NCBI RefSeq assembly: GCF_001562055.1
Contig: NZ_LLWE01000029.1
Span: 62,001 to 126,000 of the forward strand
Source of the DNA: Polycladidibacter stylochi
GTDB taxonomy: Bacteria; Pseudomonadota; Alphaproteobacteria; Rhizobiales; Stappiaceae
Length of the DNA: 64,000 bases
Direction: 5' to 3'
Shown here piece by piece: positions 1-64,000 of the stretch (positions are counted from its first letter, which is position 1; every line of letters starts with the position of its first letter). The notes under the pieces were generated by a model. It saw only the letters and a program-made list of their open reading frames with translations, ran no database searches and was not told where the DNA came from. Position numbers and translations under genes: made by a program.

Positions 1-23
1 CTGTTGTGTTTTTCTTTTTACAC

Positions 24-623
24 TTAGGATGAGAGACGCAGCTGTAGGGCCTGATAAAGCATCATCAACCGCGGGCATTGAATTTCACCATTTTTATATA
101 TTTGTTGCAGCTGCTTTAATGGCAATTCGATAATTTCGATGTTTTCATCTTCATCTTGTTGGCGGATTTCTGCCCTTGCTGAGCCTTGAGTATAGCCCGC
201 TAAAAACAAGTGAGCCCGCTCCTTCATACGAGCAGGGTTAATATAGACCGTTGCTATTTTGACAAGGCTATTTAACTTGCAACCCATTTCTTCCATTGCC
301 TCACGGTGGACTGCTGCCTCGATATCATCGTCGCTATCTTCAATTCCCCCGGCGCAAGCTTCTAAAATTACAGCGTTATCAGCCAATAATGGCGCAGCAC
401 GGGCTTGGCGTACCAATAAAACGGTCTCGCGCTTGCTGTCATAGGGAAGTACCGAGATTGAATCGCAAGAAGCCCAGATTATTTCTGTTGCTTGATGTAC
501 GAGAGCCGACTTTCTGGTTTCAACGCTAACGGCCAGTATTTCTCCATTTGCCTTTAACAGACTTTCCCTTTTGGTAATCAGCGGCTGCAACTTTGAAGGT
601 GGAAGAAACATGTTATCGGGCAA
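24..623 (-). CDS. NUDIX hydrolase, nucleoside-diphosphate-sugar pyrophosphatase-like (NudK/ADP-ribose type)
   Basis: A 199-residue protein with a Nudix box at about residues 93-115 ending REAMEEMG, the Mg-binding part of the motif. The first Glu of the consensus (G-x5-E-x7-REUXEE) is Asp here, a conservative change. Length and fold fit the ADP-ribose/NudK group that cleaves nucleoside diphosphate sugars. The adjacent upstream manB and manC make GDP-mannose, so a GDP-mannose pyrophosphatase (NudK role) is an attractive inference, but substrate cannot be read from the sequence. The start is TTG with AAGGA about 10 bases upstream; an in-frame ATG at 611 is the alternative. A terminator separates it from manB, so it is probably transcribed on its own. 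Confidence 0.8.
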   Translation of the reverse strand: MPDNMFLPPSKLQPLITKRESLLKANGEILAVSVETRKSALVHQATEIIWASCDSISVLPYDSKRETVLLVRQARAAPLLADNAVILEACAGGIEDSDDDIEAAVHREAMEEMGCKLNSLVKIATVYINPARMKERAHLFLAGYTQGSARAEIRQQDEDENIEIIELPLKQLQQIYKNGEIQCPRLMMLYQALQLRLSS

Positions 624-700
624 TGTTCTGCAATCCTTAAATGAAGATCGGTTAGAAAGTACTTAGAGGCATTTTCATATTTAATAGTAATCTGATTGAA

Positions 701-728
701 AAAAGGGCAGGAAATCCCCTGCCCTTTT
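701..728 (-). terminator. Rho-independent terminator after manB
   Basis: A perfect 11-bp stem (701-711 with 718-728, core GGGCAGG/CCTGCCC) with a 6-base loop lies 21 bases past the manB stop. In the minus direction it runs into a T-rich tract; the plus side is also T-rich, so it could act both ways. Confidence 0.85.
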
Positions 729-748
729 GTTTTTATTTGCCTAGAGAC

Positions 749-2248
749 CTAGATCGTTTGGTTGTACTCGCCAACCTCAGGATTTTCACGCAAAACAGCA
801 TCTACCGCTTTGAACATTTCGTGAAGGCGCTCGTTTGAAACCGGGCTTTCAACAACCACAACCAGCTCTGGCTTATTTGAGGAAGCCCGTACAAGACCCC
901 ATGTGCCATCTTCGCTCACAACGCGAATACCGTTCACGGTTATCAAGTCAACAATTTTTTGACCACCAACTTTTTCACCAGCTTGTTGCATGGCTTTAAA
1001 GCGAGCCACAACTTTGTCCACCACTGCGTATTTCTCTTCATCGGCGCAATGTGGTGACATGGTGGGCGAACCCCATGTTTTTGGCAGTTCCCGGCGCAAA
1101 TCTGCCATTGTTTTACCCGGATTGCGGTCAAGCATATCCAGCGCAGCAATCGCAGAGACAAGGCCATCATCATAGCCACGACCAATTGGTGCATTAAAGA
1201 AGTAGTGACCGGATTTTTCAAAACCTGCCAGAGCGTTTAGGTCAGATACGCGGCGTTTGATGTAGGAATGGCCTGTTTTGTAGTAGTCGGTTTTGGCTCC
1301 GAGTTCTTTTAGAACTGGATCGCTGTGATATAGCCCCGTTGATTTAACATCCACCACAAACTGGGCATCTTTATAGATTGCACTTAAATCACGCGCCAGC
1401 ATTACACCGACTTTATCGGCGAAGATTTCTTCCCCTTCATTATCAACGACACCACAGCGATCGCCGTCACCATCGAATCCCAAACCAATTTCAGCACCGG
1501 TTTCCAGCACTTTATCCCGAATGGCATGCAACATTTTCATGTCTTCCGGATTTGGGTTGTAGTTCGGGAACGTATGATCGAGCTCGCAATCCAGCTCAAT
1601 CACCTCAGCACCCAAAGCCCTTAGGATTTTCGGCGCAAAAGCACCGGCTGTGCCATTACCGCAGGCAACAACTGCTTTAATTGGCCGCTTGAACTTATCC
1701 CGGTTCGTTAAATCAGAAATATATTCTTGAGCAAAATCATCGTGATAAATGTAAGCACCGCCTGAGGAAAGCTCAAACTTAGCTTCTAATACGAGTTCTT
1801 TTAACCGCGACATTTCATCGGGACCAAAAGTGAGCGGGCGATTTACACCCATCTTGACCCCTGTCCAGCCATTATCGTTATGGGATGCGGTGACCATGGC
1901 AACGCAAGCGACATCCAGCTCGAACTGGGCAAAGTATGCCATAGGGGACATGGCCATGCCAATATCATGCACCTTGATGCCTGTTGCCATCAAGCCGTTA
2001 ATAAGTGCCATTTTGATAGAGGAGGAATAACCTCTAAAGTCATGCCCGGTGACAATTTCCTGACGTACGCCCATTTCCTTAATGAGCGTACCGAGCCCCA
2101 TTCCTAAAGCTTGAATACCCATGAGGTTGATTTCTTTTTCAAACAACCAACGAGCATCATATTCACGAAATCCGGTAGGCTTTACGAGAGGCTTACATTC
2201 ATAGGCCAATGTGTTGGGCTGTAAGGCAGCCTCTGGTTTGCTAAACAT
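749..2248 (-). CDS. manB: Phosphomannomutase/phosphoglucomutase
   Basis: A 499-residue alpha-D-phosphohexomutase that interconverts hexose-6-phosphate and hexose-1-phosphate in the cytoplasm. Visible signatures are the phosphoserine loop TASHN (Ser122), the Mg-binding loop DGDGDR (259-264), the sugar-binding FEKSGHYFF motif, and a C-terminal phosphate-binding RASSNKPE motif. It lies 43 bases downstream of manC on the same strand, so the pair very likely makes mannose-1-phosphate and then GDP-mannose for lipopolysaccharide or exopolysaccharide. The terminator at 701-728 closes the unit. Dual phosphoglucomutase activity is common in this family and cannot be excluded. Confidence 0.93.
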   Translation of the reverse strand: MFSKPEAALQPNTLAYECKPLVKPTGFREYDARWLFEKEINLMGIQALGMGLGTLIKEMGVRQEIVTGHDFRGYSSSIKMALINGLMATGIKVHDIGMAMSPMAYFAQFELDVACVAMVTASHNDNGWTGVKMGVNRPLTFGPDEMSRLKELVLEAKFELSSGGAYIYHDDFAQEYISDLTNRDKFKRPIKAVVACGNGTAGAFAPKILRALGAEVIELDCELDHTFPNYNPNPEDMKMLHAIRDKVLETGAEIGLGFDGDGDRCGVVDNEGEEIFADKVGVMLARDLSAIYKDAQFVVDVKSTGLYHSDPVLKELGAKTDYYKTGHSYIKRRVSDLNALAGFEKSGHYFFNAPIGRGYDDGLVSAIAALDMLDRNPGKTMADLRRELPKTWGSPTMSPHCADEEKYAVVDKVVARFKAMQQAGEKVGGQKIVDLITVNGIRVVSEDGTWGLVRASSNKPELVVVVESPVSNERLHEMFKAVDAVLRENPEVGEYNQTI

Positions 2249-2291
2249 TATAACTCCTAATTATTCCGCAGCATCGTCAAACGCAATTCGA

Positions 2292-3680
2292 TTAGTGCCT
2301 GAAAATATCATCTTCAGCAATGTAGCTGCCAGATTGTATTTCTATCATTCTAACAGGAATTTTACCGGGGTTTGATAGTTTGTGGCTTGCGCCTAACGGC
2401 ACATATACGGATTGGTTCTCAGTTATTAGTGTTATTTTATCATTGATAATTATTTCTAGTGTCCCGTTGACGACGACCCAATGCTCGGCTCTATGCATAT
2501 GTCGCTGCAAAGACATTTCTTGTCCTGACTTTATCATCAGTGAATGCACCTTAAAGCGATCACCGTGAGCAATTTCCTCGCTCCAACCCCAAGGGCGGTA
2601 TTTACGCACGTGGTGAATGGTTTCTTGGCGATTGTTTCCATCAAGGTGCTCAACTACTTTTTTAACATCCTGAGCCCTATCTTTAGCTGCTACCAAAAGT
2701 GCATCAGGTGTATTCACCACCATGATGTTATCTAGCCCAATGATAGAAACGACTGCATCCTCTGAATAAACAAGATTGTTACTGGCATCTTGATAGATCG
2801 CTTCACCCATAGAAACATTTTTGTTTTCGTCTTTGAACTGCGATTCCCATATGGCAGGCCAAGCTCCTAAATCACTCCAGTTTGGATCCATAGGTACACA
2901 CGCAATATTTTGCGCTTTCTCCATGATTGCATAGTCAAATGAAATTGAAGGACATGCTGTAAACGCATCTAAATCTAAACGCTGGAAATCCAAATCAACT
3001 TTTGATTTAACATAGGCTTCACCAACACTTTGCCAAATTTCTGGTTTATGGCGCGTAAAAGCATCCCTCATTGCTTTGGCTGAATATAAGAAAATGCCAG
3101 CATTCCATAAATAGCACCCTTCTTGAAGAAACTCCTTTGCTTTCATTAAGTCGGGTTTTTCCACAAAGCGCTCAACAGTTTTAACTGCACCTTCGCCATT
3201 ATTAACTTTTATATAGCCATAACCCGTGTTGGGTTCATTGGGCTTGATACCAAATGTAACAATGGTGCCTGCTTGAGCTACAGGTATTGCGGCTTGAAGT
3301 GCGCGATTAAACTCTTCTTCGTCAGATATCAAATGATCGGAAGGAGCGAGTAGAATTAGAGCGTCAGGATCTTTTTCCAGCGCAATATAAGCTGCCAAAG
3401 CTGCAGGAGCGGCTGTGTTTCGGCCTACTGGTTCTAAAAGAATGCCAGAATTCTCAAGTCCCATCTCCTCAAGCTGCTCACCAATTAAAAAACGGTGATC
3501 AACATTAGATATTATTAATGGTGGTGCAAACATGCCGTTTGATGTTCGCTTGCATGTCTTTTGAAATAGACTTTCGCCATCAAAGATTGGAAGGAATTGC
3601 TTTGGCCGCATGCGCCGAGAAAGAGGCCATAGCCTTGAACCAAAACCGCCGGAAAGTACAACCGGTAATACAAGAGCCAT
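2292..3680 (-). CDS. manC: Mannose-1-phosphate guanylyltransferase / mannose-6-phosphate isomerase
   Basis: A 462-residue bifunctional type II enzyme. The N-terminal nucleotidyltransferase domain carries GGFGSRLWPLS...RPKQF (residues 11-29) that binds GTP and sugar phosphate; the C-terminal cupin domain (about residues 350-455) carries the type II phosphomannose isomerase block with QEMSLQRHMHRAEHW. Together these convert fructose-6-phosphate to mannose-6-phosphate and mannose-1-phosphate to GDP-mannose. Usual family length is 460-480. The ATG start has AAGG 8 bases upstream. It is the first gene of the manC-manB unit. Confidence 0.94.
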   Translation of the reverse strand: MALVLPVVLSGGFGSRLWPLSRRMRPKQFLPIFDGESLFQKTCKRTSNGMFAPPLIISNVDHRFLIGEQLEEMGLENSGILLEPVGRNTAAPAALAAYIALEKDPDALILLAPSDHLISDEEEFNRALQAAIPVAQAGTIVTFGIKPNEPNTGYGYIKVNNGEGAVKTVERFVEKPDLMKAKEFLQEGCYLWNAGIFLYSAKAMRDAFTRHKPEIWQSVGEAYVKSKVDLDFQRLDLDAFTACPSISFDYAIMEKAQNIACVPMDPNWSDLGAWPAIWESQFKDENKNVSMGEAIYQDASNNLVYSEDAVVSIIGLDNIMVVNTPDALLVAAKDRAQDVKKVVEHLDGNNRQETIHHVRKYRPWGWSEEIAHGDRFKVHSLMIKSGQEMSLQRHMHRAEHWVVVNGTLEIIINDKITLITENQSVYVPLGASHKLSNPGKIPVRMIEIQSGSYIAEDDIFRH

Positions 3681-4052
3681 TTACATTACCTTTTTAAACT
3701 GTAGTTTTTTGCTCCCACATTTTAAAGATGGAGACAATTCCTTTTTTTTAGAGCCACGCTATTTATAACGGGAAAACTTGAGTTCTTACCCAAAGGTAAT
3801 AGTCGTAAAGTAAGAAAGATTGGTTCTGTTTGTTACTCCTCGAACCTAAGGTACCTTGCTATAGCAACCCGAACATAACGTTGAATTATTCTAAATAAAA
3901 ATCGCTTATATACCTAGTCATCGTGAAATTTATTTGCTAATAAGCCCTCAATAAAAATATTAATAGAAATACTTATTATCTAGGTATCTCATCGCTGTGC
4001 TAGTGTATTTCGTGATCTACATGATAGATACTAAGGCTTAAGGAAGTAAATA
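3681..4052. promoter_or_regulatory. Divergent intergenic region, manC / peptide-ABC operon
   Basis: This 372-base AT-rich stretch separates divergent manC and the plus-strand ABC operon and must hold promoters for both. A weak plus-strand match is TTGCTA (3934-3939) with ATATTA or TATTAA 17-18 bases later, about 90 bases before the binding-protein start. No ORF, RNA gene or strong repeat is seen. Confidence 0.35.
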
Positions 4053-5552
4053 ATGGGGCAATTATATAAGTATATGCTGATAGCATTGTTCATGACTAGC
4101 TATCTTATACTCCCAGTTAAATTGGCAATGGCTAATGCATCAACAAACTCCCTCAATATTGGTATAGCTCTCGAACCACCGCATTTGGACCCAACTGCCA
4201 GTGCCGCGGGAGCCATTGATTCCATTAGTTATGTAAATATATACGAAGGTTTGACCCGTATCGACGAGCATGGCGAGGTTCAACCTTTACTTGCGAAGTT
4301 CTGGAATGTTTCGAAGGACGGCCTTACCTACACATTTCATTTACATGAAAATGTAGCATTTCATGACGGGTCAGCAATGAATTGTGAGGCTGTCAAATTC
4401 TCGCTGGATAGAGCGCGTGCAAGCGATAGCGTCAACGCCCAAAAGCAACTTTTTAAGTCTATCGAATCTGTCAATTGTCCTGGGCCATATGAAGTCGTTG
4501 TGCGATTAAACCATCGTTCAGGTAGCCTGCTTTACAATTTGGGCTGGGGGGACGCTGTTATAGTTTCGCCCAAATCCGCAAATGATAACAAGTCTAACCC
4601 AGTGGGCACTGGTCCCTTTCGTTTTCAAAAATGGCAAAAAGGGCAGCAAGTTACTATCATACGTAATGATCAATACTGGGGTCCTAAACCTTCCTTAGAC
4701 AAGGTTGCCTTTAAATTTATTTCTAATCCGAACGCGGCACTTGCTGCTATTCTATCTGGTGATCTTGATGCGTTTTCTGGTTTCCCAGCGCCTGAAGCAT
4801 TGATGCAGCTGATGACAAATGATCAGTTTCAGGTGGATATAGGTACATCAGAAGGTGAGACTATACTTGCCATGAATAATAAAAAGGGGCCACTTGCAAA
4901 TTTAAAAGTACGCCAGGCGATTGCACATGCCATTAAACGCCAGTTCCTTATTGAAGGGGCTATGTTTGGTTTCGGTAAGCCGATTGGTTCTCACTTTGCA
5001 CCGCATCACCCTGCTTATGTCGACTTAACAGGGCTGTACCCTTATGATCCTCAAAAAGCCAAGGAACTCTTGAAAGAAGCTGGTTATGAAGGTGGCTTTG
5101 ACTTAACCTTAAAACTACCTCCCCCCTCCTATGCGCGTCGTAGTGGAGAGTTGATCGCCTCTGAACTTAGTCAAGTCGGTATTAATGTCACCATCATCCC
5201 AGTTGAGTGGGCCCAATGGCTTTCTGATGTCTTTAAAAATAAAGATTACGATCTAACCATTGTCTCTCACACTGAGCCAATGGATATCGGTATTTATGCG
5301 CGTGATGATTACTACTTCAATTATGAAAGTGACGCGTTTAAAGCTGTTATGGAACAGCTTGAACGGACTGAAGAAACAAGTGCACGCTTTGAGTTGATGA
5401 AAAAGGCGCAAGTCATGATCGCAAAGGACTGTGTGAATGCCTTTTTGTTCCAGTTGCCGCACACAACAGTGCGTAATGCCAAGCTGCAGGGCTTGTGGGT
5501 TAATGCCCCAATACAGGCAATTGACTTAACAACAGTTCAATGGAGCCAATAA
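4053..5552 (+). CDS. Family 5 extracellular solute-binding protein of a peptide-type ABC importer
   Basis: A 499-residue periplasmic binding protein of the DppA/OppA family (SBP_bac_5). It has an N-terminal signal peptide (hydrophobic stretch about 9-25, probable cut near ANA-ST), then the family opening GIALEPPHLDPT and LYEGLT-like IYEGLTRID. The mid region has the typical VGTGPFRFQKW and RQAIAHAI blocks. It captures short peptides or similar compounds and passes them to the downstream permeases. AAGGAAG precedes the ATG. It leads an operon with two permeases and a double ATPase; a stem-loop lies between it and the first permease, as is common where more binding protein than permease is made. 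The exact ligand is unknown. Confidence 0.9.
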   Translation: MGQLYKYMLIALFMTSYLILPVKLAMANASTNSLNIGIALEPPHLDPTASAAGAIDSISYVNIYEGLTRIDEHGEVQPLLAKFWNVSKDGLTYTFHLHENVAFHDGSAMNCEAVKFSLDRARASDSVNAQKQLFKSIESVNCPGPYEVVVRLNHRSGSLLYNLGWGDAVIVSPKSANDNKSNPVGTGPFRFQKWQKGQQVTIIRNDQYWGPKPSLDKVAFKFISNPNAALAAILSGDLDAFSGFPAPEALMQLMTNDQFQVDIGTSEGETILAMNNKKGPLANLKVRQAIAHAIKRQFLIEGAMFGFGKPIGSHFAPHHPAYVDLTGLYPYDPQKAKELLKEAGYEGGFDLTLKLPPPSYARRSGELIASELSQVGINVTIIPVEWAQWLSDVFKNKDYDLTIVSHTEPMDIGIYARDDYYFNYESDAFKAVMEQLERTEETSARFELMKKAQVMIAKDCVNAFLFQLPHTTVRNAKLQGLWVNAPIQAIDLTTVQWSQ

Positions 5553-5604
5553 GCTTGAGAAGCATTCATTTTTGATGACTGTTTACAAGTGAATAATAAA
5601 TCAC

Positions 5605-5637
5605 CTAGAGGTGCCTAGTTTTTGTAGGTGCCTCTAG
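5605..5637 (+). other. Intercistronic stem-loop after the binding protein gene
   Basis: A 13-bp stem (5605-5617 with 5625-5637, two G-U pairs as RNA) with a 7-base loop lies about 50 bases past the binding-protein stop. There is no T-tract, so it looks like an mRNA-stabilising or partial termination structure. Confidence 0.6.
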
Positions 5638-5640
5638 ACT

Positions 5641-5730
5641 ACTCACCTTGATTTGATTTAAAAGCACGACAATACGAATAGCCGATCGCCTGAAACTAGT
5701 ATCGGTAACGGTCAGTTCGACAAGGTGAGT
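5641..5730 (+). promoter_or_regulatory. Long-range inverted repeat that can cover the permease ribosome-binding site
   Basis: ACTCACCTTG at 5641-5650 is the exact complement of CAAGGTGAGT at 5721-5730. The second arm contains the AAGGTGAG ribosome-binding site of the permease gene that starts at 5736. Pairing in the mRNA would hide that site and lower permease translation relative to the binding protein. This is an inference from base pairing only. Confidence 0.45.
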
Positions 5731-5735
5731 ACAAA

Positions 5736-6680
5736 ATGTTACGCTATGTACTTTTAAGGCTATCGAGCCTTGTGGTAACCCTTTTTATCGCGAGCATACT
5801 CCTCTTTCTGTTTATTGAAGTTTTGCCGGGCGATCCTGCTCAACTTATGCTGGGAATGAATGCTGATCCGCAATCGATACTTGCGTTGCGTCACAATCTT
5901 GGTTTAGATCAGCCTCTTTTTTGGCGATATATCCATTGGATTACCCAAATGTTGCAGGGCGATTTTGGCATCAGCTATACTTATGATGTATCGGTTGGCG
6001 AACTAATCCGTGAGCGTTTAGCTGTCAGTATTCCGCTTGCTTTGTTCGCACTCTTTCTTTCAATTGGTATCGGCTTACCACTTGGTGTGATCGCCGCAAG
6101 AAACAGAGGACGCTGGCTGGACCGTGTCTTGATGAGTACATTGCAAATCGGGATGGCCATTCCCAATTTCTGGCTGGGCCTTGTTCTGATTTTTGTTTGT
6201 GCCGTGAGTTTGGGGCTGCTGCCCTCGGGTGGTTTTACCGCTTGGAATGAAGATTTTTTTGCCGCTTTTCGTGCTCTGATTTTACCGAGCCTTGCCTTAG
6301 CTTTACCACAAAGTGCGATCATCGCCCGCGTTATGCGCTCGTCTCTCATCGATAAGCTCGGGGAAGACTATGTACGAACCGCCCGTGCAAAGGGGCTTAG
6401 TAAAAATCGTTGCCTTTGGCATCATGGCGTTCGCAATGCATTGATACCGGTTCTTACTATTCTTGGTTTGCAGTTCTCTTTTCTCATTGCGGGTACAGTC
6501 ATTATTGAAAGCGTTTTCTATCTACCAGGGTTGGGCCGCCTTGTGTTTCAGGCCATAAGCCAGCGCGACTTAATCGTTGTTAAGGGCGTCGTCATGTTGT
6601 TGGTTACGATGACAATTACCATCAGCTTCATTATTGACATTGCATACGCTCTTGTCGATCCGCGTTTAAGGTCTGCATAA
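5736..6680 (+). CDS. Peptide-type ABC transporter permease, DppB family
   Basis: A 314-residue integral membrane protein with six likely transmembrane helices and the DppB-type N-terminus (MLRYVLLRL, then FIEVLPGDPA at about 27-36). The C-terminal half has the binding-protein-dependent transport signature, with the EAA-like loop EDYVRTARAKGLS that docks on the ATPase. It forms the channel with the next gene. The stop and the next start overlap by one base, implying translational coupling. Confidence 0.92.
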   Translation: MLRYVLLRLSSLVVTLFIASILLFLFIEVLPGDPAQLMLGMNADPQSILALRHNLGLDQPLFWRYIHWITQMLQGDFGISYTYDVSVGELIRERLAVSIPLALFALFLSIGIGLPLGVIAARNRGRWLDRVLMSTLQIGMAIPNFWLGLVLIFVCAVSLGLLPSGGFTAWNEDFFAAFRALILPSLALALPQSAIIARVMRSSLIDKLGEDYVRTARAKGLSKNRCLWHHGVRNALIPVLTILGLQFSFLIAGTVIIESVFYLPGLGRLVFQAISQRDLIVVKGVVMLLVTMTITISFIIDIAYALVDPRLRSA

Positions 6681-7591
6681 TGGTAAAGAAAACAGTTTCT
6701 TCCGATAAGCGTAAAGACACAAGATTTAGTGAGCTTGAAGATCGAGCGCGTTCTTGGCAGTTTTTTAAAGTTGCCTTGCACTCAAAAAGCTTCATTTTGG
6801 GCGCTGCTTTATCCTTCCTCATCATTACCTTGGGAGTTATAGCGATATTCTGGCTGCCCCATGATATTTCCAAGCTTAGTGTTATGAACCGTTTTAAAGC
6901 ACCAAGCTTTGTGTATTTGCTTGGTACCGACCAGTATGGAAGGGACATCTTTTCCATGCTCATGAGCGGGGCGCGTACATCTTTAATTGTCAGTCTATTT
7001 GCTGTTGGAATCGGCATGGTTATTGGGGTACCACTTGGGCTATTGGCAGCCGGGCGGCGCGGTATATATGATATTATTTTTATGCGCTTCAATGACCTTA
7101 TTTTTGCCTTTCCTTCTGTTTTGATCGCAATTTTGATCACAAGTGTTTATGGGCAGGCTTTAATAAATGCCGTTATTGCAATTGGTATATTTAATATTCC
7201 CGTATTTGTACGGGTGGCACGCGGCGGCGCTTTGAGTTTGCTTGGCAAAGAGTATCTGTTGGCCGCAAGGTTGGCTGGTAAAGGGCGGCTTCGGATTACT
7301 TTAGAGCACGTCCTGCCCAATATTGCCAATTTACTTATTGTGCAGGCAAGTATTCAACTGTCTATGGCCATACTTGCCGAGGCCGGCCTTTCTTATTTAG
7401 GTTTAGGTGCTCAACCACCGCTGACAAGCTGGGGTAAAATGTTGAATGAATCGCAAACGATGATTTCATTCGCTCCGCAACTTGCCATTCTCCCCGGCCT
7501 TGCCATAGTCATTTCAGTACTTGGCTTCAATCTAATGGGTGACGGCCTGCGCGATTTGCTTGACCCGAAACTTCGCCGGAGGGTTAGCTAA
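6680..7591 (+). CDS. Peptide-type ABC transporter permease, DppC family
   Basis: A 303-residue second permease subunit. It has an N-terminal cytoplasmic stretch and a first helix near residues 37-60, the DppC hallmark LGTDQYGRDIFS, and the EAA loop region KEYLLAARLAGKG. Five or six helices are expected. It pairs with the DppB-like subunit encoded immediately upstream. It is followed without a gap by the ATPase gene. Confidence 0.92.
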   Translation: MVKKTVSSDKRKDTRFSELEDRARSWQFFKVALHSKSFILGAALSFLIITLGVIAIFWLPHDISKLSVMNRFKAPSFVYLLGTDQYGRDIFSMLMSGARTSLIVSLFAVGIGMVIGVPLGLLAAGRRGIYDIIFMRFNDLIFAFPSVLIAILITSVYGQALINAVIAIGIFNIPVFVRVARGGALSLLGKEYLLAARLAGKGRLRITLEHVLPNIANLLIVQASIQLSMAILAEAGLSYLGLGAQPPLTSWGKMLNESQTMISFAPQLAILPGLAIVISVLGFNLMGDGLRDLLDPKLRRRVS

Positions 7592-9232
7592 GTGGCCTTT
7601 TTTAAAATTAGCAATCTTAATGTGCATATCGGGAAGCAGCCGATTATTAGTGGGCTGGATTTATCAATAGCACGCGGGGAAACTCTTGGTCTGGTGGGTG
7701 AGAGTGGCTCTGGTAAATCCATGTGCGCTTTGGCAGCGATGCAACTGTTACCGGAGGGGAGCAGAACAACCGGCTCTATCAGCTATCAAAACCAGGAGTT
7801 ATTGGAGGGGGACGAAGAGTTACTCAACCGTATTCGTGGACGACATATCTCTATGGTTTTCCAAGAACCAATGACCGCCCTAAACCCTGTCATGAATATT
7901 GGACAGCAAATCGCCGAAAGCCTGATTTGCCATGGTAAACGTGATAAAGAGGAAATCACCGCAAAGACGCATAAACTTCTGGAGCGTGTTGGACTTCTAC
8001 CAGCTCAAGACTTCAGTAAACGCTACCCCCATCAATTATCGGGGGGACAGCGACAAAGAGTGGTGATTGCCATTGCAATTGCATGCAAACCACGGCTTTT
8101 GATTGCGGACGAACCAACAACTGCGCTTGACGTTACAATACAAGCGCAAATTTTGGCTCTTTTGAAAGACATTGTGCGTAAAGAGAAAATGGGGTTGTTG
8201 CTTATCAGCCATGACCTTGCTGTTGTGGCCGATATGGCTGATAAAGTCGCCATCATGAAAAATGGCCGTATTCTAGAACACGGGCCTACTGCACAGTTGT
8301 TTGCCAATTTGCAGCACCCTTATTCTCGTGATTTATTAACCGCTTCACAAGCTATTGCACCATTACGTAAGAAAGCGGTACCGACAAATGTTCCGCCGCT
8401 ATTATACGCAAAAGACATCGAAAAAAACTACCGTCATGATAAAGCTGCTTTTTGGCGCCCCATGCGTTCTACGAGGGCGGTTGATGATGTTACCTTAGCA
8501 ATTGCTCCTCACCAAAGTGTCGGCCTGGTTGGAGAAAGTGGCTGCGGGAAGTCCACACTAGCAAGATCCCTTTTAGGGCTCGACCATCCTGATGAGGGTA
8601 TCATCACTTTTATGGGGCGTAATCCTTATGGCGTGAAAAAAGCAGAGCGCCGTTTATTACAACGCAATATGCAAGCTGTTTTTCAAGACCCTTATTCCAG
8701 CTTCAATCCGCGTCATCGCGTTGCCCGTATAGTGGGCGAGCCGTTGTATTTGCAAGGCAAAGAGCTAACCAGCTTCGACAAGGTGAAGCGTGTTGTTGAA
8801 GCCATCAAGGCAGTTGGGCTCTCTGAAACTGATCTGGATAAGTTTCCCCATGAGTTTTCTGGGGGACAACGGCAACGCATTGCCATTGCCCGTGCATTAG
8901 TGACGGAGCCTAAGTTAATTATTGCCGATGAACCCGTTTCTGCACTTGATGTTTCTATCCGCGCACAAATTTTGAACCTATTCGCTGATTTGCGTGATCG
9001 TTTGGGTATTGCATATTTGTTTATTAGCCACGACCTTTCGGTTGTACGGGCGATAACAGATTATGTTTATGTAATGAATGCAGGACAAATTGTTGAACAC
9101 GGCCCAACACGGCGAGTCTTTGAGCAACCCAAACACCCTTATACGCGATTGCTTTTGGCCGCTGCTCCTTCTCTTACTGCAGCTTTACAACGGCGTGCAA
9201 AAATCGAACAAAAGCAAACTAACCGTTTATAA
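7592..9232 (+). CDS. Fused double ATPase of the peptide-type ABC importer (DppD-DppF type)
   Basis: A 546-residue protein with two complete ABC ATPase domains in tandem. The first has Walker A GESGSGKS (36-43), signature LSGGQRQR and Walker B LLIADEP; the second has Walker A GESGCGKS (about 313-320), signature FSGGQRQR and IIADEP. Each ends with the oligopeptide-ABC C-terminal block (HPYSRDLL, HPYTRLLL). It drives transport through the two upstream permeases. The start is GTG directly after the permease stop. Fusion of the two ATPases into one chain is common in alphaproteobacteria. Confidence 0.93.
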   Translation: MAFFKISNLNVHIGKQPIISGLDLSIARGETLGLVGESGSGKSMCALAAMQLLPEGSRTTGSISYQNQELLEGDEELLNRIRGRHISMVFQEPMTALNPVMNIGQQIAESLICHGKRDKEEITAKTHKLLERVGLLPAQDFSKRYPHQLSGGQRQRVVIAIAIACKPRLLIADEPTTALDVTIQAQILALLKDIVRKEKMGLLLISHDLAVVADMADKVAIMKNGRILEHGPTAQLFANLQHPYSRDLLTASQAIAPLRKKAVPTNVPPLLYAKDIEKNYRHDKAAFWRPMRSTRAVDDVTLAIAPHQSVGLVGESGCGKSTLARSLLGLDHPDEGIITFMGRNPYGVKKAERRLLQRNMQAVFQDPYSSFNPRHRVARIVGEPLYLQGKELTSFDKVKRVVEAIKAVGLSETDLDKFPHEFSGGQRQRIAIARALVTEPKLIIADEPVSALDVSIRAQILNLFADLRDRLGIAYLFISHDLSVVRAITDYVYVMNAGQIVEHGPTRRVFEQPKHPYTRLLLAAAPSLTAALQRRAKIEQKQTNRL

Positions 9233-9273
9233 TTATAAATCATCACTCTCAATAGCATATAAAAGGCTCAGTT

Positions 9274-10440
9274 ATGGAACGCCCCCAACAGAAAAATGCT
9301 CAGTACTTTCTTGAAAAACTGATTGGCTACAATAGTGTAAGCGCAAATAGTAATTTAGATCTTATTGATTTTACTGAGGACTATTTGACTGAGCTGGGGT
9401 TTAGATGTGAGCGCATTTCCAATCCGGAAGGCACAAAAGCTAACCTTTGGGCTTCCATTGGGCCTTTGGATACAGAAGGTTATATTTTATCAGGTCATAC
9501 AGATGTTGTGCCTGTTGATGGGCAGGACTGGCAAACCGACCCATTTCAGATGGTTGAAAAAGACGGTAAACTATTTGGACGTGGCAGCTGCGATATGAAA
9601 GGCTTTTTAGCCTGTGTGCTGGCAAAGGCTCCAGCCATAGCGAAAGCAAATCTACAAGTTCCGTTTCATCTCGCTTTTTCTTTTGACGAAGAAGTTGGAT
9701 GCCTAGGTGTACGCTATCTATTAGAGGCTCTGCAAGCAAAGCAATTTAAAGCCAAAGCGTGCTTTATTGGTGAGCCGACAGAAATGCAAGTTGTTGTTGC
9801 TCATAAGTCCAAAGCATCTTACAGAGCCGTTTTTAGCGGCGTTTCTTGCCATTCCTCATTAGCACCACAAGGTTTGAATGCGGTGAGTTACGCTGCCAAA
9901 CTGGTGGCGAAGCTTGATAGTATGGCCGCACAAATGGCCGCAGGACGTCAAGATACGTTATACGATCTTCCTTTCTCTACTGCTCATGTGGGCGTATTTA
10001 ATGGCGGCACCGCTCTAAACATCGTACCTGACCAAGCCGAAGTAGTTTTTGAATTTCGCGTACTGCCTGAAGAAAACCTTCATGCCTATGTGGAGGAAAT
10101 AAAGAAATATGCTTTTGATGTTTTACTGCCCGAGATGAAACAAAAACATCAAGATGCTGGAATTGAAATAATACCTTACTCAGAAATTCCAGGCCTTAAT
10201 ACTAGAGGAGACGCAGAAGTCGTAACCCTGGCAAAACAGCTGTGCGGCCGCAATGACCATGCAAAAGTGGCCTACGGCACCGAAGGGGGGCTGTTTCAGT
10301 CCATGTTAGATATTCCAGTTGTGGTTGTTGGTCCCGGTGCCATTGAACAAGCCCATAAACCCGACGAATTTATCAAGATTTCAGAGCTCGAAAAATGTGA
10401 GGCCTTTCTGGACCGGTTACTTGCAAAAGCATGTGCCTAA
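9274..10440 (+). CDS. argE: Acetylornithine deacetylase (M20 family)
   Basis: A 388-residue zinc hydrolase of the M20/ArgE group, about the usual 380-390 length. Visible metal and catalytic sites are SGHTDVVP, GRGSCDMKG, the FDEEVGC pair, GEPTEM, and the C-terminal His in QAHKPDEF. It would remove acetyl from N-acetylornithine in arginine synthesis. It lies 41 bases after the peptide-importer ATPase on the same strand and may be co-transcribed, which leaves room for a role in trimming an imported N-acylated compound. Related M20 enzymes (succinyl-diaminopimelate desuccinylase, carboxypeptidase) are less likely because the match is best to ArgE. Confidence 0.82.
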   Translation: MERPQQKNAQYFLEKLIGYNSVSANSNLDLIDFTEDYLTELGFRCERISNPEGTKANLWASIGPLDTEGYILSGHTDVVPVDGQDWQTDPFQMVEKDGKLFGRGSCDMKGFLACVLAKAPAIAKANLQVPFHLAFSFDEEVGCLGVRYLLEALQAKQFKAKACFIGEPTEMQVVVAHKSKASYRAVFSGVSCHSSLAPQGLNAVSYAAKLVAKLDSMAAQMAAGRQDTLYDLPFSTAHVGVFNGGTALNIVPDQAEVVFEFRVLPEENLHAYVEEIKKYAFDVLLPEMKQKHQDAGIEIIPYSEIPGLNTRGDAEVVTLAKQLCGRNDHAKVAYGTEGGLFQSMLDIPVVVVGPGAIEQAHKPDEFIKISELEKCEAFLDRLLAKACA

Positions 10441-10466
10441 TTTTTGTTTAGGAGACACGGCTTTCT

Positions 10467-10489
10467 AGCATTGCACTTCTTGCAATGCT
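10467..10489 (+). other. Stem-loop overlapping the trp promoter
   Basis: A perfect 9-bp inverted repeat AGCATTGCA/TGCAATGCT with a 5-base loop lies 27 bases after argE and overlaps the predicted -35 box and spacer of the trp promoter. It may be a repressor site or the weak end of the argE transcript; there is no T-tract. Confidence 0.4.
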
Positions 10490-10499
10490 GGGCTATTGG
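10471..10499 (+). promoter_or_regulatory. Predicted trpL-trpE(G) promoter
   Basis: TTGCAC (10471-10476) and TATTGG (10494-10499) are spaced by exactly 17 bases. The expected start of transcription, 6-7 bases later, falls on the ATG of trpL, so the leader mRNA would have no 5' untranslated region. This matches what is known for Sinorhizobium trpL, which is leaderless. Confidence 0.6.
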
Positions 10500-10505
10500 T
10501 GTTGC

Positions 10506-10553
10506 ATGATGAACTTGAGCACACAAAACATGCATTGGTGGTGGCGCGCTTAA
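10506..10553 (+). CDS. trpL: Trp operon leader peptide
   Basis: A 15-codon ORF reading MMNLSTQNMHWWWRA with three consecutive TGG codons, the sensor of charged tRNA-Trp. It closely resembles rhizobial TrpL, which also ends in WWW followed by Arg/Ala. There is no ribosome-binding site before the ATG, in line with a leaderless start; the second ATG at 10509 is an alternative start. It is followed by the attenuator and trpE(G). Confidence 0.88.
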   Translation: MMNLSTQNMHWWWRA

Positions 10554-10631
10554 CGGCGGCCCTACAACGCTATGTCTTGTTAAAGCTTAGAAGTTGACCA
10601 AGCCGCCGCGACAATCGCAGGCGGCTTTTTT
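10554..10631 (+). promoter_or_regulatory. Transcription attenuator of trpE(G)
   Basis: The terminator is a stem of GCCGCC-GCGA (10602-10611) with TCGC-(A bulge)-GGCGGC (10615-10625), a CAA loop, and six T residues (10626-10631). The competing segment CGGCGGC at 10554-10560, directly after the trpL stop, is the exact complement of GCCGCCG (10602-10608). A ribosome stalled on the Trp codons would favour the antiterminator and let transcription enter trpE(G). In Sinorhizobium the released leader RNA also acts in trans as the sRNA rnTrpL. Confidence 0.88.
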
Positions 10632-10675
10632 GTGTCTGCGGTCGTTCGTTGCCTGCTGAAACAGGAGGAGTAAAC

Positions 10676-12844
10676 ATGCCTATACCGGCAGCTGTGAAAT
10701 ATGAAAGCCAGGGTGGAATTGTTATTACACGCCATAGCGTGGAAGCTGACTACGAAACCGGTACCAGTGAATATATGCAACGACTCGATTATGAGCGCGG
10801 CGCTGTTTTGTCATCCTCCTACGAGTATCCGGGACGGTATACCCGTTGGGATATGGCACTGGCAAACCCGCCTGTTATGCTTGAGGCAACTGGCCGTAGG
10901 GTAAAAATTACTGCCCTAAATGCACGCGGCGAGATTTTATTACCTGCGATATTTGGTGTCCTGCGTGATCATAGCGACATAAAAGAAATCAACGGAAATA
11001 GTAAGCTTATTAGCTTAGAGGTGAAGACACCTGAGCGAGAGTTCAGTGAAGAAGAGCGTTCACGTCAACCCTCCACATTCTCAGTTGTGCGGGCAATAAC
11101 CGGGCTATTTTCCTGCGAAGATGACCAGCTCGGCCTCTATGGCTCATTCGGTTACGATTTGGCTTTCCAGTTTGAGCCGATTGAGCAAAAACTCAAGCGT
11201 CCTGCAGACCAACGGGATATGGTTTTATACCTTCCCGACGAAATATTAATCGTTGACCATTACGGAAAAAAAGCACAGTTCTTGCGATACGATTTTGAAG
11301 TAAGCGGGCAAAGCACTGAAGGGTTAGAGCGTTGCGGCTCACGAGACGATTATCAAGCAGGACAGCCACCCAACTTAAGCGGCGATCATAAAAAAGGCGA
11401 ATATGCCGACTTGGTTCGCAAAGCTAAGGATTACTTTAAACGTGGCGATTTGTTCGAGGTCGTACCTGGACAAATTTTTTATGAGCCTTGCCCTAATCCA
11501 CCTTCTGCCGTTTCAAAGCGGCTGCAGCAAATAAACCCCTCCCCCTATTCATTTCTCATCAATTTAGGCAATCAGGAATATCTTGTTGGCGCTTCACCTG
11601 AAATGTATGTGCGCGTCACCGGTGGCAAGCGCGTGGAAACTTGTCCAATTTCCGGCACCATTCAGCGTGGTAAAAATGCCATTGAAGATGAAGCTCAAAT
11701 CCGTAAGCTATTGAATTCGTCCAAGGATGAGTCTGAGCTCACCATGTGTTCTGACGTGGACCGGAATGACAAAAGCAGGGTTTGCGAACCCGGTTCTGTG
11801 CGCGTTATTGGACGCCGACAAGTGGAAATGTACTCACGGTTAATTCATACCGTAGATCACATTGAGGGAACATTGTTGGATGGCAAAGACGCACTTGATG
11901 CATTCTTATCCCACACATGGGCCGTTACGGTGACAGGGGCTCCCAAGCGTTGGGCTATGCAGTTTATCGAGGAAACAGAAAAAAGCCCACGCGCCTGGTA
12001 TGGCGGTGCAATTGGTGCAATCTTGTTTAATGGTGATATGAATACAGGCCTTACCTTGCGGACTGTGCGTATTAAAGATGGTGTTGCGCAAATACGCGCC
12101 GGTGCTACATTGCTTTACGATAGTGACCCTGAAGCCGAAGAAGCTGAAACCGAGCTCAAAGCCTCTGCCATGCGCGCTGCTGTTCGTGAAGCCGGGCAGG
12201 TATATGAAACCCAATCACAGCTGGAAAACAACAAGGTTGGGTCGGGCATTAAAATTTTGCTCGTCGATCATGAGGACAGCTTTGTTCATACACTTGCCAA
12301 CTATTTCCGGCAAACGGGAGCAGACGTGGTAACTTACCGCAGCCCTATTAGTGACGAAATTCTAGAAAGAGAGAAACCCGAGTTGCTTGTGCTCTCTCCT
12401 GGTCCAGGCTCTCCTCAAGATTTCGGGTGCGCAGATACCATTGCCAAAGCACGTGGTAAGGGCTTACCAATTTTCGGTGTTTGTCTTGGGCTCCAAGCGC
12501 TTGGCGAAAGTTTTGGTGCCACCCTGGCCCAACTCGACGTACCGGTTCATGGAAAGCCTTCGCAAATTGATTTCAGCCAAGATACTAAATTGTTCCAGGG
12601 ATTGAGCTCACCCGTTAGTGTTGGGCGTTACCATTCCCTGTATATTCAAGGTGATAGTTTACCCCCCTGCGTTCAAATTACTGCCCAAACCCAAGATGGC
12701 ATCGTAATGGCTATTGAACATCGCGAAGAGCCAATTGCAGCTGTCCAGTTTCACCCTGAATCAATAATGTCGCTTGATCAGGATATGGGGCATAAATTAA
12801 TCGAGAATACAATTGAGCAGCTTGTAAAGAAGCGTAAAGGTTAA
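10676..12844 (+). CDS. trpE(G): Fused anthranilate synthase, components I and II
   Basis: A 722-residue fusion that makes anthranilate from chorismate and glutamine, the first step of tryptophan synthesis. The N-terminal two thirds is TrpE with the chorismate-binding end ([10 protein letters not shown]...YGGAIG); the C-terminal part from about residue 520 is a class I glutamine amidotransferase with the nucleophile in GVCLGLQ and the His-Glu in VQFHPES. The ATG at 10676 follows AGGAGGAG at 10662-10669; an upstream in-frame TTG at 10649 is rejected because it would precede that site. The single-chain fusion is typical of Rhizobiales. Expression is under the trpL attenuator, and feedback control by Trp is expected for the family. 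Confidence 0.96.
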
Positions 12845-12874
12845 GCCTATTGCTGTTCCCCTAATGTTAATAGG

Positions 12875-12943
12875 TCTCGACTTATTTAGATACCGTCCCC
12901 TTTTCGTTAAAACAGAAGGGAACGGTATCTGGTTAAGTTGAGA
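12875..12943. terminator. Large hairpin between convergent trpE(G) and the FAD oxidoreductase
   Basis: Arms 12875-12896 and 12922-12943 pair over 22 positions with one mismatch and three G-U pairs as plus-strand RNA; inner bases (CCC/GGG and AT pairs) extend it to about 30 bp. It sits between convergent genes, so a bidirectional end for both transcripts is likely, although the T-tracts are weak. No second copy was noticed in the window. Confidence 0.5.
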
Positions 12944-13019
12944 CTTATACATCTCAATGGAACAGAGCCGTTTTCGTTAACCCTTAAAGTGTGCCTAAAG
13001 AACAAAATACGAATAGTAG

Positions 13020-14279
13020 CTAAACAAACGCTCCTTGACGTTTAAGTTCATCTTGAATGCTTTTAATCGTACTGCGCTTTTCGCTTGAAGATAAAGCAGC
13101 GGCAACGCCAGCTGCGTGCCCCGTAACGAAACATGTTCCCATGACACGAATTGAAGAATAGGCAACTTTGTCGACCGAGATTGTTCGACCTGCACTCCAC
13201 ATATTGCTTATGGTTTCGTTTTCCAGAACTCCAATTGGAATGTGGTAGTAATCGCCTTCTTTCACGAAAATGTAATCTGCCAAACCACTTTCGCTATTAT
13301 GTGCCTCGGATGGCCAAGCACCACGACCGATTGCATTATCGCTTTTTTGTGCTTCTATTATTTGTGACCCCGTTAAAACTTCTTTGCCAATAATCCTTCT
13401 TGATTCTCGAATTCCTAGGCGCGGACCAGAGAGCACCATAACACAGTCTTTCATCTGCGGAATATAGGTTCTAAATGCTTCAATATAGGCTCTTGCCTGT
13501 TTGCGCGTATTCTGCTCTGCCTTTGTCAGTTCTGATGCGGCGAGACTATTTAGCTTGTAGGAGGGCAATATAGCGATACCGCTTGTTTTGCCTGTCTTTT
13601 TGAGAATGAGACCCGTTTGCTTTGAGAAGCCTTGCATACCACCAGCAATAGCTTTTTCAATGGCATCTTGAATAATTGCAGGGGTCAGCTTGAAGTGCTC
13701 GGGTATATTTTCTATTCGCATCATTAACGTGGCAAATTGAGCTGATTGATCCTCTCCACCCCACCTTATTGGTGCTCCGGCAAAACGGGCTAGATTGGCA
13801 TCTCCCGAGGCATCAACAAAACATTTCGCGCTAACCCAGTAATCCCCTTCATCGTCCATTAGGTGCAACCGCCCTATCTTACCATTTTCAGTAAAACAGC
13901 CAATAAGGTGCGTATGGAGGAGTATGTCAACACCTTCATCTTGAAGCATGGTATCAAGTAGATATTTCAAATCCTCAGATTCAAACTGGATGATCTGATT
14001 GCCAATTGAGGTTTTGTATATTTCGATATCTGCCTGTTCACGACGAAGATAATCTAAAACTATATTGCCTACACCGCCGGTGATTTGCTGCGGGCTCTCA
14101 CCTCTTGTATAAAAACCGCAAAAAGACGATACACCCGCGTGGGTTGCGCTTCCCCCCAAATATGGATTTCTTTCTACAAGCAAGGTTTTCGCACCTGCCC
14201 TTGCTGCGCCGACAGACGCAGCAACCCCGGCTGCCCCTCCTCCGACGACAACAACATCATACTTATTAATCGATCGCAA
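13020..14279 (-). CDS. FAD-dependent oxidoreductase (FAD_oxidored family)
   Basis: A 419-residue flavoprotein. It has the dinucleotide-binding motif VVVVGGGAAGVAAS (about 9-22) with the ribose-binding Glu36, then the GGSATHAGVSSFCGFY segment typical of the FAD_oxidored group (PF12831), a mid-chain CFVDASGDANLAR motif, and a C-terminal FAD block (VMGTCFVTGHAAGVAAAL). The substrate is unknown. The start is TTG with AGGAG 6 bases upstream. It diverges from a NitT/TauT-type importer, so it may oxidise the compound that importer brings in. No signal peptide is seen, so it is cytoplasmic. Confidence 0.8.
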   Translation of the reverse strand: MRSINKYDVVVVGGGAAGVAASVGAARAGAKTLLVERNPYLGGSATHAGVSSFCGFYTRGESPQQITGGVGNIVLDYLRREQADIEIYKTSIGNQIIQFESEDLKYLLDTMLQDEGVDILLHTHLIGCFTENGKIGRLHLMDDEGDYWVSAKCFVDASGDANLARFAGAPIRWGGEDQSAQFATLMMRIENIPEHFKLTPAIIQDAIEKAIAGGMQGFSKQTGLILKKTGKTSGIAILPSYKLNSLAASELTKAEQNTRKQARAYIEAFRTYIPQMKDCVMVLSGPRLGIRESRRIIGKEVLTGSQIIEAQKSDNAIGRGAWPSEAHNSESGLADYIFVKEGDYYHIPIGVLENETISNMWSAGRTISVDKVAYSSIRVMGTCFVTGHAAGVAAALSSSEKRSTIKSIQDELKRQGAFV

Positions 14280-14641
14280 CGGCTACTCCTGCACGTCCTT
14301 AGCGGACATACTTAAAATTGTATTATTAATATGTTTACCCGTACATATGCGGAAACCAAACCATATTGAATACATCTATAAAAAAATCCAGATTATTTTT
14401 TAGTGAATGAAATAATCAAAATACTTTCCCCAATTTTATATCTGGCAATTGTAACAATAATGCATGCAAACATAGTCACTTAAACTATAATGTATGCATT
14501 CTTCATTTAAAGTTACCCTATAATTCACTTTTGTACTACCTTTATTACACAGTTCAGATATTGATATAGCAACAAGTTATCTATGAACACTAGATAATTT
14601 GTTTCTTTCATTTATTGGGTGTCTATTCTTTTGGGGGCGAT
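14280..14641. promoter_or_regulatory. Divergent control region with two 12-base direct repeats
   Basis: This 362-base AT-rich stretch separates the FAD oxidoreductase from the NitT/TauT-type importer. The 12-mer ATAATG[C/T]ATGCA occurs at 14457-14468 and again at 14487-14498, exactly 30 bases apart (about three helical turns), each holding a palindromic GCATGC or near-palindrome. They look like binding sites for one regulator serving both arms. No ORF or RNA gene is seen. Confidence 0.45.
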
Positions 14642-15679
14642 ATGTTTGGGTTATATCGAAAAATGCGTTTTTCCATTCAAAAAGTAGTTGTGCTACTGAT
14701 TGTTGCGTTAGGCTTTAGTGCTACAGCGCAAGCTGCAGAAAAAATCACTGTTGGTGCGTTACGTTTTACTTCACACTCACCAAGTTTTATTGCCAAGGAA
14801 CGTGGTTACTTTGCTGATCAGGGCATTGAAGTCGAGTTCAAGTTTTTCCAAGCAGCGCAACCTATGGCAATGGCAATTGCATCAGGAGATGTTGATTTTG
14901 GCATTACTGCCATAACTGGCGGACTTATTAGCCTTGCCGAAAAAGGAGCGGTTAAAGTTGTTGGCGGAGCTCTACAAGAGGAGCCCGGCGTTGACGGCAT
15001 GCTTATACTGGCATCGAAGAAAGCGTTTGAGGAAGGTCTCGTTTCCCCTGCAAACCTTAAAGGGCGCAGCTATGGTGTCACAACAATTGGTTCTTCATTC
15101 CACTACACTGCACACAATATTGCCGACAAGGAAGGCTTTGCACGCAGTGATATAAAAATCCGGCCTATGCAGAAGGTTGGTGCCATGATTGCCGGTATTA
15201 AATCTGGACAACTTGATGCCATTTCTATGGTTCCTCATATTGCCAAAGCGCTTGCTGCAAGTTCGCAAGTTTTTGTAATTGGCGAAGTTGTTGATTATAT
15301 ACCAGATTATCAAGTGACTACTGTGTTCACCTCCCCAACAGTTATTCGTGAGAAAAGCGAATTGGTGAAAAAGTTTCTAGTTGCTTTCTCTAGGGGAGCG
15401 CACGATTTCAACCAAACTTTGGTTGAAAAGAAAGCAAGTGCAGAAGAGCAAGAAGCTATGATTAAGCTAATACATAAATATGTTTACGCTGATCGTCCCT
15501 TTAAAAAAGCTGCACCAGCTATTCGCAATGGTGCAATGCGAATAAATGAGAATGCATCGCTCAATCTCAAGAGCATTGAAGACCAGCTTAACTGGTTTAA
15601 GAGTGAGAACCTTGTTTCAAAAGATATTACTATTGAAACACTGGTTGATACCCAATTTGTTGAGATGTCTCATCATTAA
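14642..15679 (+). CDS. NitT/TauT-type ABC transporter substrate-binding protein
   Basis: A 345-residue periplasmic protein of the NMT1/SsuA-like family. A signal peptide of about 32 residues ends at AQA-AEK. The family pattern follows: VGALRFTSHSPSFIAKERGYFADQGIEVEF, then SGDVDFGIT, then a second-domain segment with KSGQLDAIS. Members bind nitrate, sulfonates, thiamine pyrimidine precursors or other small compounds; the ligand here cannot be told. The ATG at 14642 follows a GGGGGCG ribosome-binding site; an in-frame TTG at 14615 lacks one. It leads a three-gene import operon. Confidence 0.87.
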   Translation: MFGLYRKMRFSIQKVVVLLIVALGFSATAQAAEKITVGALRFTSHSPSFIAKERGYFADQGIEVEFKFFQAAQPMAMAIASGDVDFGITAITGGLISLAEKGAVKVVGGALQEEPGVDGMLILASKKAFEEGLVSPANLKGRSYGVTTIGSSFHYTAHNIADKEGFARSDIKIRPMQKVGAMIAGIKSGQLDAISMVPHIAKALAASSQVFVIGEVVDYIPDYQVTTVFTSPTVIREKSELVKKFLVAFSRGAHDFNQTLVEKKASAEEQEAMIKLIHKYVYADRPFKKAAPAIRNGAMRINENASLNLKSIEDQLNWFKSENLVSKDITIETLVDTQFVEMSHH

Positions 15680-15752
15680 ATTGAAGCACTCATAAACAGG
15701 GTGATGGCAGTGATTTGCCATCACTTTCCTGCCCTCACACAAAGTTTTGAAA

Positions 15753-16523
15753 ATGGAACTTCACTTAAATAACATCGGGCATAAATATAATAATCTGGAT
15801 GTATTAAAAGAAATTTCTTTTAGTATTCGGCAAGGTGAAATTGCATGTATTATTGGACCCTCAGGTTGTGGTAAGTCCACCCTACTTCGTATTATGGGTG
15901 GATTGGAAACTGCGACTTGTGGCGATGTTTATATTTCCGGCGAAATACCTAGTAATACAATAAATCCCCTGACCTTTGTTTTTCAAGATTTTGCCTTATT
16001 ACCTTGGCGCAGTGTAGAAGCTAATATCTCTTTGGTACTTGAAGACCATCCAATACCAACAGTGCAGAGAAAAGAGATTATCGACAGCGTGCTTGCGCGT
16101 ACCAAGTTGAGTGACTTTAAAAAGGCTCTTCCCAAGCAACTATCCGGCGGCATGAAGCAACGTGTTGCCATTGCACGTGCTTTGGCTGTTAATCCAGCTT
16201 TTATGTTACTTGATGAGCCACTTTCAGCACTGGATAGCCAAACGCGTGAACTGCTCATGAGTGATCTCATCGATTTGTGGCAAAGGGAAAACTTTACGGC
16301 CTGTTATGTCACTCACAATTTAAACGAAGCTGTACGGCTCGGCCATAAAATCATCGTTCTTTCACGGCGGCCTGGCACTATTCGCAGAATCGTTGAAATA
16401 CCGATACCTTTGGAAGAGCGGCACAATCACCTTGCTGAGTTGGAATATAGTCAACAGGTGTTGTGGAACCTGATGCGAGATGAGGCACTTGCAGCCGACA
16501 GGGAGCTGTCCAATGCAGACTAA
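15753..16523 (+). CDS. NitT/TauT-type ABC transporter ATPase
   Basis: A 256-residue ATPase of the SsuB/TauB/NrtD group. Visible are Walker A GPSGCGKST, the Q-loop FVFQDFALLPWRSV (the LPW after the Q-loop is typical of this group), signature LSGGMKQR, Walker B FMLLDEPLSALD, and the His switch YVTHNLNEAV. It energises the permease encoded next, whose start overlaps its end. The ATG at 15753 is taken as start; an in-frame TTG two codons earlier is possible, and neither has a strong ribosome-binding site. Confidence 0.9.
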   Translation: MELHLNNIGHKYNNLDVLKEISFSIRQGEIACIIGPSGCGKSTLLRIMGGLETATCGDVYISGEIPSNTINPLTFVFQDFALLPWRSVEANISLVLEDHPIPTVQRKEIIDSVLARTKLSDFKKALPKQLSGGMKQRVAIARALAVNPAFMLLDEPLSALDSQTRELLMSDLIDLWQRENFTACYVTHNLNEAVRLGHKIIVLSRRPGTIRRIVEIPIPLEERHNHLAELEYSQQVLWNLMRDEALAADRELSNAD

Positions 16524-17376
16524 AAAAAGCAAGCAGCTAAAGCTATTTGAAAATCTTGCCAAAAAAAGCCTTCGAGAGCCAGAGGTTCAGGTTAAAAGGC
16601 CAATTCGATTTCGCGGTGGCGGTTTTGTTATCAAGCCAATGCCGTGGGTTCCTCCCCTTGTATTCACCGCTTTAATCGCCTTTTGGGAAGTTGGATCTCG
16701 ATCCGGTTTTATCAGTAATCTTGTTTTACCTGCCCCAAGTGAGGCGGCCCAAGCTTTTATCGATCTAGCTCACTCAGGCTTACTCATTAAGCATGTCAAA
16801 GCAAGCCTCTATAGACTTGTTGTAGGGTGGACTATTGGCAGTTTGCTGGGCGTAACGTTTGGAATGTTGATCGGCCTATTCTCTATAGCCCGTGCCAGCT
16901 TGTTTCCCCTTGTATCCGCCATTTTTCCAATACCCAAGATTGCCCTACTGCCATTATTTGTAATCTGGTTTGGTATTGGTGAAGGTTCTAAAATTGCCAC
17001 CATTTTATTTGGTAGTTTTTTCCCAGTTGTTATCGCAAGTTATGGCGGCGTGCAAAATGTTGATAGAAACCTCATTCGAATGGGGCAATCCTTCAACTTA
17101 AGCTGGTTTTCGATTGTTCGAAAAATAATCCTTCCAGGGGCATTGCCAGCTATTCTTTCGGGCTTTCGGATTTCTGCCAGTATAGCCATCATATTATTAG
17201 TTGCTGCAGAAATGATCGGCGCAGAATATGGTATCGGAGCTTATGTACTCACAGCAGGTTCACTGTTTGCCACTGATCAGCTCATTGCCGGCGTCGCTAT
17301 GTTATCTATCCTTGGGTTAATTGTGAGCTGGTTGATTGGAAAAGCTGAAAAGGCGCTGTTAAGATGGCGTAGCTAG
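16513..17376 (+). CDS. NitT/TauT-type ABC transporter permease
   Basis: A 287-residue membrane protein of the SsuC/TauC family with about six helices. The characteristic LVLPAPSEA motif follows the first helix, and the EAA loop is VDRNLIRMGQSFNLS. The start at 16513 has AGGGAG 8 bases upstream and overlaps the ATPase gene by 11 bases; an earlier in-frame ATG at 16480 lacks a good site. It completes the binding protein-ATPase-permease set. Confidence 0.9.
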   Translation: MQTKKSKQLKLFENLAKKSLREPEVQVKRPIRFRGGGFVIKPMPWVPPLVFTALIAFWEVGSRSGFISNLVLPAPSEAAQAFIDLAHSGLLIKHVKASLYRLVVGWTIGSLLGVTFGMLIGLFSIARASLFPLVSAIFPIPKIALLPLFVIWFGIGEGSKIATILFGSFFPVVIASYGGVQNVDRNLIRMGQSFNLSWFSIVRKIILPGALPAILSGFRISASIAIILLVAAEMIGAEYGIGAYVLTAGSLFATDQLIAGVAMLSILGLIVSWLIGKAEKALLRWRS

Positions 17377-17382
17377 GGCTGG

Positions 17383-17400
17383 TTCCGGCTATTGCCGGAA
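17383..17400. terminator. Short hairpin between convergent genes
   Basis: TTCCGGC/GCCGGAA, a 7-bp stem with a TATT loop, lies just after the permease stop and overlaps the stop codon of the convergent gene. It probably helps end both transcripts, though neither side has a good T-tract. Confidence 0.45.
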
Positions 17401-18216
17401 AGAGATAAACTCGATATTTAACGAACTAATATCTTGATATTTAAGCATTAAGCGATCACCCTTTATTTGATAGAAGCGGTGATCGTGAGAAGATTCAATA
17501 TCTTGTTGAACTTCACTTTCATCCAAGTCTTCCAAGTTTAGGCACAGCTCATCGCTTTCAAACGGTCCAGTTGGCTTGGTTTGATCCAGTAATATATTGC
17601 CTGAACTGATAGAAACAGGTTCGCCATCTGCCACCAACGGGCGCCGCATCGCTTCTTCCAGCACTATTCTGTCTAGCTCACCTTGCGGGGTTAAATAGAA
17701 GGCATCCAGGAACCCATAGTAGATATAAGTTTGATCCCCTGCCTGCACCGTGCAGGCAACCTTGATTATATCTGCCTTTTTTATTGCGCTTATTTTACCG
17801 CGCAGCTCATAGTACCACGGTAGATTATAGGCATAGCGGCTTTCCTTATAAGGATTGGTTTTAAACCTTACAAACTGACAGACTTTCCCAAGTCCGTAAC
17901 CAAGGCTAGAAACACCAACATGATAAATGCCAAGCTGTTGGAACTGCCCTTTAAGTAAAGTTAGATCACTATTTATAAGTTCCATGCCCGTTAGGATTTT
18001 CAGCAGAACCGTATAATCAATTTTGTAACCAAGCACATAAATACCGGTTAATACCCCCAAATGGAGCAGAGCAGCATAAATCAGCGCTTGGGCGGAAAAC
18101 ACATCGAAAGGCTTTGGTGATAGTGTTGTGCTTTCTTTGCGGTTAAACGAAGATAGAAATAGATAACCCGGCGCTATTGCGATTATTAATAGAAATGCTG
18201 GTAATGCGATATTCAC
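17389..18216 (-). CDS. Membrane protein of unknown function
   Basis: I do not recognise this 275-residue protein with confidence. It has two hydrophobic helices (about 4-22 and 43-63), the first followed by a short basic stretch (FNRKES), and then a long soluble tail of about 200 residues with an acidic segment (NLEDLDESE). The layout loosely recalls small two-helix proteins grouped as DUF6338, but I cannot confirm this. The start is GTG with AAGGAG 7 bases upstream, and that site lies in a hairpin (18224-18242). It is convergent with the NitT/TauT importer and downstream of a small ORF. Confidence 0.75.
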   Translation of the reverse strand: MNIALPAFLLIIAIAPGYLFLSSFNRKESTTLSPKPFDVFSAQALIYAALLHLGVLTGIYVLGYKIDYTVLLKILTGMELINSDLTLLKGQFQQLGIYHVGVSSLGYGLGKVCQFVRFKTNPYKESRYAYNLPWYYELRGKISAIKKADIIKVACTVQAGDQTYIYYGFLDAFYLTPQGELDRIVLEEAMRRPLVADGEPVSISSGNILLDQTKPTGPFESDELCLNLEDLDESEVQQDIESSHDHRFYQIKGDRLMLKYQDISSLNIEFISFRQ

Positions 18217-18223
18217 TTAAAAT

Positions 18224-18242
18224 CTCCTTAGAATTTAAGGAG
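18224..18242 (-). promoter_or_regulatory. Hairpin covering the ribosome-binding site of the unknown membrane protein
   Basis: CTCCTTA and TAAGGAG form a perfect 7-bp stem with a 5-base loop just before the GTG start at 18216. In the minus-strand transcript the second arm is the AAGGAG site itself, so folding would block translation. A role as a thermosensor or translational switch is speculative. Confidence 0.45.
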
Positions 18243-18330
18243 CTCGCTTTATAAACAAGCATCAAGTTTACCGGCGAAATGGCTTAAGTCGCTGTCGAGT
18301 AAACACAGCGATTGACAACACTAATTAATA

Positions 18331-18516
18331 TTAGGCTGAATGCTCGTTTGAGTTATTTTGTGCGTACATCCGGCTAGGAAAAACTTGAATGCTCTCACCT
18401 GTTGAAAGCTTAATGGTTGCCGTTTCAACGCCTCTAGCTATGTATTGGCGAAGCTGCTTTCGGCCTAAAGGATCGTTCAATACCCTGTCGGCCATTTTGG
18501 AGCGTAAAGCGCGCAT
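18331..18516 (-). CDS. Small basic protein, hypothetical
   Basis: A 61-residue ORF starting MRALRSKMADRVLND, with no recognised family. The start at 18516 has AAGGG about 8 bases upstream; an earlier ATG at 18534 would add six residues but has a weaker site. The middle (RQYIARGVETATIKLSTGE) could form one helix and a beta hairpin. It stands alone between ilvD and the unknown membrane protein on the same strand. Coding status is likely but unproven. Confidence 0.5.
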   Translation of the reverse strand: MRALRSKMADRVLNDPLGRKQLRQYIARGVETATIKLSTGESIQVFPSRMYAQNNSNEHSA

Positions 18517-18658
18517 TGAATCACCCTTTCCCATTGGTTATTTAGGATAAGTGAAAATAGTTAGGAATTCAACAACGCCCCACATTATGCACAGAGCCGT
18601 GTTCCATAGATTATCTCACCCATTTTAATAGGGGTTGATAATTATGGGTCAATTTTGA

Positions 18659-18691
18659 GTGCTGAGGTTGCATTACTAACAACCTCAACAC
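18659..18691 (-). terminator. Hairpin after ilvD
   Basis: A 12-bp stem with one mismatch (18659-18670 with 18680-18691) and a 9-base loop lies 14 bases past the ilvD stop. There is no T-tract, so it may be a Rho-dependent end or a 3' stabiliser. Confidence 0.5.
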
Positions 18692-18704
18692 TTTCCTGAT
18701 TTGG

Positions 18705-20552
18705 TTAGTCGACTTTACGTACAGCGCCCATAGAGGCACTGGTTGTCAATTTGGCATAGGCTTTAAGCGCTGATGAAACTTTACGTTTGCGCTGTTCTAC
18801 AGGCCTCCATGCATTGTCGCCTTTGGCTTCCATATCTTTGCGTCGCTGCGCCAAAACTTCGTCGGAAACCGCAATATCAATTTTGCGGTTTGGAATGTCA
18901 ATGTGAATAATATCGCCTTCTTCAATCAAGCCGATATTGCCTCCTTCGGCAGCTTCTGGTGAAACGTGCCCAATGGACAGACCAGAAGATCCCCCAGAAA
19001 AACGGCCATCGGTAATCAAAGCGCATGTCTTACCAAGCCCTTTAGATTTTAAATAGCTTGTTGGGTAAAGCATTTCTTGCATGCCGGGGCCTCCGCGAGG
19101 GCCTTCATAACGGATCAGAACGATATCGCCTTCTTTCACCTTGCCTGTGAGAATGGCACTGACGGAGCTGTCTTGGGATTCAAAAACCCGTGCTGGCCCT
19201 GAGAATTTAAGAATACTCTCATCCACCCCTGCGGTTTTCACAATACAACCATCTTGGGCTAAGTTGCCAAAGAGTACCGCTAAGCCACCATCTTGCGAGA
19301 AGGCATGCTCTTTTGAGCGAATGACGCCATTTTCGCGGTCGCTATCAACACCTTCAGCATAGCGAGAGGATTGCGAGAAGGCTTCTTGTGTTGGGACACC
19401 TCCTGGAGCTGCAGAAAAGAACTCATAAACTGCGCTATCATTGGTTCGTTTTACATCCCATAGGTCCAGCGCCGCTTTCATGTTTTCTGCATGAACGACA
19501 TTCACTGTATTATCCACTAAACCAGCGCGATCCAACTCACCCAATATACCCATAATTCCGCCAGCGCGGTGCACATCTTCCATGTGTACCGTCTCCAAGC
19601 TCGGCGAGACCTTACATAATACAGGCACTTTTCTCGACAGACGATCAATATCTGCCATGGTGAAATCGACTTCACCTTCTTGTGCTGCTGCTAAAAGGTG
19701 CAACACAGTATTGGTAGAGCCACCCATGGCAATATCCATGGTCATGGCATTACAAAAAGCTTCTCTCGTTGCCACATTGCGTGGCAAAACGCTGACATCA
19801 TCATTCTCGTAGTAACGGCGACAGAGATCGACAATCAAGCGGCCAGCTTGCAAGAATAGCTTTTTACGATCTGAATGGGTCGCCAAAGTGGAGCCATTGC
19901 CAGGTAACGAGAGGCCCAGCGCCTCAGTCAGACAGTTCATTGAATTTGCTGTAAACATGCCAGAGCAAGAACCACATGTGGGGCATGCGCTACGTTCAAT
20001 AGACTGCACGTCTTCATCCGAATAGCTGTCATCTGCTGCTGCTACCATAGCATCCACAAGGTCAAGCTTACGCGCTTCGCCATTGGCAAGTACCACCTTG
20101 CCCGCTTCCATTGGTCCACCCGAGACAAATACTGCCGGTATATTCAGGCGAAGGGCCGCCATAAGCATACCTGGGGTAATTTTATCGCAGTTAGAAATGC
20201 AGACCAATGCATCGGCGCAATGGGCATTGGCCATATACTCAACACTATCGGCGATCAATTCGCGTGATGGCAATGAATAGAGCATGCCATCATGCCCCAT
20301 GGCAATGCCGTCATCGACAGCGATGGTGTTGAATTCCTTTGCAATACCACCTGCTGCTTCAATTTCACGAGCCACAAGTTGGCCGAGATCTTTTAAATGA
20401 ACATGGCCTGGGACGAACTGGGTAAATGAGTTAACAACAGCAATAATCGGTTTGCCGAAGTCACCCTCTTTAACACCGGTTGCGCGCCAAAGGCCGCGGG
20501 CACCAGCCATATTGCGACCATGTGTGGATGTTCGCGAGCGATAGTTTGGCAT
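18705..20552 (-). CDS. ilvD: Dihydroxy-acid dehydratase
   Basis: A 615-residue [4Fe-4S] dehydratase that makes 2-ketoisovalerate and 2-keto-3-methylvalerate for branched amino acids. It follows the long E. coli-type form from its first residues (MPNYRS...[10 protein letters not shown]) and shows the cluster and active-site segments [21 protein letters not shown] and a C-terminal [14 protein letters not shown]. The ATG at 20552 is chosen because it follows GAGG; an in-frame TTG at 20564 lies over that site. A long leader separates it from thiC upstream, so it has its own promoter. Confidence 0.96.
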
Positions 20553-20611
20553 TGCATTCCTCAAGGATTGGCGAAGTTTAAATTCTTGGTTTTAACAGCT
20601 CTATACGCCAT

Positions 20612-20659
20612 AGCGTACCAAGCAGTACGCTTATAAAACATAACATAGCCATTTGGCAA
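20612..20659 (-). promoter_or_regulatory. Predicted ilvD promoter with an overlapping inverted repeat
   Basis: On the minus strand TTGCCA (20654-20659) and TTATAA (20631-20636) are spaced by 17 bases, about 80 bases before the ilvD start. The inverted repeat AGCGTAC/GTACGCT (20612-20618 and 20625-20631) falls at the transcription start and could be an operator or the first hairpin of the transcript. Confidence 0.45.
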
Positions 20660-20877
20660 GAAAATTACGCAAAGCCTTTATTTTCAGTAATGAAGATATT
20701 AAATGCCTGCATTCCACCTAATAATTGCACAGTATACTGACGTATTGAATACGTTATAAGCGCTGTTGAATTTGAAAAAACTATTGAGGGGCGTATCAGC
20801 TCAGATTTGATTAATAATAGCCGACTGAAGCATGGTTTCGCCCCTAAGCAATGAGCATTCGTTATTTAATCTTAAAA
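20660..20877 (-). other. Upstream region of ilvD with a possible structured element
   Basis: Between the thiC terminator and the ilvD promoter lie about 220 bases without an ORF. AGGGGCG (20787-20793) pairs with CGCCCCT (20839-20845), enclosing 45 bases. In the minus direction the element is followed within about 10 bases by a run of six T, which would fit a small RNA with its own terminator, or chance. Nothing else is seen. Confidence 0.3.
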
Positions 20878-20909
20878 GCGGGAAGCCCGTCGTAGACCGG
20901 CCTCCCCGC
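20874..20909 (-). terminator. Rho-independent terminator after thiC
   Basis: A GC-rich stem (GCGGGGAG with CTTCCCGC, one G-U pair) at 20878-20909 starts 6 bases past the thiC stop and is followed on the minus strand by TTTT (20874-20877) and further AT-rich sequence. Confidence 0.75.
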
Positions 20910-20914
20910 AGTTC

Positions 20915-22729
<1,815 letters not shown>

Positions 22730-22837
22730 TTATTTATCGATAAAAGGCACCAAGTGAATATTGGCGGAAAGCAACAGAAAGGTATTCCGGTGATATGAAA
22801 CTGGAGATGCTGATAACTATTAATAAATTATGCCCTT

Positions 22838-22937
22838 TGCTTCCTACACCCGTATCAACTGGGCCAGGTTCGAAGGGTCGCGTTACCAAGCAAATGCTTC
22901 GTCGGCCTCTCAGTCTCCTCGGCGAGACTCCCCTGCA
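22838..22937 (-). ncRNA. TPP riboswitch (THI element)
   Basis: The minus strand carries the conserved parts in order: GGGGAGTC near the 5' end, CTGAGA, the GACCCTTCGAACCTG block, then CAGTTGATACGGGTGTAGGAA. These are the signature of the thiamine pyrophosphate aptamer. It ends about 120 bases before the thiC start. No clear terminator is seen in between, so control is more likely at translation or by an internal alternative fold. Confidence 0.95.
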
Positions 22938-22948
22938 TAGGTAATTTC

Positions 22949-22975
22949 ACTATATCTAATATATTAGCTTGTCAA
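22949..22975 (-). promoter_or_regulatory. Predicted thiC promoter
   Basis: On the minus strand a consensus -35 box TTGACA (22970-22975) precedes a TATAGT -10 candidate (22949-22954) with a short 15-base spacer. It lies just before the riboswitch. Confidence 0.4.
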
Positions 22976-23045
22976 GATGTAGATGATAAAGCCAGCAGCC
23001 TTGACTATAAAATCAACTTACGGCTGCATTTAAGCGCCAAGAAAC

Positions 23046-23813
23046 TCAACGCACTGGCAAACGAATGCCACCGTCAAGCCGGATGGTTTCGCCGTTCAAC
23101 ATTTCGTTTTCACATATACTTTGTACCAAATGAGCATAGTCTTCCCCCTGCCCCAATCGTTTAGGAAACAGCGCTTGGGCTTCTAGTGCGTCCTGTACTT
23201 CCTGAGGCATTGAGGTCAACATCTGTGTCACAAACAAACCCGGTGCTATGGTGTTAACGCGAATGCCATTACGCGCTAAGTCTCGCGCAACGGGCAAGGT
23301 CAGGCCAACAATACCATTCTTTGAAGCTGCATAAGCTGCTTGGCCCATTTGCCCCTCGAATGCTGCAATGGATGCGGTATTGATAATTACCCCACGTTCG
23401 CCCGTGGCATTGAGTGGGCTTTGCGCGCTCATGCGTGTCGCCACCAGCGCGATCATTCGAAATGTGCCCACCAGATTTATGTCGATGACCTTTTCAAAAA
23501 GCTCAAGTGAATGGGGTTCACCACGACTGGTGGTTTTAGCTGCTGGGGCAATACCCGCACAGTTGACCAAAATGTGTATGTCGCCATAGTGAGCTTGTAC
23601 TTGGTCAAGTGCTTTGGCGATGCTGTCTTTGCTGGTTACATCAACCCGATAAAATTTTGTATTTAGTTCTTCTGCCAGCTTGCTTCCGGCTTCTTCATTT
23701 AGATCGAAGATAACAGGATTTGCTCCTAATGATGCCAGGTGCCTGACTGTTGCAGCACCAAGGCCCGAAGCTCCTCCCGTAACGATTGAATTAAGGTTAC
23801 GATTAATATGCAT
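23046..23813 (-). CDS. SDR-family dehydrogenase, 3-hydroxyacyl-CoA dehydrogenase type 2-like
   Basis: A 255-residue short-chain dehydrogenase. It shows the NAD-binding TGGASGLG (12-19), NCAGIAP, catalytic Ser148 and YAASK (Tyr161, Lys165), and a C-terminal ETIRLDGGIRLPVR. The AFEGQMGQAAYAASKNGIVG segment is characteristic of the HSD10/type 2 3-hydroxyacyl-CoA dehydrogenases of fatty acid and branched-chain degradation. GGGGAGG lies before the ATG. It starts 42 bases after the cyclase gene on the same strand and may share its transcript, but its role there is unclear. Confidence 0.85.
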   Translation of the reverse strand: MHINRNLNSIVTGGASGLGAATVRHLASLGANPVIFDLNEEAGSKLAEELNTKFYRVDVTSKDSIAKALDQVQAHYGDIHILVNCAGIAPAAKTTSRGEPHSLELFEKVIDINLVGTFRMIALVATRMSAQSPLNATGERGVIINTASIAAFEGQMGQAAYAASKNGIVGLTLPVARDLARNGIRVNTIAPGLFVTQMLTSMPQEVQDALEAQALFPKRLGQGEDYAHLVQSICENEMLNGETIRLDGGIRLPVR

Positions 23814-23855
23814 TTACACCTCCCCACGTATACACTCGCAGTGTTATTTACCGAC

Positions 23856-25211
23856 TTAATGGTGCGAGCTTGTAATGGATATAAGGTCTACATATTCCTC
23901 GATTCCTGCAATATGACGAAGGTTTGAGTTTTGGAGTTTTATCTTTAGGCCTTGGGCTTGAGCCCTATGGTAAGTTGTCGTGTCCGTGAGGCCGGAAGCT
24001 CTACTAAATTTGGTTGCCGCCTCGTATTTTGCCGCCCGATTGACAGCATCTCCGATCACCGTGAATTCACGACGCTCATCAACACCTATTACACCTAATG
24101 CGACCGTTCCCACTGAGACGCCAACACCGATTTGAAAGGCACCCGGCCAACCTGCAGCTTGCAGCTCTTGTTGATTGCTATCTATTTTATTGATTAGATT
24201 TTGTGCCGCTAATAGGGCATCGGCACAACAGCTGTTTGATGGTGCTAGCGCACCGAATGTTGCCATAATTCCATCACCTAAAAATTTGTCAACGGCGCCA
24301 TTATGCGCTTTGATCACATCTAGGGACAACTGCTGGTAACAAGCGAGAACCCTCAAGATTTCCGTGGGAGACATATTTTTAGCAACTTTTGTAAAGCCCC
24401 TTATATCAACAAACATAACAGTAGCTTGGCGCTCTTGGGCATCGCCTGCTTGTAACTCTTGATCTGCTGATACAATGGATTTGGCAACTTCTTGAGGAAA
24501 GTAACGGCTCAAGTCATCAACTGCACTGTGCTCCTTAATTGCAAGTAGCATTATTCTACGGCTTCTTTGAAGTGCCAATGCCAAAATGAGTGAAACAGCA
24601 ATGATGATGATGAACTTATCCAGTTCAGCACCAACGAGGATTTTGTTGCTTGTTAAATACTCTATGTAGTTGCGGGTTATACGGTTCATACCGTCTTGGG
24701 TATACAGCACGTAAGCGACCAGAAAAGCCCAGGCACTTGCTGCAATACCACCAATAAACAGAAGAATCCTGGGGTCATATCGTAATGCCCTTAAGCTGAT
24801 GAATAAGAACACATAGGCCAATGTTGGTGCCTTTAAATAAAAGGCCGGATGCTGATTGTATTGCAGGTGAAACGAAAACAACAATCCCATAACCAAAGCA
24901 ATGTCTACCACTGCTGAAAGCAATACCATTACGAGTGAAAGGTGGCTTGTAAAGGAGTAGTAAAAACGAATTGATGTAAAAATAGCATAAAATCCCAGCG
25001 CAATAGGCACGTAATTAAAGCCCATTTCGCCTTCTGCTCTTGGTGCTATAAAATAGAGACTTGAGAAAAAAATTAGAACAAGCAACTGAACTAGGCTAAT
25101 GAGTTTTTCTGCTTGATTTTCTTCTGCGCGAACCTTCTCCTGTAATCTGATTGGTAACTGCTCTATGGTGCAAGCAGGCCCTGTGAAGAGCTCTTTAAGC
25201 CCTGCTCGCAT
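23856..25211 (-). CDS. Membrane-bound class III adenylate/guanylate cyclase
   Basis: A 451-residue protein: about six transmembrane helices (roughly 37-230) and a C-terminal class III cyclase domain (about 260-420). Metal-binding Asp residues lie in FVDIRGF (Asp269) and KFLGDGIM (Asp313). The transition-state site reads GDAVNRAAK: the Asn is present but the usual Arg is Lys, as in some rhizobial cyclases. GGGAGG before the ATG at 25211 sets this start; an in-frame TTG at 25280 lacks a site. It lies downstream of the MBL hydrolase, the cyclic-nucleotide-binding protein and the ABC protein on the same strand, suggesting one signalling unit. The product (cAMP or cGMP) is not certain. Confidence 0.88.
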   Translation of the reverse strand: MRAGLKELFTGPACTIEQLPIRLQEKVRAEENQAEKLISLVQLLVLIFFSSLYFIAPRAEGEMGFNYVPIALGFYAIFTSIRFYYSFTSHLSLVMVLLSAVVDIALVMGLLFSFHLQYNQHPAFYLKAPTLAYVFLFISLRALRYDPRILLFIGGIAASAWAFLVAYVLYTQDGMNRITRNYIEYLTSNKILVGAELDKFIIIIAVSLILALALQRSRRIMLLAIKEHSAVDDLSRYFPQEVAKSIVSADQELQAGDAQERQATVMFVDIRGFTKVAKNMSPTEILRVLACYQQLSLDVIKAHNGAVDKFLGDGIMATFGALAPSNSCCADALLAAQNLINKIDSNQQELQAAGWPGAFQIGVGVSVGTVALGVIGVDERREFTVIGDAVNRAAKYEAATKFSRASGLTDTTTYHRAQAQGLKIKLQNSNLRHIAGIEEYVDLISITSSHH

Positions 25212-25518
25212 ATGGCCCTCCCGCCAAATATTCGTGATTATTTTTTGCGGTGCGCACTTACTATCTTTTTTAGAGAACAAAGCAATGACCCGTACACATA
25301 AGATGCTGTTCTTTTCAGCTCGTTGCGGCAGTTTGAGTGCAACTCAGTTTTGCATCTGGTTGAGTTATCAGAACTTTTTGGTGCTTGTTTTAGCTTTGGC
25401 TTGTAATACCCTTAGATAGACAAATTACTCGTATCAGCTAAAAAAGCCACTATTGTCTAAGTCTACATGTGTTAGGTGAAAGTTCTTTCGGTCATTTAAG
25501 TGTGTATTTAATCAAATT
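25212..25518 (-). other. Spacer between the MBL hydrolase and the cyclase
   Basis: About 307 bases without a supported gene. A minus-strand run of six T follows AGTGGC near 25440-25450, but I see no convincing stem, and no clear promoter. It could hold a separate promoter for the cyclase. Confidence 0.3.
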
Positions 25519-26340
25519 TTATAAATATATAATCTGACCGTCGTAGGCCATCAGCGCTCCACCATGCAAGTTACGTGCTTGATGTGCAATTGCATCCAGT
25601 TCATCATCAGTTCTTTTAGGGTCATGATGAAACAAAACCGGTGTTGCGACTTTTGCTTTTAAAGCCAAGTCGATTGACTGTTGCCATGATGAATGGCCAT
25701 AGCCTTTAAACCTTGGCAGTTCTTCGTCACAATACATGGCATCATGTAACATGATGTCTACACCCGAGACGAATTTCTCAATAGCCCTATCAATATGGGC
25801 TACGCCCATTTCGTGGTCGGTGATAACAGCGATGCTTTTAGCGTTATAAGTAATTCGATAGCCACAAGCTCCATCTGGATGATTAAGAGCTTGAGTTTCA
25901 ATCGTCAGACCACTGTCTTTCACCCATTTGTGCCCTGGCTCAAAATGCTTAAAAGATACACCTGTTAGCTTATTAGCTGTAACAGGAAAAATAGGCGGTG
26001 ACATAATCCGGCAAATTGTAGCTCGCAACTCTTCGTCTGAGGAGAGATTACCAGCGTAAAAGTCGACTTGGCAATCAGGCGCGTAAGCTGGAGCAAAAAA
26101 CGGTAGCCCACAGATATGATCGAGATGTGTATGCGTTAAAAAGTAATCATAGTGTTTTTGATCAAGTTTAGACAGGCTAAGGCCGAGCTTTCGTGCACCA
26201 GAGCCACAGTCAATGAGTATACGTTCATTTGCAGCAACTATTTCAAGCGCGATTGTCTCCCCGCCGTATCTCGCCATCTGCGGACCCGATACAGGTGTTG
26301 AGCCTCTCGTACCCCATAGTTTTACATAGAAATCACTCAC
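25519..26340 (-). CDS. Metallo-beta-lactamase-fold hydrolase
   Basis: A 273-residue MBL-fold protein. It has the opening strand motif LWGTRGSTPVSG, the metal site HTHLDH (70-75), and later candidate ligands in NHPDG (His154), TDHEMG, MLHDAMY (Asp200), GHSSW (His216) and FHHDPKRTDDEL (His238-239). This layout fits RNase Z/phosphodiesterase-like MBL enzymes rather than true beta-lactamases. Because it sits between a cyclic-nucleotide-binding gene and a nucleotide cyclase, cyclic nucleotide hydrolysis is a reasonable inference but not shown. The GTG start follows GGGGGGAAG. No signal peptide is seen. Confidence 0.83.
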   Translation of the reverse strand: MSDFYVKLWGTRGSTPVSGPQMARYGGETIALEIVAANERILIDCGSGARKLGLSLSKLDQKHYDYFLTHTHLDHICGLPFFAPAYAPDCQVDFYAGNLSSDEELRATICRIMSPPIFPVTANKLTGVSFKHFEPGHKWVKDSGLTIETQALNHPDGACGYRITYNAKSIAVITDHEMGVAHIDRAIEKFVSGVDIMLHDAMYCDEELPRFKGYGHSSWQQSIDLALKAKVATPVLFHHDPKRTDDELDAIAHQARNLHGGALMAYDGQIIYL

Positions 26341-26399
26341 GCTTCCCCCCTGAGTGCATTGATGTGCATGGGAGCAAAGCTATTGATACAAGGCTCATT

Positions 26400-26846
26400 T
26401 CACACCTTTGTTTCCGCCTTTAACGCTGCAAGTTCTCGTGTTGTCTGCTCAAGCCTGAATGCGATTTCTCGCATAATCTTGAAAGAAACGCCTGGAAATT
26501 CTTCTAATAGCTTTAAGAAATTGTCTTTAGATATTGCAAGGACTTTTGCCTCATTTGCAGCAACGAGCGTGGCAGTTCTTGGAATTTCACATAGGATGGC
26601 TATTTCCCCAAGTATATCGCCAGTGGTTGCCGTTATAACCCGTGTATCATCAACGTTCACGTCAATTTCACCTTGCAATATAACGAAAGCGCAGTCCCCT
26701 TCATCCCCTTGCAAGCAAAGCGTCTCACCTTTTGAAAGCTCTATACACTCAGAAATATAGGCCAATAGCTTAAGTTTTTTCTCGTCCAGGCTCTTAAAAA
26801 AACTCACCTTTTTCAAAGCGGCCATTTCATATTCAATTGTCATCAT
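26400..26846 (-). CDS. Cyclic nucleotide-binding domain protein
   Basis: A 148-residue protein made of a single cNMP-binding (CRP-type) domain without a DNA-binding helix-turn-helix. The phosphate-binding cassette reads GEIAILCEIPRTATLVA, with the conserved Glu and the Arg-Thr-Ala that hold the cyclic phosphate and ribose. Its start overlaps the end of the ABC gene by 14 bases (ATGATG, with GGAGG just before), so translation is coupled. It probably senses cyclic nucleotide and acts on a partner, most likely the ABC protein, by protein contact. An ATG nine bases further upstream contains the ribosome site and is less likely. Confidence 0.88.
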   Translation of the reverse strand: MMTIEYEMAALKKVSFFKSLDEKKLKLLAYISECIELSKGETLCLQGDEGDCAFVILQGEIDVNVDDTRVITATTGDILGEIAILCEIPRTATLVAANEAKVLAISKDNFLKLLEEFPGVSFKIMREIAFRLEQTTRELAALKAETKV

Positions 26847-29463
26847 GGCCTCCATTTTGATCTGTTTCCTGTTGTTCTATTCCCTGGCTATTGGCCAGTT
26901 GGCCGGACTTCAATTGCATTTGCCTTGGAAATTGCGAAGCAATTTCTGGGTCCGTTGTACCGACAATAAGTGTTTTATTTCGCAAATACTTTTGAAGAGC
27001 TTCTCGCCTTTGTTGTCCTTCAAGGGTTTTACTCGCAAGTGCCTCATCCAGTATGACAATATCGGCTTGTTTCATGAGTGCTCGCACCAAACCAAGCTGC
27101 CTCTTTTGATTGTCATTCAGGCGTGCACCAGCTATGCCTACATGGTACTCTAGTCCAGCCAACCTAATGGGCTTTACTAGGGAGTTGTCCTCGACCATTT
27201 CACGTATTACAGTTTCTATTCTTTGACGTGCGTCACGTTTTGTCAGTTTAACGGTACCGAATATGATGTTTGCTTCTACGCTTAAGTTTTGCATATAGGT
27301 CTTTTCATCAAAAAGTTCCAGTTGAGCTGGATATTGCGATGTTTCATCAATAAATTTATTACGCATCGTCACTATTTGAGCTTGAAAATCCTCAGTAACT
27401 ACACCAAGGCGGTGTTTGGTTGGTACAAGTCGCAACGCTATTGAAACCAGCTTCTTCTTATCTTTGTCAGATGGGGGGCGCTTTGACATCCCGGGGCCAC
27501 ATTGCTGCAACAATGATTGATAATGGGGCAAGTCGTCGTAGCTTATAAAGGCGTACGTAGAAAACAACTCACTATCAGGGCTGATATCTGCAAAGAGCTC
27601 AACCATTAGACTAATGGTTTGATAGCCCATTGTAACAAGTGGTTCATACAGCCCCGATTTTTCTATAAATGTCTTTATTCGTTTGTCTGCTAATAAATCT
27701 TCTAGTTTAAAGCCTGTTGTTCGCGGCACTGCATAAAACAGATTTTGCACCAATGTTGCTGACTTGTTGAAGCGATCACGCTCCCATGGCTCTATTAGCT
27801 TTGCGAGTGAGCTGTCATTTTTACAGGCTTTAGCAAATTCTTCTCTAAGTTTGAGAATGTCGATTTGCAGCTCATGGTGATCGTCCTTATTGAGGATAGC
27901 TTGCAGGCCAAGTCGATATAAATCTTGTGAAAGCCCTGTCTCTTCACATATTTCCAAGATATTATTATCAAGCTGTTGTGGTTGTGTGACGTTGGCAGTA
28001 GCCAAGTCATCCCAATTGGCGATTGAAAGGAGTTGAGGGTTGGATGTCATTTTAGCTTCGTATAGCCAGCGTTGCATTTCTCTTTGGCTTTGTTTGTCGA
28101 GAAGTGGAAGCGATTGCGGGCGGTGGCGCAAACCATAACAAATGTTGTCACGAAGTGTTCCGGTCCAAATGTGTGGCTTGGGACCCGCATATGCAATTTT
28201 TCGCCCCAATGTTGCTTCGCTCATCATTGAAAGACAATGTCCGGCCGCTTTTACCACCCCTTTATCGGGGTCAAGCAGGCCCGCCATTATCATGAGGAGG
28301 TCTTTGCGGCCGTCCGCTTCGCTCCCTAGAATTGAACAGTGTTCTGCATACGGGATTTGACAGTTTATATTATCAAGCTCGCTGGCACCGACCTCGGCTT
28401 GGTAGACAACGTCCTCTAACACAAGGGGACCTTTTAGGGATTGGACTTCATCACTCGTGAGCTTTTGTATGCTCTTTAAGTTTGCGGGATCGAAATTCTC
28501 AATCACTGTCTGGTATTTAATGTTTACATCTGCGGTAAGCTGATAATATGCAAGCAACTCTTTCCATGGGCCTGCCAGGTCTTTATAGGCAGCAATAACC
28601 GCCAATAATGCCCCAATGCTCAGCTCGCCTTTAATAGCCAGATAGCCACCAATTAAATAGAAAAAGAAAGGGGTTAGCTGGTTCATAAAGTTATTGATGA
28701 ACTTTATGAGGTATTTTCGGTTATATATATCAAAACGAATTTTAAAGTTCTTGTAGAGGCGATCAGCAAAATCGGCGCTGTGATACGCACTGGTATCGTT
28801 GGCGTGAATATCGGTAACACCTTGTATTGTTTCACCAAGACGATCGGCCATTACCCTTACATTTTGAACCCGCTGACGTGACAGCCTTAAAACACGTTTT
28901 TGTAGCTTAGGGATAATATAGCCTTGGATGGGGTATAGACTAATTGCTGCTAGCCCCAAGTAAGCGTCTTGCATGAAAATGAAGCCAATTTGCACAGCCA
29001 GCATACCACCTTGATAAGCCGGTAGAGCTAACGCTTCGCCTATGAAGCCGCCCACGGCCTCTACTTCTGCTGTTACCATCGGGATTATCTGACCCGAGCT
29101 GACTTTTTTAAAGTGAGATAGCGGGAAGCGCAGCACGCGCTGATACAAGTCAAAACGCAAGCGCCTGAGCATACGCTCTCCCAAACGGCCCTTATAGATA
29201 TTCAAGAATAATTTGAAGCCATTGCTAACAATAACTAAAAATAGAAAAAGCAAACAAAGAACTAGTAAATACTCAATTTGCCCCAGACTATAACCTGCAA
29301 TATTTTTTGGAAAGTCTGTACCACTTATCGCTTCATTCGTGATTTGTTTTGGCAATTCAAGCAGTATATAACTAACGGGATAGGAAAGACATGTGGCAAA
29401 CAATATGACAAGTTGGTAACGGGAGGAGTAACTCCAGATAAACTTGATAAGGCTCTTTTCCAT
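26833..29463 (-). CDS. ABC exporter-like protein with a degenerate, insertion-bearing ATPase domain
   Basis: An 876-residue protein. Residues 1-310 form an ABC exporter membrane domain with about six helices. The ATPase part starts near 345 but is atypical: the Walker A place reads GSEADGRKD (380-388) in place of GxxGxGKS, a Q-loop-like stretch with TGTLRDNICYG ends at 444, then about 280 residues of helical, charged sequence follow, then a second Q-loop-like NLSVEANIIFG (726-736), a weak signature LNDNQKRQ (782-789), Walker B IVILDEA (802-808), and no His switch (VGTTDPE). ATP hydrolysis may be lost or altered. It heads the minus-strand unit with the cyclic-nucleotide-binding protein, whose start it overlaps. 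Substrate unknown. Confidence 0.85.
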   Translation of the reverse strand: MEKSLIKFIWSYSSRYQLVILFATCLSYPVSYILLELPKQITNEAISGTDFPKNIAGYSLGQIEYLLVLCLLFLFLVIVSNGFKLFLNIYKGRLGERMLRRLRFDLYQRVLRFPLSHFKKVSSGQIIPMVTAEVEAVGGFIGEALALPAYQGGMLAVQIGFIFMQDAYLGLAAISLYPIQGYIIPKLQKRVLRLSRQRVQNVRVMADRLGETIQGVTDIHANDTSAYHSADFADRLYKNFKIRFDIYNRKYLIKFINNFMNQLTPFFFYLIGGYLAIKGELSIGALLAVIAAYKDLAGPWKELLAYYQLTADVNIKYQTVIENFDPANLKSIQKLTSDEVQSLKGPLVLEDVVYQAEVGASELDNINCQIPYAEHCSILGSEADGRKDLLMIMAGLLDPDKGVVKAAGHCLSMMSEATLGRKIAYAGPKPHIWTGTLRDNICYGLRHRPQSLPLLDKQSQREMQRWLYEAKMTSNPQLLSIANWDDLATANVTQPQQLDNNILEICEETGLSQDLYRLGLQAILNKDDHHELQIDILKLREEFAKACKNDSSLAKLIEPWERDRFNKSATLVQNLFYAVPRTTGFKLEDLLADKRIKTFIEKSGLYEPLVTMGYQTISLMVELFADISPDSELFSTYAFISYDDLPHYQSLLQQCGPGMSKRPPSDKDKKKLVSIALRLVPTKHRLGVVTEDFQAQIVTMRNKFIDETSQYPAQLELFDEKTYMQNLSVEANIIFGTVKLTKRDARQRIETVIREMVEDNSLVKPIRLAGLEYHVGIAGARLNDNQKRQLGLVRALMKQADIVILDEALASKTLEGQQRREALQKYLRNKTLIVGTTDPEIASQFPRQMQLKSGQLANSQGIEQQETDQNGGHDDN

Positions 29464-29746
29464 TATCTTTCCATCTTTTTATTATTTTTTAAACGTTGTT
29501 CGAGCGATGTCTTCCAATTCCCTGAGCTTCCAACTATCACCTTTGAATGAATTTATTATTTATAAAAAACTATGAAATGTCGTGTATTTATAATTCATAT
29601 ATTCGATTTAACTATATGATAATATCAATATACTGATTTTATACTGCGATAACTCAGTAATAATAACCAGTATATTGAACCGGTAGGAATGAATACCCTA
29701 TGTTCGATGAATAAGTGAACTCATTAGAGCCGTTGAGGGAATAAAC
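29464..29746. promoter_or_regulatory. Divergent control region with an array of TATACTG half-sites
   Basis: This AT-rich 283-base region separates the ABC/cyclase unit from the glycan operon. TATACTG occurs at 29629-29635 and 29640-29646 (11 bases apart, one helical turn), with inverted CAGTAAT at 29655-29661 and CAGTATA at 29668-29674. The outer arms form an 11-bp perfect inverted repeat (29625-29635 with 29668-29678). This looks like an operator for a dimeric or tetrameric regulator. Confidence 0.5.
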
Positions 29747-31027
29747 TTGAGTGCTGCGCGTATCCTCATTTATAGCCACGATACATTCGGGCTAGGTCAT
29801 TTGCGCCGGTGCAGAACCATCGCGCATGCGCTTGTGGCTTCTCGCGAGGATCTTTCGGTTTTAATCATCTCCGGCTCTCCAATCATTGGCCGGTTCGAGT
29901 TTCGCTCACGCGTTGACTTTGTACGCATACCAGGGGTTATTAAACTTCGCGGGGGGGATTATACCTCCATGTCATTACCACTTGGTATTGATGAAACCGT
30001 GAAGATACGTGCTTCAATTATCGAGCATACCGCTAAGATATTTACCCCTGATATGATGATTGTTGACAAAGAACCCCTAGGGCTTCGCGGCGAAATTCAG
30101 CCAAGCTTAAGCTACCTTAAACAAAGAGGAACCAAGCTTGTTTTGGGCCTAAGGGATGTTATGGATGATCCCAATATATTGCGTGAGGAGTGGCAACGGA
30201 AAAACGCTTTGCCTGCCTTAGAAGAATACTATGATCAACTTTGGGTTTATGGGCCGAGTTACATGACAAACCCTTTACAGGGTATAGAAATGCCCAAATC
30301 TGTTCGCGAGAAAATACGCTATACCGGCTACCTGCGACGTTCACGTATTAAGCTGGCCCAAAATATTGAAAAGCCGTTTGGGGAAACACCGTTCATTCTG
30401 GTAAGCCCTGGGGGTGGCGGAGATGGAGCTGAGCTGGTTGACTGGGTTATCCGTGCTTACGAGTCGCAAAGCGCCCCCTTATTTCCAGCTCTCATTGTTT
30501 TAGGACCATTCTTACCGCAGGCGCAAGCGGAGGCATTTAAAGAGCGGGCAGCGCGGTTACGTGATGTGGAGATTATTCGCTTCACCTCCAACCTAGAGCA
30601 GTACATGCAAGCCTCTACAGCTGTTGTTGGCATGGGGGGCTATAACACTTTTTGCGAGATTTTATCCTACGACAAGCCAGCGCTATTAGTACCACGTATT
30701 CAGCCGAGACGAGAGCAGGCCATTCGAGCAGAGCAAGCCAAAACCTTAGGCTTGGTGCAGGTGTTACCAATCGATTCTTATCCCGAAGTGTCCCCCATGG
30801 TTGCAGCGCTTCGGCAACTCCCTGCTGCGCCGCACCCCTCCCGCTTTAACAGTTCTATGATGCTGACTGGCTTAGAGCGTGTTCAAGAGTTAAGCAAGGA
30901 GCTGCTTGATACAAAGGTCCATGATAAAGGTATTGTAGAGCCGCAAAAACCACATCGCGCAAAAGCAAGCAGCGAACAACTCATCCATTTTCCGCCTAGC
31001 AGCTTACCACCACGTGCAAAAGAATAG
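29747..31027 (+). CDS. Predicted glycosyltransferase, MurG/GT28-like (COG4671 type)
   Basis: A 426-residue GT-B fold protein. The N-terminus has YSHDTFGLGHLRRC (about 9-22), the acceptor-side glycine loop of MurG-like enzymes, and the C-terminal half has a nucleotide-sugar site with LVSPGGGGDGAE and the GMGGYNTFCEIL motif. It probably moves a sugar from a nucleotide donor to a glycan or lipid acceptor at the inner face of the membrane. The start is TTG after GAGGG. It is the first gene of a five-gene operon; a related protein is encoded fourth in the same operon. Confidence 0.82.
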   Translation: MSAARILIYSHDTFGLGHLRRCRTIAHALVASREDLSVLIISGSPIIGRFEFRSRVDFVRIPGVIKLRGGDYTSMSLPLGIDETVKIRASIIEHTAKIFTPDMMIVDKEPLGLRGEIQPSLSYLKQRGTKLVLGLRDVMDDPNILREEWQRKNALPALEEYYDQLWVYGPSYMTNPLQGIEMPKSVREKIRYTGYLRRSRIKLAQNIEKPFGETPFILVSPGGGGDGAELVDWVIRAYESQSAPLFPALIVLGPFLPQAQAEAFKERAARLRDVEIIRFTSNLEQYMQASTAVVGMGGYNTFCEILSYDKPALLVPRIQPRREQAIRAEQAKTLGLVQVLPIDSYPEVSPMVAALRQLPAAPHPSRFNSSMMLTGLERVQELSKELLDTKVHDKGIVEPQKPHRAKASSEQLIHFPPSSLPPRAKE

Positions 31028-31038
31028 GGTTCGATCTT

Positions 31039-32292
31039 ATGAAACGTCTTGCAGTGGTGTTGAAAGGATATCCGCGTTTATCTGAAAGTTTCATAGCGCA
31101 GGAAATCTATGGTTTGGAACAACGTGGCTTCAAGATTCTCATCATCGCACTTCGTGCTCCTCACGACCCATTTTTGCACGAAGTTCATAGGATGATACGC
31201 GCTGAAGTACATTACCTACCCGAATATCCTGATGAAAAGGACGCGCGGGTGAGTAAGGCGGTTTCTTGGGCACAAAAAAACGCAAATTATGATAGGCTAT
31301 TGGAGTTGCAAGAGCACCGCAAAACCGCTTTACGATGCTCGAATTCATATGATGACAGAGAGGAGCAGCAACGCTTTTTGCAGGCGTGTGTGCTAGCCCA
31401 TGAGCTGCCAGAGGATGTCGGCTGGTTGCACGTGCACTATTTGCATAGCCCTTGTACTGTACTTGCCTACAGTGCTTGCCTGCTCGGCCGCCCCTGGTCA
31501 TTTTCGGCCCATGCCAAAGATATTTGGACCAGTAGGCCTGAAGAGCTACGTTTAAAGCTTCGTCATGCCAGCTGGGGGGTCAGTTGCACGCGCTATAACG
31601 TCAAGTATCTCCAAGAATTGAGTGATACCCCACAGAAGGTTTCACTCGTATATCATGGTTTAAAGTCGCAGGACTTTCCTGTTGTGAATGTGCAGCGTAG
31701 TTTCCAGCAAAAAGCATTTAATCCGCCCTTTGAAATCGTTAGTGTCGGGCGGCTTGTGGCGAAGAAAGGTTATGAAGACCTTTTAACAGCGCTTGGCAAT
31801 CTCCCTACAGAGTTTGAGTGGCAACTAACGCATATTGGTGCCGGTGAACTGAATGATGAGCTCCAACAACTGGCTGGTGAGCTTGGTATAGATCAGCGTG
31901 TGCGATTTTTAGGAGCCCTGCCACGCGATCAAGTCATTTGCCACCTACGCAAAGCCGACTTGTTCGTTTTGGCATGTAAAATTGCAAAGGATGGAGATAG
32001 GGACGGCCTACCCAATGTTATTATGGAGGCCATGTTGCTTGGCGTTCCTTGCCTCTCAACATCTATTTCGGCCATTCCCGAGATCATTGATGATGGTGAA
32101 ACTGGATATCTGGTTCCACCCGATATGCCAAATGCATTAAAAGAAGCGATTTTGGACCTGGCACATAACGATGGGTTGCGGTTGCAATTGGCACTAAACG
32201 GGCAGCGACGTGTCCTACAGAATTTTAATAGTGAGAGTTTACTGGACCAGCTGGCTACCCGCTTTGAAAGAAGCATTGGGGCTAGCCAATGA
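31039..32292 (+). CDS. Glycosyltransferase family 4 (WcaL-like)
   Basis: A 417-residue GT-B glycosyltransferase. The N-terminal KGYPRLSESFIAQEI is typical of WcaL/AmsK-type exopolysaccharide enzymes. The C-terminal family 1 domain starts near SVGRLVAKKGYEDL and ends with the donor site DGLPNVIMEAM, in which the first acid of the usual E-x7-E pair is Asp. It starts 11 bases after the previous gene and overlaps the next by 4 bases, so the three are translated together. Confidence 0.88.
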   Translation: MKRLAVVLKGYPRLSESFIAQEIYGLEQRGFKILIIALRAPHDPFLHEVHRMIRAEVHYLPEYPDEKDARVSKAVSWAQKNANYDRLLELQEHRKTALRCSNSYDDREEQQRFLQACVLAHELPEDVGWLHVHYLHSPCTVLAYSACLLGRPWSFSAHAKDIWTSRPEELRLKLRHASWGVSCTRYNVKYLQELSDTPQKVSLVYHGLKSQDFPVVNVQRSFQQKAFNPPFEIVSVGRLVAKKGYEDLLTALGNLPTEFEWQLTHIGAGELNDELQQLAGELGIDQRVRFLGALPRDQVICHLRKADLFVLACKIAKDGDRDGLPNVIMEAMLLGVPCLSTSISAIPEIIDDGETGYLVPPDMPNALKEAILDLAHNDGLRLQLALNGQRRVLQNFNSESLLDQLATRFERSIGASQ

Positions 32293-33416
32293 AAATTGCC
32301 TGTACGTTTCCCTTAGGCGCTCCTGAGGATACTGCCATTTCCGGGGACCGACAAATGGCGCGGCAGATCGTAAGAGGTTTGCAAAAACTGGGACATTGCG
32401 TGGTTCCCATGACACCATTTTGTAGCTGGCAACGGCATGCAGGCCGACGGCGCGCCAAACTCTTGCAAAGTCAAGGCGTTCAAATTGCTCAAAGTGATAT
32501 TCGGGCATGGGTCAATTGTCACTCTCCCCTTCCCCAAGCTGTCGTTTGTTATCACCTTTATCACCGCGCACCCGATTATCAAGGAGCATATATCGCCCGG
32601 TATTTTAAAATACCCTATGTGATCATTGAGGGTAGTTATGCGCCAAAGCGTGCGCTTGGGCCATGGTCCTACGGGTTTTATCAATCACGCGGTATGTTAC
32701 GACAAGCCGATGCTGTGGCCGCCATGACACAAGCTGATTTACAGTGCTTGAAACGAGTTGTGGCACCACATAGGCTATTGAACTTTCGCCCCTTTTGGGA
32801 TGGAAAAGTATCTAGCAGCGTAAAGCGCGAAAGTGATGAAGCAGCAACTAACTGTTGTCGTTTGCTTTGCGTTGCCATGATGCGTTATGGGGATAAATAC
32901 AAATCCTATGTTGCGTTGGCCCAAGCCTTATCATTGCTCAAAAACCGCCGTTGGCAGTTGACGATTGTTGGCGATGGCCCCGCCCGCCGTGATATTGAAC
33001 AACTGTTTGTTCACTTTTCTCCGCAAACTGTAAACTTTGTTGGTCGCATTTCTCCCAGCAAAATGAGCAGATATTACCAAAGGGCTGATATCTTTATTTG
33101 GCCGGCAATTCGCGAAGCTTTCGGAATGGTTTTTCTGGAGGCTCAATTTCACGGTCTTCCTGTTGTTGCAGGGCATTCTCTTGGTGTTGGTGATGTGGTT
33201 TACGATCAACAAAGCGGGCTGTTATTACCTGAAGGAGATGTCAAAAAACTGGCTGAAAACCTGGCAAAACTTATGGACCAGCCACCACTTCGCTTCACCA
33301 TGGGGCAAACAGCCCAAAGGCTTATGAACGAACGGCATAGTGCTCAAGTGGGTAAACAGCTTATTGCCACAACATTGGAGACTGCCTGCCAAAATTTTGC
33401 TGCTAAGGTTCGCTAG
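32289..33416 (+). CDS. Glycosyltransferase family 4
   Basis: A 375-residue GT-B enzyme. The C-terminal family 1 domain is clear: VGDGPARRDIEQL, VNFVGRISPSKM, and the donor-binding EAFGMVFLE (E-x7-E) with FHGLPVVAG. The N-terminal half is less conserved but keeps the ISGDRQMARQIVRGL opening typical of the fold. It is translationally coupled to the gene before (ATGA overlap). The donor and acceptor are not known. Confidence 0.87.
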   Translation: MKIACTFPLGAPEDTAISGDRQMARQIVRGLQKLGHCVVPMTPFCSWQRHAGRRRAKLLQSQGVQIAQSDIRAWVNCHSPLPQAVVCYHLYHRAPDYQGAYIARYFKIPYVIIEGSYAPKRALGPWSYGFYQSRGMLRQADAVAAMTQADLQCLKRVVAPHRLLNFRPFWDGKVSSSVKRESDEAATNCCRLLCVAMMRYGDKYKSYVALAQALSLLKNRRWQLTIVGDGPARRDIEQLFVHFSPQTVNFVGRISPSKMSRYYQRADIFIWPAIREAFGMVFLEAQFHGLPVVAGHSLGVGDVVYDQQSGLLLPEGDVKKLAENLAKLMDQPPLRFTMGQTAQRLMNERHSAQVGKQLIATTLETACQNFAAKVR

Positions 33417-33470
33417 TGGAAGGGTCGAGAAATTGAGTTAAAAACGGCAATTGCAAGTTATGAGGCTTTA

Positions 33471-34631
33471 ATGGAAGTTTTTATTCATGTGCAACATTTA
33501 CTTGGCAGCGGCCATGTTGTACGCGCTTGCGCCTTAGGGCAAGCTCTTGCAGCGCGTGGAGCTCGCATTCGCATTGCCCATGGCAATAGACTGCCGCCAA
33601 CGCTTAGTTGCGATAATCTGGAGATGGTGGCGCTTCCATTTGCAAAAACGCGTGATGTTTTTTTTAAAGAAATCCTCGACCAACAAGAAAAACCGCTTGA
33701 TGAAGTGTGGTGGCTCAAACGCCTCAAAGCAACCAGAGAGGCACTAGTTGCCAAACCCTGTGATATTTTTATAACTGAAACGTTTCCTTTTGGACGGCGG
33801 AGTTTTGCGCAAGAGTACCTCTACCTCATTTCGCTTGCCCGCAACATGGAAAGAAGACCGCTTGTTGTCAGTTCGATCCGAGATATTCTGGTTAGAAAAA
33901 AACAGGCTTATAAAGAACAATGGATGGCAGCGCAGGCGAGCGAACTCTATGACTTGGTGCTGGTACATAGCGACCCCAGCCTCATTCAGCTTCGTGATAG
34001 TTTCCCTTATACCAGTCTGATTGAGGATAAAATCCACTATACCGGTTTTATCAGCAGTGCCAAAAGCAACACAATAGGTGGTTCAGCAAACGAAAAAGAC
34101 GGCTTTGATGAAATCATCATTTCCTGTGGCGGTGGCGCGGTTGGCTTAAAACTGCTCGAAACCGCTATTGCTTGTCATCGTCTGGCAAGCATGGCCCAAA
34201 GTGGTACATGGCGTATTTTGGTGGGTAATGATATTCATGAGCAGGATTTTTCAAGGTTACAACAGTATCAAAGCGACCGTTTGATCGTAGAGCGGGCACG
34301 CAGCGACTTTACTCGCTTACTCAAGCGAGCCCGGTTATCGGTGTCACAAGCGGGATATAACAGCACACTAGATGTGTTAGGTGCCCAAATTCGTTCTGTG
34401 ATGATACCTTTTAGTCAAGGTCATGAAAGTGAGCAGCTGCAACGCGCGCAAGTCCTACAGGAAAAGTCGCGTGTACAGGTGGTTGAAGAGCACCAACTTA
34501 CACCGCAGAGTTTGGCTTGTGCCATTCAAAAGGCCCTAGCGGCTCCTTTGCCTGAGCTTTCGGTTGATATGAATGGTGCCGAAAACTCAGCGCGTATCTT
34601 GATAGATGCACTTGCCAAGCATCGTAGGTAA
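33471..34631 (+). CDS. Predicted glycosyltransferase, MurG/GT28-like (COG4671 type)
   Basis: A 386-residue protein related in plan to the first gene of the operon: the N-terminal HLLGSGHVVRA loop (9-19), a middle FGRRSFAQEYL segment, the C-terminal IISCGGGAVGLK, and SQAGYNSTLDVL, matching the GYNT motif of the paralogue. It likely transfers a different sugar in the same glycan. GAGG lies before the ATG. The gap to the previous gene is 54 bases. Confidence 0.82.
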   Translation: MEVFIHVQHLLGSGHVVRACALGQALAARGARIRIAHGNRLPPTLSCDNLEMVALPFAKTRDVFFKEILDQQEKPLDEVWWLKRLKATREALVAKPCDIFITETFPFGRRSFAQEYLYLISLARNMERRPLVVSSIRDILVRKKQAYKEQWMAAQASELYDLVLVHSDPSLIQLRDSFPYTSLIEDKIHYTGFISSAKSNTIGGSANEKDGFDEIIISCGGGAVGLKLLETAIACHRLASMAQSGTWRILVGNDIHEQDFSRLQQYQSDRLIVERARSDFTRLLKRARLSVSQAGYNSTLDVLGAQIRSVMIPFSQGHESEQLQRAQVLQEKSRVQVVEEHQLTPQSLACAIQKALAAPLPELSVDMNGAENSARILIDALAKHRR

Positions 34632-34653
34632 GTAAGGCTTAAGAGTAAGCTTC

Positions 34654-35487
34654 ATGACGCAAATACAATTCAAAGATTTTTTGTATGCTGAGTTGGATTG
34701 GTTCAAGGCACGGGGCCGGTGTATTTCTTTTTGGTGGCGTGATGATGATTGTATCCGTGTGACTACAGCGTTGCGCAGGCTGCTTCATATCCAAGAGAGG
34801 CATTCCACGCCTCTGGCGCTTGCTGTTGTTCCATATGCATTTCATCAAGAGACTATAGAACAACAAAGCAAGCTGATTGATTGTTTGCGCCAGCACAAGG
34901 GCGTTAACGTATTTGGGCATGGCTTTTCTCATCGCCCTACAGTGATGGAGCAAACTAGCCTTACTCAAATCAACCGATTGGGCCGTGTTGTGGAGCCAGT
35001 TAAGGCTGAATTTGGCAGCCTATGCGAATTGGCAACAGGTTTGCAGATGATCGCTCAGGGCTTTGAAATAATGCGCGGTAGCTTCAACGGGCTTTTTATG
35101 CCTGTTTTCGTACCACCTTGGAATCGACTGGATCCCAAGTTTTGGCGTTCAATGTCAAAGTGTGGCTACAAAGCTCTAAGCAGTTATGCGTTTACAAAAA
35201 AATTCAGCCCAGAGCAGGTACAAACTCACTTAGACATCATTCATTGGAGAGGGGACAAAGAGTTCTGTGGTTACGATGCGCTCATACACCAACTGGGTTT
35301 GCAGTTTGCGCGGCGGCGCGCTGGTAGCGATGAACCGATTGGCATCCTCTCACACCACTTGGTGCAAGATGATCGCGGTTTTGAGTTTCTAGACTTTTTT
35401 ATTGAGTGCTGTCACCACCACTGTGCTGCTAATTTTCCGCAGCTAGATGTTCTGTTTCAGCTTAACCCCACTGCCCCTGCTAATTAG
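34654..35487 (+). CDS. Polysaccharide deacetylase-like protein
   Basis: A 277-residue protein with a divergent NodB-like layout: WWRDDD at 27-32 in the place of the TFDDG metal-binding motif and HGFSH at 89-93 for the HxxxH motif, followed by VPPWNRLD. Such enzymes remove N-acetyl groups from glycans. It lacks a signal peptide, so it would work in the cytoplasm, on a lipid-linked or nucleotide-linked sugar. It ends the glycan operon 22 bases after the fourth glycosyltransferase, and its stop overlaps the convergent permease gene by 4 bases. Confidence 0.75.
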   Translation: MTQIQFKDFLYAELDWFKARGRCISFWWRDDDCIRVTTALRRLLHIQERHSTPLALAVVPYAFHQETIEQQSKLIDCLRQHKGVNVFGHGFSHRPTVMEQTSLTQINRLGRVVEPVKAEFGSLCELATGLQMIAQGFEIMRGSFNGLFMPVFVPPWNRLDPKFWRSMSKCGYKALSSYAFTKKFSPEQVQTHLDIIHWRGDKEFCGYDALIHQLGLQFARRRAGSDEPIGILSHHLVQDDRGFEFLDFFIECCHHHCAANFPQLDVLFQLNPTAPAN

Positions 35488-36683
35488 TGGTGGTACGGGT
35501 CTGCCGCATCACGTAAGCCATCTCCCAAAAAGTTAAAGGCCAGAACTACGATTATGACAACCAGCATGGGTGCCATGAGCCAAGGATAAAGTACAACAAC
35601 TGAAATGCTCTGGGCCTCATTGAGCAGCACCCCCCACGAGACCGCAGGGCGGCGCAGGCCAAGGTCTAAAAACGAAAGTGCCGTTTCTCCAAGGATCATA
35701 GCGGGGATCGACAGTGTAGCCGACGCGATTAAGTGACTTGTGAAACCGGGGAGTAGATGACGAAAGATAATTCGGCTTGGAGACGCCCCCATATAGAGCG
35801 CCGCTTTGGCGTAATCCTCTTGCTTTAACGCCATTATTTTAGCCCTCACAGCTCTGGCAAGTCCTGGCCAATCCAGCAAGCCCAGTATGACCGTTAGGCC
35901 CAAATAGACAGCAATTGGAGACCATGTAACCGGCATGGCAGCTGAAAGCGCCATCCACAATGGAAGCTCGGGCAATGAGCGTAGTATTTCGATGAGCCTT
36001 TGGATTGCACCATCAACCAGCCCTCCCAAGTAACCGGCCAATCCGCCCAGTACAACGCCCAGCACCATTGATATGGCCACCCCGACCAAACCCAACGTTA
36101 ATGAAAGTCTGGCTCCGTGGATCAGGCCGGATAATAAATCCCGCCCTAGTCTGTCTGTTCCCAAAGGATAAAAAACACCATTCTCTGGTGGGCAAACGAG
36201 ATGAAAGTCGAGTTTGAAAGTACCTAAATATTTATAGGGTTCGCCCCTACAAAAAAAGCGTAGATGCATGGGTTTTTGGGTTTCAATCTCGTAGTCCCAG
36301 CGCATAAACTCAAGATTAACAGATGCTTTCATCGGGTACACGAAAGGCCCTTGCCACTTACCTTCATGGAAAAGGTGTATAGATTGCGGCGGCGCATATA
36401 AGTAATCAGAGTTGCGTGTATTTGCAGAGTATGGGGCAATTTGCTCAGCAAAGGGTACGCATAAGTAGAATAATAAAAGCGTGTATAGTGCAAATACTGC
36501 AAGCCGATGCTTTTTAAAACGATAGTACACAAGCTTCCAACGGGAGGCGCTTGCCAACGCCACTTGCTCTCGCGCTAACGAGGTCTTCGCTTGAGGTTGA
36601 TAGGGATGCTTGGAGAGATAGTAGTCATCCTCGTTTTCATGGGGGCTGCTATTAGGCCTTTCATTATTTGGGGGAGACACCAT
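35484..36683 (-). CDS. Peptide-type ABC transporter permease, DppC/YejE family
   Basis: A 399-residue permease. A long N-terminal cytoplasmic stretch precedes the first helix (about 66-85), a large periplasmic loop follows (about 90-190), then the family signature LGTDRLGRDLLSG and the EAA loop QEDYAKAALYMGAS. The size and big loop resemble YejE. The ATG at 36683 follows AGGGAGG, overlapping the end of the upstream permease gene by 20 bases; a longer reading frame to 36797 has no ribosome site. It is the last gene of its operon. Confidence 0.88.
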   Translation of the reverse strand: MVSPPNNERPNSSPHENEDDYYLSKHPYQPQAKTSLAREQVALASASRWKLVYYRFKKHRLAVFALYTLLLFYLCVPFAEQIAPYSANTRNSDYLYAPPQSIHLFHEGKWQGPFVYPMKASVNLEFMRWDYEIETQKPMHLRFFCRGEPYKYLGTFKLDFHLVCPPENGVFYPLGTDRLGRDLLSGLIHGARLSLTLGLVGVAISMVLGVVLGGLAGYLGGLVDGAIQRLIEILRSLPELPLWMALSAAMPVTWSPIAVYLGLTVILGLLDWPGLARAVRAKIMALKQEDYAKAALYMGASPSRIIFRHLLPGFTSHLIASATLSIPAMILGETALSFLDLGLRRPAVSWGVLLNEAQSISVVVLYPWLMAPMLVVIIVVLAFNFLGDGLRDAADPYHH

Positions 36684-37746
36684 TGTTATCCTCCCTATGA
36701 CTTGAGAGCTGGTTGTTGGACCGTTTAAATTTAAAGCCAACTTTGCGTATTCTCGGGTCGAGCAAGCCAAGTAATAAATCGGAAATGAGCATACCAATCA
36801 ATGTCAGCGACGAAATGAACATTAAAATGAATGCTGACAAAAACTGATCCTGCGACTTTAATGCGCTAAGTAATACGGGCCCGACCGTTGGCAGGTTCAG
36901 CACCACGGAAACAATAACCGAACCTGAAACCATTGAAGGAATTAAATTACCTATATCTGCAATGAACGGATTAACTGCGACCCTTAAGGGGTATTTTATT
37001 AATAGCGCAGTTTCGCCCATGCCTTTTGCTCTAGCAGTGATGACATAGTGGCGGCGCAACTCGCCAAGCATATTGGCTCTTAAACGACGTATCATTGCCG
37101 CAGTACCTGAGGTACCAATCACGATCGTTGGAATTATCAAGTGAGAGAGAATGGAGCCCACCTTCTCCAAGGATAGAGGTGCTCCAATAAATTGCGGAGC
37201 CATCAGGCCGCCAATGGAAAGGCCAAACCAGCGGTTGGCAAAATACATCATTAATAGTGCAAGTAGAAAGTTGGGCGTGGCAAGGCCAATATACCCTAAT
37301 AGAGTAAAACCGTGATCGCCCCATGAGTATTGCCGGGCAGCAGAATAAATGCCTATGGGAAAAGCTACTGCATATATGAAAATCATACTTGAGAAATTAA
37401 GAAGTATGGTCAATGGCAGTGTACTGCCCAAAACCTCTATGACAGGCCGTTGATGTTCAAAAGACCATCCCCAATACCCCTGCAGCAAGCCATTAAAGCC
37501 ACTAGGACCCGGCATAGCGCCAAGCCAAATAAGATAACGTTGCCAAAAGGGCCGGTCCAATGCAAATTCGCTGCGCAAATATAGCAGTTTTTCAATGGAA
37601 GACTGTTCACCCGTAGAACGTAAGTAAGCAATCTGGTTGGAGATGTAATCACCCTCTGGCAATTCAATAATAATAAAAATGAGGATGCTGGCAGCAAGTA
37701 ATGTGGGCACCATGGTCAATATCCGCTTAAGCGTATAGGCCAGCAC
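36664..37746 (-). CDS. Peptide-type ABC transporter permease, DppB/YejB family
   Basis: A 360-residue integral membrane permease. It opens with LAYTLKRILTMVPTLL and the DppB-type ELPEGDYIS, has six likely helices, and the EAA loop HYVITARAKGMGE. Its length agrees with YejB (about 360). The start is GTG after AAGGTAG. It lies 175 bases downstream of the binding protein gene and overlaps the DppC-like gene. Confidence 0.89.
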   Translation of the reverse strand: MLAYTLKRILTMVPTLLAASILIFIIIELPEGDYISNQIAYLRSTGEQSSIEKLLYLRSEFALDRPFWQRYLIWLGAMPGPSGFNGLLQGYWGWSFEHQRPVIEVLGSTLPLTILLNFSSMIFIYAVAFPIGIYSAARQYSWGDHGFTLLGYIGLATPNFLLALLMMYFANRWFGLSIGGLMAPQFIGAPLSLEKVGSILSHLIIPTIVIGTSGTAAMIRRLRANMLGELRRHYVITARAKGMGETALLIKYPLRVAVNPFIADIGNLIPSMVSGSVIVSVVLNLPTVGPVLLSALKSQDQFLSAFILMFISSLTLIGMLISDLLLGLLDPRIRKVGFKFKRSNNQLSSHREDNNGVSPK

Positions 37747-37921
37747 AATTTTCTACCTTATTTACTCTGGAGCTCCAACTGTTCTTTAGAGACCATTTTT
37801 TAGTGTTGTTGTTTCGATCCCAACTTAAATATAAAAAACTATCAAACAATTATTATTGTTAGTAGACCTAGGTTCTTTGTTAGTTTTGGGTAGTTAATTC
37901 AATCTATTACAGAATAATTGA

Positions 37922-39841
37922 TTATTGTTTTGGAAAGAAAAAAGCATCCATACGATGAATGCCAAAATGTGCACCAGGATCCCAACCATAAAAAGCATCC
38001 CCAGGAACATTTTGGAGATCTTTGACTGCAACGGGCTGACGTACTTGAGAAATCAGACCAATGTGTATGGTGTTATTTGCATGTATTTCCAAGATATCGC
38101 GCCATATACTCTCACGTTGGCCATTCCCCTGTGTCCTTAGAAAATCTTTGTAGAGATCAATCAGCCTTTTAGCCGGAAGCCATTGCGGCAACTGGCCAGC
38201 ATTACCACTGCTTTCATAATACAAGCCCCATTGCGGCCATGACAGAAAATCGCTGCGCGTTGGCGCATAATCATCGGGCAGCATGTGAGCGGTGGGAATG
38301 CCATTTTCAAAGCCCGTCCATACCGACATCATGAGCTCACCAGATAGAGCGCGTGCCCTTATAACATCGCGCTGGCTTGGTTTAACAAACACCTCGATAC
38401 CAATATCTCGCCAATCTGCTGCCACCAATTCCATGGCATCAATCTGTTCCTGACGCTCACCACTTAACTCGACAATAATCCGTAGCGGGGTCCCGTCGGG
38501 CAAGTGCCGCATGGCATTAATTCCTTGCCGTTTTAAACCAATTTCATCAAGAAGCTTATTGGCAACCTCGGGGGCATGGTTTGTCCATGCGGTTTGATAG
38601 TGCGGCATAAATAGAGGTGATTTTGGAAGTACTGTATCGTTGGCAGGTACCGCAAGCCCAAAATACAGCACTTTATTAATGAGCTTACGATTAATAGCCA
38701 AGGACAGCGCATGACGAAAATGTTTATTTTGAAACAGCTTTCGCAACCTTTTGTCTGCAACATTTAAATTTGGCAGAATGGATATTTGTGAACCTTTGGA
38801 GATCCTCCAAAGCTTTAAAGATAGAACACCGCGCCTTTGAGCTTGCTTTAAGAGAGAGATATCGGCGAATTTTAATCCTCGTGCCTGTAAATGTGTTTCG
38901 CCAGCTTGGGTCTTGGTCGCTACAATTTTGTTATCAACGACTGTCATAATAACACGGTCGATATAGGGGAGTTGTTTTCCCTTGCTATCAACTCGATGAA
39001 AAAACGGATTTCTGGCAAACACAATTCGCCGGGCACTTTCGCCAAACAATCTGTGCCATGGTTGTAGTGTGGGCAAATCTGCGTTTCTTGCTCCGTACAT
39101 ATCATCAAGGCGATTAAAAAGCGGTGCCCAACCGCGTAGTCGGCGTTGTTCTGCCCATATCGACAACTGTTTTATATCCGCATATTTAGCATGAAACTGT
39201 TTCAAGTAGTGGTAAGGACGGTAAATAAAGGGCGGGCGCGCTTTTGCCAGCTCCGGTAAAAATTGAGGATTAGGTTTATGCCACGCATAAACAAACTTTG
39301 TTTTGCTTAGAACTTTAAATCGTGGCGGTTTACCTTCCACCAATAAAAATGATGGCAATCCCCCTGGTCTTAACCTGTCATTATTGGCAATATCTTCATA
39401 CCAAAAACGAAAGTCTTGACTTGTGAATGGTGCACCATCTGACCAGCGATGATTGCTTCGAAGCTCGAAAGTAAAAATGCGCCCTTCTTCCACTGAATAG
39501 CTGCGTAAAATATCCGGCTTTAGATGCAGTTCAGGCGTATAACCCAGAAGGCGTGCATACCCCCAAGCATTCATTAGTCTGCTGTCTTTTTCACGGGTTA
39601 CAAGTGTTTTCAGCGTTCCGCCGTATTCACCCTCTTGGCGATTGATTGCCTGCATATCGGTAACGTGGTGTGGCGTCGGAACCCGTTGTTGCACCGGAGG
39701 CAGCCCTGCCTTAACAGCATTGACGAAAAAAGGTGGTTCGATTAACCGAAGTTGAGGTGTTGCCAATGCCTGTGACACTCCCACAAACAGTAACCACCCC
39801 CATAAGCACATCAATGTTGAGGCTACTCCTTTTTTACTCAT
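37922..39841 (-). CDS. Family 5 extracellular solute-binding protein, YejA-like
   Basis: A 639-residue periplasmic binding protein, longer than DppA (about 535) and close to YejA (about 600). A signal peptide (hydrophobic core 8-25, cut near ALA-TPQ) is followed by YGGTLKTLV, an ILRSYSVEEGRIFTFELR block, and the HFRHALSLAINRKLI segment typical of the family. The YejA group takes up peptides, including peptide antibiotics such as microcin C in enterobacteria. Its start overlaps the upstream ATPase gene by 8 bases. Confidence 0.87.
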   Translation of the reverse strand: MSKKGVASTLMCLWGWLLFVGVSQALATPQLRLIEPPFFVNAVKAGLPPVQQRVPTPHHVTDMQAINRQEGEYGGTLKTLVTREKDSRLMNAWGYARLLGYTPELHLKPDILRSYSVEEGRIFTFELRSNHRWSDGAPFTSQDFRFWYEDIANNDRLRPGGLPSFLLVEGKPPRFKVLSKTKFVYAWHKPNPQFLPELAKARPPFIYRPYHYLKQFHAKYADIKQLSIWAEQRRLRGWAPLFNRLDDMYGARNADLPTLQPWHRLFGESARRIVFARNPFFHRVDSKGKQLPYIDRVIMTVVDNKIVATKTQAGETHLQARGLKFADISLLKQAQRRGVLSLKLWRISKGSQISILPNLNVADKRLRKLFQNKHFRHALSLAINRKLINKVLYFGLAVPANDTVLPKSPLFMPHYQTAWTNHAPEVANKLLDEIGLKRQGINAMRHLPDGTPLRIIVELSGERQEQIDAMELVAADWRDIGIEVFVKPSQRDVIRARALSGELMMSVWTGFENGIPTAHMLPDDYAPTRSDFLSWPQWGLYYESSGNAGQLPQWLPAKRLIDLYKDFLRTQGNGQRESIWRDILEIHANNTIHIGLISQVRQPVAVKDLQNVPGDAFYGWDPGAHFGIHRMDAFFFPKQ

Positions 39842-41672
39842 GGGGTCTCACCGGCAACGAAATGTGTACGTTTTTCATATGTGCTTCGTTTAATGCAACA
39901 TAGTGCCCGTTACCTAGTGGCTGCATTCTTGTTTTCTCATGGCCCATCAGCTTATAGGGTAAAGGCCACATAGACGGTGACGACACGTTCTTACCGGCCA
40001 AATGTGCAAAGTCCATTTTATGATCTGGCTCAATGGTCGGCACCGCTTGAAGAAGAGCCTTTGTGTAAGGGTGTGCCGGTTGATTGATAACGGCTGCTGT
40101 TGGTCCTACTTCTACCAATCTTCCTTGGCACATGACTGCAATACGATCTGCAAGTTGTTGGATGACAGCCAAGTCATGGCTCACAATAAGGTAAGTGAGT
40201 GCGAATTGCTTTCTTATTGTTTTTAGGAGGCAAACAATCCTTTGTTGCACTGTAACATCTAAAGCCGATGTGGGTTCATCACATATTAATACTCGTGGTT
40301 GGCAAGCCAATGCCCTTGCAATTCCGATACGCTGCTTTTGCCCCCCCGAAAAGGCATGGGGATACCGGTTCTTACTGGATAATGGCAGGCCAATAAGATT
40401 TAACAGTTCATCTAGCCTTTGTTGCCGCTGCTTTGGTGTGCCAATTTTATGTATTAGCAGTGGCTCACTTATTATTTCGGCGACGCTCATGTGCGGGGGC
40501 AATGACGCATGTGGGTCTTGAAAAACCAGTTGCACGTTTTTGCGAAATTCTCGCAATTGCTCCTTTGTCAGTTCAGCCAGTACTGAGGCTGCCTTGCCAT
40601 TATTTACGATTATCTGCCCTGCTTGTACCGGGAGTGCTGCCATCAAACTATGGGCCAAAGTGGTTTTACCCGAACCTGATTCACCCACTAAACCCAAGCA
40701 TTCCCCGTTATAGAGTGTTAAATCCACATCACGTAATGCCAATTGTTTTTCGGCTTTATTATCTTCGTAACTCACCGATACATTTTTTAGCTGAAAAAAA
40801 GGCGTTCCATGTTCTTGGCTCTCAAGGTTCAATGGCTCACTATCAAAGTGAAGCTTGGGAACTGCTGCAATCAAATTCTTCAAATAAGGATGGCGGGGTG
40901 TATATAAAAGCTTGTTAACACGGCCTGCTTCCATAAGCTTGCCCTGATAGATAACCAAAGCACGATCTGCCATATTGGCTACTATTCCAAAGTCATGCGT
41001 TATCAGAAGTAAAGACATATTCATATCATGCTGAGTTGTTTTCAGTAGTTTTAAAATTCTTGCCTGCGTCGTAACATCCAGGGCTGTTGTCGGCTCATCT
41101 GCGATTAACAGTGCAGGTTTACACAATAGTGCCATGGCGATCATAGCCCGTTGACGTAGCCCGCCAGATAGCTGGAACGTATATGTATTCAATGCCTGCT
41201 CCGGATTTGGAAAGCTAACGGCCCTTAGCATTTCAAGCGTTAATTGCCGCGCTTGTTTGCGTGAGGCATTACAGTGGATACGGGCCACCTCACCTATTTG
41301 GTCGGCTAAGGTATGCAAAGGAGATAATGAGGTCATCGGCTCTTGAAAAATCATTGAGATTGATCTTCCACGATACGCGCGCAACTCACCCGCTCTGGCT
41401 AAGTGAACCAGATCGACAGGTGCCTCTCTTGAATTTGCATAATAAAGAATTTGCCCGCTGGTGATATGTGCGTTCTTAGGTAGCAGCCCAAGAATAGCAT
41501 AGCTGAGAACCGTTTTACCTGATCCAGATTCCCCTGTAATAGCAAGACATTGCTGACGATTTAATTTAAAGGAGATATTATCGAGTACCTTATTGGCACC
41601 ATAGGAACTTTCGAATTCTACGCTTAAGTTTTTAAATTCTAATAGGATTTGATCTTTTTGTAAGTGTTGCAT
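39834..41672 (-). CDS. Fused double ATPase of a peptide-type ABC importer, YejF-like
   Basis: A 612-residue protein with two ABC ATPase domains. The first has Walker A GESGSGKT (about 45-52), a shifted signature LSGGLRQR and LLIADEP; the second has GESGSGKT (about 335-342), FSGGQKQR and LICDEP. Oligopeptide-ABC C-terminal blocks follow each (HPYLKNLI, HPYTKALL), and about 70 extra residues end the chain. It is the first gene of the operon ATPase-binding protein-permease-permease, an order unlike the usual yejABEF. The ATG at 41672 is chosen over an adjacent GTG codon. Confidence 0.9.
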   Translation of the reverse strand: MQHLQKDQILLEFKNLSVEFESSYGANKVLDNISFKLNRQQCLAITGESGSGKTVLSYAILGLLPKNAHITSGQILYYANSREAPVDLVHLARAGELRAYRGRSISMIFQEPMTSLSPLHTLADQIGEVARIHCNASRKQARQLTLEMLRAVSFPNPEQALNTYTFQLSGGLRQRAMIAMALLCKPALLIADEPTTALDVTTQARILKLLKTTQHDMNMSLLLITHDFGIVANMADRALVIYQGKLMEAGRVNKLLYTPRHPYLKNLIAAVPKLHFDSEPLNLESQEHGTPFFQLKNVSVSYEDNKAEKQLALRDVDLTLYNGECLGLVGESGSGKTTLAHSLMAALPVQAGQIIVNNGKAASVLAELTKEQLREFRKNVQLVFQDPHASLPPHMSVAEIISEPLLIHKIGTPKQRQQRLDELLNLIGLPLSSKNRYPHAFSGGQKQRIGIARALACQPRVLICDEPTSALDVTVQQRIVCLLKTIRKQFALTYLIVSHDLAVIQQLADRIAVMCQGRLVEVGPTAAVINQPAHPYTKALLQAVPTIEPDHKMDFAHLAGKNVSSPSMWPLPYKLMGHEKTRMQPLGNGHYVALNEAHMKNVHISLPVRPHE

Positions 41673-41779
41673 CACAAGATATCACCTTTAAAATCTTGAT
41701 GAAGTTGTAATGCAAAAAAGCTACCCCTTAGTTAGATGGAAAGTATCAAGCTTAGAGATTTCATGAAACACTTCTTATT

Positions 41780-43744
41780 TTACTCGCCACCGTCTTTATA
41801 GTCTTTACCCCACACTTCTACAGGAACACGGCGCCCGCGTAATTGCCTTTTCCCTACGACTTTCAAGCTATGGCAGTTTTGTGCAGCCTTCGCAGCATTT
41901 ACACTTGCAATTATAGCAACGCGTGCATCAGGGTATAACTCCTTACCCAGAACCTGTAGGCGATTGGCAACATTAACAGTATCTCCAATTACGCTGTAGT
42001 TGCTTAATGTCTGCGTTCCAATATTACCAACAATTGCCCGGCCAGTATGTATGCCAATGCGTGTTCGAATGGGCCAACTCCCATTAGCTTCAGCTTGCTC
42101 GGCAAGTTTTCTTGCAATGTTATCAGCAGCTCTCAATGCGGCTTGTGCATGGTTCTCCATTGCATTTGGTGCATTCCAGAAGGCGAGAATACCATCACCT
42201 AAATACTTATCGAGAGTTCCCCCTTCTGCTTCCACTGCCTGGATTAGTAGCTCGAAATGATCGTTCAACAATTTTGAAAGCTCATTTACAGGTAGCTTTT
42301 CAGATAGAGATGTAAAGTCTACTATATCGGTAAACATTACTGTTACTTCGGCTTCTTTTGCCGTTATGGCTTGCTCAAAACCAGCTTCCATGAGCTTTAA
42401 AAGCAAATTACGTGGCACGTAGCGTGCCAACGCCCACAGCCCCTGAGCGGAAGCGTTCATGGCATTGGCCACCTGGTTCATTTCCTTGATGTTGCTGCCG
42501 GGCATTGGTTTAACTTTACCTGGCTGAAAATCGGCTAAATAACCCGCACTTTTAGCAACCTCTTGCAATGGCGTTGATATTTTTCGAGCTAAAAGCACCG
42601 CAAGTAATACGGTTAGAAATACGACCATTAATGAAATAATTGACGTATATTTAATTGTATCATAAGTAGATAAGGCTATAGAAGCTGGCAAATAGTAACC
42701 TATAGTCCATTTTGATAATGCAAATCCCTTAACATGAGACGAAATAACAAAAAAATCTTTTGAACCGCTACTAACTAATGAAGCAGATATATCTTTTTTG
42801 ACTGGCGAATAAATAATTTTACTATTCGGTGTCTTTATGTACTCTAGTAAAACTGGATCCCCAAAACTCTTTGCCGGTGTTAGCAGTTCTTGTGTTGGCA
42901 ACGTACTATTTTGTGCAGCAACATATGCAACAACCCTGCCCTCATCATTTAGAGCAAACAATGTTGTATTGAGGCTGCTTTGTAGGCGCTTCAGGTGCTC
43001 ACTCAACTTCTGCATCGAGATGACAGCAGTTAGATAACCACTTAAGCCTGCTTTTGTTTCAACCCTCACAGTTACGTTGGCAAACTGACCACCCTTCACT
43101 TCCTTTAAAGCCCCCCATGTGGGCTTTCCATTGACAGAGGGCACCGGAGCATTACGCAACCATAGTGGCAAATCATGGGGGTGTGTTTTGGCTTTGCGAG
43201 AAAAAAAGGCAAGATCATTACTATTCTGCTTCACCCCCCATATTAAACCTGTATCTTCAACAAATACCAACCGGCTTATATTGGAGGCACCCAACATACT
43301 TCCCATTAGAAGCGTCAGCATTTCCTGCCTGTCATGAGCTGTGTAGTTCTCGTTTTGAAATTGCCATCTCAAATCAGAAATAACCAATTCTGAGGGTTGT
43401 AAATGGTTGAGCATGGAATTTCGAATAGCTTCAATTGCCAATGAGCCGGTGGCCCAACCTAACACCTCAATGTTTTTAATATTCGCTTTTGAGGAGAGAA
43501 GTAAAACACTGCTGCCACTAATTGCAACCAAGAGCCCAAAGAATACCGACATAAGTACAGCAAGTGACCATTGGAATTTTTGAAAGTACTTTTTAACTGA
43601 GATCAAGGCATTCAAACCAGCTTTATTGGTTGCCCATTTAATTCCCACCAATGATCCCCAGACTAAAAGGTTAATAACACGCTCAATGCTAACTTTTGAA
43701 AGTTGAATACGCCAACGGCAGAACCCAAAGTTGCAATCAAGCAA
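41780..43744 (-). CDS. Sensor class III adenylate/guanylate cyclase with HAMP domain
   Basis: Up to 654 residues: a transmembrane helix (58-80), a periplasmic Cache-like sensor (about 81-365), a second helix (366-387), a HAMP domain, and a class III cyclase domain (about 460-600). Metal sites are FTDIVDF (Asp473) and KYLGDGIL (Asp517), and the transition-state Asn591 and Arg595 are both present in GDTVNVANR. An external signal probably controls cyclic nucleotide synthesis. The first 45-60 residues are uncertain; no ribosome site clearly marks a start, and a start nearer residue 45-64 is possible. Confidence 0.87.
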   Translation of the reverse strand: MLDCNFGFCRWRIQLSKVSIERVINLLVWGSLVGIKWATNKAGLNALISVKKYFQKFQWSLAVLMSVFFGLLVAISGSSVLLLSSKANIKNIEVLGWATGSLAIEAIRNSMLNHLQPSELVISDLRWQFQNENYTAHDRQEMLTLLMGSMLGASNISRLVFVEDTGLIWGVKQNSNDLAFFSRKAKTHPHDLPLWLRNAPVPSVNGKPTWGALKEVKGGQFANVTVRVETKAGLSGYLTAVISMQKLSEHLKRLQSSLNTTLFALNDEGRVVAYVAAQNSTLPTQELLTPAKSFGDPVLLEYIKTPNSKIIYSPVKKDISASLVSSGSKDFFVISSHVKGFALSKWTIGYYLPASIALSTYDTIKYTSIISLMVVFLTVLLAVLLARKISTPLQEVAKSAGYLADFQPGKVKPMPGSNIKEMNQVANAMNASAQGLWALARYVPRNLLLKLMEAGFEQAITAKEAEVTVMFTDIVDFTSLSEKLPVNELSKLLNDHFELLIQAVEAEGGTLDKYLGDGILAFWNAPNAMENHAQAALRAADNIARKLAEQAEANGSWPIRTRIGIHTGRAIVGNIGTQTLSNYSVIGDTVNVANRLQVLGKELYPDARVAIIASVNAAKAAQNCHSLKVVGKRQLRGRRVPVEVWGKDYKDGGE

Positions 43745-43810
43745 TCAATATTCCGATTGAGTAGTTCCATTTTGGAAGATATCAGCAGAATATTCTATAT
43801 GCATGTATTC

Positions 43811-45001
43811 TCATAATGGTTCGTTATTTGTTTGCCAAGTAACTGACGCTAAGTTATCACCATCTTCACGAGTTATACATCTCGTCCCATTCATTATTTT
43901 TTGTGATGAGTCTACGTATTTTATCGGTGTCCCCACATACATTTGCTGTTGCTGGTGATGTGAATCTACTTGTGTCGTTTTCGTAAAAACTAGATCTCTT
44001 TGCAGTATTTGAGGGTCTTGAAGCGCTTGTTGCACGGTATTGACCGGAGCGGCCGGAACTCCTGCTTTTTCCAGCTTGGCCAGTAACTCAACCAAAGAGT
44101 AGGCTATTATTTTTCCCTTTAGTATTTCAGTCAGTTCATGGCGATTTTTAACGCGACTTGCATTTGTTTCAAATCGCGGCTCCAGCTTTAAGGAGGCAAT
44201 TTGCAAAACGTCACAGAGTTTTTGAAATTGGCTATCATTTCCCACGGCGATTATCAGGTGACCATCTTTCACCGCGAATGTTTGATAGGGGGCAATGTTA
44301 GGATGCGCATTTCCTAATCGTTTTGGAGTTTTACCGGTACTAAGCGCATTCATTGCCTGATTTGCAAGAACAGCAAGCTGGCAGTCAAACAACGCCATGT
44401 CTATCCACTTGCCAACCCCTGTTTGCTGTCGCTCTATCAACGCAGCCTGAATAGCAATTGTGCTATAAAGACCTGTAAAAATATCTGCTGTCGCAATACC
44501 TACCTTTTGCGGTTCACCATTAGGGTCACCAGTAACATCCATTAGGCCACTCATGGCTTGTATGATAAAGTCATAGCCGGCCCGCTTTGCGTAAGGGCCG
44601 GTTTGACCGAAACCAGTAATAGAACAGTAAACCAAGCGCGGGTTCAACTCTTTCAAAACGGCATAGTCCAAGCCATATTTTTGTAAAGTGCCCACTTTAA
44701 AATTTTCAATAAGCACATCAGCTCGTTTTACCAATTCATAAATGGCTTTTATATGTGCTGGCTTTATAAAATTTGCCGTGACCGAGCGTTTGCCTCTATT
44801 GCACGCGTGGAAGTACGCGGCAGCCCCTCCTTGATCAGGGTCGCCGATAAATGGAGGCCCCCATTTTCTCGTATCATCACCATCAGGACTTTCAACTTTA
44901 ATAACATCGGCCCCAAGGTCTGCCAGTGTTTGCCCTGCCCATGGCCCTGCCAGTATCCGCGCAAGCTCAAGTACTTTTATACCTTTTAATGGTGCGCTCA
45001 C
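43811..45001 (-). CDS. CoA-transferase family III (CaiB/BaiF) protein
   Basis: A 396-residue family III acyl-CoA transferase. It starts with LKGIKVLELARILAGPWAGQTLADLGADVIKVE-type residues split over the first 35 positions, includes RGKRSVTANF, ADVLIENFKVG and the catalytic-Asp region ATADIFTGLYS. These enzymes move CoA between carboxylic acids (formyl, succinyl, carnitine, bile acids); the substrate is unknown. The GTG at 45001 follows AAGGAG at 7 bases and is preferred over an in-frame upstream start at 45037. It stands alone, diverging from pepN. Confidence 0.88.
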   Translation of the reverse strand: MSAPLKGIKVLELARILAGPWAGQTLADLGADVIKVESPDGDDTRKWGPPFIGDPDQGGAAAYFHACNRGKRSVTANFIKPAHIKAIYELVKRADVLIENFKVGTLQKYGLDYAVLKELNPRLVYCSITGFGQTGPYAKRAGYDFIIQAMSGLMDVTGDPNGEPQKVGIATADIFTGLYSTIAIQAALIERQQTGVGKWIDMALFDCQLAVLANQAMNALSTGKTPKRLGNAHPNIAPYQTFAVKDGHLIIAVGNDSQFQKLCDVLQIASLKLEPRFETNASRVKNRHELTEILKGKIIAYSLVELLAKLEKAGVPAAPVNTVQQALQDPQILQRDLVFTKTTQVDSHHQQQQMYVGTPIKYVDSSQKIMNGTRCITREDGDNLASVTWQTNNEPL

Positions 45002-45225
45002 ATATACACTCCTTGTTATTTGTCGATTTAAACGCATAAGTTGAGAACAATAGCTGTTTGTTGCAAGTGTGTCGCACTAGCTTTTGTCATGGGTTTATGC
45101 CTTACAATCACCGCGAAACCTATTCACAGTAGCTCGGGCAAAGGCACCGCTCTTTTGCAACTTTACTGTGAGACAAGAGTGACAATCGACTTTGTCGTTA
45201 ACATAGCCTTGCTAGTGGAGGATAA

Positions 45226-47859
45226 ATGAAAACCGACCTGTCCAACTATGTATACTTAAAAGATTACCAAAAAACAGAGTATGTGATCAGCGAGGTTGAT
45301 CTCGTTTTCAAGTTGGACCCGGAAAAAACGATCGTCCAGAATAAAATGAGGATTGAGCGTCGGCATCAAACTGATGCTGGCACCACATTGGTACTTGATG
45401 GAGATGAACTCACGTTTATCAGCGCCCAAGTAAATGGCCAGAGTTTAAATGAAGGGCAATTTGAGGCGAGCGCGAACAGCTTTCGCTTGCTCACGCCACC
45501 TGCTGATGAATTTGAGCTCACGATTACCACGCAAGTAAACCCAAGTGCCAATACACAACTCTCGGGTCTTTACTTGTCATCGGGAAATTACTGTACGCAA
45601 TGTGAAGCGGAAGGTTTTCGCCGTATAACCTATTTTTATGACCGCCCTGACAGTTTGGCCATTTATAAAACACGCATTGAAGCCTTGAAAGCAAAATACC
45701 CGGTTTTACTTGCCAATGGTAACCCGCTGACAAGTGGTGATATGGATGCAGGCTATCATTTTGCCGAGTGGTTGGACCCGCACCCCAAACCCTCTTATCT
45801 TTTTGCTCTGGTCGCCGGTGATCTTGGCAGGGTCAGCGCACCATATACAACGGCCTCAGGGCGCAATGTTGCACTTAATATTTATGTTGAACATGGCAAT
45901 GAGCCACGCAGTACCTATGCAATGGACTGCCTCATTCGCTCAATGAAGTGGGATGAAGAACGATTTGGCCGTGAGTACGATCTTGATGTTTTCAATATTG
46001 TAGCTGTTTCAGATTTCAATATGGGAGCGATGGAAAACAAAGGCCTCAATATCTTTAATGATAAATATATTCTTGCAGACCCCAAAGTTGCAACGGATGC
46101 TGATTATGAAGGCATTGAAACCGTTGTTGCACACGAGTATTTCCATAACTGGACCGGAAATAGGATAACTTGTCGTGACTGGTTCCAGCTCTGTCTTAAA
46201 GAAGGGCTGACAGTCTTTAGAGACCAAGAATTCTCTAGTGATGAACGTTCGCGCTCAGTGCAGCGCATTCAAAACGTACGTTCATTAAAATCCCGCCAGT
46301 TTCCTGAGGATAGCGGCCCGCTTGCGCATCCGGTTCGTCCTGATACCTATAAGGAAATCAATAATTTTTATACTGCAACAGTCTACCAAAAGGGCTCTGA
46401 ACTTTGCGGTATGCTGCAAACGTTACTGGGTATCGACGGCTTTCGCAAAGGAATGGACCTCTACTTTGAACGCCATGACGGAGACGCAGCGACTATTGAG
46501 GATTTCCTAGCTTGTTTTGCTGAAAGTTCCCAAATTAATTTGGATCAATTCGCACTTTGGTACCATCAATCCGGAACACCATTACTAAAAGTAACCCGCT
46601 TATATAATCGTGATAGGCAAGAACTTAGCCTCACCATAAGCCAAGAATTGGCACCGACCCCAGGCCAAGAGAAAAAAGAGCCCATGTTGATCCCGATCCG
46701 CTTTGGTCTACTGGCTAAAACCGGTGATGAGCAGGCGTTTTCGGCTATTCGTGGAGCCAAGGTCAAAGACGATGTAATTTGGTTAGAGAACGCGACACAA
46801 ACCATTGTGTTCGAGGGCGTTAGCGAGGGTTGTGTCCCCTCCCTGCTACGTGGTTTTTCCGCACCTGTTAACATCGAGAGCGATTTAAACAGCTTCGAAA
46901 AGTTACTGCTCATGCAACATGATTGTGATGGTTTTTCGAAGTGGCAGGCCCTGCAAGATGTCGCGGGGGACATACTTGTGAAACTGTCTGTGGGTCAGGA
47001 AGCCCCTGAACTAGATGCCTTTACAGAAGCCCTTGCCGCAATTATTGGCGATGATAGCCTTGAGTATGCTTTCAGAGCTTTGTGTCTACAAATGCCCAGC
47101 CACGATGATTTAGTTCCGCATTTATCGGGTAAATATGACCCTGAGGCCGTTTATCAAGCAAAACTAAAATTACGAAAACAAATTACCAAGCGTCTTTTGC
47201 CTTTATTTGAAACTATTTACAGTGAGGTAAAACCGGCTTCACCATTCAATCCTGACGCAACGTCAGCAGGTGCGAGAAGCTTGCGCAATACGATCGTTTC
47301 CTACCTTGGAATTTCAAGTGACCAACGGCATCATGAACTGGTTGTAAAGCATTTTGAAAACGCGGATAATATGAGCGACCAGATAAGTGCACTCATCACA
47401 TTGGTTCATGACCAGATCACTGGTTACGAGGTTGCACTGCAACAATTCTATGAGATGCATAAGAATACACCGTTGGCGTTGGATAAATGGTTCGCTGCCC
47501 AAGCATCATCCCCAACTTCTTCAGGTGTTGAAATGTTGGAGTGTTTAGCACAAGACCCTGCTTTTTCATGGGGCACACCCAACCGTGTACGCGCTCTCCT
47601 GGACCCCTTCACAATTGGCAACCCTAGGCTGTTTAACAAAGCAGATGGTAGCTCCTATAAATACCTTGCGCAAAAAGTGCTCGAAATAGATACCAAAAAC
47701 CCGCAGTTGGCTGCGCGTGTTCTCAATGCGTTCCGCTCTTGGCAGCACCTGGAACCAACGCGGCGTCAACTTGCTAGACAAGCGCTTGCATCAATCCTCG
47801 ACGCAAAACAAGCCATTTCCATCGATATTCGCGACATAACGGAGAGATGCCTACAATAA
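45226..47859 (+). CDS. pepN: Aminopeptidase N (M1 family)
   Basis: An 877-residue zinc aminopeptidase that trims N-terminal residues from peptides in the cytoplasm. The exopeptidase motif GAMEN is at 267-271 and the zinc site HEYFH at 303-307 with the third ligand Glu326 in KEGLTVFRD. Length and C-terminal DUF3458-type helical domain match the proteobacterial PepN form (870-890). GGAGG lies before the ATG. A strong terminator follows. Confidence 0.96.
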   Translation: MKTDLSNYVYLKDYQKTEYVISEVDLVFKLDPEKTIVQNKMRIERRHQTDAGTTLVLDGDELTFISAQVNGQSLNEGQFEASANSFRLLTPPADEFELTITTQVNPSANTQLSGLYLSSGNYCTQCEAEGFRRITYFYDRPDSLAIYKTRIEALKAKYPVLLANGNPLTSGDMDAGYHFAEWLDPHPKPSYLFALVAGDLGRVSAPYTTASGRNVALNIYVEHGNEPRSTYAMDCLIRSMKWDEERFGREYDLDVFNIVAVSDFNMGAMENKGLNIFNDKYILADPKVATDADYEGIETVVAHEYFHNWTGNRITCRDWFQLCLKEGLTVFRDQEFSSDERSRSVQRIQNVRSLKSRQFPEDSGPLAHPVRPDTYKEINNFYTATVYQKGSELCGMLQTLLGIDGFRKGMDLYFERHDGDAATIEDFLACFAESSQINLDQFALWYHQSGTPLLKVTRLYNRDRQELSLTISQELAPTPGQEKKEPMLIPIRFGLLAKTGDEQAFSAIRGAKVKDDVIWLENATQTIVFEGVSEGCVPSLLRGFSAPVNIESDLNSFEKLLLMQHDCDGFSKWQALQDVAGDILVKLSVGQEAPELDAFTEALAAIIGDDSLEYAFRALCLQMPSHDDLVPHLSGKYDPEAVYQAKLKLRKQITKRLLPLFETIYSEVKPASPFNPDATSAGARSLRNTIVSYLGISSDQRHHELVVKHFENADNMSDQISALITLVHDQITGYEVALQQFYEMHKNTPLALDKWFAAQASSPTSSGVEMLECLAQDPAFSWGTPNRVRALLDPFTIGNPRLFNKADGSSYKYLAQKVLEIDTKNPQLAARVLNAFRSWQHLEPTRRQLARQALASILDAKQAISIDIRDITERCLQ

Positions 47860-47890
47860 CCTGTCAACAATAAAAAACACTAGTAGATTC

Positions 47891-47926
47891 AACGGCGACC
47901 ACTGAGTCGCCGTTCGTCGTTTTTTT
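47891..47926 (+). terminator. Rho-independent terminator after pepN
   Basis: A perfect 9-bp stem AACGGCGAC/GTCGCCGTT (47891-47899 and 47906-47914) with a 6-base loop is followed after CGTCG by seven T. Confidence 0.85.
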
Positions 47927-48031
47927 GAAACTGACTCTAGACAATCCGATTCGGATCGATTCAAATGGGGATGATTCGGAAGGGTGTTCTTCTGGGTTAT
48001 GCGGCGAATTCTTTAAAATTAGGGGGCACTG

Positions 48032-50407
48032 ATGGCACGAGCCTTTGCGGGAGGCACGTCCACACGTCGTCTGTCAAACCTGTCAAAAGCAGGGGGGGCA
48101 CGGCTTGTCGGGGCAGAAGCATTAACGGGGCACATTAAGCTTTTGGCTGAGCCTACGTACCAACGGCTGGTACGGCACGAACCGCTATTGCGCAAACTAA
48201 TTCCAGCTTTATCTCTCTTGTTCTTAATTGCCATGGCTGCGTTTCGCGGGCTGGAGTTGAGTTATGGCTATAGCCGCGTAGCCAAGCAAGCGAGTGACGA
48301 GCTCACCCTCATTGCAACTGCCTTACAAGCGCAGCTTTTATTGCAAGAAAAGCAGCTTCCGGATACGGGCTTTCAAAACAGTCTGCATAGCTTACTCACT
48401 GATAACCTGCCCCCGCGTGCGACCAATGATGGCCGCAAGGTTTATATCAGTGACGCTCAAGGCACAATTGTTGCCACTTCTCCTTCTCAACCCGCCTTAG
48501 AAGGTGTTGCACTTACACAAATTCTTGGTGCGACACAGCCAATGACTTACTTTGGCAAACAGGCTGGGGTATTAACAATACACGAGGGCACACCACAAGC
48601 GGCTCAAGCCACTGTGCACCACTTGAATGGCAAGCTTGGCATGGTTGCTGTGGTGCAAAGCGATGTCGACATCTACAAAAGCTGGCAAAGCAAAGCAATT
48701 GCAAGCGCTACGATATTTGCAGGCACTGTGTTTATCCTGGTGTTCTTGATTTATGCCTTTTTTGCCCAAGCAACTCGTGCTGCAAAAGCAGATACCATAT
48801 ATGCGGCAACGCGCACACGTATTGATGCGGCGTTAAACCGTGGCCGCTGTGGTTTGTTTGACTGGGATTTATCTCGTGGCCGGGTTTTCTGGTCTTCCTC
48901 ACTCTATGAAATGCTCGGTTTACCTGCCCGAAATGATATTATGGGCTTTGCTGAAATCTCCAGCCTTACCCACCCGGATGATATTAACCTTTACGATATG
49001 GCTGAGGAACTGCTGGAGAGCGAAGAGAAGGTTCTCGATACCCAATTCCGCATGCGCCATGTAAACGGCAACTGGGTTTGGCTTCGCGCACGCGCTGAAG
49101 TACAAATAGATGCTTTGACGCAAGAGCCGCATCTCATTGGTATCTGCATTGATGTTACCGAACAAAAGCAATTGGCAGAAAAGTCGAGAACAGCTGATTT
49201 GCGCTTGCGCGATGCTATCGAGTCTATTGGGGAAGCTTTTGTTCTTTGGGACTCTGAAAACCGCTTGGTTATGTGCAACAGTAATTACCGACAATTACAC
49301 TGCTTGCCTGAAGATGTCATTAAAGTTGGCACGCCCTACGAAACTGTCATGGCTGTTGCACGCCAGCCCATTATTACCACTCAACCTGTCAGCGATGATA
49401 CTCAAAACGAGTGCGAAAGCAGCTACGAAGCTGAGCTGGACGACGGGCGCTGGTTACAAATTTCTGAGAGACGGACAAAAGACGGTGGCTTTGTCTCTGT
49501 TGGCACCAACATTACACCACTTAAGAGACACGAAGAGAAGCTTTTGGATTCTGAGCGCCGCCTAACCGCTACTGTTCTGGATCTGCGTCAGTCACGCCAA
49601 AAACTGGAATTACAGGCACAGCAACTTGTTGAACTGGCTGAAAAGTACGCAACTGAGAAAAACAATGCGGAAGAAGCCAACCAAGCCAAATCTGAATTCC
49701 TTGCCAACATTTCCCATGAGCTGCGCACACCGCTTAATGCGATCATTGGTTTTTCCGAAATCATGAACGACGAGCTGTTTGGCTCGCTCGGCTCAGACAA
49801 GTACCGCGAATATTGCCGGGATATTCACTCGAGTGGCAATTATCTACTCAATGTTATCAATGATATTCTCGATATGTCACGCATTGAAGCTGGTCGCTTA
49901 GAGCTGGCGGTTGAGACGCTACATATCAATGAGCTGGTTCAAGAAACCACCCGTATCATTGCTGGCACTGTAAAAGAAAAGAATATTGTCTTTTCAAGCG
50001 ATAATGTACCGGCATTAACCATTGAGGCCGATAAACGCGCTGTTAAGCAAATTCTTATGAACTTGCTGGCGAATGCAGTAAAATTCACGCCGAAAAATGG
50101 TCAGGTTTGGCTGAAATGCGAGCAAAACAGTGCACATATAGAGTTATCTATCAGCGATAACGGTATTGGTATTCCGCGCAAGGATATTGAACGTCTCGCC
50201 AAGCCGTTTGTGCAAGTGGAGAACCAGCTCACTAAAAGCCATGAAGGTTCCGGCCTTGGCCTAGCCATTGCACGCTCTTTATGCGAGCTGCACGGCGGCC
50301 GGATGGAACTCCATTCGGAAGTTGGGAAAGGCACAACAGTTACTGTCAAATTGCCTGTTAAACCTGGTATTCCAGTTCTAGAGGACCTTGGCAAAATCGC
50401 TTGTTAA
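48032..50407 (+). CDS. pleC: PAS-domain sensor histidine kinase, PleC-like
   Basis: A 791-residue membrane histidine kinase. Helices at about 55-72 and 223-246 flank a periplasmic sensor. Two PAS domains follow (about 265-380 and 390-500), then a coiled coil, the HisKA domain with phosphorylated His562 in ISHELRTPLNAIIGFSE, and the HATPase domain with N681, DNGIGIP (709-715) and GSGLGLA (739-745). The plan and the gene neighbourhood next to glnE fit PleC of rhizobia, a kinase/phosphatase for the cell-cycle regulator DivK, but other PdhS-family members look similar. AGGGGG lies before the ATG. Confidence 0.75.
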   Translation: MARAFAGGTSTRRLSNLSKAGGARLVGAEALTGHIKLLAEPTYQRLVRHEPLLRKLIPALSLLFLIAMAAFRGLELSYGYSRVAKQASDELTLIATALQAQLLLQEKQLPDTGFQNSLHSLLTDNLPPRATNDGRKVYISDAQGTIVATSPSQPALEGVALTQILGATQPMTYFGKQAGVLTIHEGTPQAAQATVHHLNGKLGMVAVVQSDVDIYKSWQSKAIASATIFAGTVFILVFLIYAFFAQATRAAKADTIYAATRTRIDAALNRGRCGLFDWDLSRGRVFWSSSLYEMLGLPARNDIMGFAEISSLTHPDDINLYDMAEELLESEEKVLDTQFRMRHVNGNWVWLRARAEVQIDALTQEPHLIGICIDVTEQKQLAEKSRTADLRLRDAIESIGEAFVLWDSENRLVMCNSNYRQLHCLPEDVIKVGTPYETVMAVARQPIITTQPVSDDTQNECESSYEAELDDGRWLQISERRTKDGGFVSVGTNITPLKRHEEKLLDSERRLTATVLDLRQSRQKLELQAQQLVELAEKYATEKNNAEEANQAKSEFLANISHELRTPLNAIIGFSEIMNDELFGSLGSDKYREYCRDIHSSGNYLLNVINDILDMSRIEAGRLELAVETLHINELVQETTRIIAGTVKEKNIVFSSDNVPALTIEADKRAVKQILMNLLANAVKFTPKNGQVWLKCEQNSAHIELSISDNGIGIPRKDIERLAKPFVQVENQLTKSHEGSGLGLAIARSLCELHGGRMELHSEVGKGTTVTVKLPVKPGIPVLEDLGKIAC

Positions 50408-50427
50408 AGGTGATATAAATCGACACA

Positions 50428-50458
50428 AAAAAGCCGCGGATAACACCCGCGGCTTTTT
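50428..50458. terminator. Bidirectional terminator between the PleC-like kinase and glnE
   Basis: A perfect 12-bp stem AAAAAGCCGCGG/CCGCGGCTTTTT with a 7-base loop gives a T-tract on both strands, serving two convergent genes. Confidence 0.9.
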
Positions 50459-50480
50459 CGTTTGTTTAACATGAAAACAA

Positions 50481-53474
50481 TTACTTATCATCGGGTAATT
50501 GGACAGGTGCAATGACGCGCTCAAAGATAGCACGTACCTCACTTTGCCGTTGTGCCAACAGGCCTGTTAAGCGCTCGAACTGCGGTTCATGGCCTGCTGC
50601 GAGCAGCATATCAATCAACCCTTTCGGTGCGCTTTCTGGATCAAACTTGTCTTTAAGCGCTAGCTTAAGCACCTGCACCAAATCACCATAAAGGCGTAAA
50701 GTGGGAAGCAAGACATCAGCATCGTCGCCGTTTATGATGCCCGCATGTGTTGCACTTTCCAAAACCTCCGAAGTTTTGGGGGCGAGTATTGACGGGATCT
50801 CGCAGGCCTGTGCCAATTGTAGATATTGGGCAATGAACTCGATATCAACCAAGCCACCCGGCGCTTGTTTTATTTGCCATGGCGAGGTGGTGGGCTTTTC
50901 CTTTTGGATGCGCGCCCGCATTTCCGATACATCTTTTTTCAAGGTTTCGACAGGGCGCTGCTGACACAAAACGTGGCTTATGGCGCTCTGGATTTGTTGA
51001 GTAAAACTACTGCTGCTACTTGCAAGAGTACGGGAACGGGTGAGTGCCATATGTTCCCAAGTCCAAGCCTCTTTAGCCTGATAATCTGTAAATGCTGCGA
51101 TGCGCGTTGCCAGCGGACCGGAGTTACCAGAGGGGCGTAAGCGTAAATCGACTTCGTATAGCACCCCTTCTGCTGTTGGCGCTGTTAGTGCCGTTACCAG
51201 CCTTTGTGTGAGGCGTGCAAAATACTGACTTGGAGCTAGTGGTCGCTTACCGTTGCTCGCTGTTGCATCCTCCGGTACATCATAGAGCAAAATCAAATCG
51301 AGATCAGAAGAGCAACTGATTTCACGCCCGCCCAGTTTTCCCATGGCCAATATGGCCAGTTCTGCCCCTGGGATCACACCATGAGCTTCTTCCAGCTGCT
51401 TTTGCACCAAGGGGAGTATTTGCTCCAAGATTTCATCGGCAAGATCTGACAGGCTTTCACCCATCTGGTGTGCATTTATTGAGCCCGTTAATAAGCGAAG
51501 CCCTAACAAGAACTGTTGCTCCTGCACAAATATACGGGCTCTATCCAGCGCATCTTCATAGAATGGCGCTTGTTGCAATGTGGTTGCAAGACCGGTTCTG
51601 ATTTGTTCGCGGCTTGGCACGTCGCCAAAGAAAGCAGGGTCCAGTACTGCATCCAAGACATGCACTCTTTTAGAAACAATCTGCGCCATTCTTGGGGCTG
51701 CCCCCATCACGGCGGTTAATAGTTTCATTAAGTGCGGGTTTGAGCGCAACAAACCAAACAGCTGAACACCAGCAGGTAAATTGGATAGAAAGCGGTCAAA
51801 AGCCAATAGGGCTTCATCTGCATTATCAGTTTTGGCGAGGGCATCCAAAAGCGCCGGCGTTATTTCTGTCAAGAGTTCGCGGCTTTTCGCAGTATAGACG
51901 GCCGGATAGCGCCCGTAGTGCCATTGGCGAATAATCTTGATGGTTTCACTCGGACGTAAGAAGCCAAGCTGCTGTAAAGTCTCGACTGTTTCCGGGTGAT
52001 CGTCATCTCCCGTAAAGACCAGTGAGCCCATATCGCTGGAGAGTTCGGGCTCATCCTCAAACAAGCTGGCATAATGCTTTTGCACTGTTTCAAAGCGCGT
52101 GCGAATTGATGTGGCAAATTGCTCACGCTCCGCGATACCTAATAAATGGTAGATGCGAGCTAAAGCTTGGTCATCATCCGGCAATATATGTGTTTGCTCA
52201 TCATGCACCATTTGAATACGATGCTCCACGTTACGCAGGTACACATACGCTTCTTTTAGCTCATCGCGCGCTTCCTCGGTAATCCAGCGGTTGGCAACCA
52301 ACGAGTCTAGCGTATCTAATGTGCGCCGCAGTCTGAGCGCCGGATTACGACCACCAGCAATCAACTGCTGAGTTTGCGCAAAAAACTCTACTTCCCGTAT
52401 ACCGCCGCGGCCCAGTTTCACATTATGGCCTGCCACACGGATTTTACCAAATCCCTTGTGGGCATGGATCTGCCGCTTGATGGAATGCACATCAGATATG
52501 GCGGCAAAATCAAGATACTTGCGCCAGATGAACGGCGTTATCTCTTTTAAAAACATATCACCGGCTTCAATATCGCCTGCACATGTTCGCGCTTTAATCA
52601 GCGCCGCCCGCTCCCAGTTTTGCCCCAAGCTCTCGTAGTAAACCAGTGCTGCAGGAACAGAAATTGCCAGCGGTGTCGCACCGGGATCAGGGCGCAGGCG
52701 TAGATCGGTTCTGAAGACATAGCCATCACCCGTTCTCTCGCTCATGATTTTAATCAGGCGCCGGGTCAAGCGTACATATTCCACCGAAGCTTCACTGTTG
52801 TCGCTGAGCTTACACCGCTCTGGTTCATAGAGAACAATTAGATCAATATCGGAGGAGTAGTTCAACTCCCCTGCTCCGTGCTTGCCCATTGCGAGCACAA
52901 ACAGGCCAGCGTCTTTTTCTGGCTCTGATTCATTGGAGGGTGTAAAGCGCCCACGGCGTTGTAAATCTGAAAGGCAAAACCTTATGGCAGCATTAACTGT
53001 CTTGTCGGCCAAGTCGGAAAGTGCCTTTGTGACCGTATCAAGTGGGATTGCACCCGCAATATCCCCCAGCCCTGTAGTCAGGGCAATGATTTGTTTGGCC
53101 TGACGCAACTCTTGCATGAGCTGAGCTTCGCTCTCAGCACGCAAGTTTTCAATGTGTTGCAATGTGGAAGCAATCACCACCTCGGGTGAAGTTTCCATAA
53201 CATCAATTAGTGTTTGGACATTTTTTAAAATCAACTGTCGCAAGAATGGCGAATTCTCCGCAACCCCTTGCAAGAATGGTATAAGAGAAGTGTGTTTTTC
53301 TGCAAATACCGCGAATCTTTGCGAGAGCTCTTTAAAGGCCAGTTTTTCATCAAGATCATTCAAAAATGATTGTGCATCTGTACTGTCATAATGCGGCGGT
53401 ATAACTTTAATGCGCTCACAAAACAGATTATCTTGGGTTTGCTTGGGCAGTGAGGCTTCTTTAATAGCTGTCAT
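50481..53474 (-). CDS. glnE: Bifunctional glutamine synthetase adenylyltransferase/deadenylylase
   Basis: A 997-residue enzyme that adds AMP to, and removes it from, glutamine synthetase in response to PII status. Two nucleotidyltransferase domains are visible, with GELNYSSDIDLIVLYE in the N-terminal half and GREISCSSDLDLILLYD in the C-terminal half, each with the paired Asp of the active site. Length fits the alphaproteobacterial form (950-1000). It lies between the PleC-like kinase (convergent) and a histidine kinase upstream on the same strand. Confidence 0.96.
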   Translation of the reverse strand: MTAIKEASLPKQTQDNLFCERIKVIPPHYDSTDAQSFLNDLDEKLAFKELSQRFAVFAEKHTSLIPFLQGVAENSPFLRQLILKNVQTLIDVMETSPEVVIASTLQHIENLRAESEAQLMQELRQAKQIIALTTGLGDIAGAIPLDTVTKALSDLADKTVNAAIRFCLSDLQRRGRFTPSNESEPEKDAGLFVLAMGKHGAGELNYSSDIDLIVLYEPERCKLSDNSEASVEYVRLTRRLIKIMSERTGDGYVFRTDLRLRPDPGATPLAISVPAALVYYESLGQNWERAALIKARTCAGDIEAGDMFLKEITPFIWRKYLDFAAISDVHSIKRQIHAHKGFGKIRVAGHNVKLGRGGIREVEFFAQTQQLIAGGRNPALRLRRTLDTLDSLVANRWITEEARDELKEAYVYLRNVEHRIQMVHDEQTHILPDDDQALARIYHLLGIAEREQFATSIRTRFETVQKHYASLFEDEPELSSDMGSLVFTGDDDHPETVETLQQLGFLRPSETIKIIRQWHYGRYPAVYTAKSRELLTEITPALLDALAKTDNADEALLAFDRFLSNLPAGVQLFGLLRSNPHLMKLLTAVMGAAPRMAQIVSKRVHVLDAVLDPAFFGDVPSREQIRTGLATTLQQAPFYEDALDRARIFVQEQQFLLGLRLLTGSINAHQMGESLSDLADEILEQILPLVQKQLEEAHGVIPGAELAILAMGKLGGREISCSSDLDLILLYDVPEDATASNGKRPLAPSQYFARLTQRLVTALTAPTAEGVLYEVDLRLRPSGNSGPLATRIAAFTDYQAKEAWTWEHMALTRSRTLASSSSSFTQQIQSAISHVLCQQRPVETLKKDVSEMRARIQKEKPTTSPWQIKQAPGGLVDIEFIAQYLQLAQACEIPSILAPKTSEVLESATHAGIINGDDADVLLPTLRLYGDLVQVLKLALKDKFDPESAPKGLIDMLLAAGHEPQFERLTGLLAQRQSEVRAIFERVIAPVQLPDDK

Positions 53475-53617
53475 TCACACACTCTTTGCTCGTATAACCA
53501 TTCACTAGGTGCCTTCAATTCTCAAGCACCGCTCATAGCATTCGAATACCATTTGTTTGTTATAGTTGTTTTTCCAAAAGCGTGCGCTGTATTTTTCTCA
53601 ATTATACGTTTTAGGTA

Positions 53618-55081
53618 TTAGGATATGCGTGCGATAAGCTCGTTATGTGCTTTTTCTTGAAGTATTGGAAACTCTAGAGTTATTTTCAAACCCGGTTTGT
53701 TATCGGTTAAATGCATCTCGCCATTGTGAAGTGAGACAACGGCTTTTATGAGCGACATGCCCAGCCCTGCCCCTTGTTGTGACCGGCTCGCATCAAGGCG
53801 GACAAAACGCTGACATACCCGCTCACGATCACTTTCATCGATACCCGGGCCGTTATCTGTTATCTCAATGTAGGCACGCTGATTTTGTTGGCTCAGCGAA
53901 ATTGTTATTTCCTGTTGCGTATCTGCCTGTTCAGAGCGACCATACTTCAAGGCATTGTCAAGCACGTTTGCCAGTGCTTGCGAGAGCAATTCACGATCGC
54001 CTTTAATTTTGGTCTTTTCGTTTTGTATCAGCTTAATTGTTAGTTCCGGGCTTTCTTCTGCTAAAGGAATATATAACTCAGCTATATCGCTTAGTACTTC
54101 ATCCAGTTGCAGTTCATTATGGTAAACCCCTGATGCTCCTGCTTCCACTCTGGCAATGCGTAGTAATGCATTAAAAGTGCTGATCAAATCATCGGTTTCG
54201 ACCAGAGTTTCTTCAAGGGCTTGCCGCAATACCGTGCTTTTTTTGGCTTCTGTTGCGCCGATTTGCTGGCGCAACGCTCCTTCTACGCGGCCGCGCATAC
54301 GGGTGAGAGGTGTTTTCAAGTCATGGGCGATATTGTCGGAGACCTGTTTAAGTTCGTGCATCAACTCTTCTATGCGGGCAAGCATGGCGTTGAGGTTAAT
54401 AGCCAAACGGTCGAACTCGTCACCATTGCCAGTAACTTCCAATCGCCCTGAAAGGTTGCCCGCCATAATGTCGTGACTGCCGATTGTTAGTCTATCAATT
54501 CGCCGTAACACCCTTCGATTGACAAAGAACCACGTGATGGCTGCCATTAAAACCATTACCACCAACCACATTGTCAGTGCTTGAGCTAATAAATCATGTA
54601 GGCGTGACTGTTCTTCAAGATCACGACCAACAAGCAAGTTAAAGTTCCCTGGCAGTGAGAAAACACGAACCACAGCTGTGTAATTTGGGCTTTTATTTTG
54701 CCCTTCGCCTGGCAAGTCGCGGGAGTAGTTGACGATTTTTATTTGCCCGTCGGATTGCGCCAATATTTCCTTGGGAATATTTCGGATGTTACCAGCCAAG
54801 TAATTACCGGCAAAATCTGTCAGTAGGTAAAGGTTGGCATCCGGCTTTTGCACGCGGCGGCTAATGCCCATGGTCAAGCCGTTAATACCGTTTGTGGCAT
54901 AATGCTCGGCAAGCCCTTCCACTTCGGTATCAACGGTTTGAATGATTTGCTCTCGCATCAAATTGTTGGTGTTTTGGGTGATAAACGCAAACAAAAAAAC
55001 AGAGAGCGCAGAGAAGACACCTATATATATCAGCGCCAACTTAAATGCAGTGGTGCGAAAGAGTCTAGTGAGAGCTGTCAC
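53618..55081 (-). CDS. Two-component sensor histidine kinase, HAMP type
   Basis: A 487-residue membrane kinase with helices at about 13-35 and 170-188, a periplasmic region between them, a HAMP domain (190-243), the phosphorylated His253 in DNIAHDLKTPLTRMRG, and an HATPase domain with NALKYG, DNGPGI and GAGLGMSLI. The GTG start overlaps the response regulator gene by 17 bases, so the two form a pair. The signal is unknown; the neighbouring protease gene degP suggests an envelope-stress role by inference only. Confidence 0.92.
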   Translation of the reverse strand: MTALTRLFRTTAFKLALIYIGVFSALSVFLFAFITQNTNNLMREQIIQTVDTEVEGLAEHYATNGINGLTMGISRRVQKPDANLYLLTDFAGNYLAGNIRNIPKEILAQSDGQIKIVNYSRDLPGEGQNKSPNYTAVVRVFSLPGNFNLLVGRDLEEQSRLHDLLAQALTMWLVVMVLMAAITWFFVNRRVLRRIDRLTIGSHDIMAGNLSGRLEVTGNGDEFDRLAINLNAMLARIEELMHELKQVSDNIAHDLKTPLTRMRGRVEGALRQQIGATEAKKSTVLRQALEETLVETDDLISTFNALLRIARVEAGASGVYHNELQLDEVLSDIAELYIPLAEESPELTIKLIQNEKTKIKGDRELLSQALANVLDNALKYGRSEQADTQQEITISLSQQNQRAYIEITDNGPGIDESDRERVCQRFVRLDASRSQQGAGLGMSLIKAVVSLHNGEMHLTDNKPGLKITLEFPILQEKAHNELIARIS

Positions 55082-55745
55082 GGATCGTATACCCAGTGCC
55101 GCGAATTGTTGTTAGTAGCTGCTGGTCAAAACCCTTATCGATTTTTCCACGCAGGCGCGATATATGGACATCAATTACGTTGGTTTGCGGGTCGAAATGA
55201 TAGTCCCAAACATTTTCCAGCAACATTGTGCGCGTCACCACTTGGCCAGCATTTTTCATCAGGTACTCAAGCAGACGAAACTCACGCGGCTGTAAGTTTA
55301 TTGCCTGCCCTGCCCGCTCCACGGTATGGGCCAAGCGGTCAAGTTTAAGATCGCCTACGCTAAGTACGTTATCGGCTGGAGCGATAGACTGGCGGCGTCC
55401 AAGCACTTCCACACGCGCCAACAACTCTGAAAAAGCATAGGGCTTTGGCAGGTAATCATCGCCCCCCGCGCGTAAACCGGTTACACGGTCATCAACTTGC
55501 GAAAGAGCGGACAGGATCATTACCGGCGTGGTGTTCCCCTCTTCCCGTAGTGCTGCAATAATAGACAGACCATCGCGCTTGGGTAACATGCGATCTATAA
55601 TCAGCACATCCCAGTTTTCATAGCTGGCCATTTCATAACCGCTATCACCATCATATGCTTGTTCTATGCTATGCCCCGCCTCTTTCAAAGCTTTGGCAAG
55701 GTATTGTGAAGCTTCCCTGTCATCTTCAATTAGCAATAATCGCAT
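55065..55745 (-). CDS. OmpR-family response regulator
   Basis: A 226-residue regulator: receiver domain with acidic pocket Glu7/Asp8/Asp9, phosphorylated Asp51 (IIDRMLP) and the conserved LPKPY Lys, then a winged-helix DNA-binding domain from about residue 130 with LQPREFRLLEYLM and the end VRGTGYTI-like IRGTGYTIR. It is encoded just upstream of, and overlapping, its partner kinase. Targets are unknown; degP, which lies upstream of it on the same strand, is one candidate. Confidence 0.95.
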   Translation of the reverse strand: MRLLLIEDDREASQYLAKALKEAGHSIEQAYDGDSGYEMASYENWDVLIIDRMLPKRDGLSIIAALREEGNTTPVMILSALSQVDDRVTGLRAGGDDYLPKPYAFSELLARVEVLGRRQSIAPADNVLSVGDLKLDRLAHTVERAGQAINLQPREFRLLEYLMKNAGQVVTRTMLLENVWDYHFDPQTNVIDVHISRLRGKIDKGFDQQLLTTIRGTGYTIRDSSH

Positions 55746-55841
55746 TTGTATTGGCCTGACTACACTTTCTCACTGAGAATCTTTTGACACCATAAGCATA
55801 CCAAAAATAGTTGAATACATGCGCTATGCGCAAATGCAAAG

Positions 55842-55869
55842 CGGTGACAGCTGGGGCGAGCTGTCACCG
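55842..55869 (-). terminator. Hairpin after degP
   Basis: An 11-bp stem (GGTGACAGCT/AGCTGTCACC plus a closing C-G pair) with a 6-base loop lies 52 bases past the degP stop. A smaller hairpin, GCTGGTA/TACCAGC, lies between it and the stop. The T-tract on the minus strand is modest. Confidence 0.65.
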
Positions 55870-55920
55870 TTGTTGTTGCTGGTATACCTTACCAGCCACC
55901 TTGGAGCTCTCGGGGGGGCT

Positions 55921-57435
55921 CTATTTATCGTCTTTAAGCGGTATAGCCACGAACAGTGTGTTGTTCGCCGTATTCACACGCAAAAGGACCGCTTTTCGGC
56001 CCTGCTCTCGGGCTTTTTCCACTTGCTGGGCCACATCTGCCGGAGTGCTGACTTTCGTGCCTGCAACCTCTGTTATGATGTAACCCTCACGCAGGTTCTT
56101 ATCTGCTGCCGGACTGTCAGGTTCAACCGAAACAATTACAACACCCTTGCCTTCAACGCCTGCATCTTTGGCTGACGAGAGTTCAAGGCCGAGAGAATCG
56201 ACAAGTGCCGCGTTGGCATCTTCATTTTGAGATGGCGTTGCCTTGTCATTTTCATCTTTCGGAATAGTACCAAGTTTCACATCCGTGGTTTCAATTTTTC
56301 CACTGCGCCAAAACTCGATTTCAACGGTAGTATCTGGAGAATAACCGGCAATGACCTTCGCCAGTTCACGTGGTCCATTCACCTCTTTACCATCGACTTT
56401 TAAAATGATATCGCCTGCTTTGAAGCCCGCGGCTTCTGCGGGGGTACCTTTTTGGGTTTCGGCAACCATCGTGCCGTTTTCATTATCCAGGCCAAGCGAT
56501 TCAGCAATGTCTTTTGTTACTGGCTGAATTTGCACGCCCAACCAACCGCGAGTGACCATGCCATCTTCCTTCAGATCGGCAATAATCTTTTTGGTGGTTG
56601 CCGCCGGAATGGCAAAAGCAATGCCCACATTACCACCAGATGGCGAAATAATAGCCGAGTTCACGCCGACAACCTGACCTTTTACGTTAAAAGCGGGGCC
56701 GCCTGAGTTACCGCGGTTAACAGAGGCATCAATTTGCAAGAAGTCATCATAGAGGCCCGCACCAATATCGCGCCCGCGTGCAGAAACAATACCCGCCGTT
56801 ACGGTGCCGCCCAAACCGAAGGGATTGCCGACAGCAATTACCCATTCGCCAACCATCGGCGCTTCAGAGGCAAAGTCGACATAGGTAAACTTTTTCTTCT
56901 CATCAACTTTGAGTAGTGCCAAGTCTGAGCGCTTGTCAGAACCTACAAGCTTGGCATCATATTCATCGCCATCATTGGTCACAATGGTGAATTTTGTGCC
57001 GCCATCGACCACATGTTCATTTGTTACCAAATAACCATCTTCGGAAATAAAGAAGCCAGAACCTTGCGACTGTCCATAGCGCTTGGGAGCTTTACGCTTT
57101 TTCCCGTGCTTTTGTCCGTCCTCGCCAAATTCTTTAAAAAAGCGCTTAAACGGGTTGTTATCGGGAAAATCGCGGAACATTGGCGGTAGACCATCAATCA
57201 AACCCTGTTGTTTGATCTCGGTTTTCACCCGCACACTCACAACGGCGGGCTTTACCGCTTTCACCACGGGCGCAAAATTGGCTATGGCAGGAGCGTTCAC
57301 ACTCACAGGTGCTGCATTTGCCGGCAGCGCGCCTAGTAAAACAGGTGTGGCAACACCACCAGCCATGACAACAGCCATGGTGCCAGCCATCAAGCGCGTA
57401 CGCAGGGTTTTGGATAAACAATTATAGAGAGGCAT
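55921..57435 (-). CDS. degP: Periplasmic serine endoprotease, DegP/HtrA (Do) family
   Basis: A 504-residue envelope protease. An N-terminal signal sequence (core about 14-40, cut near ANA-AP) is followed by a trypsin-like domain with catalytic His141 (TNEHVV), Asp171 (SDLALLKV) and Ser244 (GNSGGPAFN), and two PDZ domains, the first including GWLGVQIQPVT, the second KGVVIVSVEPDSPAA. A lysine-rich loop at about 108-118 is notable. It degrades misfolded periplasmic proteins. It lies downstream of ccmH and upstream of the two-component pair, all on the minus strand. Confidence 0.94.
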   Translation of the reverse strand: MPLYNCLSKTLRTRLMAGTMAVVMAGGVATPVLLGALPANAAPVSVNAPAIANFAPVVKAVKPAVVSVRVKTEIKQQGLIDGLPPMFRDFPDNNPFKRFFKEFGEDGQKHGKKRKAPKRYGQSQGSGFFISEDGYLVTNEHVVDGGTKFTIVTNDGDEYDAKLVGSDKRSDLALLKVDEKKKFTYVDFASEAPMVGEWVIAVGNPFGLGGTVTAGIVSARGRDIGAGLYDDFLQIDASVNRGNSGGPAFNVKGQVVGVNSAIISPSGGNVGIAFAIPAATTKKIIADLKEDGMVTRGWLGVQIQPVTKDIAESLGLDNENGTMVAETQKGTPAEAAGFKAGDIILKVDGKEVNGPRELAKVIAGYSPDTTVEIEFWRSGKIETTDVKLGTIPKDENDKATPSQNEDANAALVDSLGLELSSAKDAGVEGKGVVIVSVEPDSPAADKNLREGYIITEVAGTKVSTPADVAQQVEKAREQGRKAVLLRVNTANNTLFVAIPLKDDK

Positions 57436-57579
57436 TTGTCAGCTCCAGATCTCATGGCAACAACAGTAATTTGTTGAAAGCCACTATGACAGCTGCAACC
57501 TTACAAATACCTATCTCCAGCATTACAATTTGGTAATCTTTGGCTTTATACACCCCCAAGTTATCATTGGGGCATACAA

Positions 57580-57603
57580 GACCTATTCGTTCTTGAATAG
57601 GTC
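57580..57603 (-). terminator. Hairpin at the end of ccmH
   Basis: A perfect 9-bp inverted repeat GACCTATTC/GAATAGGTC with a 6-base loop overlaps the last codons and stop of ccmH. A second stem, CCCCAA/TTGGGG (57554-57572), follows on the minus strand. They probably end the ccm transcript. Confidence 0.45.
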
Positions 57604-58065
57604 TTCCAGTTCTTCTTTTTCTTTTTCGCTCAAGGGCATCGGTTCACTATCCCGTTTCCGTTTGCGCGCCGCCGAGATGAGAAACACAATGCCTATGAGC
57701 AGTATTACAGGACCACCTATCCATAATAATAGCGTGTGTAATTCGAACCTTGGTTTGAGCAACACAAACTCGCCATAACGATCAACGAGGTAATTCAATA
57801 CCTGCTGGTCGCTATCACCTGCCTTTATGCGCTCGCGAACCAATATACGCAGGTCCTTTGCCAATTTGGCATTTGAATCATCAATAGACTGGTTCTGGCA
57901 AACAACACAGCGCACTTCCTTGGAAATTTCGCGGGCACGTTGTTCCAGTTTCGGGTCCGATAACATTTCATCAGGGTTGACCGCCAACGCTTGCTGGGCA
58001 AATAGAAACCAAAGCGAAGCGAATAGAACTGCAATAAACCCTTGTGTTTTTTTAGGTTTAATCAC
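57583..58065 (-). CDS. ccmH: Cytochrome c maturation protein CcmH (CycL)
   Basis: A 160-residue thiol-disulphide protein that keeps apocytochrome c heme-binding cysteines reduced. It has a signal sequence (about 9-28), the family redox motif RCVVCQNQS (Cys53, Cys56), and a C-terminal membrane anchor (about 110-132) facing a charged tail. The GTG at 58065 lies one base after the ccmF stop, which implies coupled translation; a longer frame to 58131 would run deep into ccmF. It is the last gene of the ccmI-ccmE-ccmF-ccmH set. Confidence 0.93.
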
Positions 58066-58066
58066 T

Positions 58067-60058
58067 TTAAGCCGCTGCTCCTTGCTGTTGTTTCTTACGT
58101 TGTTTTTGGGCCGGTTTTGGCGCACCAACACGTAACCTGCGATCGATCATACCAATAAAGCCGCCCAAGGACATAACAAGACATCCGATCCAAATAAGCA
58201 GTATAAGCGGTTTATGATAAATTCGTGTTACGATACCACCATCTTCGGTTTCATCGCCAACAGCAAAGTAAACCTGAGAGAAGCCAAAGGACACGATAGA
58301 GGTTTCCGACATCGGACGGCCGGAGGCGTTATAAACGCGTTTTGTCGGAGCCATCTCGTGAAGGAATTTGTTGTCCTGTTTTAAATCGAAATAGGCAACT
58401 CTCTCAACATAATTGGGCCCCTCATGATCGCGGTTGCCTTTGTATGTCACGTCATACTCACCTATTTGCCTGGTCTCGCCCGGCTTCATGACCAATACGG
58501 TTTCAGTTTCATAAACAGAGGTGGTGACAATACCGAGCGCTGTCAGGCCAATACCCAAGTGCCCAAGCGCCGTTGACCATACGGTTTTAGGCAGTCCCCA
58601 AAAGCGTTTCCAAGCTCTCACCGGACCAACTTTTTTGAGTTGGACGCGATCCCATATTTCCCATAGGGAACCAAAGATGGCCCAGAGCGCAAAACCAAAG
58701 CCAATTACTGCGAAAATATGATTTCCACCCATCCACCAGCCAAGGGCAATTGCACTTAACAAGGTCAAGACAAATGCGCCGGTTAAACGCTGGGTTACGC
58801 CCCATAAGTCGCCGCGCTTCCATGCCAAAAGCTGGCCAAACGGCATCATGATGAGAACCGGCACCATAATGGGTGCAAATGTCAGATTAAAGAAAGGGGC
58901 CCCGACGGATATTTTATCCCCTGTGGCCGCTTCCAAAATAAGCGGGTAGAGCGTTCCAAAAAACACCGCAGCGGTTGCTGTGGTTAAAAACAGATTGTTC
59001 ATTACCAACGCACCTTCACGGCTAATGGGGGCAAAGATACCACCTTTACGTAGTAATGGTGCGCGCATGGCAAACAGGGCCAATGAGCCACAAATAAAAA
59101 TTATCAGAATTGTTAGAATGAATATGCCGCGTGCCGGATCAACGGCAAATGCGTGCACAGACGTTAACACTCCTGAGCGCACCAGGAACGTTCCTAACAG
59201 CGAGAGGGAGAATGTTACAATCGCTAGGAATACGGTCCAGACCTTCAAGGAGTCGCGTTTTTCCATAACCAGTGCCGAGTGCATTAGGGCTGTACCTGTT
59301 AACCACGGCATGAAAGACGCGTTTTCAACCGGATCCCAGAACCACCAGCCACCCCAGCCCAGCTCGTAATAAGCCCAGTAGGAGCCCATTGCGATACCAA
59401 GTGTTAAGAAAATCCAGCTTGCCAGAACCCATGGGCGCACCCAGCGTGCCCATGCCGCATCCAAACGCCCGAGCAGCAATGCGGCACTGGCGAAAGAAAA
59501 CACAATCGAGAAACCAACATAGCCGATATAGAGCAATGGCGGGTGAATTGCCAATCCAATGTCTTGCAACATTGGGTTCAGGTCTTGCCCTTGTACCGGA
59601 GGTTGCTCAAGGCGCAAAAACGGATTTGACGCTGTCACAACGAATAGCAGGAAAGCAAAGCTAACCCAGCCTTGTGTACCTAATGTGGTGGCCTTGAGTT
59701 CTGCAGGCAAGTTTTTACCGAATGCGGCAACAAGCGCACCAAATAGCACCAAAATGAGCACCCAAAGAAGTATTGAGCCTTCGTGATTGCCCCATACTCC
59801 CGATATTTTGTAGATCAAAGGCTTATCAGTATGAGAGTTCTCAAAAACATTAAAAACCGAAAAATCCGAGGTTATATAGGCATGGGTCAATGCCAAAAAG
59901 GCAAGCAATACAAGTGCAAACGATAAGTAGGCCAGCGTGGGCGCAGTAGCTGTAAGGCGGGTATCATGCTTGAGTGCCCCCCAAACAGGAAGCACTGATT
60001 GCAGTGCTGATACCACCAAAGCTAATATCAATGCATAGTGACCGAGTTCAATGATCAT
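58067..60058 (-). CDS. ccmF: Cytochrome c heme lyase subunit CcmF (CycK)
   Basis: A 663-residue membrane protein with about 15 helices that attaches heme to apocytochrome c at the outer face of the inner membrane. It has the tryptophan-rich WWD motif [16 protein letters not shown] and flanking conserved histidines. The ATG at 60058 ([10 protein letters not shown]) is the usual family start; an in-frame TTG six codons earlier is less likely. It lies 87 bases downstream of ccmE. Confidence 0.95.
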
Positions 60059-60145
60059 GCTGTTTTCATAGGGCAACCATACGCCCTGTGCTCCTACCTA
60101 TCGCTTATAAGCGTTCAAGACACTCTATATTATACTAGGAATGTT

Positions 60146-60595
60146 TTACGAGCCGTTCTGATACTCGTCTTTCCAGTGCCCTTGCTTTTTAAGGGAATCT
60201 GCGACTTCCTTCGGCATGTAGTTTTCATCATGCTTTGCCAAAACTTGATCGGCAACGAATACACCCTGCGGGTTTACATAGCCTTCGGCAACAATTCCTT
60301 GCCCCTCGCGAAACAAGTCCGGCAGTATTCCGGTAAAGGTTACCGCTACCTCTTGCTCACCATCGGTCACACGAAATTCGATGGTCTCTCCTTGATCGCG
60401 TTTTACCGAACCCGTTTCAACCAATCCGCCGAGACGAATTCTTTGGTCTGGCGCGGGCCTATTGGTTACGATCTGGCTTGGGTCTAGGAAAAAAGAAACT
60501 TCACCTTTCAGTGCATATAACACTAGTGCGGTTGCACAGGCCAATACAACACCGGCTACCGCAATCAATGAAAGACGTCTTTGCTTACGTGTCAT
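60146..60595 (-). CDS. ccmE: Periplasmic heme chaperone CcmE (CycJ)
   Basis: A 149-residue protein anchored by one N-terminal helix (8-28). It carries heme covalently on His122 in the LAKHDENYMP motif, with Tyr126 nearby, and hands it to CcmF. The KRRLSL-like basic start (TRKQRRLSL) and the OB-fold region with GGLVETGSVKR match the family. It sits between ccmI and ccmF. Confidence 0.96.
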   Translation of the reverse strand: MTRKQRRLSLIAVAGVVLACATALVLYALKGEVSFFLDPSQIVTNRPAPDQRIRLGGLVETGSVKRDQGETIEFRVTDGEQEVAVTFTGILPDLFREGQGIVAEGYVNPQGVFVADQVLAKHDENYMPKEVADSLKKQGHWKDEYQNGS

Positions 60596-60680
60596 TTTAT
60601 AATCCTGCCTGGAGGGGCAATGGTTAAACCCGTGCGTATGAAACGTGTCGTTTGTTTAACCAGTTGCTTTTACTCCAACT

Positions 60681-61883
60681 TTACTTCTTACAGTCTGAAC
60701 TTGGGGAAACGCCCATTTTAGATGCGAGAAGCTCAAGGGTTTTATTTGCATCTGCATTTTCTTTAAAGGCTGCTATCGCCTTACAGAGCGCATTTTGTGC
60801 CTCAGCGGTATCATCAAGTATGATCTGAGAGCGTATTAAGCGCTGCCATTCAGCCAACGAGCCCCCATCTGTATACAGCCTAGTTTTGAGTTGATCGACC
60901 ATTTGCGTAATCATCTGCTGGCGGTCAGTTGCACTCATTTCACTTGCTGCCCGAACGGTTTCCGCGTCTGGGTTTTTCAATAGTGGTTCTTTTTGAGCTG
61001 CTGTTGATTGCGCGTCATCAACGTTTTTTGTTTTTTCTTTTTCGGTTGGCTTTTCTTCGTTTTGCAAATCGGCAAGATAACTGTTGGCAATCGGCAACCA
61101 GCTGGCATCTGGCTCAGCTTGTGCAATCAGCTTTTGCCACAAAGCAATGGCTTGTTGCCTTTTACCCTGTTGGCCAAGCGCCACGGCTATATAAAACCTC
61201 GGTTTCACGGCATCGGGAGCAACTTTTTCCAAGTCCTGCAGCAAAGCAAAAGCAACATCATTTACTTTGCCATCAGCTTCGAAAATAAGTGCTTCAGCAA
61301 GCCCCATCTTCAAGTCGGGTAGATCGCCCATTGTGCGAATGGCTTGCTGGAATGCCTTTGCTGCCTTGGTGTATTCGCCCGATCGCATATAAATTGGCGC
61401 CAGCACTTGCCAACCACGGCCATCATCAGGATTATTTGCTAGGTGCGCTTCTGTTTGCGCGATCATTTCCTTTATGCTGGCTTGATTTTGGTTCATCCTT
61501 GCCAAGCGCTGCTCATAGGGATCATCGGGTAAGTCTGGCGACCCATAGGAAAGGTAAAGAGCAAGAGCTGCCAGTGGCATAACAAGCACAACCAGCAAAC
61601 TCGATGCTCGCGTTCGCAGTTTATGGCTGCCACCCGTTTTTATTTGTTTGGCAGCTTTGTGCGCCGCCAACAAACGCCTTGATACCTCAATTCGCGCTGC
61701 TTCAGCCAAGTCCGCGTCCAGCGCACCGCTTTCCAAGTCAGCGTCAATCTCTTTCAATTGAGCCTTGAACACTTCCACATCGCTTGCGTGCGCTTCTTGC
61801 ACAGCCTGCTGTCGCTGAAGTGGAATTAATACGGCAAGCGCCACAGCCAATGTTAACAGCGCTATTAAAATCCAGAATGTCAT
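60681..61883 (-). CDS. ccmI: Cytochrome c maturation protein CcmI (CycH)
   Basis: A 400-residue protein that binds apocytochrome c for heme attachment. The N-terminal CcmI domain has a first helix (1-20) and a second (about 95-111). The rest is periplasmic with TPR repeats (for example GRGWQVLAPIYMRSGEYTKAAKAFQQA at about 154-180, split here as a helix pair). A charged linker rich in Glu and Lys follows near 285-300. It is the first gene of the ccm set. Confidence 0.92.
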   Translation of the reverse strand: MTFWILIALLTLAVALAVLIPLQRQQAVQEAHASDVEVFKAQLKEIDADLESGALDADLAEAARIEVSRRLLAAHKAAKQIKTGGSHKLRTRASSLLVVLVMPLAALALYLSYGSPDLPDDPYEQRLARMNQNQASIKEMIAQTEAHLANNPDDGRGWQVLAPIYMRSGEYTKAAKAFQQAIRTMGDLPDLKMGLAEALIFEADGKVNDVAFALLQDLEKVAPDAVKPRFYIAVALGQQGKRQQAIALWQKLIAQAEPDASWLPIANSYLADLQNEEKPTEKEKTKNVDDAQSTAAQKEPLLKNPDAETVRAASEMSATDRQQMITQMVDQLKTRLYTDGGSLAEWQRLIRSQIILDDTAEAQNALCKAIAAFKENADANKTLELLASKMGVSPSSDCKK

Positions 61884-62017
61884 GGTTTCGCCAATAGACT
61901 AGTTCTAAACTAGAAACGCAACAGCCCTATCTGCGACCAGCCGTCGCAGTTGTTAGAGAATCCGCGCAAATGCTTAGTTTCTATGGACCAACTACATTAA
62001 ATTGAGCGGAAAAACAA

Positions 62018-63571
62018 CTAGTTATGAAACATATGCTTGATATGTGTTGTTGTAAGCATTTGCTCGGTTTTTTCTGTGCCTAAATAGTTCTCGCAAAATG
62101 ACAGGAAGCGCTCACGTTTGAGCTCTGTAGGAGCTCTGGCTTGTTCTGGCCTGCCATTGCTATTTTGCAGGTAGTTTTCGTTTGTTTGCCACAAGGTACG
62201 CAGGAGGTTCTGATGTGTTTTTTCCAGCTCTGCTTCCATTGCAACCGTATGTGCAAGCGGGCGCACCAGCTTAAGTAGGCGCAGTGATTTGAGTGCAGAT
62301 TTATATGAGGCTGTGGCCAATACGTCATCTATGCTGCGCGCATTCATGGCGACGCTCATTTGCGAAATCAACAAATCAAACTCTTCGCGTAATATGGCAG
62401 CAAGAGCCCGACGGGATTTTTCAAGTCGTAGTGCCCATTTATCGTGTTTTTCAATGGCAACGGCTGCGGATAAGTCCTCAAGCGAGTTTAAGACACCCTC
62501 CAGGGCCTGCGGAAAGCCAATTTCGGCATAGGCTGCATTGCGCCAAACCAGCGCCCCTTCCAGCTCACTTTCGAACATGGCAAAAGCGAACTCGCCGATC
62601 TCTGCAAAGGGTGCTGTAAGTGGTGACGTGCTTTGGAGACCGCACGCGTCCTTTGATGTTTCCTGCTCAGTTCCTAGGGTATTTTTTGCTAATGACTGAA
62701 CCAGCTTGAACAGCGTAGCGCTTTGCCCGCCCACCCGTTGATGCAGGAGTACGGCCGCAAACGGAGCAATGTCGGGCTGTTGTTTTAATAGTGAAGTGAG
62801 TGGCCCGCAGTCTTCGATGTTAACCAGATGGTGGTTTCGGGAAACGAGTGGTGGCAGCTGCGCAAATACATGACGCAGTTTTGGGGCTACATTTAAAATC
62901 GCAATGGCATCTTCCAACTCGGCAATGCCCTTTGTGCCTTCGAGTAGATCACGCAGTGCTCGAGTTTCTGGCGTCGCCTTTTTCAACTCAACAAGCAATA
63001 GTTGGCCCTTCTCCACGATTTGGCGGCGTAAACGCGGAGCCACTTCGCGGCATAGCTCTTCAACTTCCCGCTGATAATTATTGGAGGGCGCTTTTGTTGA
63101 TGATAATGCGCGTTCGTTCGCTGCCAATGTGCCGGTGAGCTGCTTTAAATCATAGGATAAGCGTTCGCGTTGTTGTTGCTCGGCTTTGCGTTGTGCTGTG
63201 CTTAAAGCTGCAACAAGCTCCGGGGCAAGCAAATGGTCTTCAACGATTTGCCACAGGACATCGATAAAACGTCTATCAATTAGCCCTCTAGCCTTACTAA
63301 AGGGCGGGTTCACAACCAAAAAAGGTTGTAGTGGCGCAAATATTTCCTTTTGAAGAGGCGTCAGGGATGATGGTGGTTGTTGCGCCTTTGCACGCATGGG
63401 CCGACCATTTAACAAACAACGCGAAACTGAAAGAAGAATATCCGCCCCTTGCGAACTGGAGCCGTGAAAATTGGTCTTTTGTACTGAACGCTCAAGCATG
63501 GCCAGAGCCTTCGGAGAAAGGTCTGCCAACAATGCATTCATTTTTTGCTCTTTTAACAATGCTCGTTGCAT
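62018..63571 (-). CDS. Large cytoplasmic protein of unknown function
   Basis: I do not recognise this 517-residue protein. It is mainly helical by composition, has no signal peptide or membrane segment, and shows a Gln/Glu/Arg-rich likely coiled coil (about 145-175, AQRKAEQQQRERLSYDL). A conserved-looking stretch around VNPPFSKARGLIDRRFIDVLW lies near residue 90-110. The ATG at 63571 (MQRALLKE) follows AAGG 6 bases earlier; a GTG at 63637 would add 22 residues. It is downstream of a surface-antigen gene and upstream of ccmI on the same strand, with 134 bases before ccmI. Confidence 0.75.
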   Translation of the reverse strand: MQRALLKEQKMNALLADLSPKALAMLERSVQKTNFHGSSSQGADILLSVSRCLLNGRPMRAKAQQPPSSLTPLQKEIFAPLQPFLVVNPPFSKARGLIDRRFIDVLWQIVEDHLLAPELVAALSTAQRKAEQQQRERLSYDLKQLTGTLAANERALSSTKAPSNNYQREVEELCREVAPRLRRQIVEKGQLLLVELKKATPETRALRDLLEGTKGIAELEDAIAILNVAPKLRHVFAQLPPLVSRNHHLVNIEDCGPLTSLLKQQPDIAPFAAVLLHQRVGGQSATLFKLVQSLAKNTLGTEQETSKDACGLQSTSPLTAPFAEIGEFAFAMFESELEGALVWRNAAYAEIGFPQALEGVLNSLEDLSAAVAIEKHDKWALRLEKSRRALAAILREEFDLLISQMSVAMNARSIDDVLATASYKSALKSLRLLKLVRPLAHTVAMEAELEKTHQNLLRTLWQTNENYLQNSNGRPEQARAPTELKRERFLSFCENYLGTEKTEQMLTTTHIKHMFHN

Positions 63572-63815
63572 ACGTGACCTTATGCTCTGCAGAATCGCCG
63601 CCAATCTTGTTCGTACCCCTTCGTTATTTATGGGCACATATGCTTAACCAATTATTGACGCGAAGCATGCAAGTTAAACTTTTAACGCGCATCTGTCATG
63701 CATGCAAAGATCATTTTACCCAACTCTTGCAGTCGACTTCAATAATCTAACATTGATAGGGGGTTGCTGAGCCGCTGAAGATCCTGAGAGCGTGCAACAG
63801 ACCATCTCTTTCAGG

Positions 63816-64000
63816 TTAATTAATAAGTTGCCAACGGCCATCTTTAAGGCATGCGGCACCGCTGACCACTTTTTGTTGTAACTCTAAGCGAATGGTGTGT
63901 TCATAATCGCGGCATTGGGTGTTGTTGACCATATAGAGCGGGCCAACGCTTACCGTTCCCCCACGTCCAGAGCGGCTATTGCTCCAGTTAATGCGCTCCT
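63816..64000 (-). CDS. 17-kDa/RT0821-type surface antigen, C-terminal part (cut by the window edge)
   Basis: The last 60 residues of a protein whose start lies beyond the window. The sequence WSNSRSGRGGTVSVGPLY, a conserved Cys in NTQCRDYEHT, and the end GAACLKDGRWQLIN match the C-terminal domain of the RT0821/17-kDa outer-membrane surface antigen group, which usually ends with a CR..DGSWKIV-like motif. Reading frame and codon use are consistent to the window edge. Confidence 0.7.
   Translation of the reverse strand, partial: ERINWSNSRSGRGGTVSVGPLYMVNNTQCRDYEHTIRLELQQKVVSGAACLKDGRWQLIN

Follow-up and report, generated by a model that had tools for sequence, protein, structure and literature searches.

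Gene content of the locus

We asked whether four neighboring genes of Polycladidibacter stylochi form a cyclic-nucleotide-controlled transport unit. A preliminary description of this DNA had proposed that a cyclase, a cyclic-nucleotide-binding protein, an MBL-fold hydrolase and an ABC protein supply synthesis, sensing, removal and output, respectively. An ORF check of the window (the whole stretch of 64,000 nucleotides analyzed) confirmed that the four ORFs lie together on the minus strand, and the products scored above the Pfam gathering cut-offs: the ABC protein for PF00664 (71.6 versus 28) and PF00005 (46.5 versus 25), the cyclic-nucleotide-binding protein (CNB) for PF00027 (65.9 versus 27.5), the hydrolase for PF12706 (67.9 versus 27) and the cyclase for PF00211 (58.8 versus 21.9). 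The original gene list was incomplete, since the locus extends to glycosyltransferase and Opp genes, as listed here:

26833 to 29463, minus strand: ABC-exporter-like protein, 876 amino acids; exporter fold with a degenerate nucleotide-binding domain (NBD) (ORF, Pfam, model, Foldseek)
26400 to 26855, minus strand: CNB, stand-alone cyclic-nucleotide-binding protein, 151 amino acids (ORF, Pfam)
25519 to 26340, minus strand: MBL-fold hydrolase, 273 amino acids, GTG start (ORF, Pfam)
23856 to 25280, minus strand: class III cyclase, 474 amino acids from TTG, whose membrane domain has six long helices
23046 to 23813, minus strand: SDR oxidoreductase (Pfam); after the cyclase or, in family loci where the cyclase is missing, after MBL
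29747 to 35487, plus strand: divergent genes for GT28-like, GT4, GT4 and GT28-like glycosyltransferases and a DUF2334 protein
35484 to 41675, minus strand: Opp-type importer, OppC, OppB, OppA (SBP family 5) and OppDF (linkage across loci)
41780 to 43744, minus strand: CYC2, a second class III cyclase, immediately upstream of and codirectional with OppDF (PF00211, 75.8 versus 21.9)

The ABC and CNB genes do overlap, but the 14 bases originally given are one option among 23, 14 and 11, one for each of the three candidate ATG starts of CNB; the third, with the 11-base overlap, matches most relatives (alignment A2). The 238-nt gap upstream of the cyclase, as called, means that this gene may have its own promoter.

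The ABC and CNB genes are the conserved core

Conservation was assessed in family/order (45), named (80) and class/phylum (20) loci. Gene identities were taken from HMM matches, because longest-ORF clustering mislabels genes in GC-rich loci. CNB is fused to the ABC gene or lies on the same strand at most 1.6 kb downstream of it at 45/45, 70/80 and 20/20 loci, respectively. This amounts to 135 of 145 loci summed over three overlapping sets, which are not independent, since L099 to L178 partly repeat genomes of L054 to L092 (e.g., L059 and L099). The median gap between the two genes is 85 nt (45 loci). At 7 of the 80 named loci, CNB was absent from the stretch searched (L160 and L174 have less than 600 bp of contig downstream of the ABC gene, the other five 3.5 to 8 kb), and at 3 of the 80 it lies elsewhere in the stretch, out of its usual place.

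The neighborhood is conserved in relatives, contrary to the lack of conservation that would have refuted the preliminary description, and its conserved core consists of two genes, ABC and CNB, not four. MBL occurs at 19/80 named and 6/20 class/phylum loci and an orthologous cyclase at 20/80 and 1/20, so that the four-gene unit is not upheld in the wider sets. The SDR gene shares its strand with the cyclase in 32 of 32 cases and with MBL at 5 of 5 cyclase-less loci. At least two of the five glycosyltransferase/DUF2334 genes are found at 41/45, 69/80 and 12/20 loci, and OppC lies within the stretch at 22/45, 22/80 and 4/20.

ABC and CNB are fused into one gene in 12 loci (one such fusion is from Thalassospira mesophila), and all five fusions scanned with Pfam (L094, L128, L176, L228 and L233) carry ABC_membrane and cNMP_binding above the cut-off in one chain. 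These fusions, along with the varied class III cyclases adjoining the pair, back the earlier suggestion that the ABC protein is controlled directly at the protein level. The small protein itself is probably a cyclic-nucleotide-binding domain, as first described, judging from its PF00027 match and the intact Glu and Arg of the following cassette:

26571 to 26612, minus strand: CNB phosphate-binding cassette, residues 82 to 95, LGEIAILCEIPRTA (residue conservation)

Arg93 and Ala95 are conserved in 118/118 sequences, Glu84 in 115/118 and Thr94 in 110/118, and the CNB profile strongly matches cyclic-nucleotide kinase domains. The Pfam scan of CNB gave no DNA-binding domain above the cut-off, in agreement with the initial assignment; there was a single subthreshold RecD2-HHH match (14.2 bits versus 27).

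Chance clustering of these genes is rejected by the neighborhood counts across loci. A phage gene is unlikely, a viral contig scan having returned 1 relative among 44 pattern matches.

The ABC protein combines an exporter fold with a degenerate ATP site

The ABC protein can be divided into four segments:

28489 to 29463, minus strand: transmembrane domain, residues 1 to 325 (conservation blocks, model helices)
28108 to 28446, minus strand: NBD, N-terminal half, residues 340 to 452; Walker A is GSEADGRKD
27259 to 28107, minus strand: insert of ∼280 residues, residues 453 to 735 (repeats of the post-Q-loop segment; hhalign, motif scan)
26884 to 27258, minus strand: NBD, C-terminal half, residues 736 to 860; no H-loop His, a signature-like LNDNQ and a retained Walker B (ILDEA)

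Its predicted structure (pLDDT 88.1, pTM 0.83) gave a best single-chain Foldseek TM-score on the target of 0.61 (PCAT1 core). The protein resembles MsbA, PCAT1, TM287-288 and P-glycoprotein in the fold of the membrane domain and NBD (PF00664, PF00005) but differs from them by its degenerate ATP residues and by the insert, which had no Pfam match and no PDB sequence match and looks like a repetition of the post-Q-loop segment, whose motifs lie at residues 436, 570 and 728. Mean conservation in 25-residue blocks is 0.59 to 0.85 across residues 76 to 325 and 0.38 to 0.61 in most NBD and insert blocks, with the exception of the signature block, 776 to 800 (0.70).

The Walker A Lys and Ser/Thr, the Walker B Asp and Glu, and the H-loop His are never all present in the 73 aligned ABC rows (0/73), which comprise the window protein with 18/45 family/order and 54/78 named ABCs that passed a score filter (A5). 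The Walker A Lys is kept in 30/73 rows, and one row has 7 of 9 checked motif residues. In the window protein, the Walker B Asp and Glu are present, and the aligned Walker A Lys and Ser/Thr and the H-loop His are missing, with a Lys one residue after the aligned position. Judging from these residues, the NBDs seem to have lost the capacity for a normal ATPase cycle. They may still bind or turn over some ATP, given the Walker A Lys in 30 rows, the 7/9 row and the Walker B Asp-Glu of the window protein. The ABC protein, originally proposed as the output, is not an ordinary exporter, since its ATP-handling residues are degenerate throughout the family.

When genomes were drawn evenly from the window's class, 130 of 385 had the ABC protein, as did 118 of the 315 of good quality (E ≤1e-100 for both), mostly as a single copy. 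A tree of the family was built from the window protein, 17/45 family/order and 72/80 named ABCs, with none from the class/phylum loci (0/20) and with seven near-copies among the named ones omitted by choice. Pfam recognizes only two general ABC domains in the protein, no NCBIfam family reached its cut-off among the best 25 of 100 matched, and literature searches, some too narrow to return papers, yielded no description of it.

Cyclases recur at the locus, and the MBL hydrolase keeps its metal site

The cyclase next to MBL has two domains:

24510 to 25151, minus strand: membrane domain, residues 44 to 257 (predicted helices)
24000 to 24440, minus strand: class III catalytic domain, residues 281 to 427 (residue conservation)

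Its model (pLDDT 85.7, pTM 0.66) predicts a six-helix membrane domain, for which no Pfam family was found in the piece scanned (24575 to 25115). Mycobacterium tuberculosis Rv1625c/Cya (7yzk) likewise joins a six-helix membrane domain to a class III domain, although the structural match is partial (Foldseek TM-score 0.44/0.53), and the catalytic domain also resembles CyaC (1wc1). As in class III adenylate cyclases, Asp292 and Asp336 (53/53 each), which we take to be the metal Asps, are conserved, as are Lys332 (49/53) and Thr407 (53/53), presumably the substrate residues, and Asn414 (53/53); these counts cover cyclases longer than 380 residues, with L091 left out because its cyclase is of another kind. 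Unlike in those enzymes, the position that we assume to be the transition-state Arg site carries Lys in 49/53 sequences, including the window's, and Arg in only 4/53, so that cyclase activity is putative.

A class III cyclase occurs in the stretch at 7 of 20 class/phylum loci, against 0.84 expected (P = 7e-6; here and in the per-genus counts, the background was computed from rounded genome sizes). With one genome per genus and the loci of each genome pooled, the count is 5/16 against 0.79 expected (P = 7e-4), and it falls to 4/16 (P = 0.005) when the cyclase-less sister locus L230 replaces the cyclase-bearing L231. Given this effect and the clustering of cyclase genes in some genomes, the P values are optimistic. 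The cyclase-domain HMM (nine seeds, one a 19-residue fragment) was used for detection only, and eight of the proteins it detected were checked with Pfam. The cyclases at the locus vary in kind (six-helix, Fer2-fused in L225, L226 and L231, and others), some being nonorthologous, and in one genome (G784) the sole PF00211 match (E ≤0.001) is located at the locus. CYC2 of the window gave a weak Cache match (21.7 versus a cut-off of 45).

For the hydrolase, the sequence identifies a metal motif:

26116 to 26133, minus strand: MBL metal motif HTHLDH, residues 70 to 75 (site conservation)

His70, His72, Asp74, His75, His154, Asp175, Glu177, His216, His238 and His239 are each conserved in 60/60 sequences, and we take these ten positions to be the active-site residues of the metal site. 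The motif [T/S]HxHxDH, which reads THTHLDH in the window, is found in 13/13 rows of alignment A3. In the available part of a study of atypical class-II cNMP phosphodiesterases (PMC9293780), this motif characterizes Rv1339, CpdA of Corynebacterium glutamicum and YhfI, with which MBL would share the PF12706-type fold and RNase Z kinship. It differs from them in scoring below the cut-offs of the phosphodiesterase-specific models (NF041851, 37.3 versus 400; PF02112, 20.4 versus 23.7), and its nearest PDB sequences are RNase Z, YhfI not being among six matches at E ≤1e-5. The protein keeps this metal site and is diagnosable only as RNase-Z/PDE-like. In the phylum sample, a strong MBL match was found in 20/27 ABC-bearing versus 6/371 other genomes, at a threshold (E ≤1e-85) chosen after inspection of the list and in statistics that ignore kinship: 11 of the 27 come from one family, all MBL-positive, and 9/16 are positive outside it.

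Proposed mechanism and competing explanations

The reading that we favor, with somewhat more confidence than doubt, is that the ABC protein belongs to an envelope-glycan pathway, is poor in ATPase activity, responds to cAMP and is acted on directly by CNB. In this scheme, the cyclic nucleotide, of which cAMP is the likeliest candidate, would come from membrane-bound class III cyclases and be bound by the small CNB, which would then act on the ABC-exporter-shaped membrane protein. In place of a normal ATP cycle, ligand binding by CNB would drive the ABC protein from one state to another, and the switched protein would gate the movement of (or report on) a product of the neighboring glycosyltransferases, a glycolipid or glycan precursor; MBL would terminate signaling or process that product. 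We infer the direction of control and, where the two proteins are not fused, that CNB touches the ABC protein. The conserved pair, its fusions and the recurrent cyclases support part of the transport unit originally proposed; a conserved four-gene set is not supported, nor is an ordinary exporter as the output. The lack of MBL and of an orthologous cyclase at most distant loci speaks against the favored reading, as do the 58/80 named loci with no cyclase in the stretch, the named loci with no CNB beside the ABC gene, the Lys at the assumed transition-state position of the cyclase and the possible residual use of ATP. More tentatively, and at rather less than even chance, this ABC-fold family may have dropped ATP as fuel and become a cyclic-nucleotide-gated channel, a lipid or glycan scramblase or a receptor, with CNB as the regulatory subunit, given the absence of any complete ATP site, the conserved membrane domain, the near-constant CNB, the fusions and the varied cyclases. 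CFTR and SUR offer a parallel, as members of the ABC family that have taken on other functions.

It is unlikely that the ABC protein still works as a slow or asymmetric ATP-driven flippase that CNB only tunes, perhaps paired in a heterodimer with a canonical half-exporter encoded elsewhere. This view would agree with the exporter fold, the PF00005 score, the Walker B ILDE of the window and the Walker A Lys of 30 rows; working heterodimeric exporters with degenerate sites are described in the accessible part of the literature. It is opposed by the five ATP-handling residues never occurring together and by the lack of a canonical half-exporter at the locus among six neighboring ABC matches examined, five being OppDF-type and one (L166:1326-2411) having ABC_tran but no membrane domain. 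Alternatively, CNB could be a fold-only adaptor or bind another ligand, such as ppGpp, with the adjoining cyclases serving other targets. We regard this as improbable, considering the cassette Glu and Arg and the nonorthologous cyclases that adjoin the pair in other lineages, even though 58/80 named loci have no cyclase in the stretch searched and eight PF00027 genes in the window genome could use the pool. Its precedent is HetC of Nostoc PCC 7120, a CNB-domain-bearing peptidase ABC exporter; according to the accessible part of that study, both ppGpp and GTP had a protective effect on its CNB domain, that of cAMP not being significant (PMC10986499), which by analogy would also weigh against the favored cAMP reading. 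As far as that part shows, HetC differs from the window family in having its CNB domain N-terminal rather than C-terminal or separate, an essential ATPase residue where the family's motifs are degenerate, and a C39 peptidase, while the window protein matched only ABC_membrane and ABC_tran at E ≤0.1. Transporter regulation has been reviewed (PMC10710835). That these are merely coregulated envelope genes, with CNB making no direct contact with the ABC protein, seems highly improbable: they do sit within a large glycosyltransferase/Opp locus, but the fusions and the tight spacing of the pair argue otherwise.

Implications

If the favored reading of a cyclic-nucleotide-switched ABC protein is right, cyclic nucleotides would gain a membrane-protein target, not a transcription factor, in these bacteria, and this target would sit in a locus resembling envelope-glycan assembly. 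The natural ABC::CNB fusions make the idea testable in a single polypeptide. Taken together, our analysis suggests that many Alphaproteobacteria possess a pump-shaped protein run by a signaling molecule.

Conservation of the neighborhood

All four minus-strand genes of the preliminary description were found at 23856-29463, and each of the families it named scored above its Pfam cutoff. They lie on contig 43 of a 43-contig assembly of 3.68 Mb and are transcribed in the order exporter-like ABC protein, stand-alone cyclic-nucleotide-binding protein (CNB), MBL-fold hydrolase (MBL), class III cyclase, and SDR gene. The reported 14-base overlap of ABC and CNB is one of three values (23, 14, or 11 bases) set by the choice of CNB start, and most aligned relatives favor the 11-base version. 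Features flanking the four genes are as follows.

23046-23813, SDR gene, after the cyclase in transcription order
18705-22714, downstream of the SDR gene, genes resembling ilvD and thiC (many Pseudovibrio loci also have IlvD at their margin)

A match to ABC at an E value of ≤0.001 occurred in all 61 genomes of the first sample, many of these matches being ordinary exporters. Strong relatives, defined by a best E value below 1e-140, were present in 37/37 genomes of the family (own genome included) and in 9 of 24 from other families of the order. Of the genomes sampled from the class, 130 of 385 carry the protein; in the phylum sample it is carried by 27 of 398. We compared three overlapping sets of loci: those fetched around the strong relatives (own locus excluded), the best 80 of at least 577 confirmed loci (590 pattern matches) from a GTDB scan, and 20 loci in 18 genomes from class and phylum draws.

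Genes accompanying ABC relatives. The orthologous cyclase is the relative of the six-helix window cyclase (23856-25280); glycan loci carry at least two of five divergent glycan genes.
Family/order, 45 loci: CNB downstream of ABC on the same strand within 1.6 kb in 44, fused in 1; MBL 40; orthologous cyclase 34; any class III cyclase 35; glycan 41
GTDB scan, best 80 of at least 577 loci: CNB adjacent in 64, fused in 6; MBL 19; orthologous cyclase 20; any cyclase 22; glycan 69
Class/phylum, 20 loci: CNB adjacent in 15, fused in 5; MBL 6; orthologous cyclase 1; any cyclase 7; glycan 12

Among the best 80 GTDB loci, CNB lay elsewhere in the stretch in three (L143, L157, and L173) and was not seen in the stretch in seven (L147, L151, L158, L160, L172, L174, and L178), with just 586 and 33 bp left downstream in L160 and L174, respectively. 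Most loci without CNB beside ABC come from gammaproteobacterial and burkholderial MAGs. Five of the family/order loci (L071, L075, L076, L090, and L092) are without a cyclase, and there the SDR gene comes after MBL. The proposed four-gene unit is supported in part and is not a conserved cassette: ABC and CNB are kept together in most loci, and MBL and the orthologous cyclase are missing from most distant ones. Given these counts, the core is ABC plus CNB, usually inside a glycan locus, and MBL and the six-helix cyclase are additions in some lineages.

A histidine phosphatase gene (PF00300 match) lies between two glycosyltransferase genes at L118:3594-4181; its cluster spans 12 loci among 43 compared and was not noticed in the window. 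The L118 contig belongs to a MAG labeled Anaerolineae (Chloroflexota), yet its ABC protein is nested among Alphaproteobacteria, and it is probably mis-binned.

Cyclases and MBL

In other lineages, nonorthologous class III cyclases lie near the ABC/CNB pair, including three with a 2Fe-2S ferredoxin domain (Fer2) that follow CNB on the same strand. These three are listed below with a second class III cyclase of the window.

L225:6867-8663, Fer2-cyclase
L226:3179-5311, Fer2-cyclase, the only PF00211 match at an E value of ≤0.001 in its genome (G784)
L231:6361-8115, Fer2-cyclase
Window 41780-43744, second class III cyclase, directly upstream of and on the same strand as the Opp-type importer genes, weak Cache match

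Against a chance expectation from genome-wide counts, cyclases were near the pair in 7/20 class/phylum loci versus 0.84 expected (P = 7e-6), in 5/16 versus 0.79 with one genome per genus and the loci of a genome pooled (P = 7e-4), and in 4/16 versus 0.76 with L230 in place of L231 (P = 0.005), P values that are optimistic given the use of rounded genome sizes and the clustering of cyclase genes in certain genomes. Since the second window cyclase heads the Opp genes, this region accounts for two of the four PF00211 matches in the genome, and this cyclase may be part of the same signaling locus.

The window cyclase keeps the metal and adenine-type substrate residues in a comparison of 53 proteins. 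Class III enzymes usually carry Arg at the transition-state position; 49 of the 53, the window cyclase included, have Lys. Its model (pLDDT 85.7, pTM 0.66) places six long helices ahead of the class III domain, and Foldseek ranks CyaC first and Rv1625c third among known structures. Ten checked MBL active-site positions are invariant (60/60). The MBL profile is nearest RNase Z, and MBL falls under the cutoffs of the Pfam and NCBIfam phosphodiesterase models. It fits [T/S]HxHxDH, the motif of atypical class II phosphodiesterases (PMC9293780).

An ABC protein with a degenerate NBD

The AlphaFold2 model of ABC from 73 sequences (mean pLDDT 88.1, pTM 0.83; poor at residues 165-175) resembles P-glycoprotein, PCAT1, TM287/288, and MsbA in Foldseek, although the TM-scores are modest, at 0.25-0.41 for the query and up to 0.61 for the target among the matches listed. 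The best conserved long stretch is the membrane domain. No row of the 73 keeps all five ATP-handling residues: four are kept in 2, three in 13, two in 38, one in 10, and none in 10. The Walker A Lys is kept in 30/73 rows, a single row (L169) retains 7 of the 9 motif residues examined, and Walker B Asp and Glu are present in the window protein, which speaks against a uniform degeneration.

The insert at residues 453-735 had no Pfam match and no PDB sequence match. By hhalign its two halves are similar to one another (P = 2e-15), and both show weak similarity to the NBD segment that follows the Q-loop (second half, P = 3.5e-5, probability 72%; first half, P = 4e-4, probability 35%), the segments having been picked after a recurring motif was seen (TLRDNICYG at 436, TLVQNLFYA at 570, and SVEANIIFG at 728; all three in 7/10 rows shown). 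From profiles rather than coordinates, we read the insert as a putative repetition of one unit, the Q-loop strand together with the helical segment. Near its start, three ABC genes are split into at least two frames, which may reflect sequencing error or decay.

L067:9384-11959, other broken genes nearby
L088:8664-11230, in a one-contig genome
L089:8561-11140, other broken genes nearby

CNB and its fusion to ABC

CNB scored 65.9 against a Pfam cutoff of 27.5, and its phosphate-binding cassette is conserved, with Arg in 118/118, Glu in 115/118, Ala in 118/118, and Thr in 110/118. The best PDB match of its profile was a Toxoplasma protein carrying multiple domains of this type, followed by PKG and PKA regulatory chains, in a ranking by whole-chain scores that favor multidomain proteins.

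ABC and CNB share one open frame in twelve loci (L094, L128, L142, L150, L164, L166, L176, L227, L228, L229, L232, and L233), L227 and L228 being two copies within one genome; Pfam saw both parts in all five fusions scanned (L094, L128, L176, L228, and L233). We built a tree from 90 ABC proteins, including seven fusions (L227-L233 left out), and on it the fused label needs three changes. Six of the fusions group in one main clade together with a single unfused protein (L158), while the seventh, L094, forms a long branch whose position is uncertain. A single gain with two losses could account for the changes, so the tree does not show separate fusion origins.

Direct control of ABC by CNB, as originally suggested, gains support from these fusions. 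Linkage between an ABC protein and a CNB domain has precedent; the unusual feature here is the NBD. In HetC, the CNB domain on the ABC exporter is essential, yet responds to ppGpp rather than cAMP (PMC10986499). Among the papers listed by capped searches of an open-licence library, which leaves out most subscription papers and preprints, we found no description of the ABC/CNB pair.

We infer the ligand, the substance moved, and the role of MBL. In the proposed mechanism, local membrane cyclases would make a cyclic nucleotide, CNB would bind it, and CNB would then exert direct control over a membrane protein of ABC shape whose use of ATP is impaired, all within a glycan locus. The genome has eight PF00027 matches, and the cyclic-nucleotide pool may therefore serve other proteins too.
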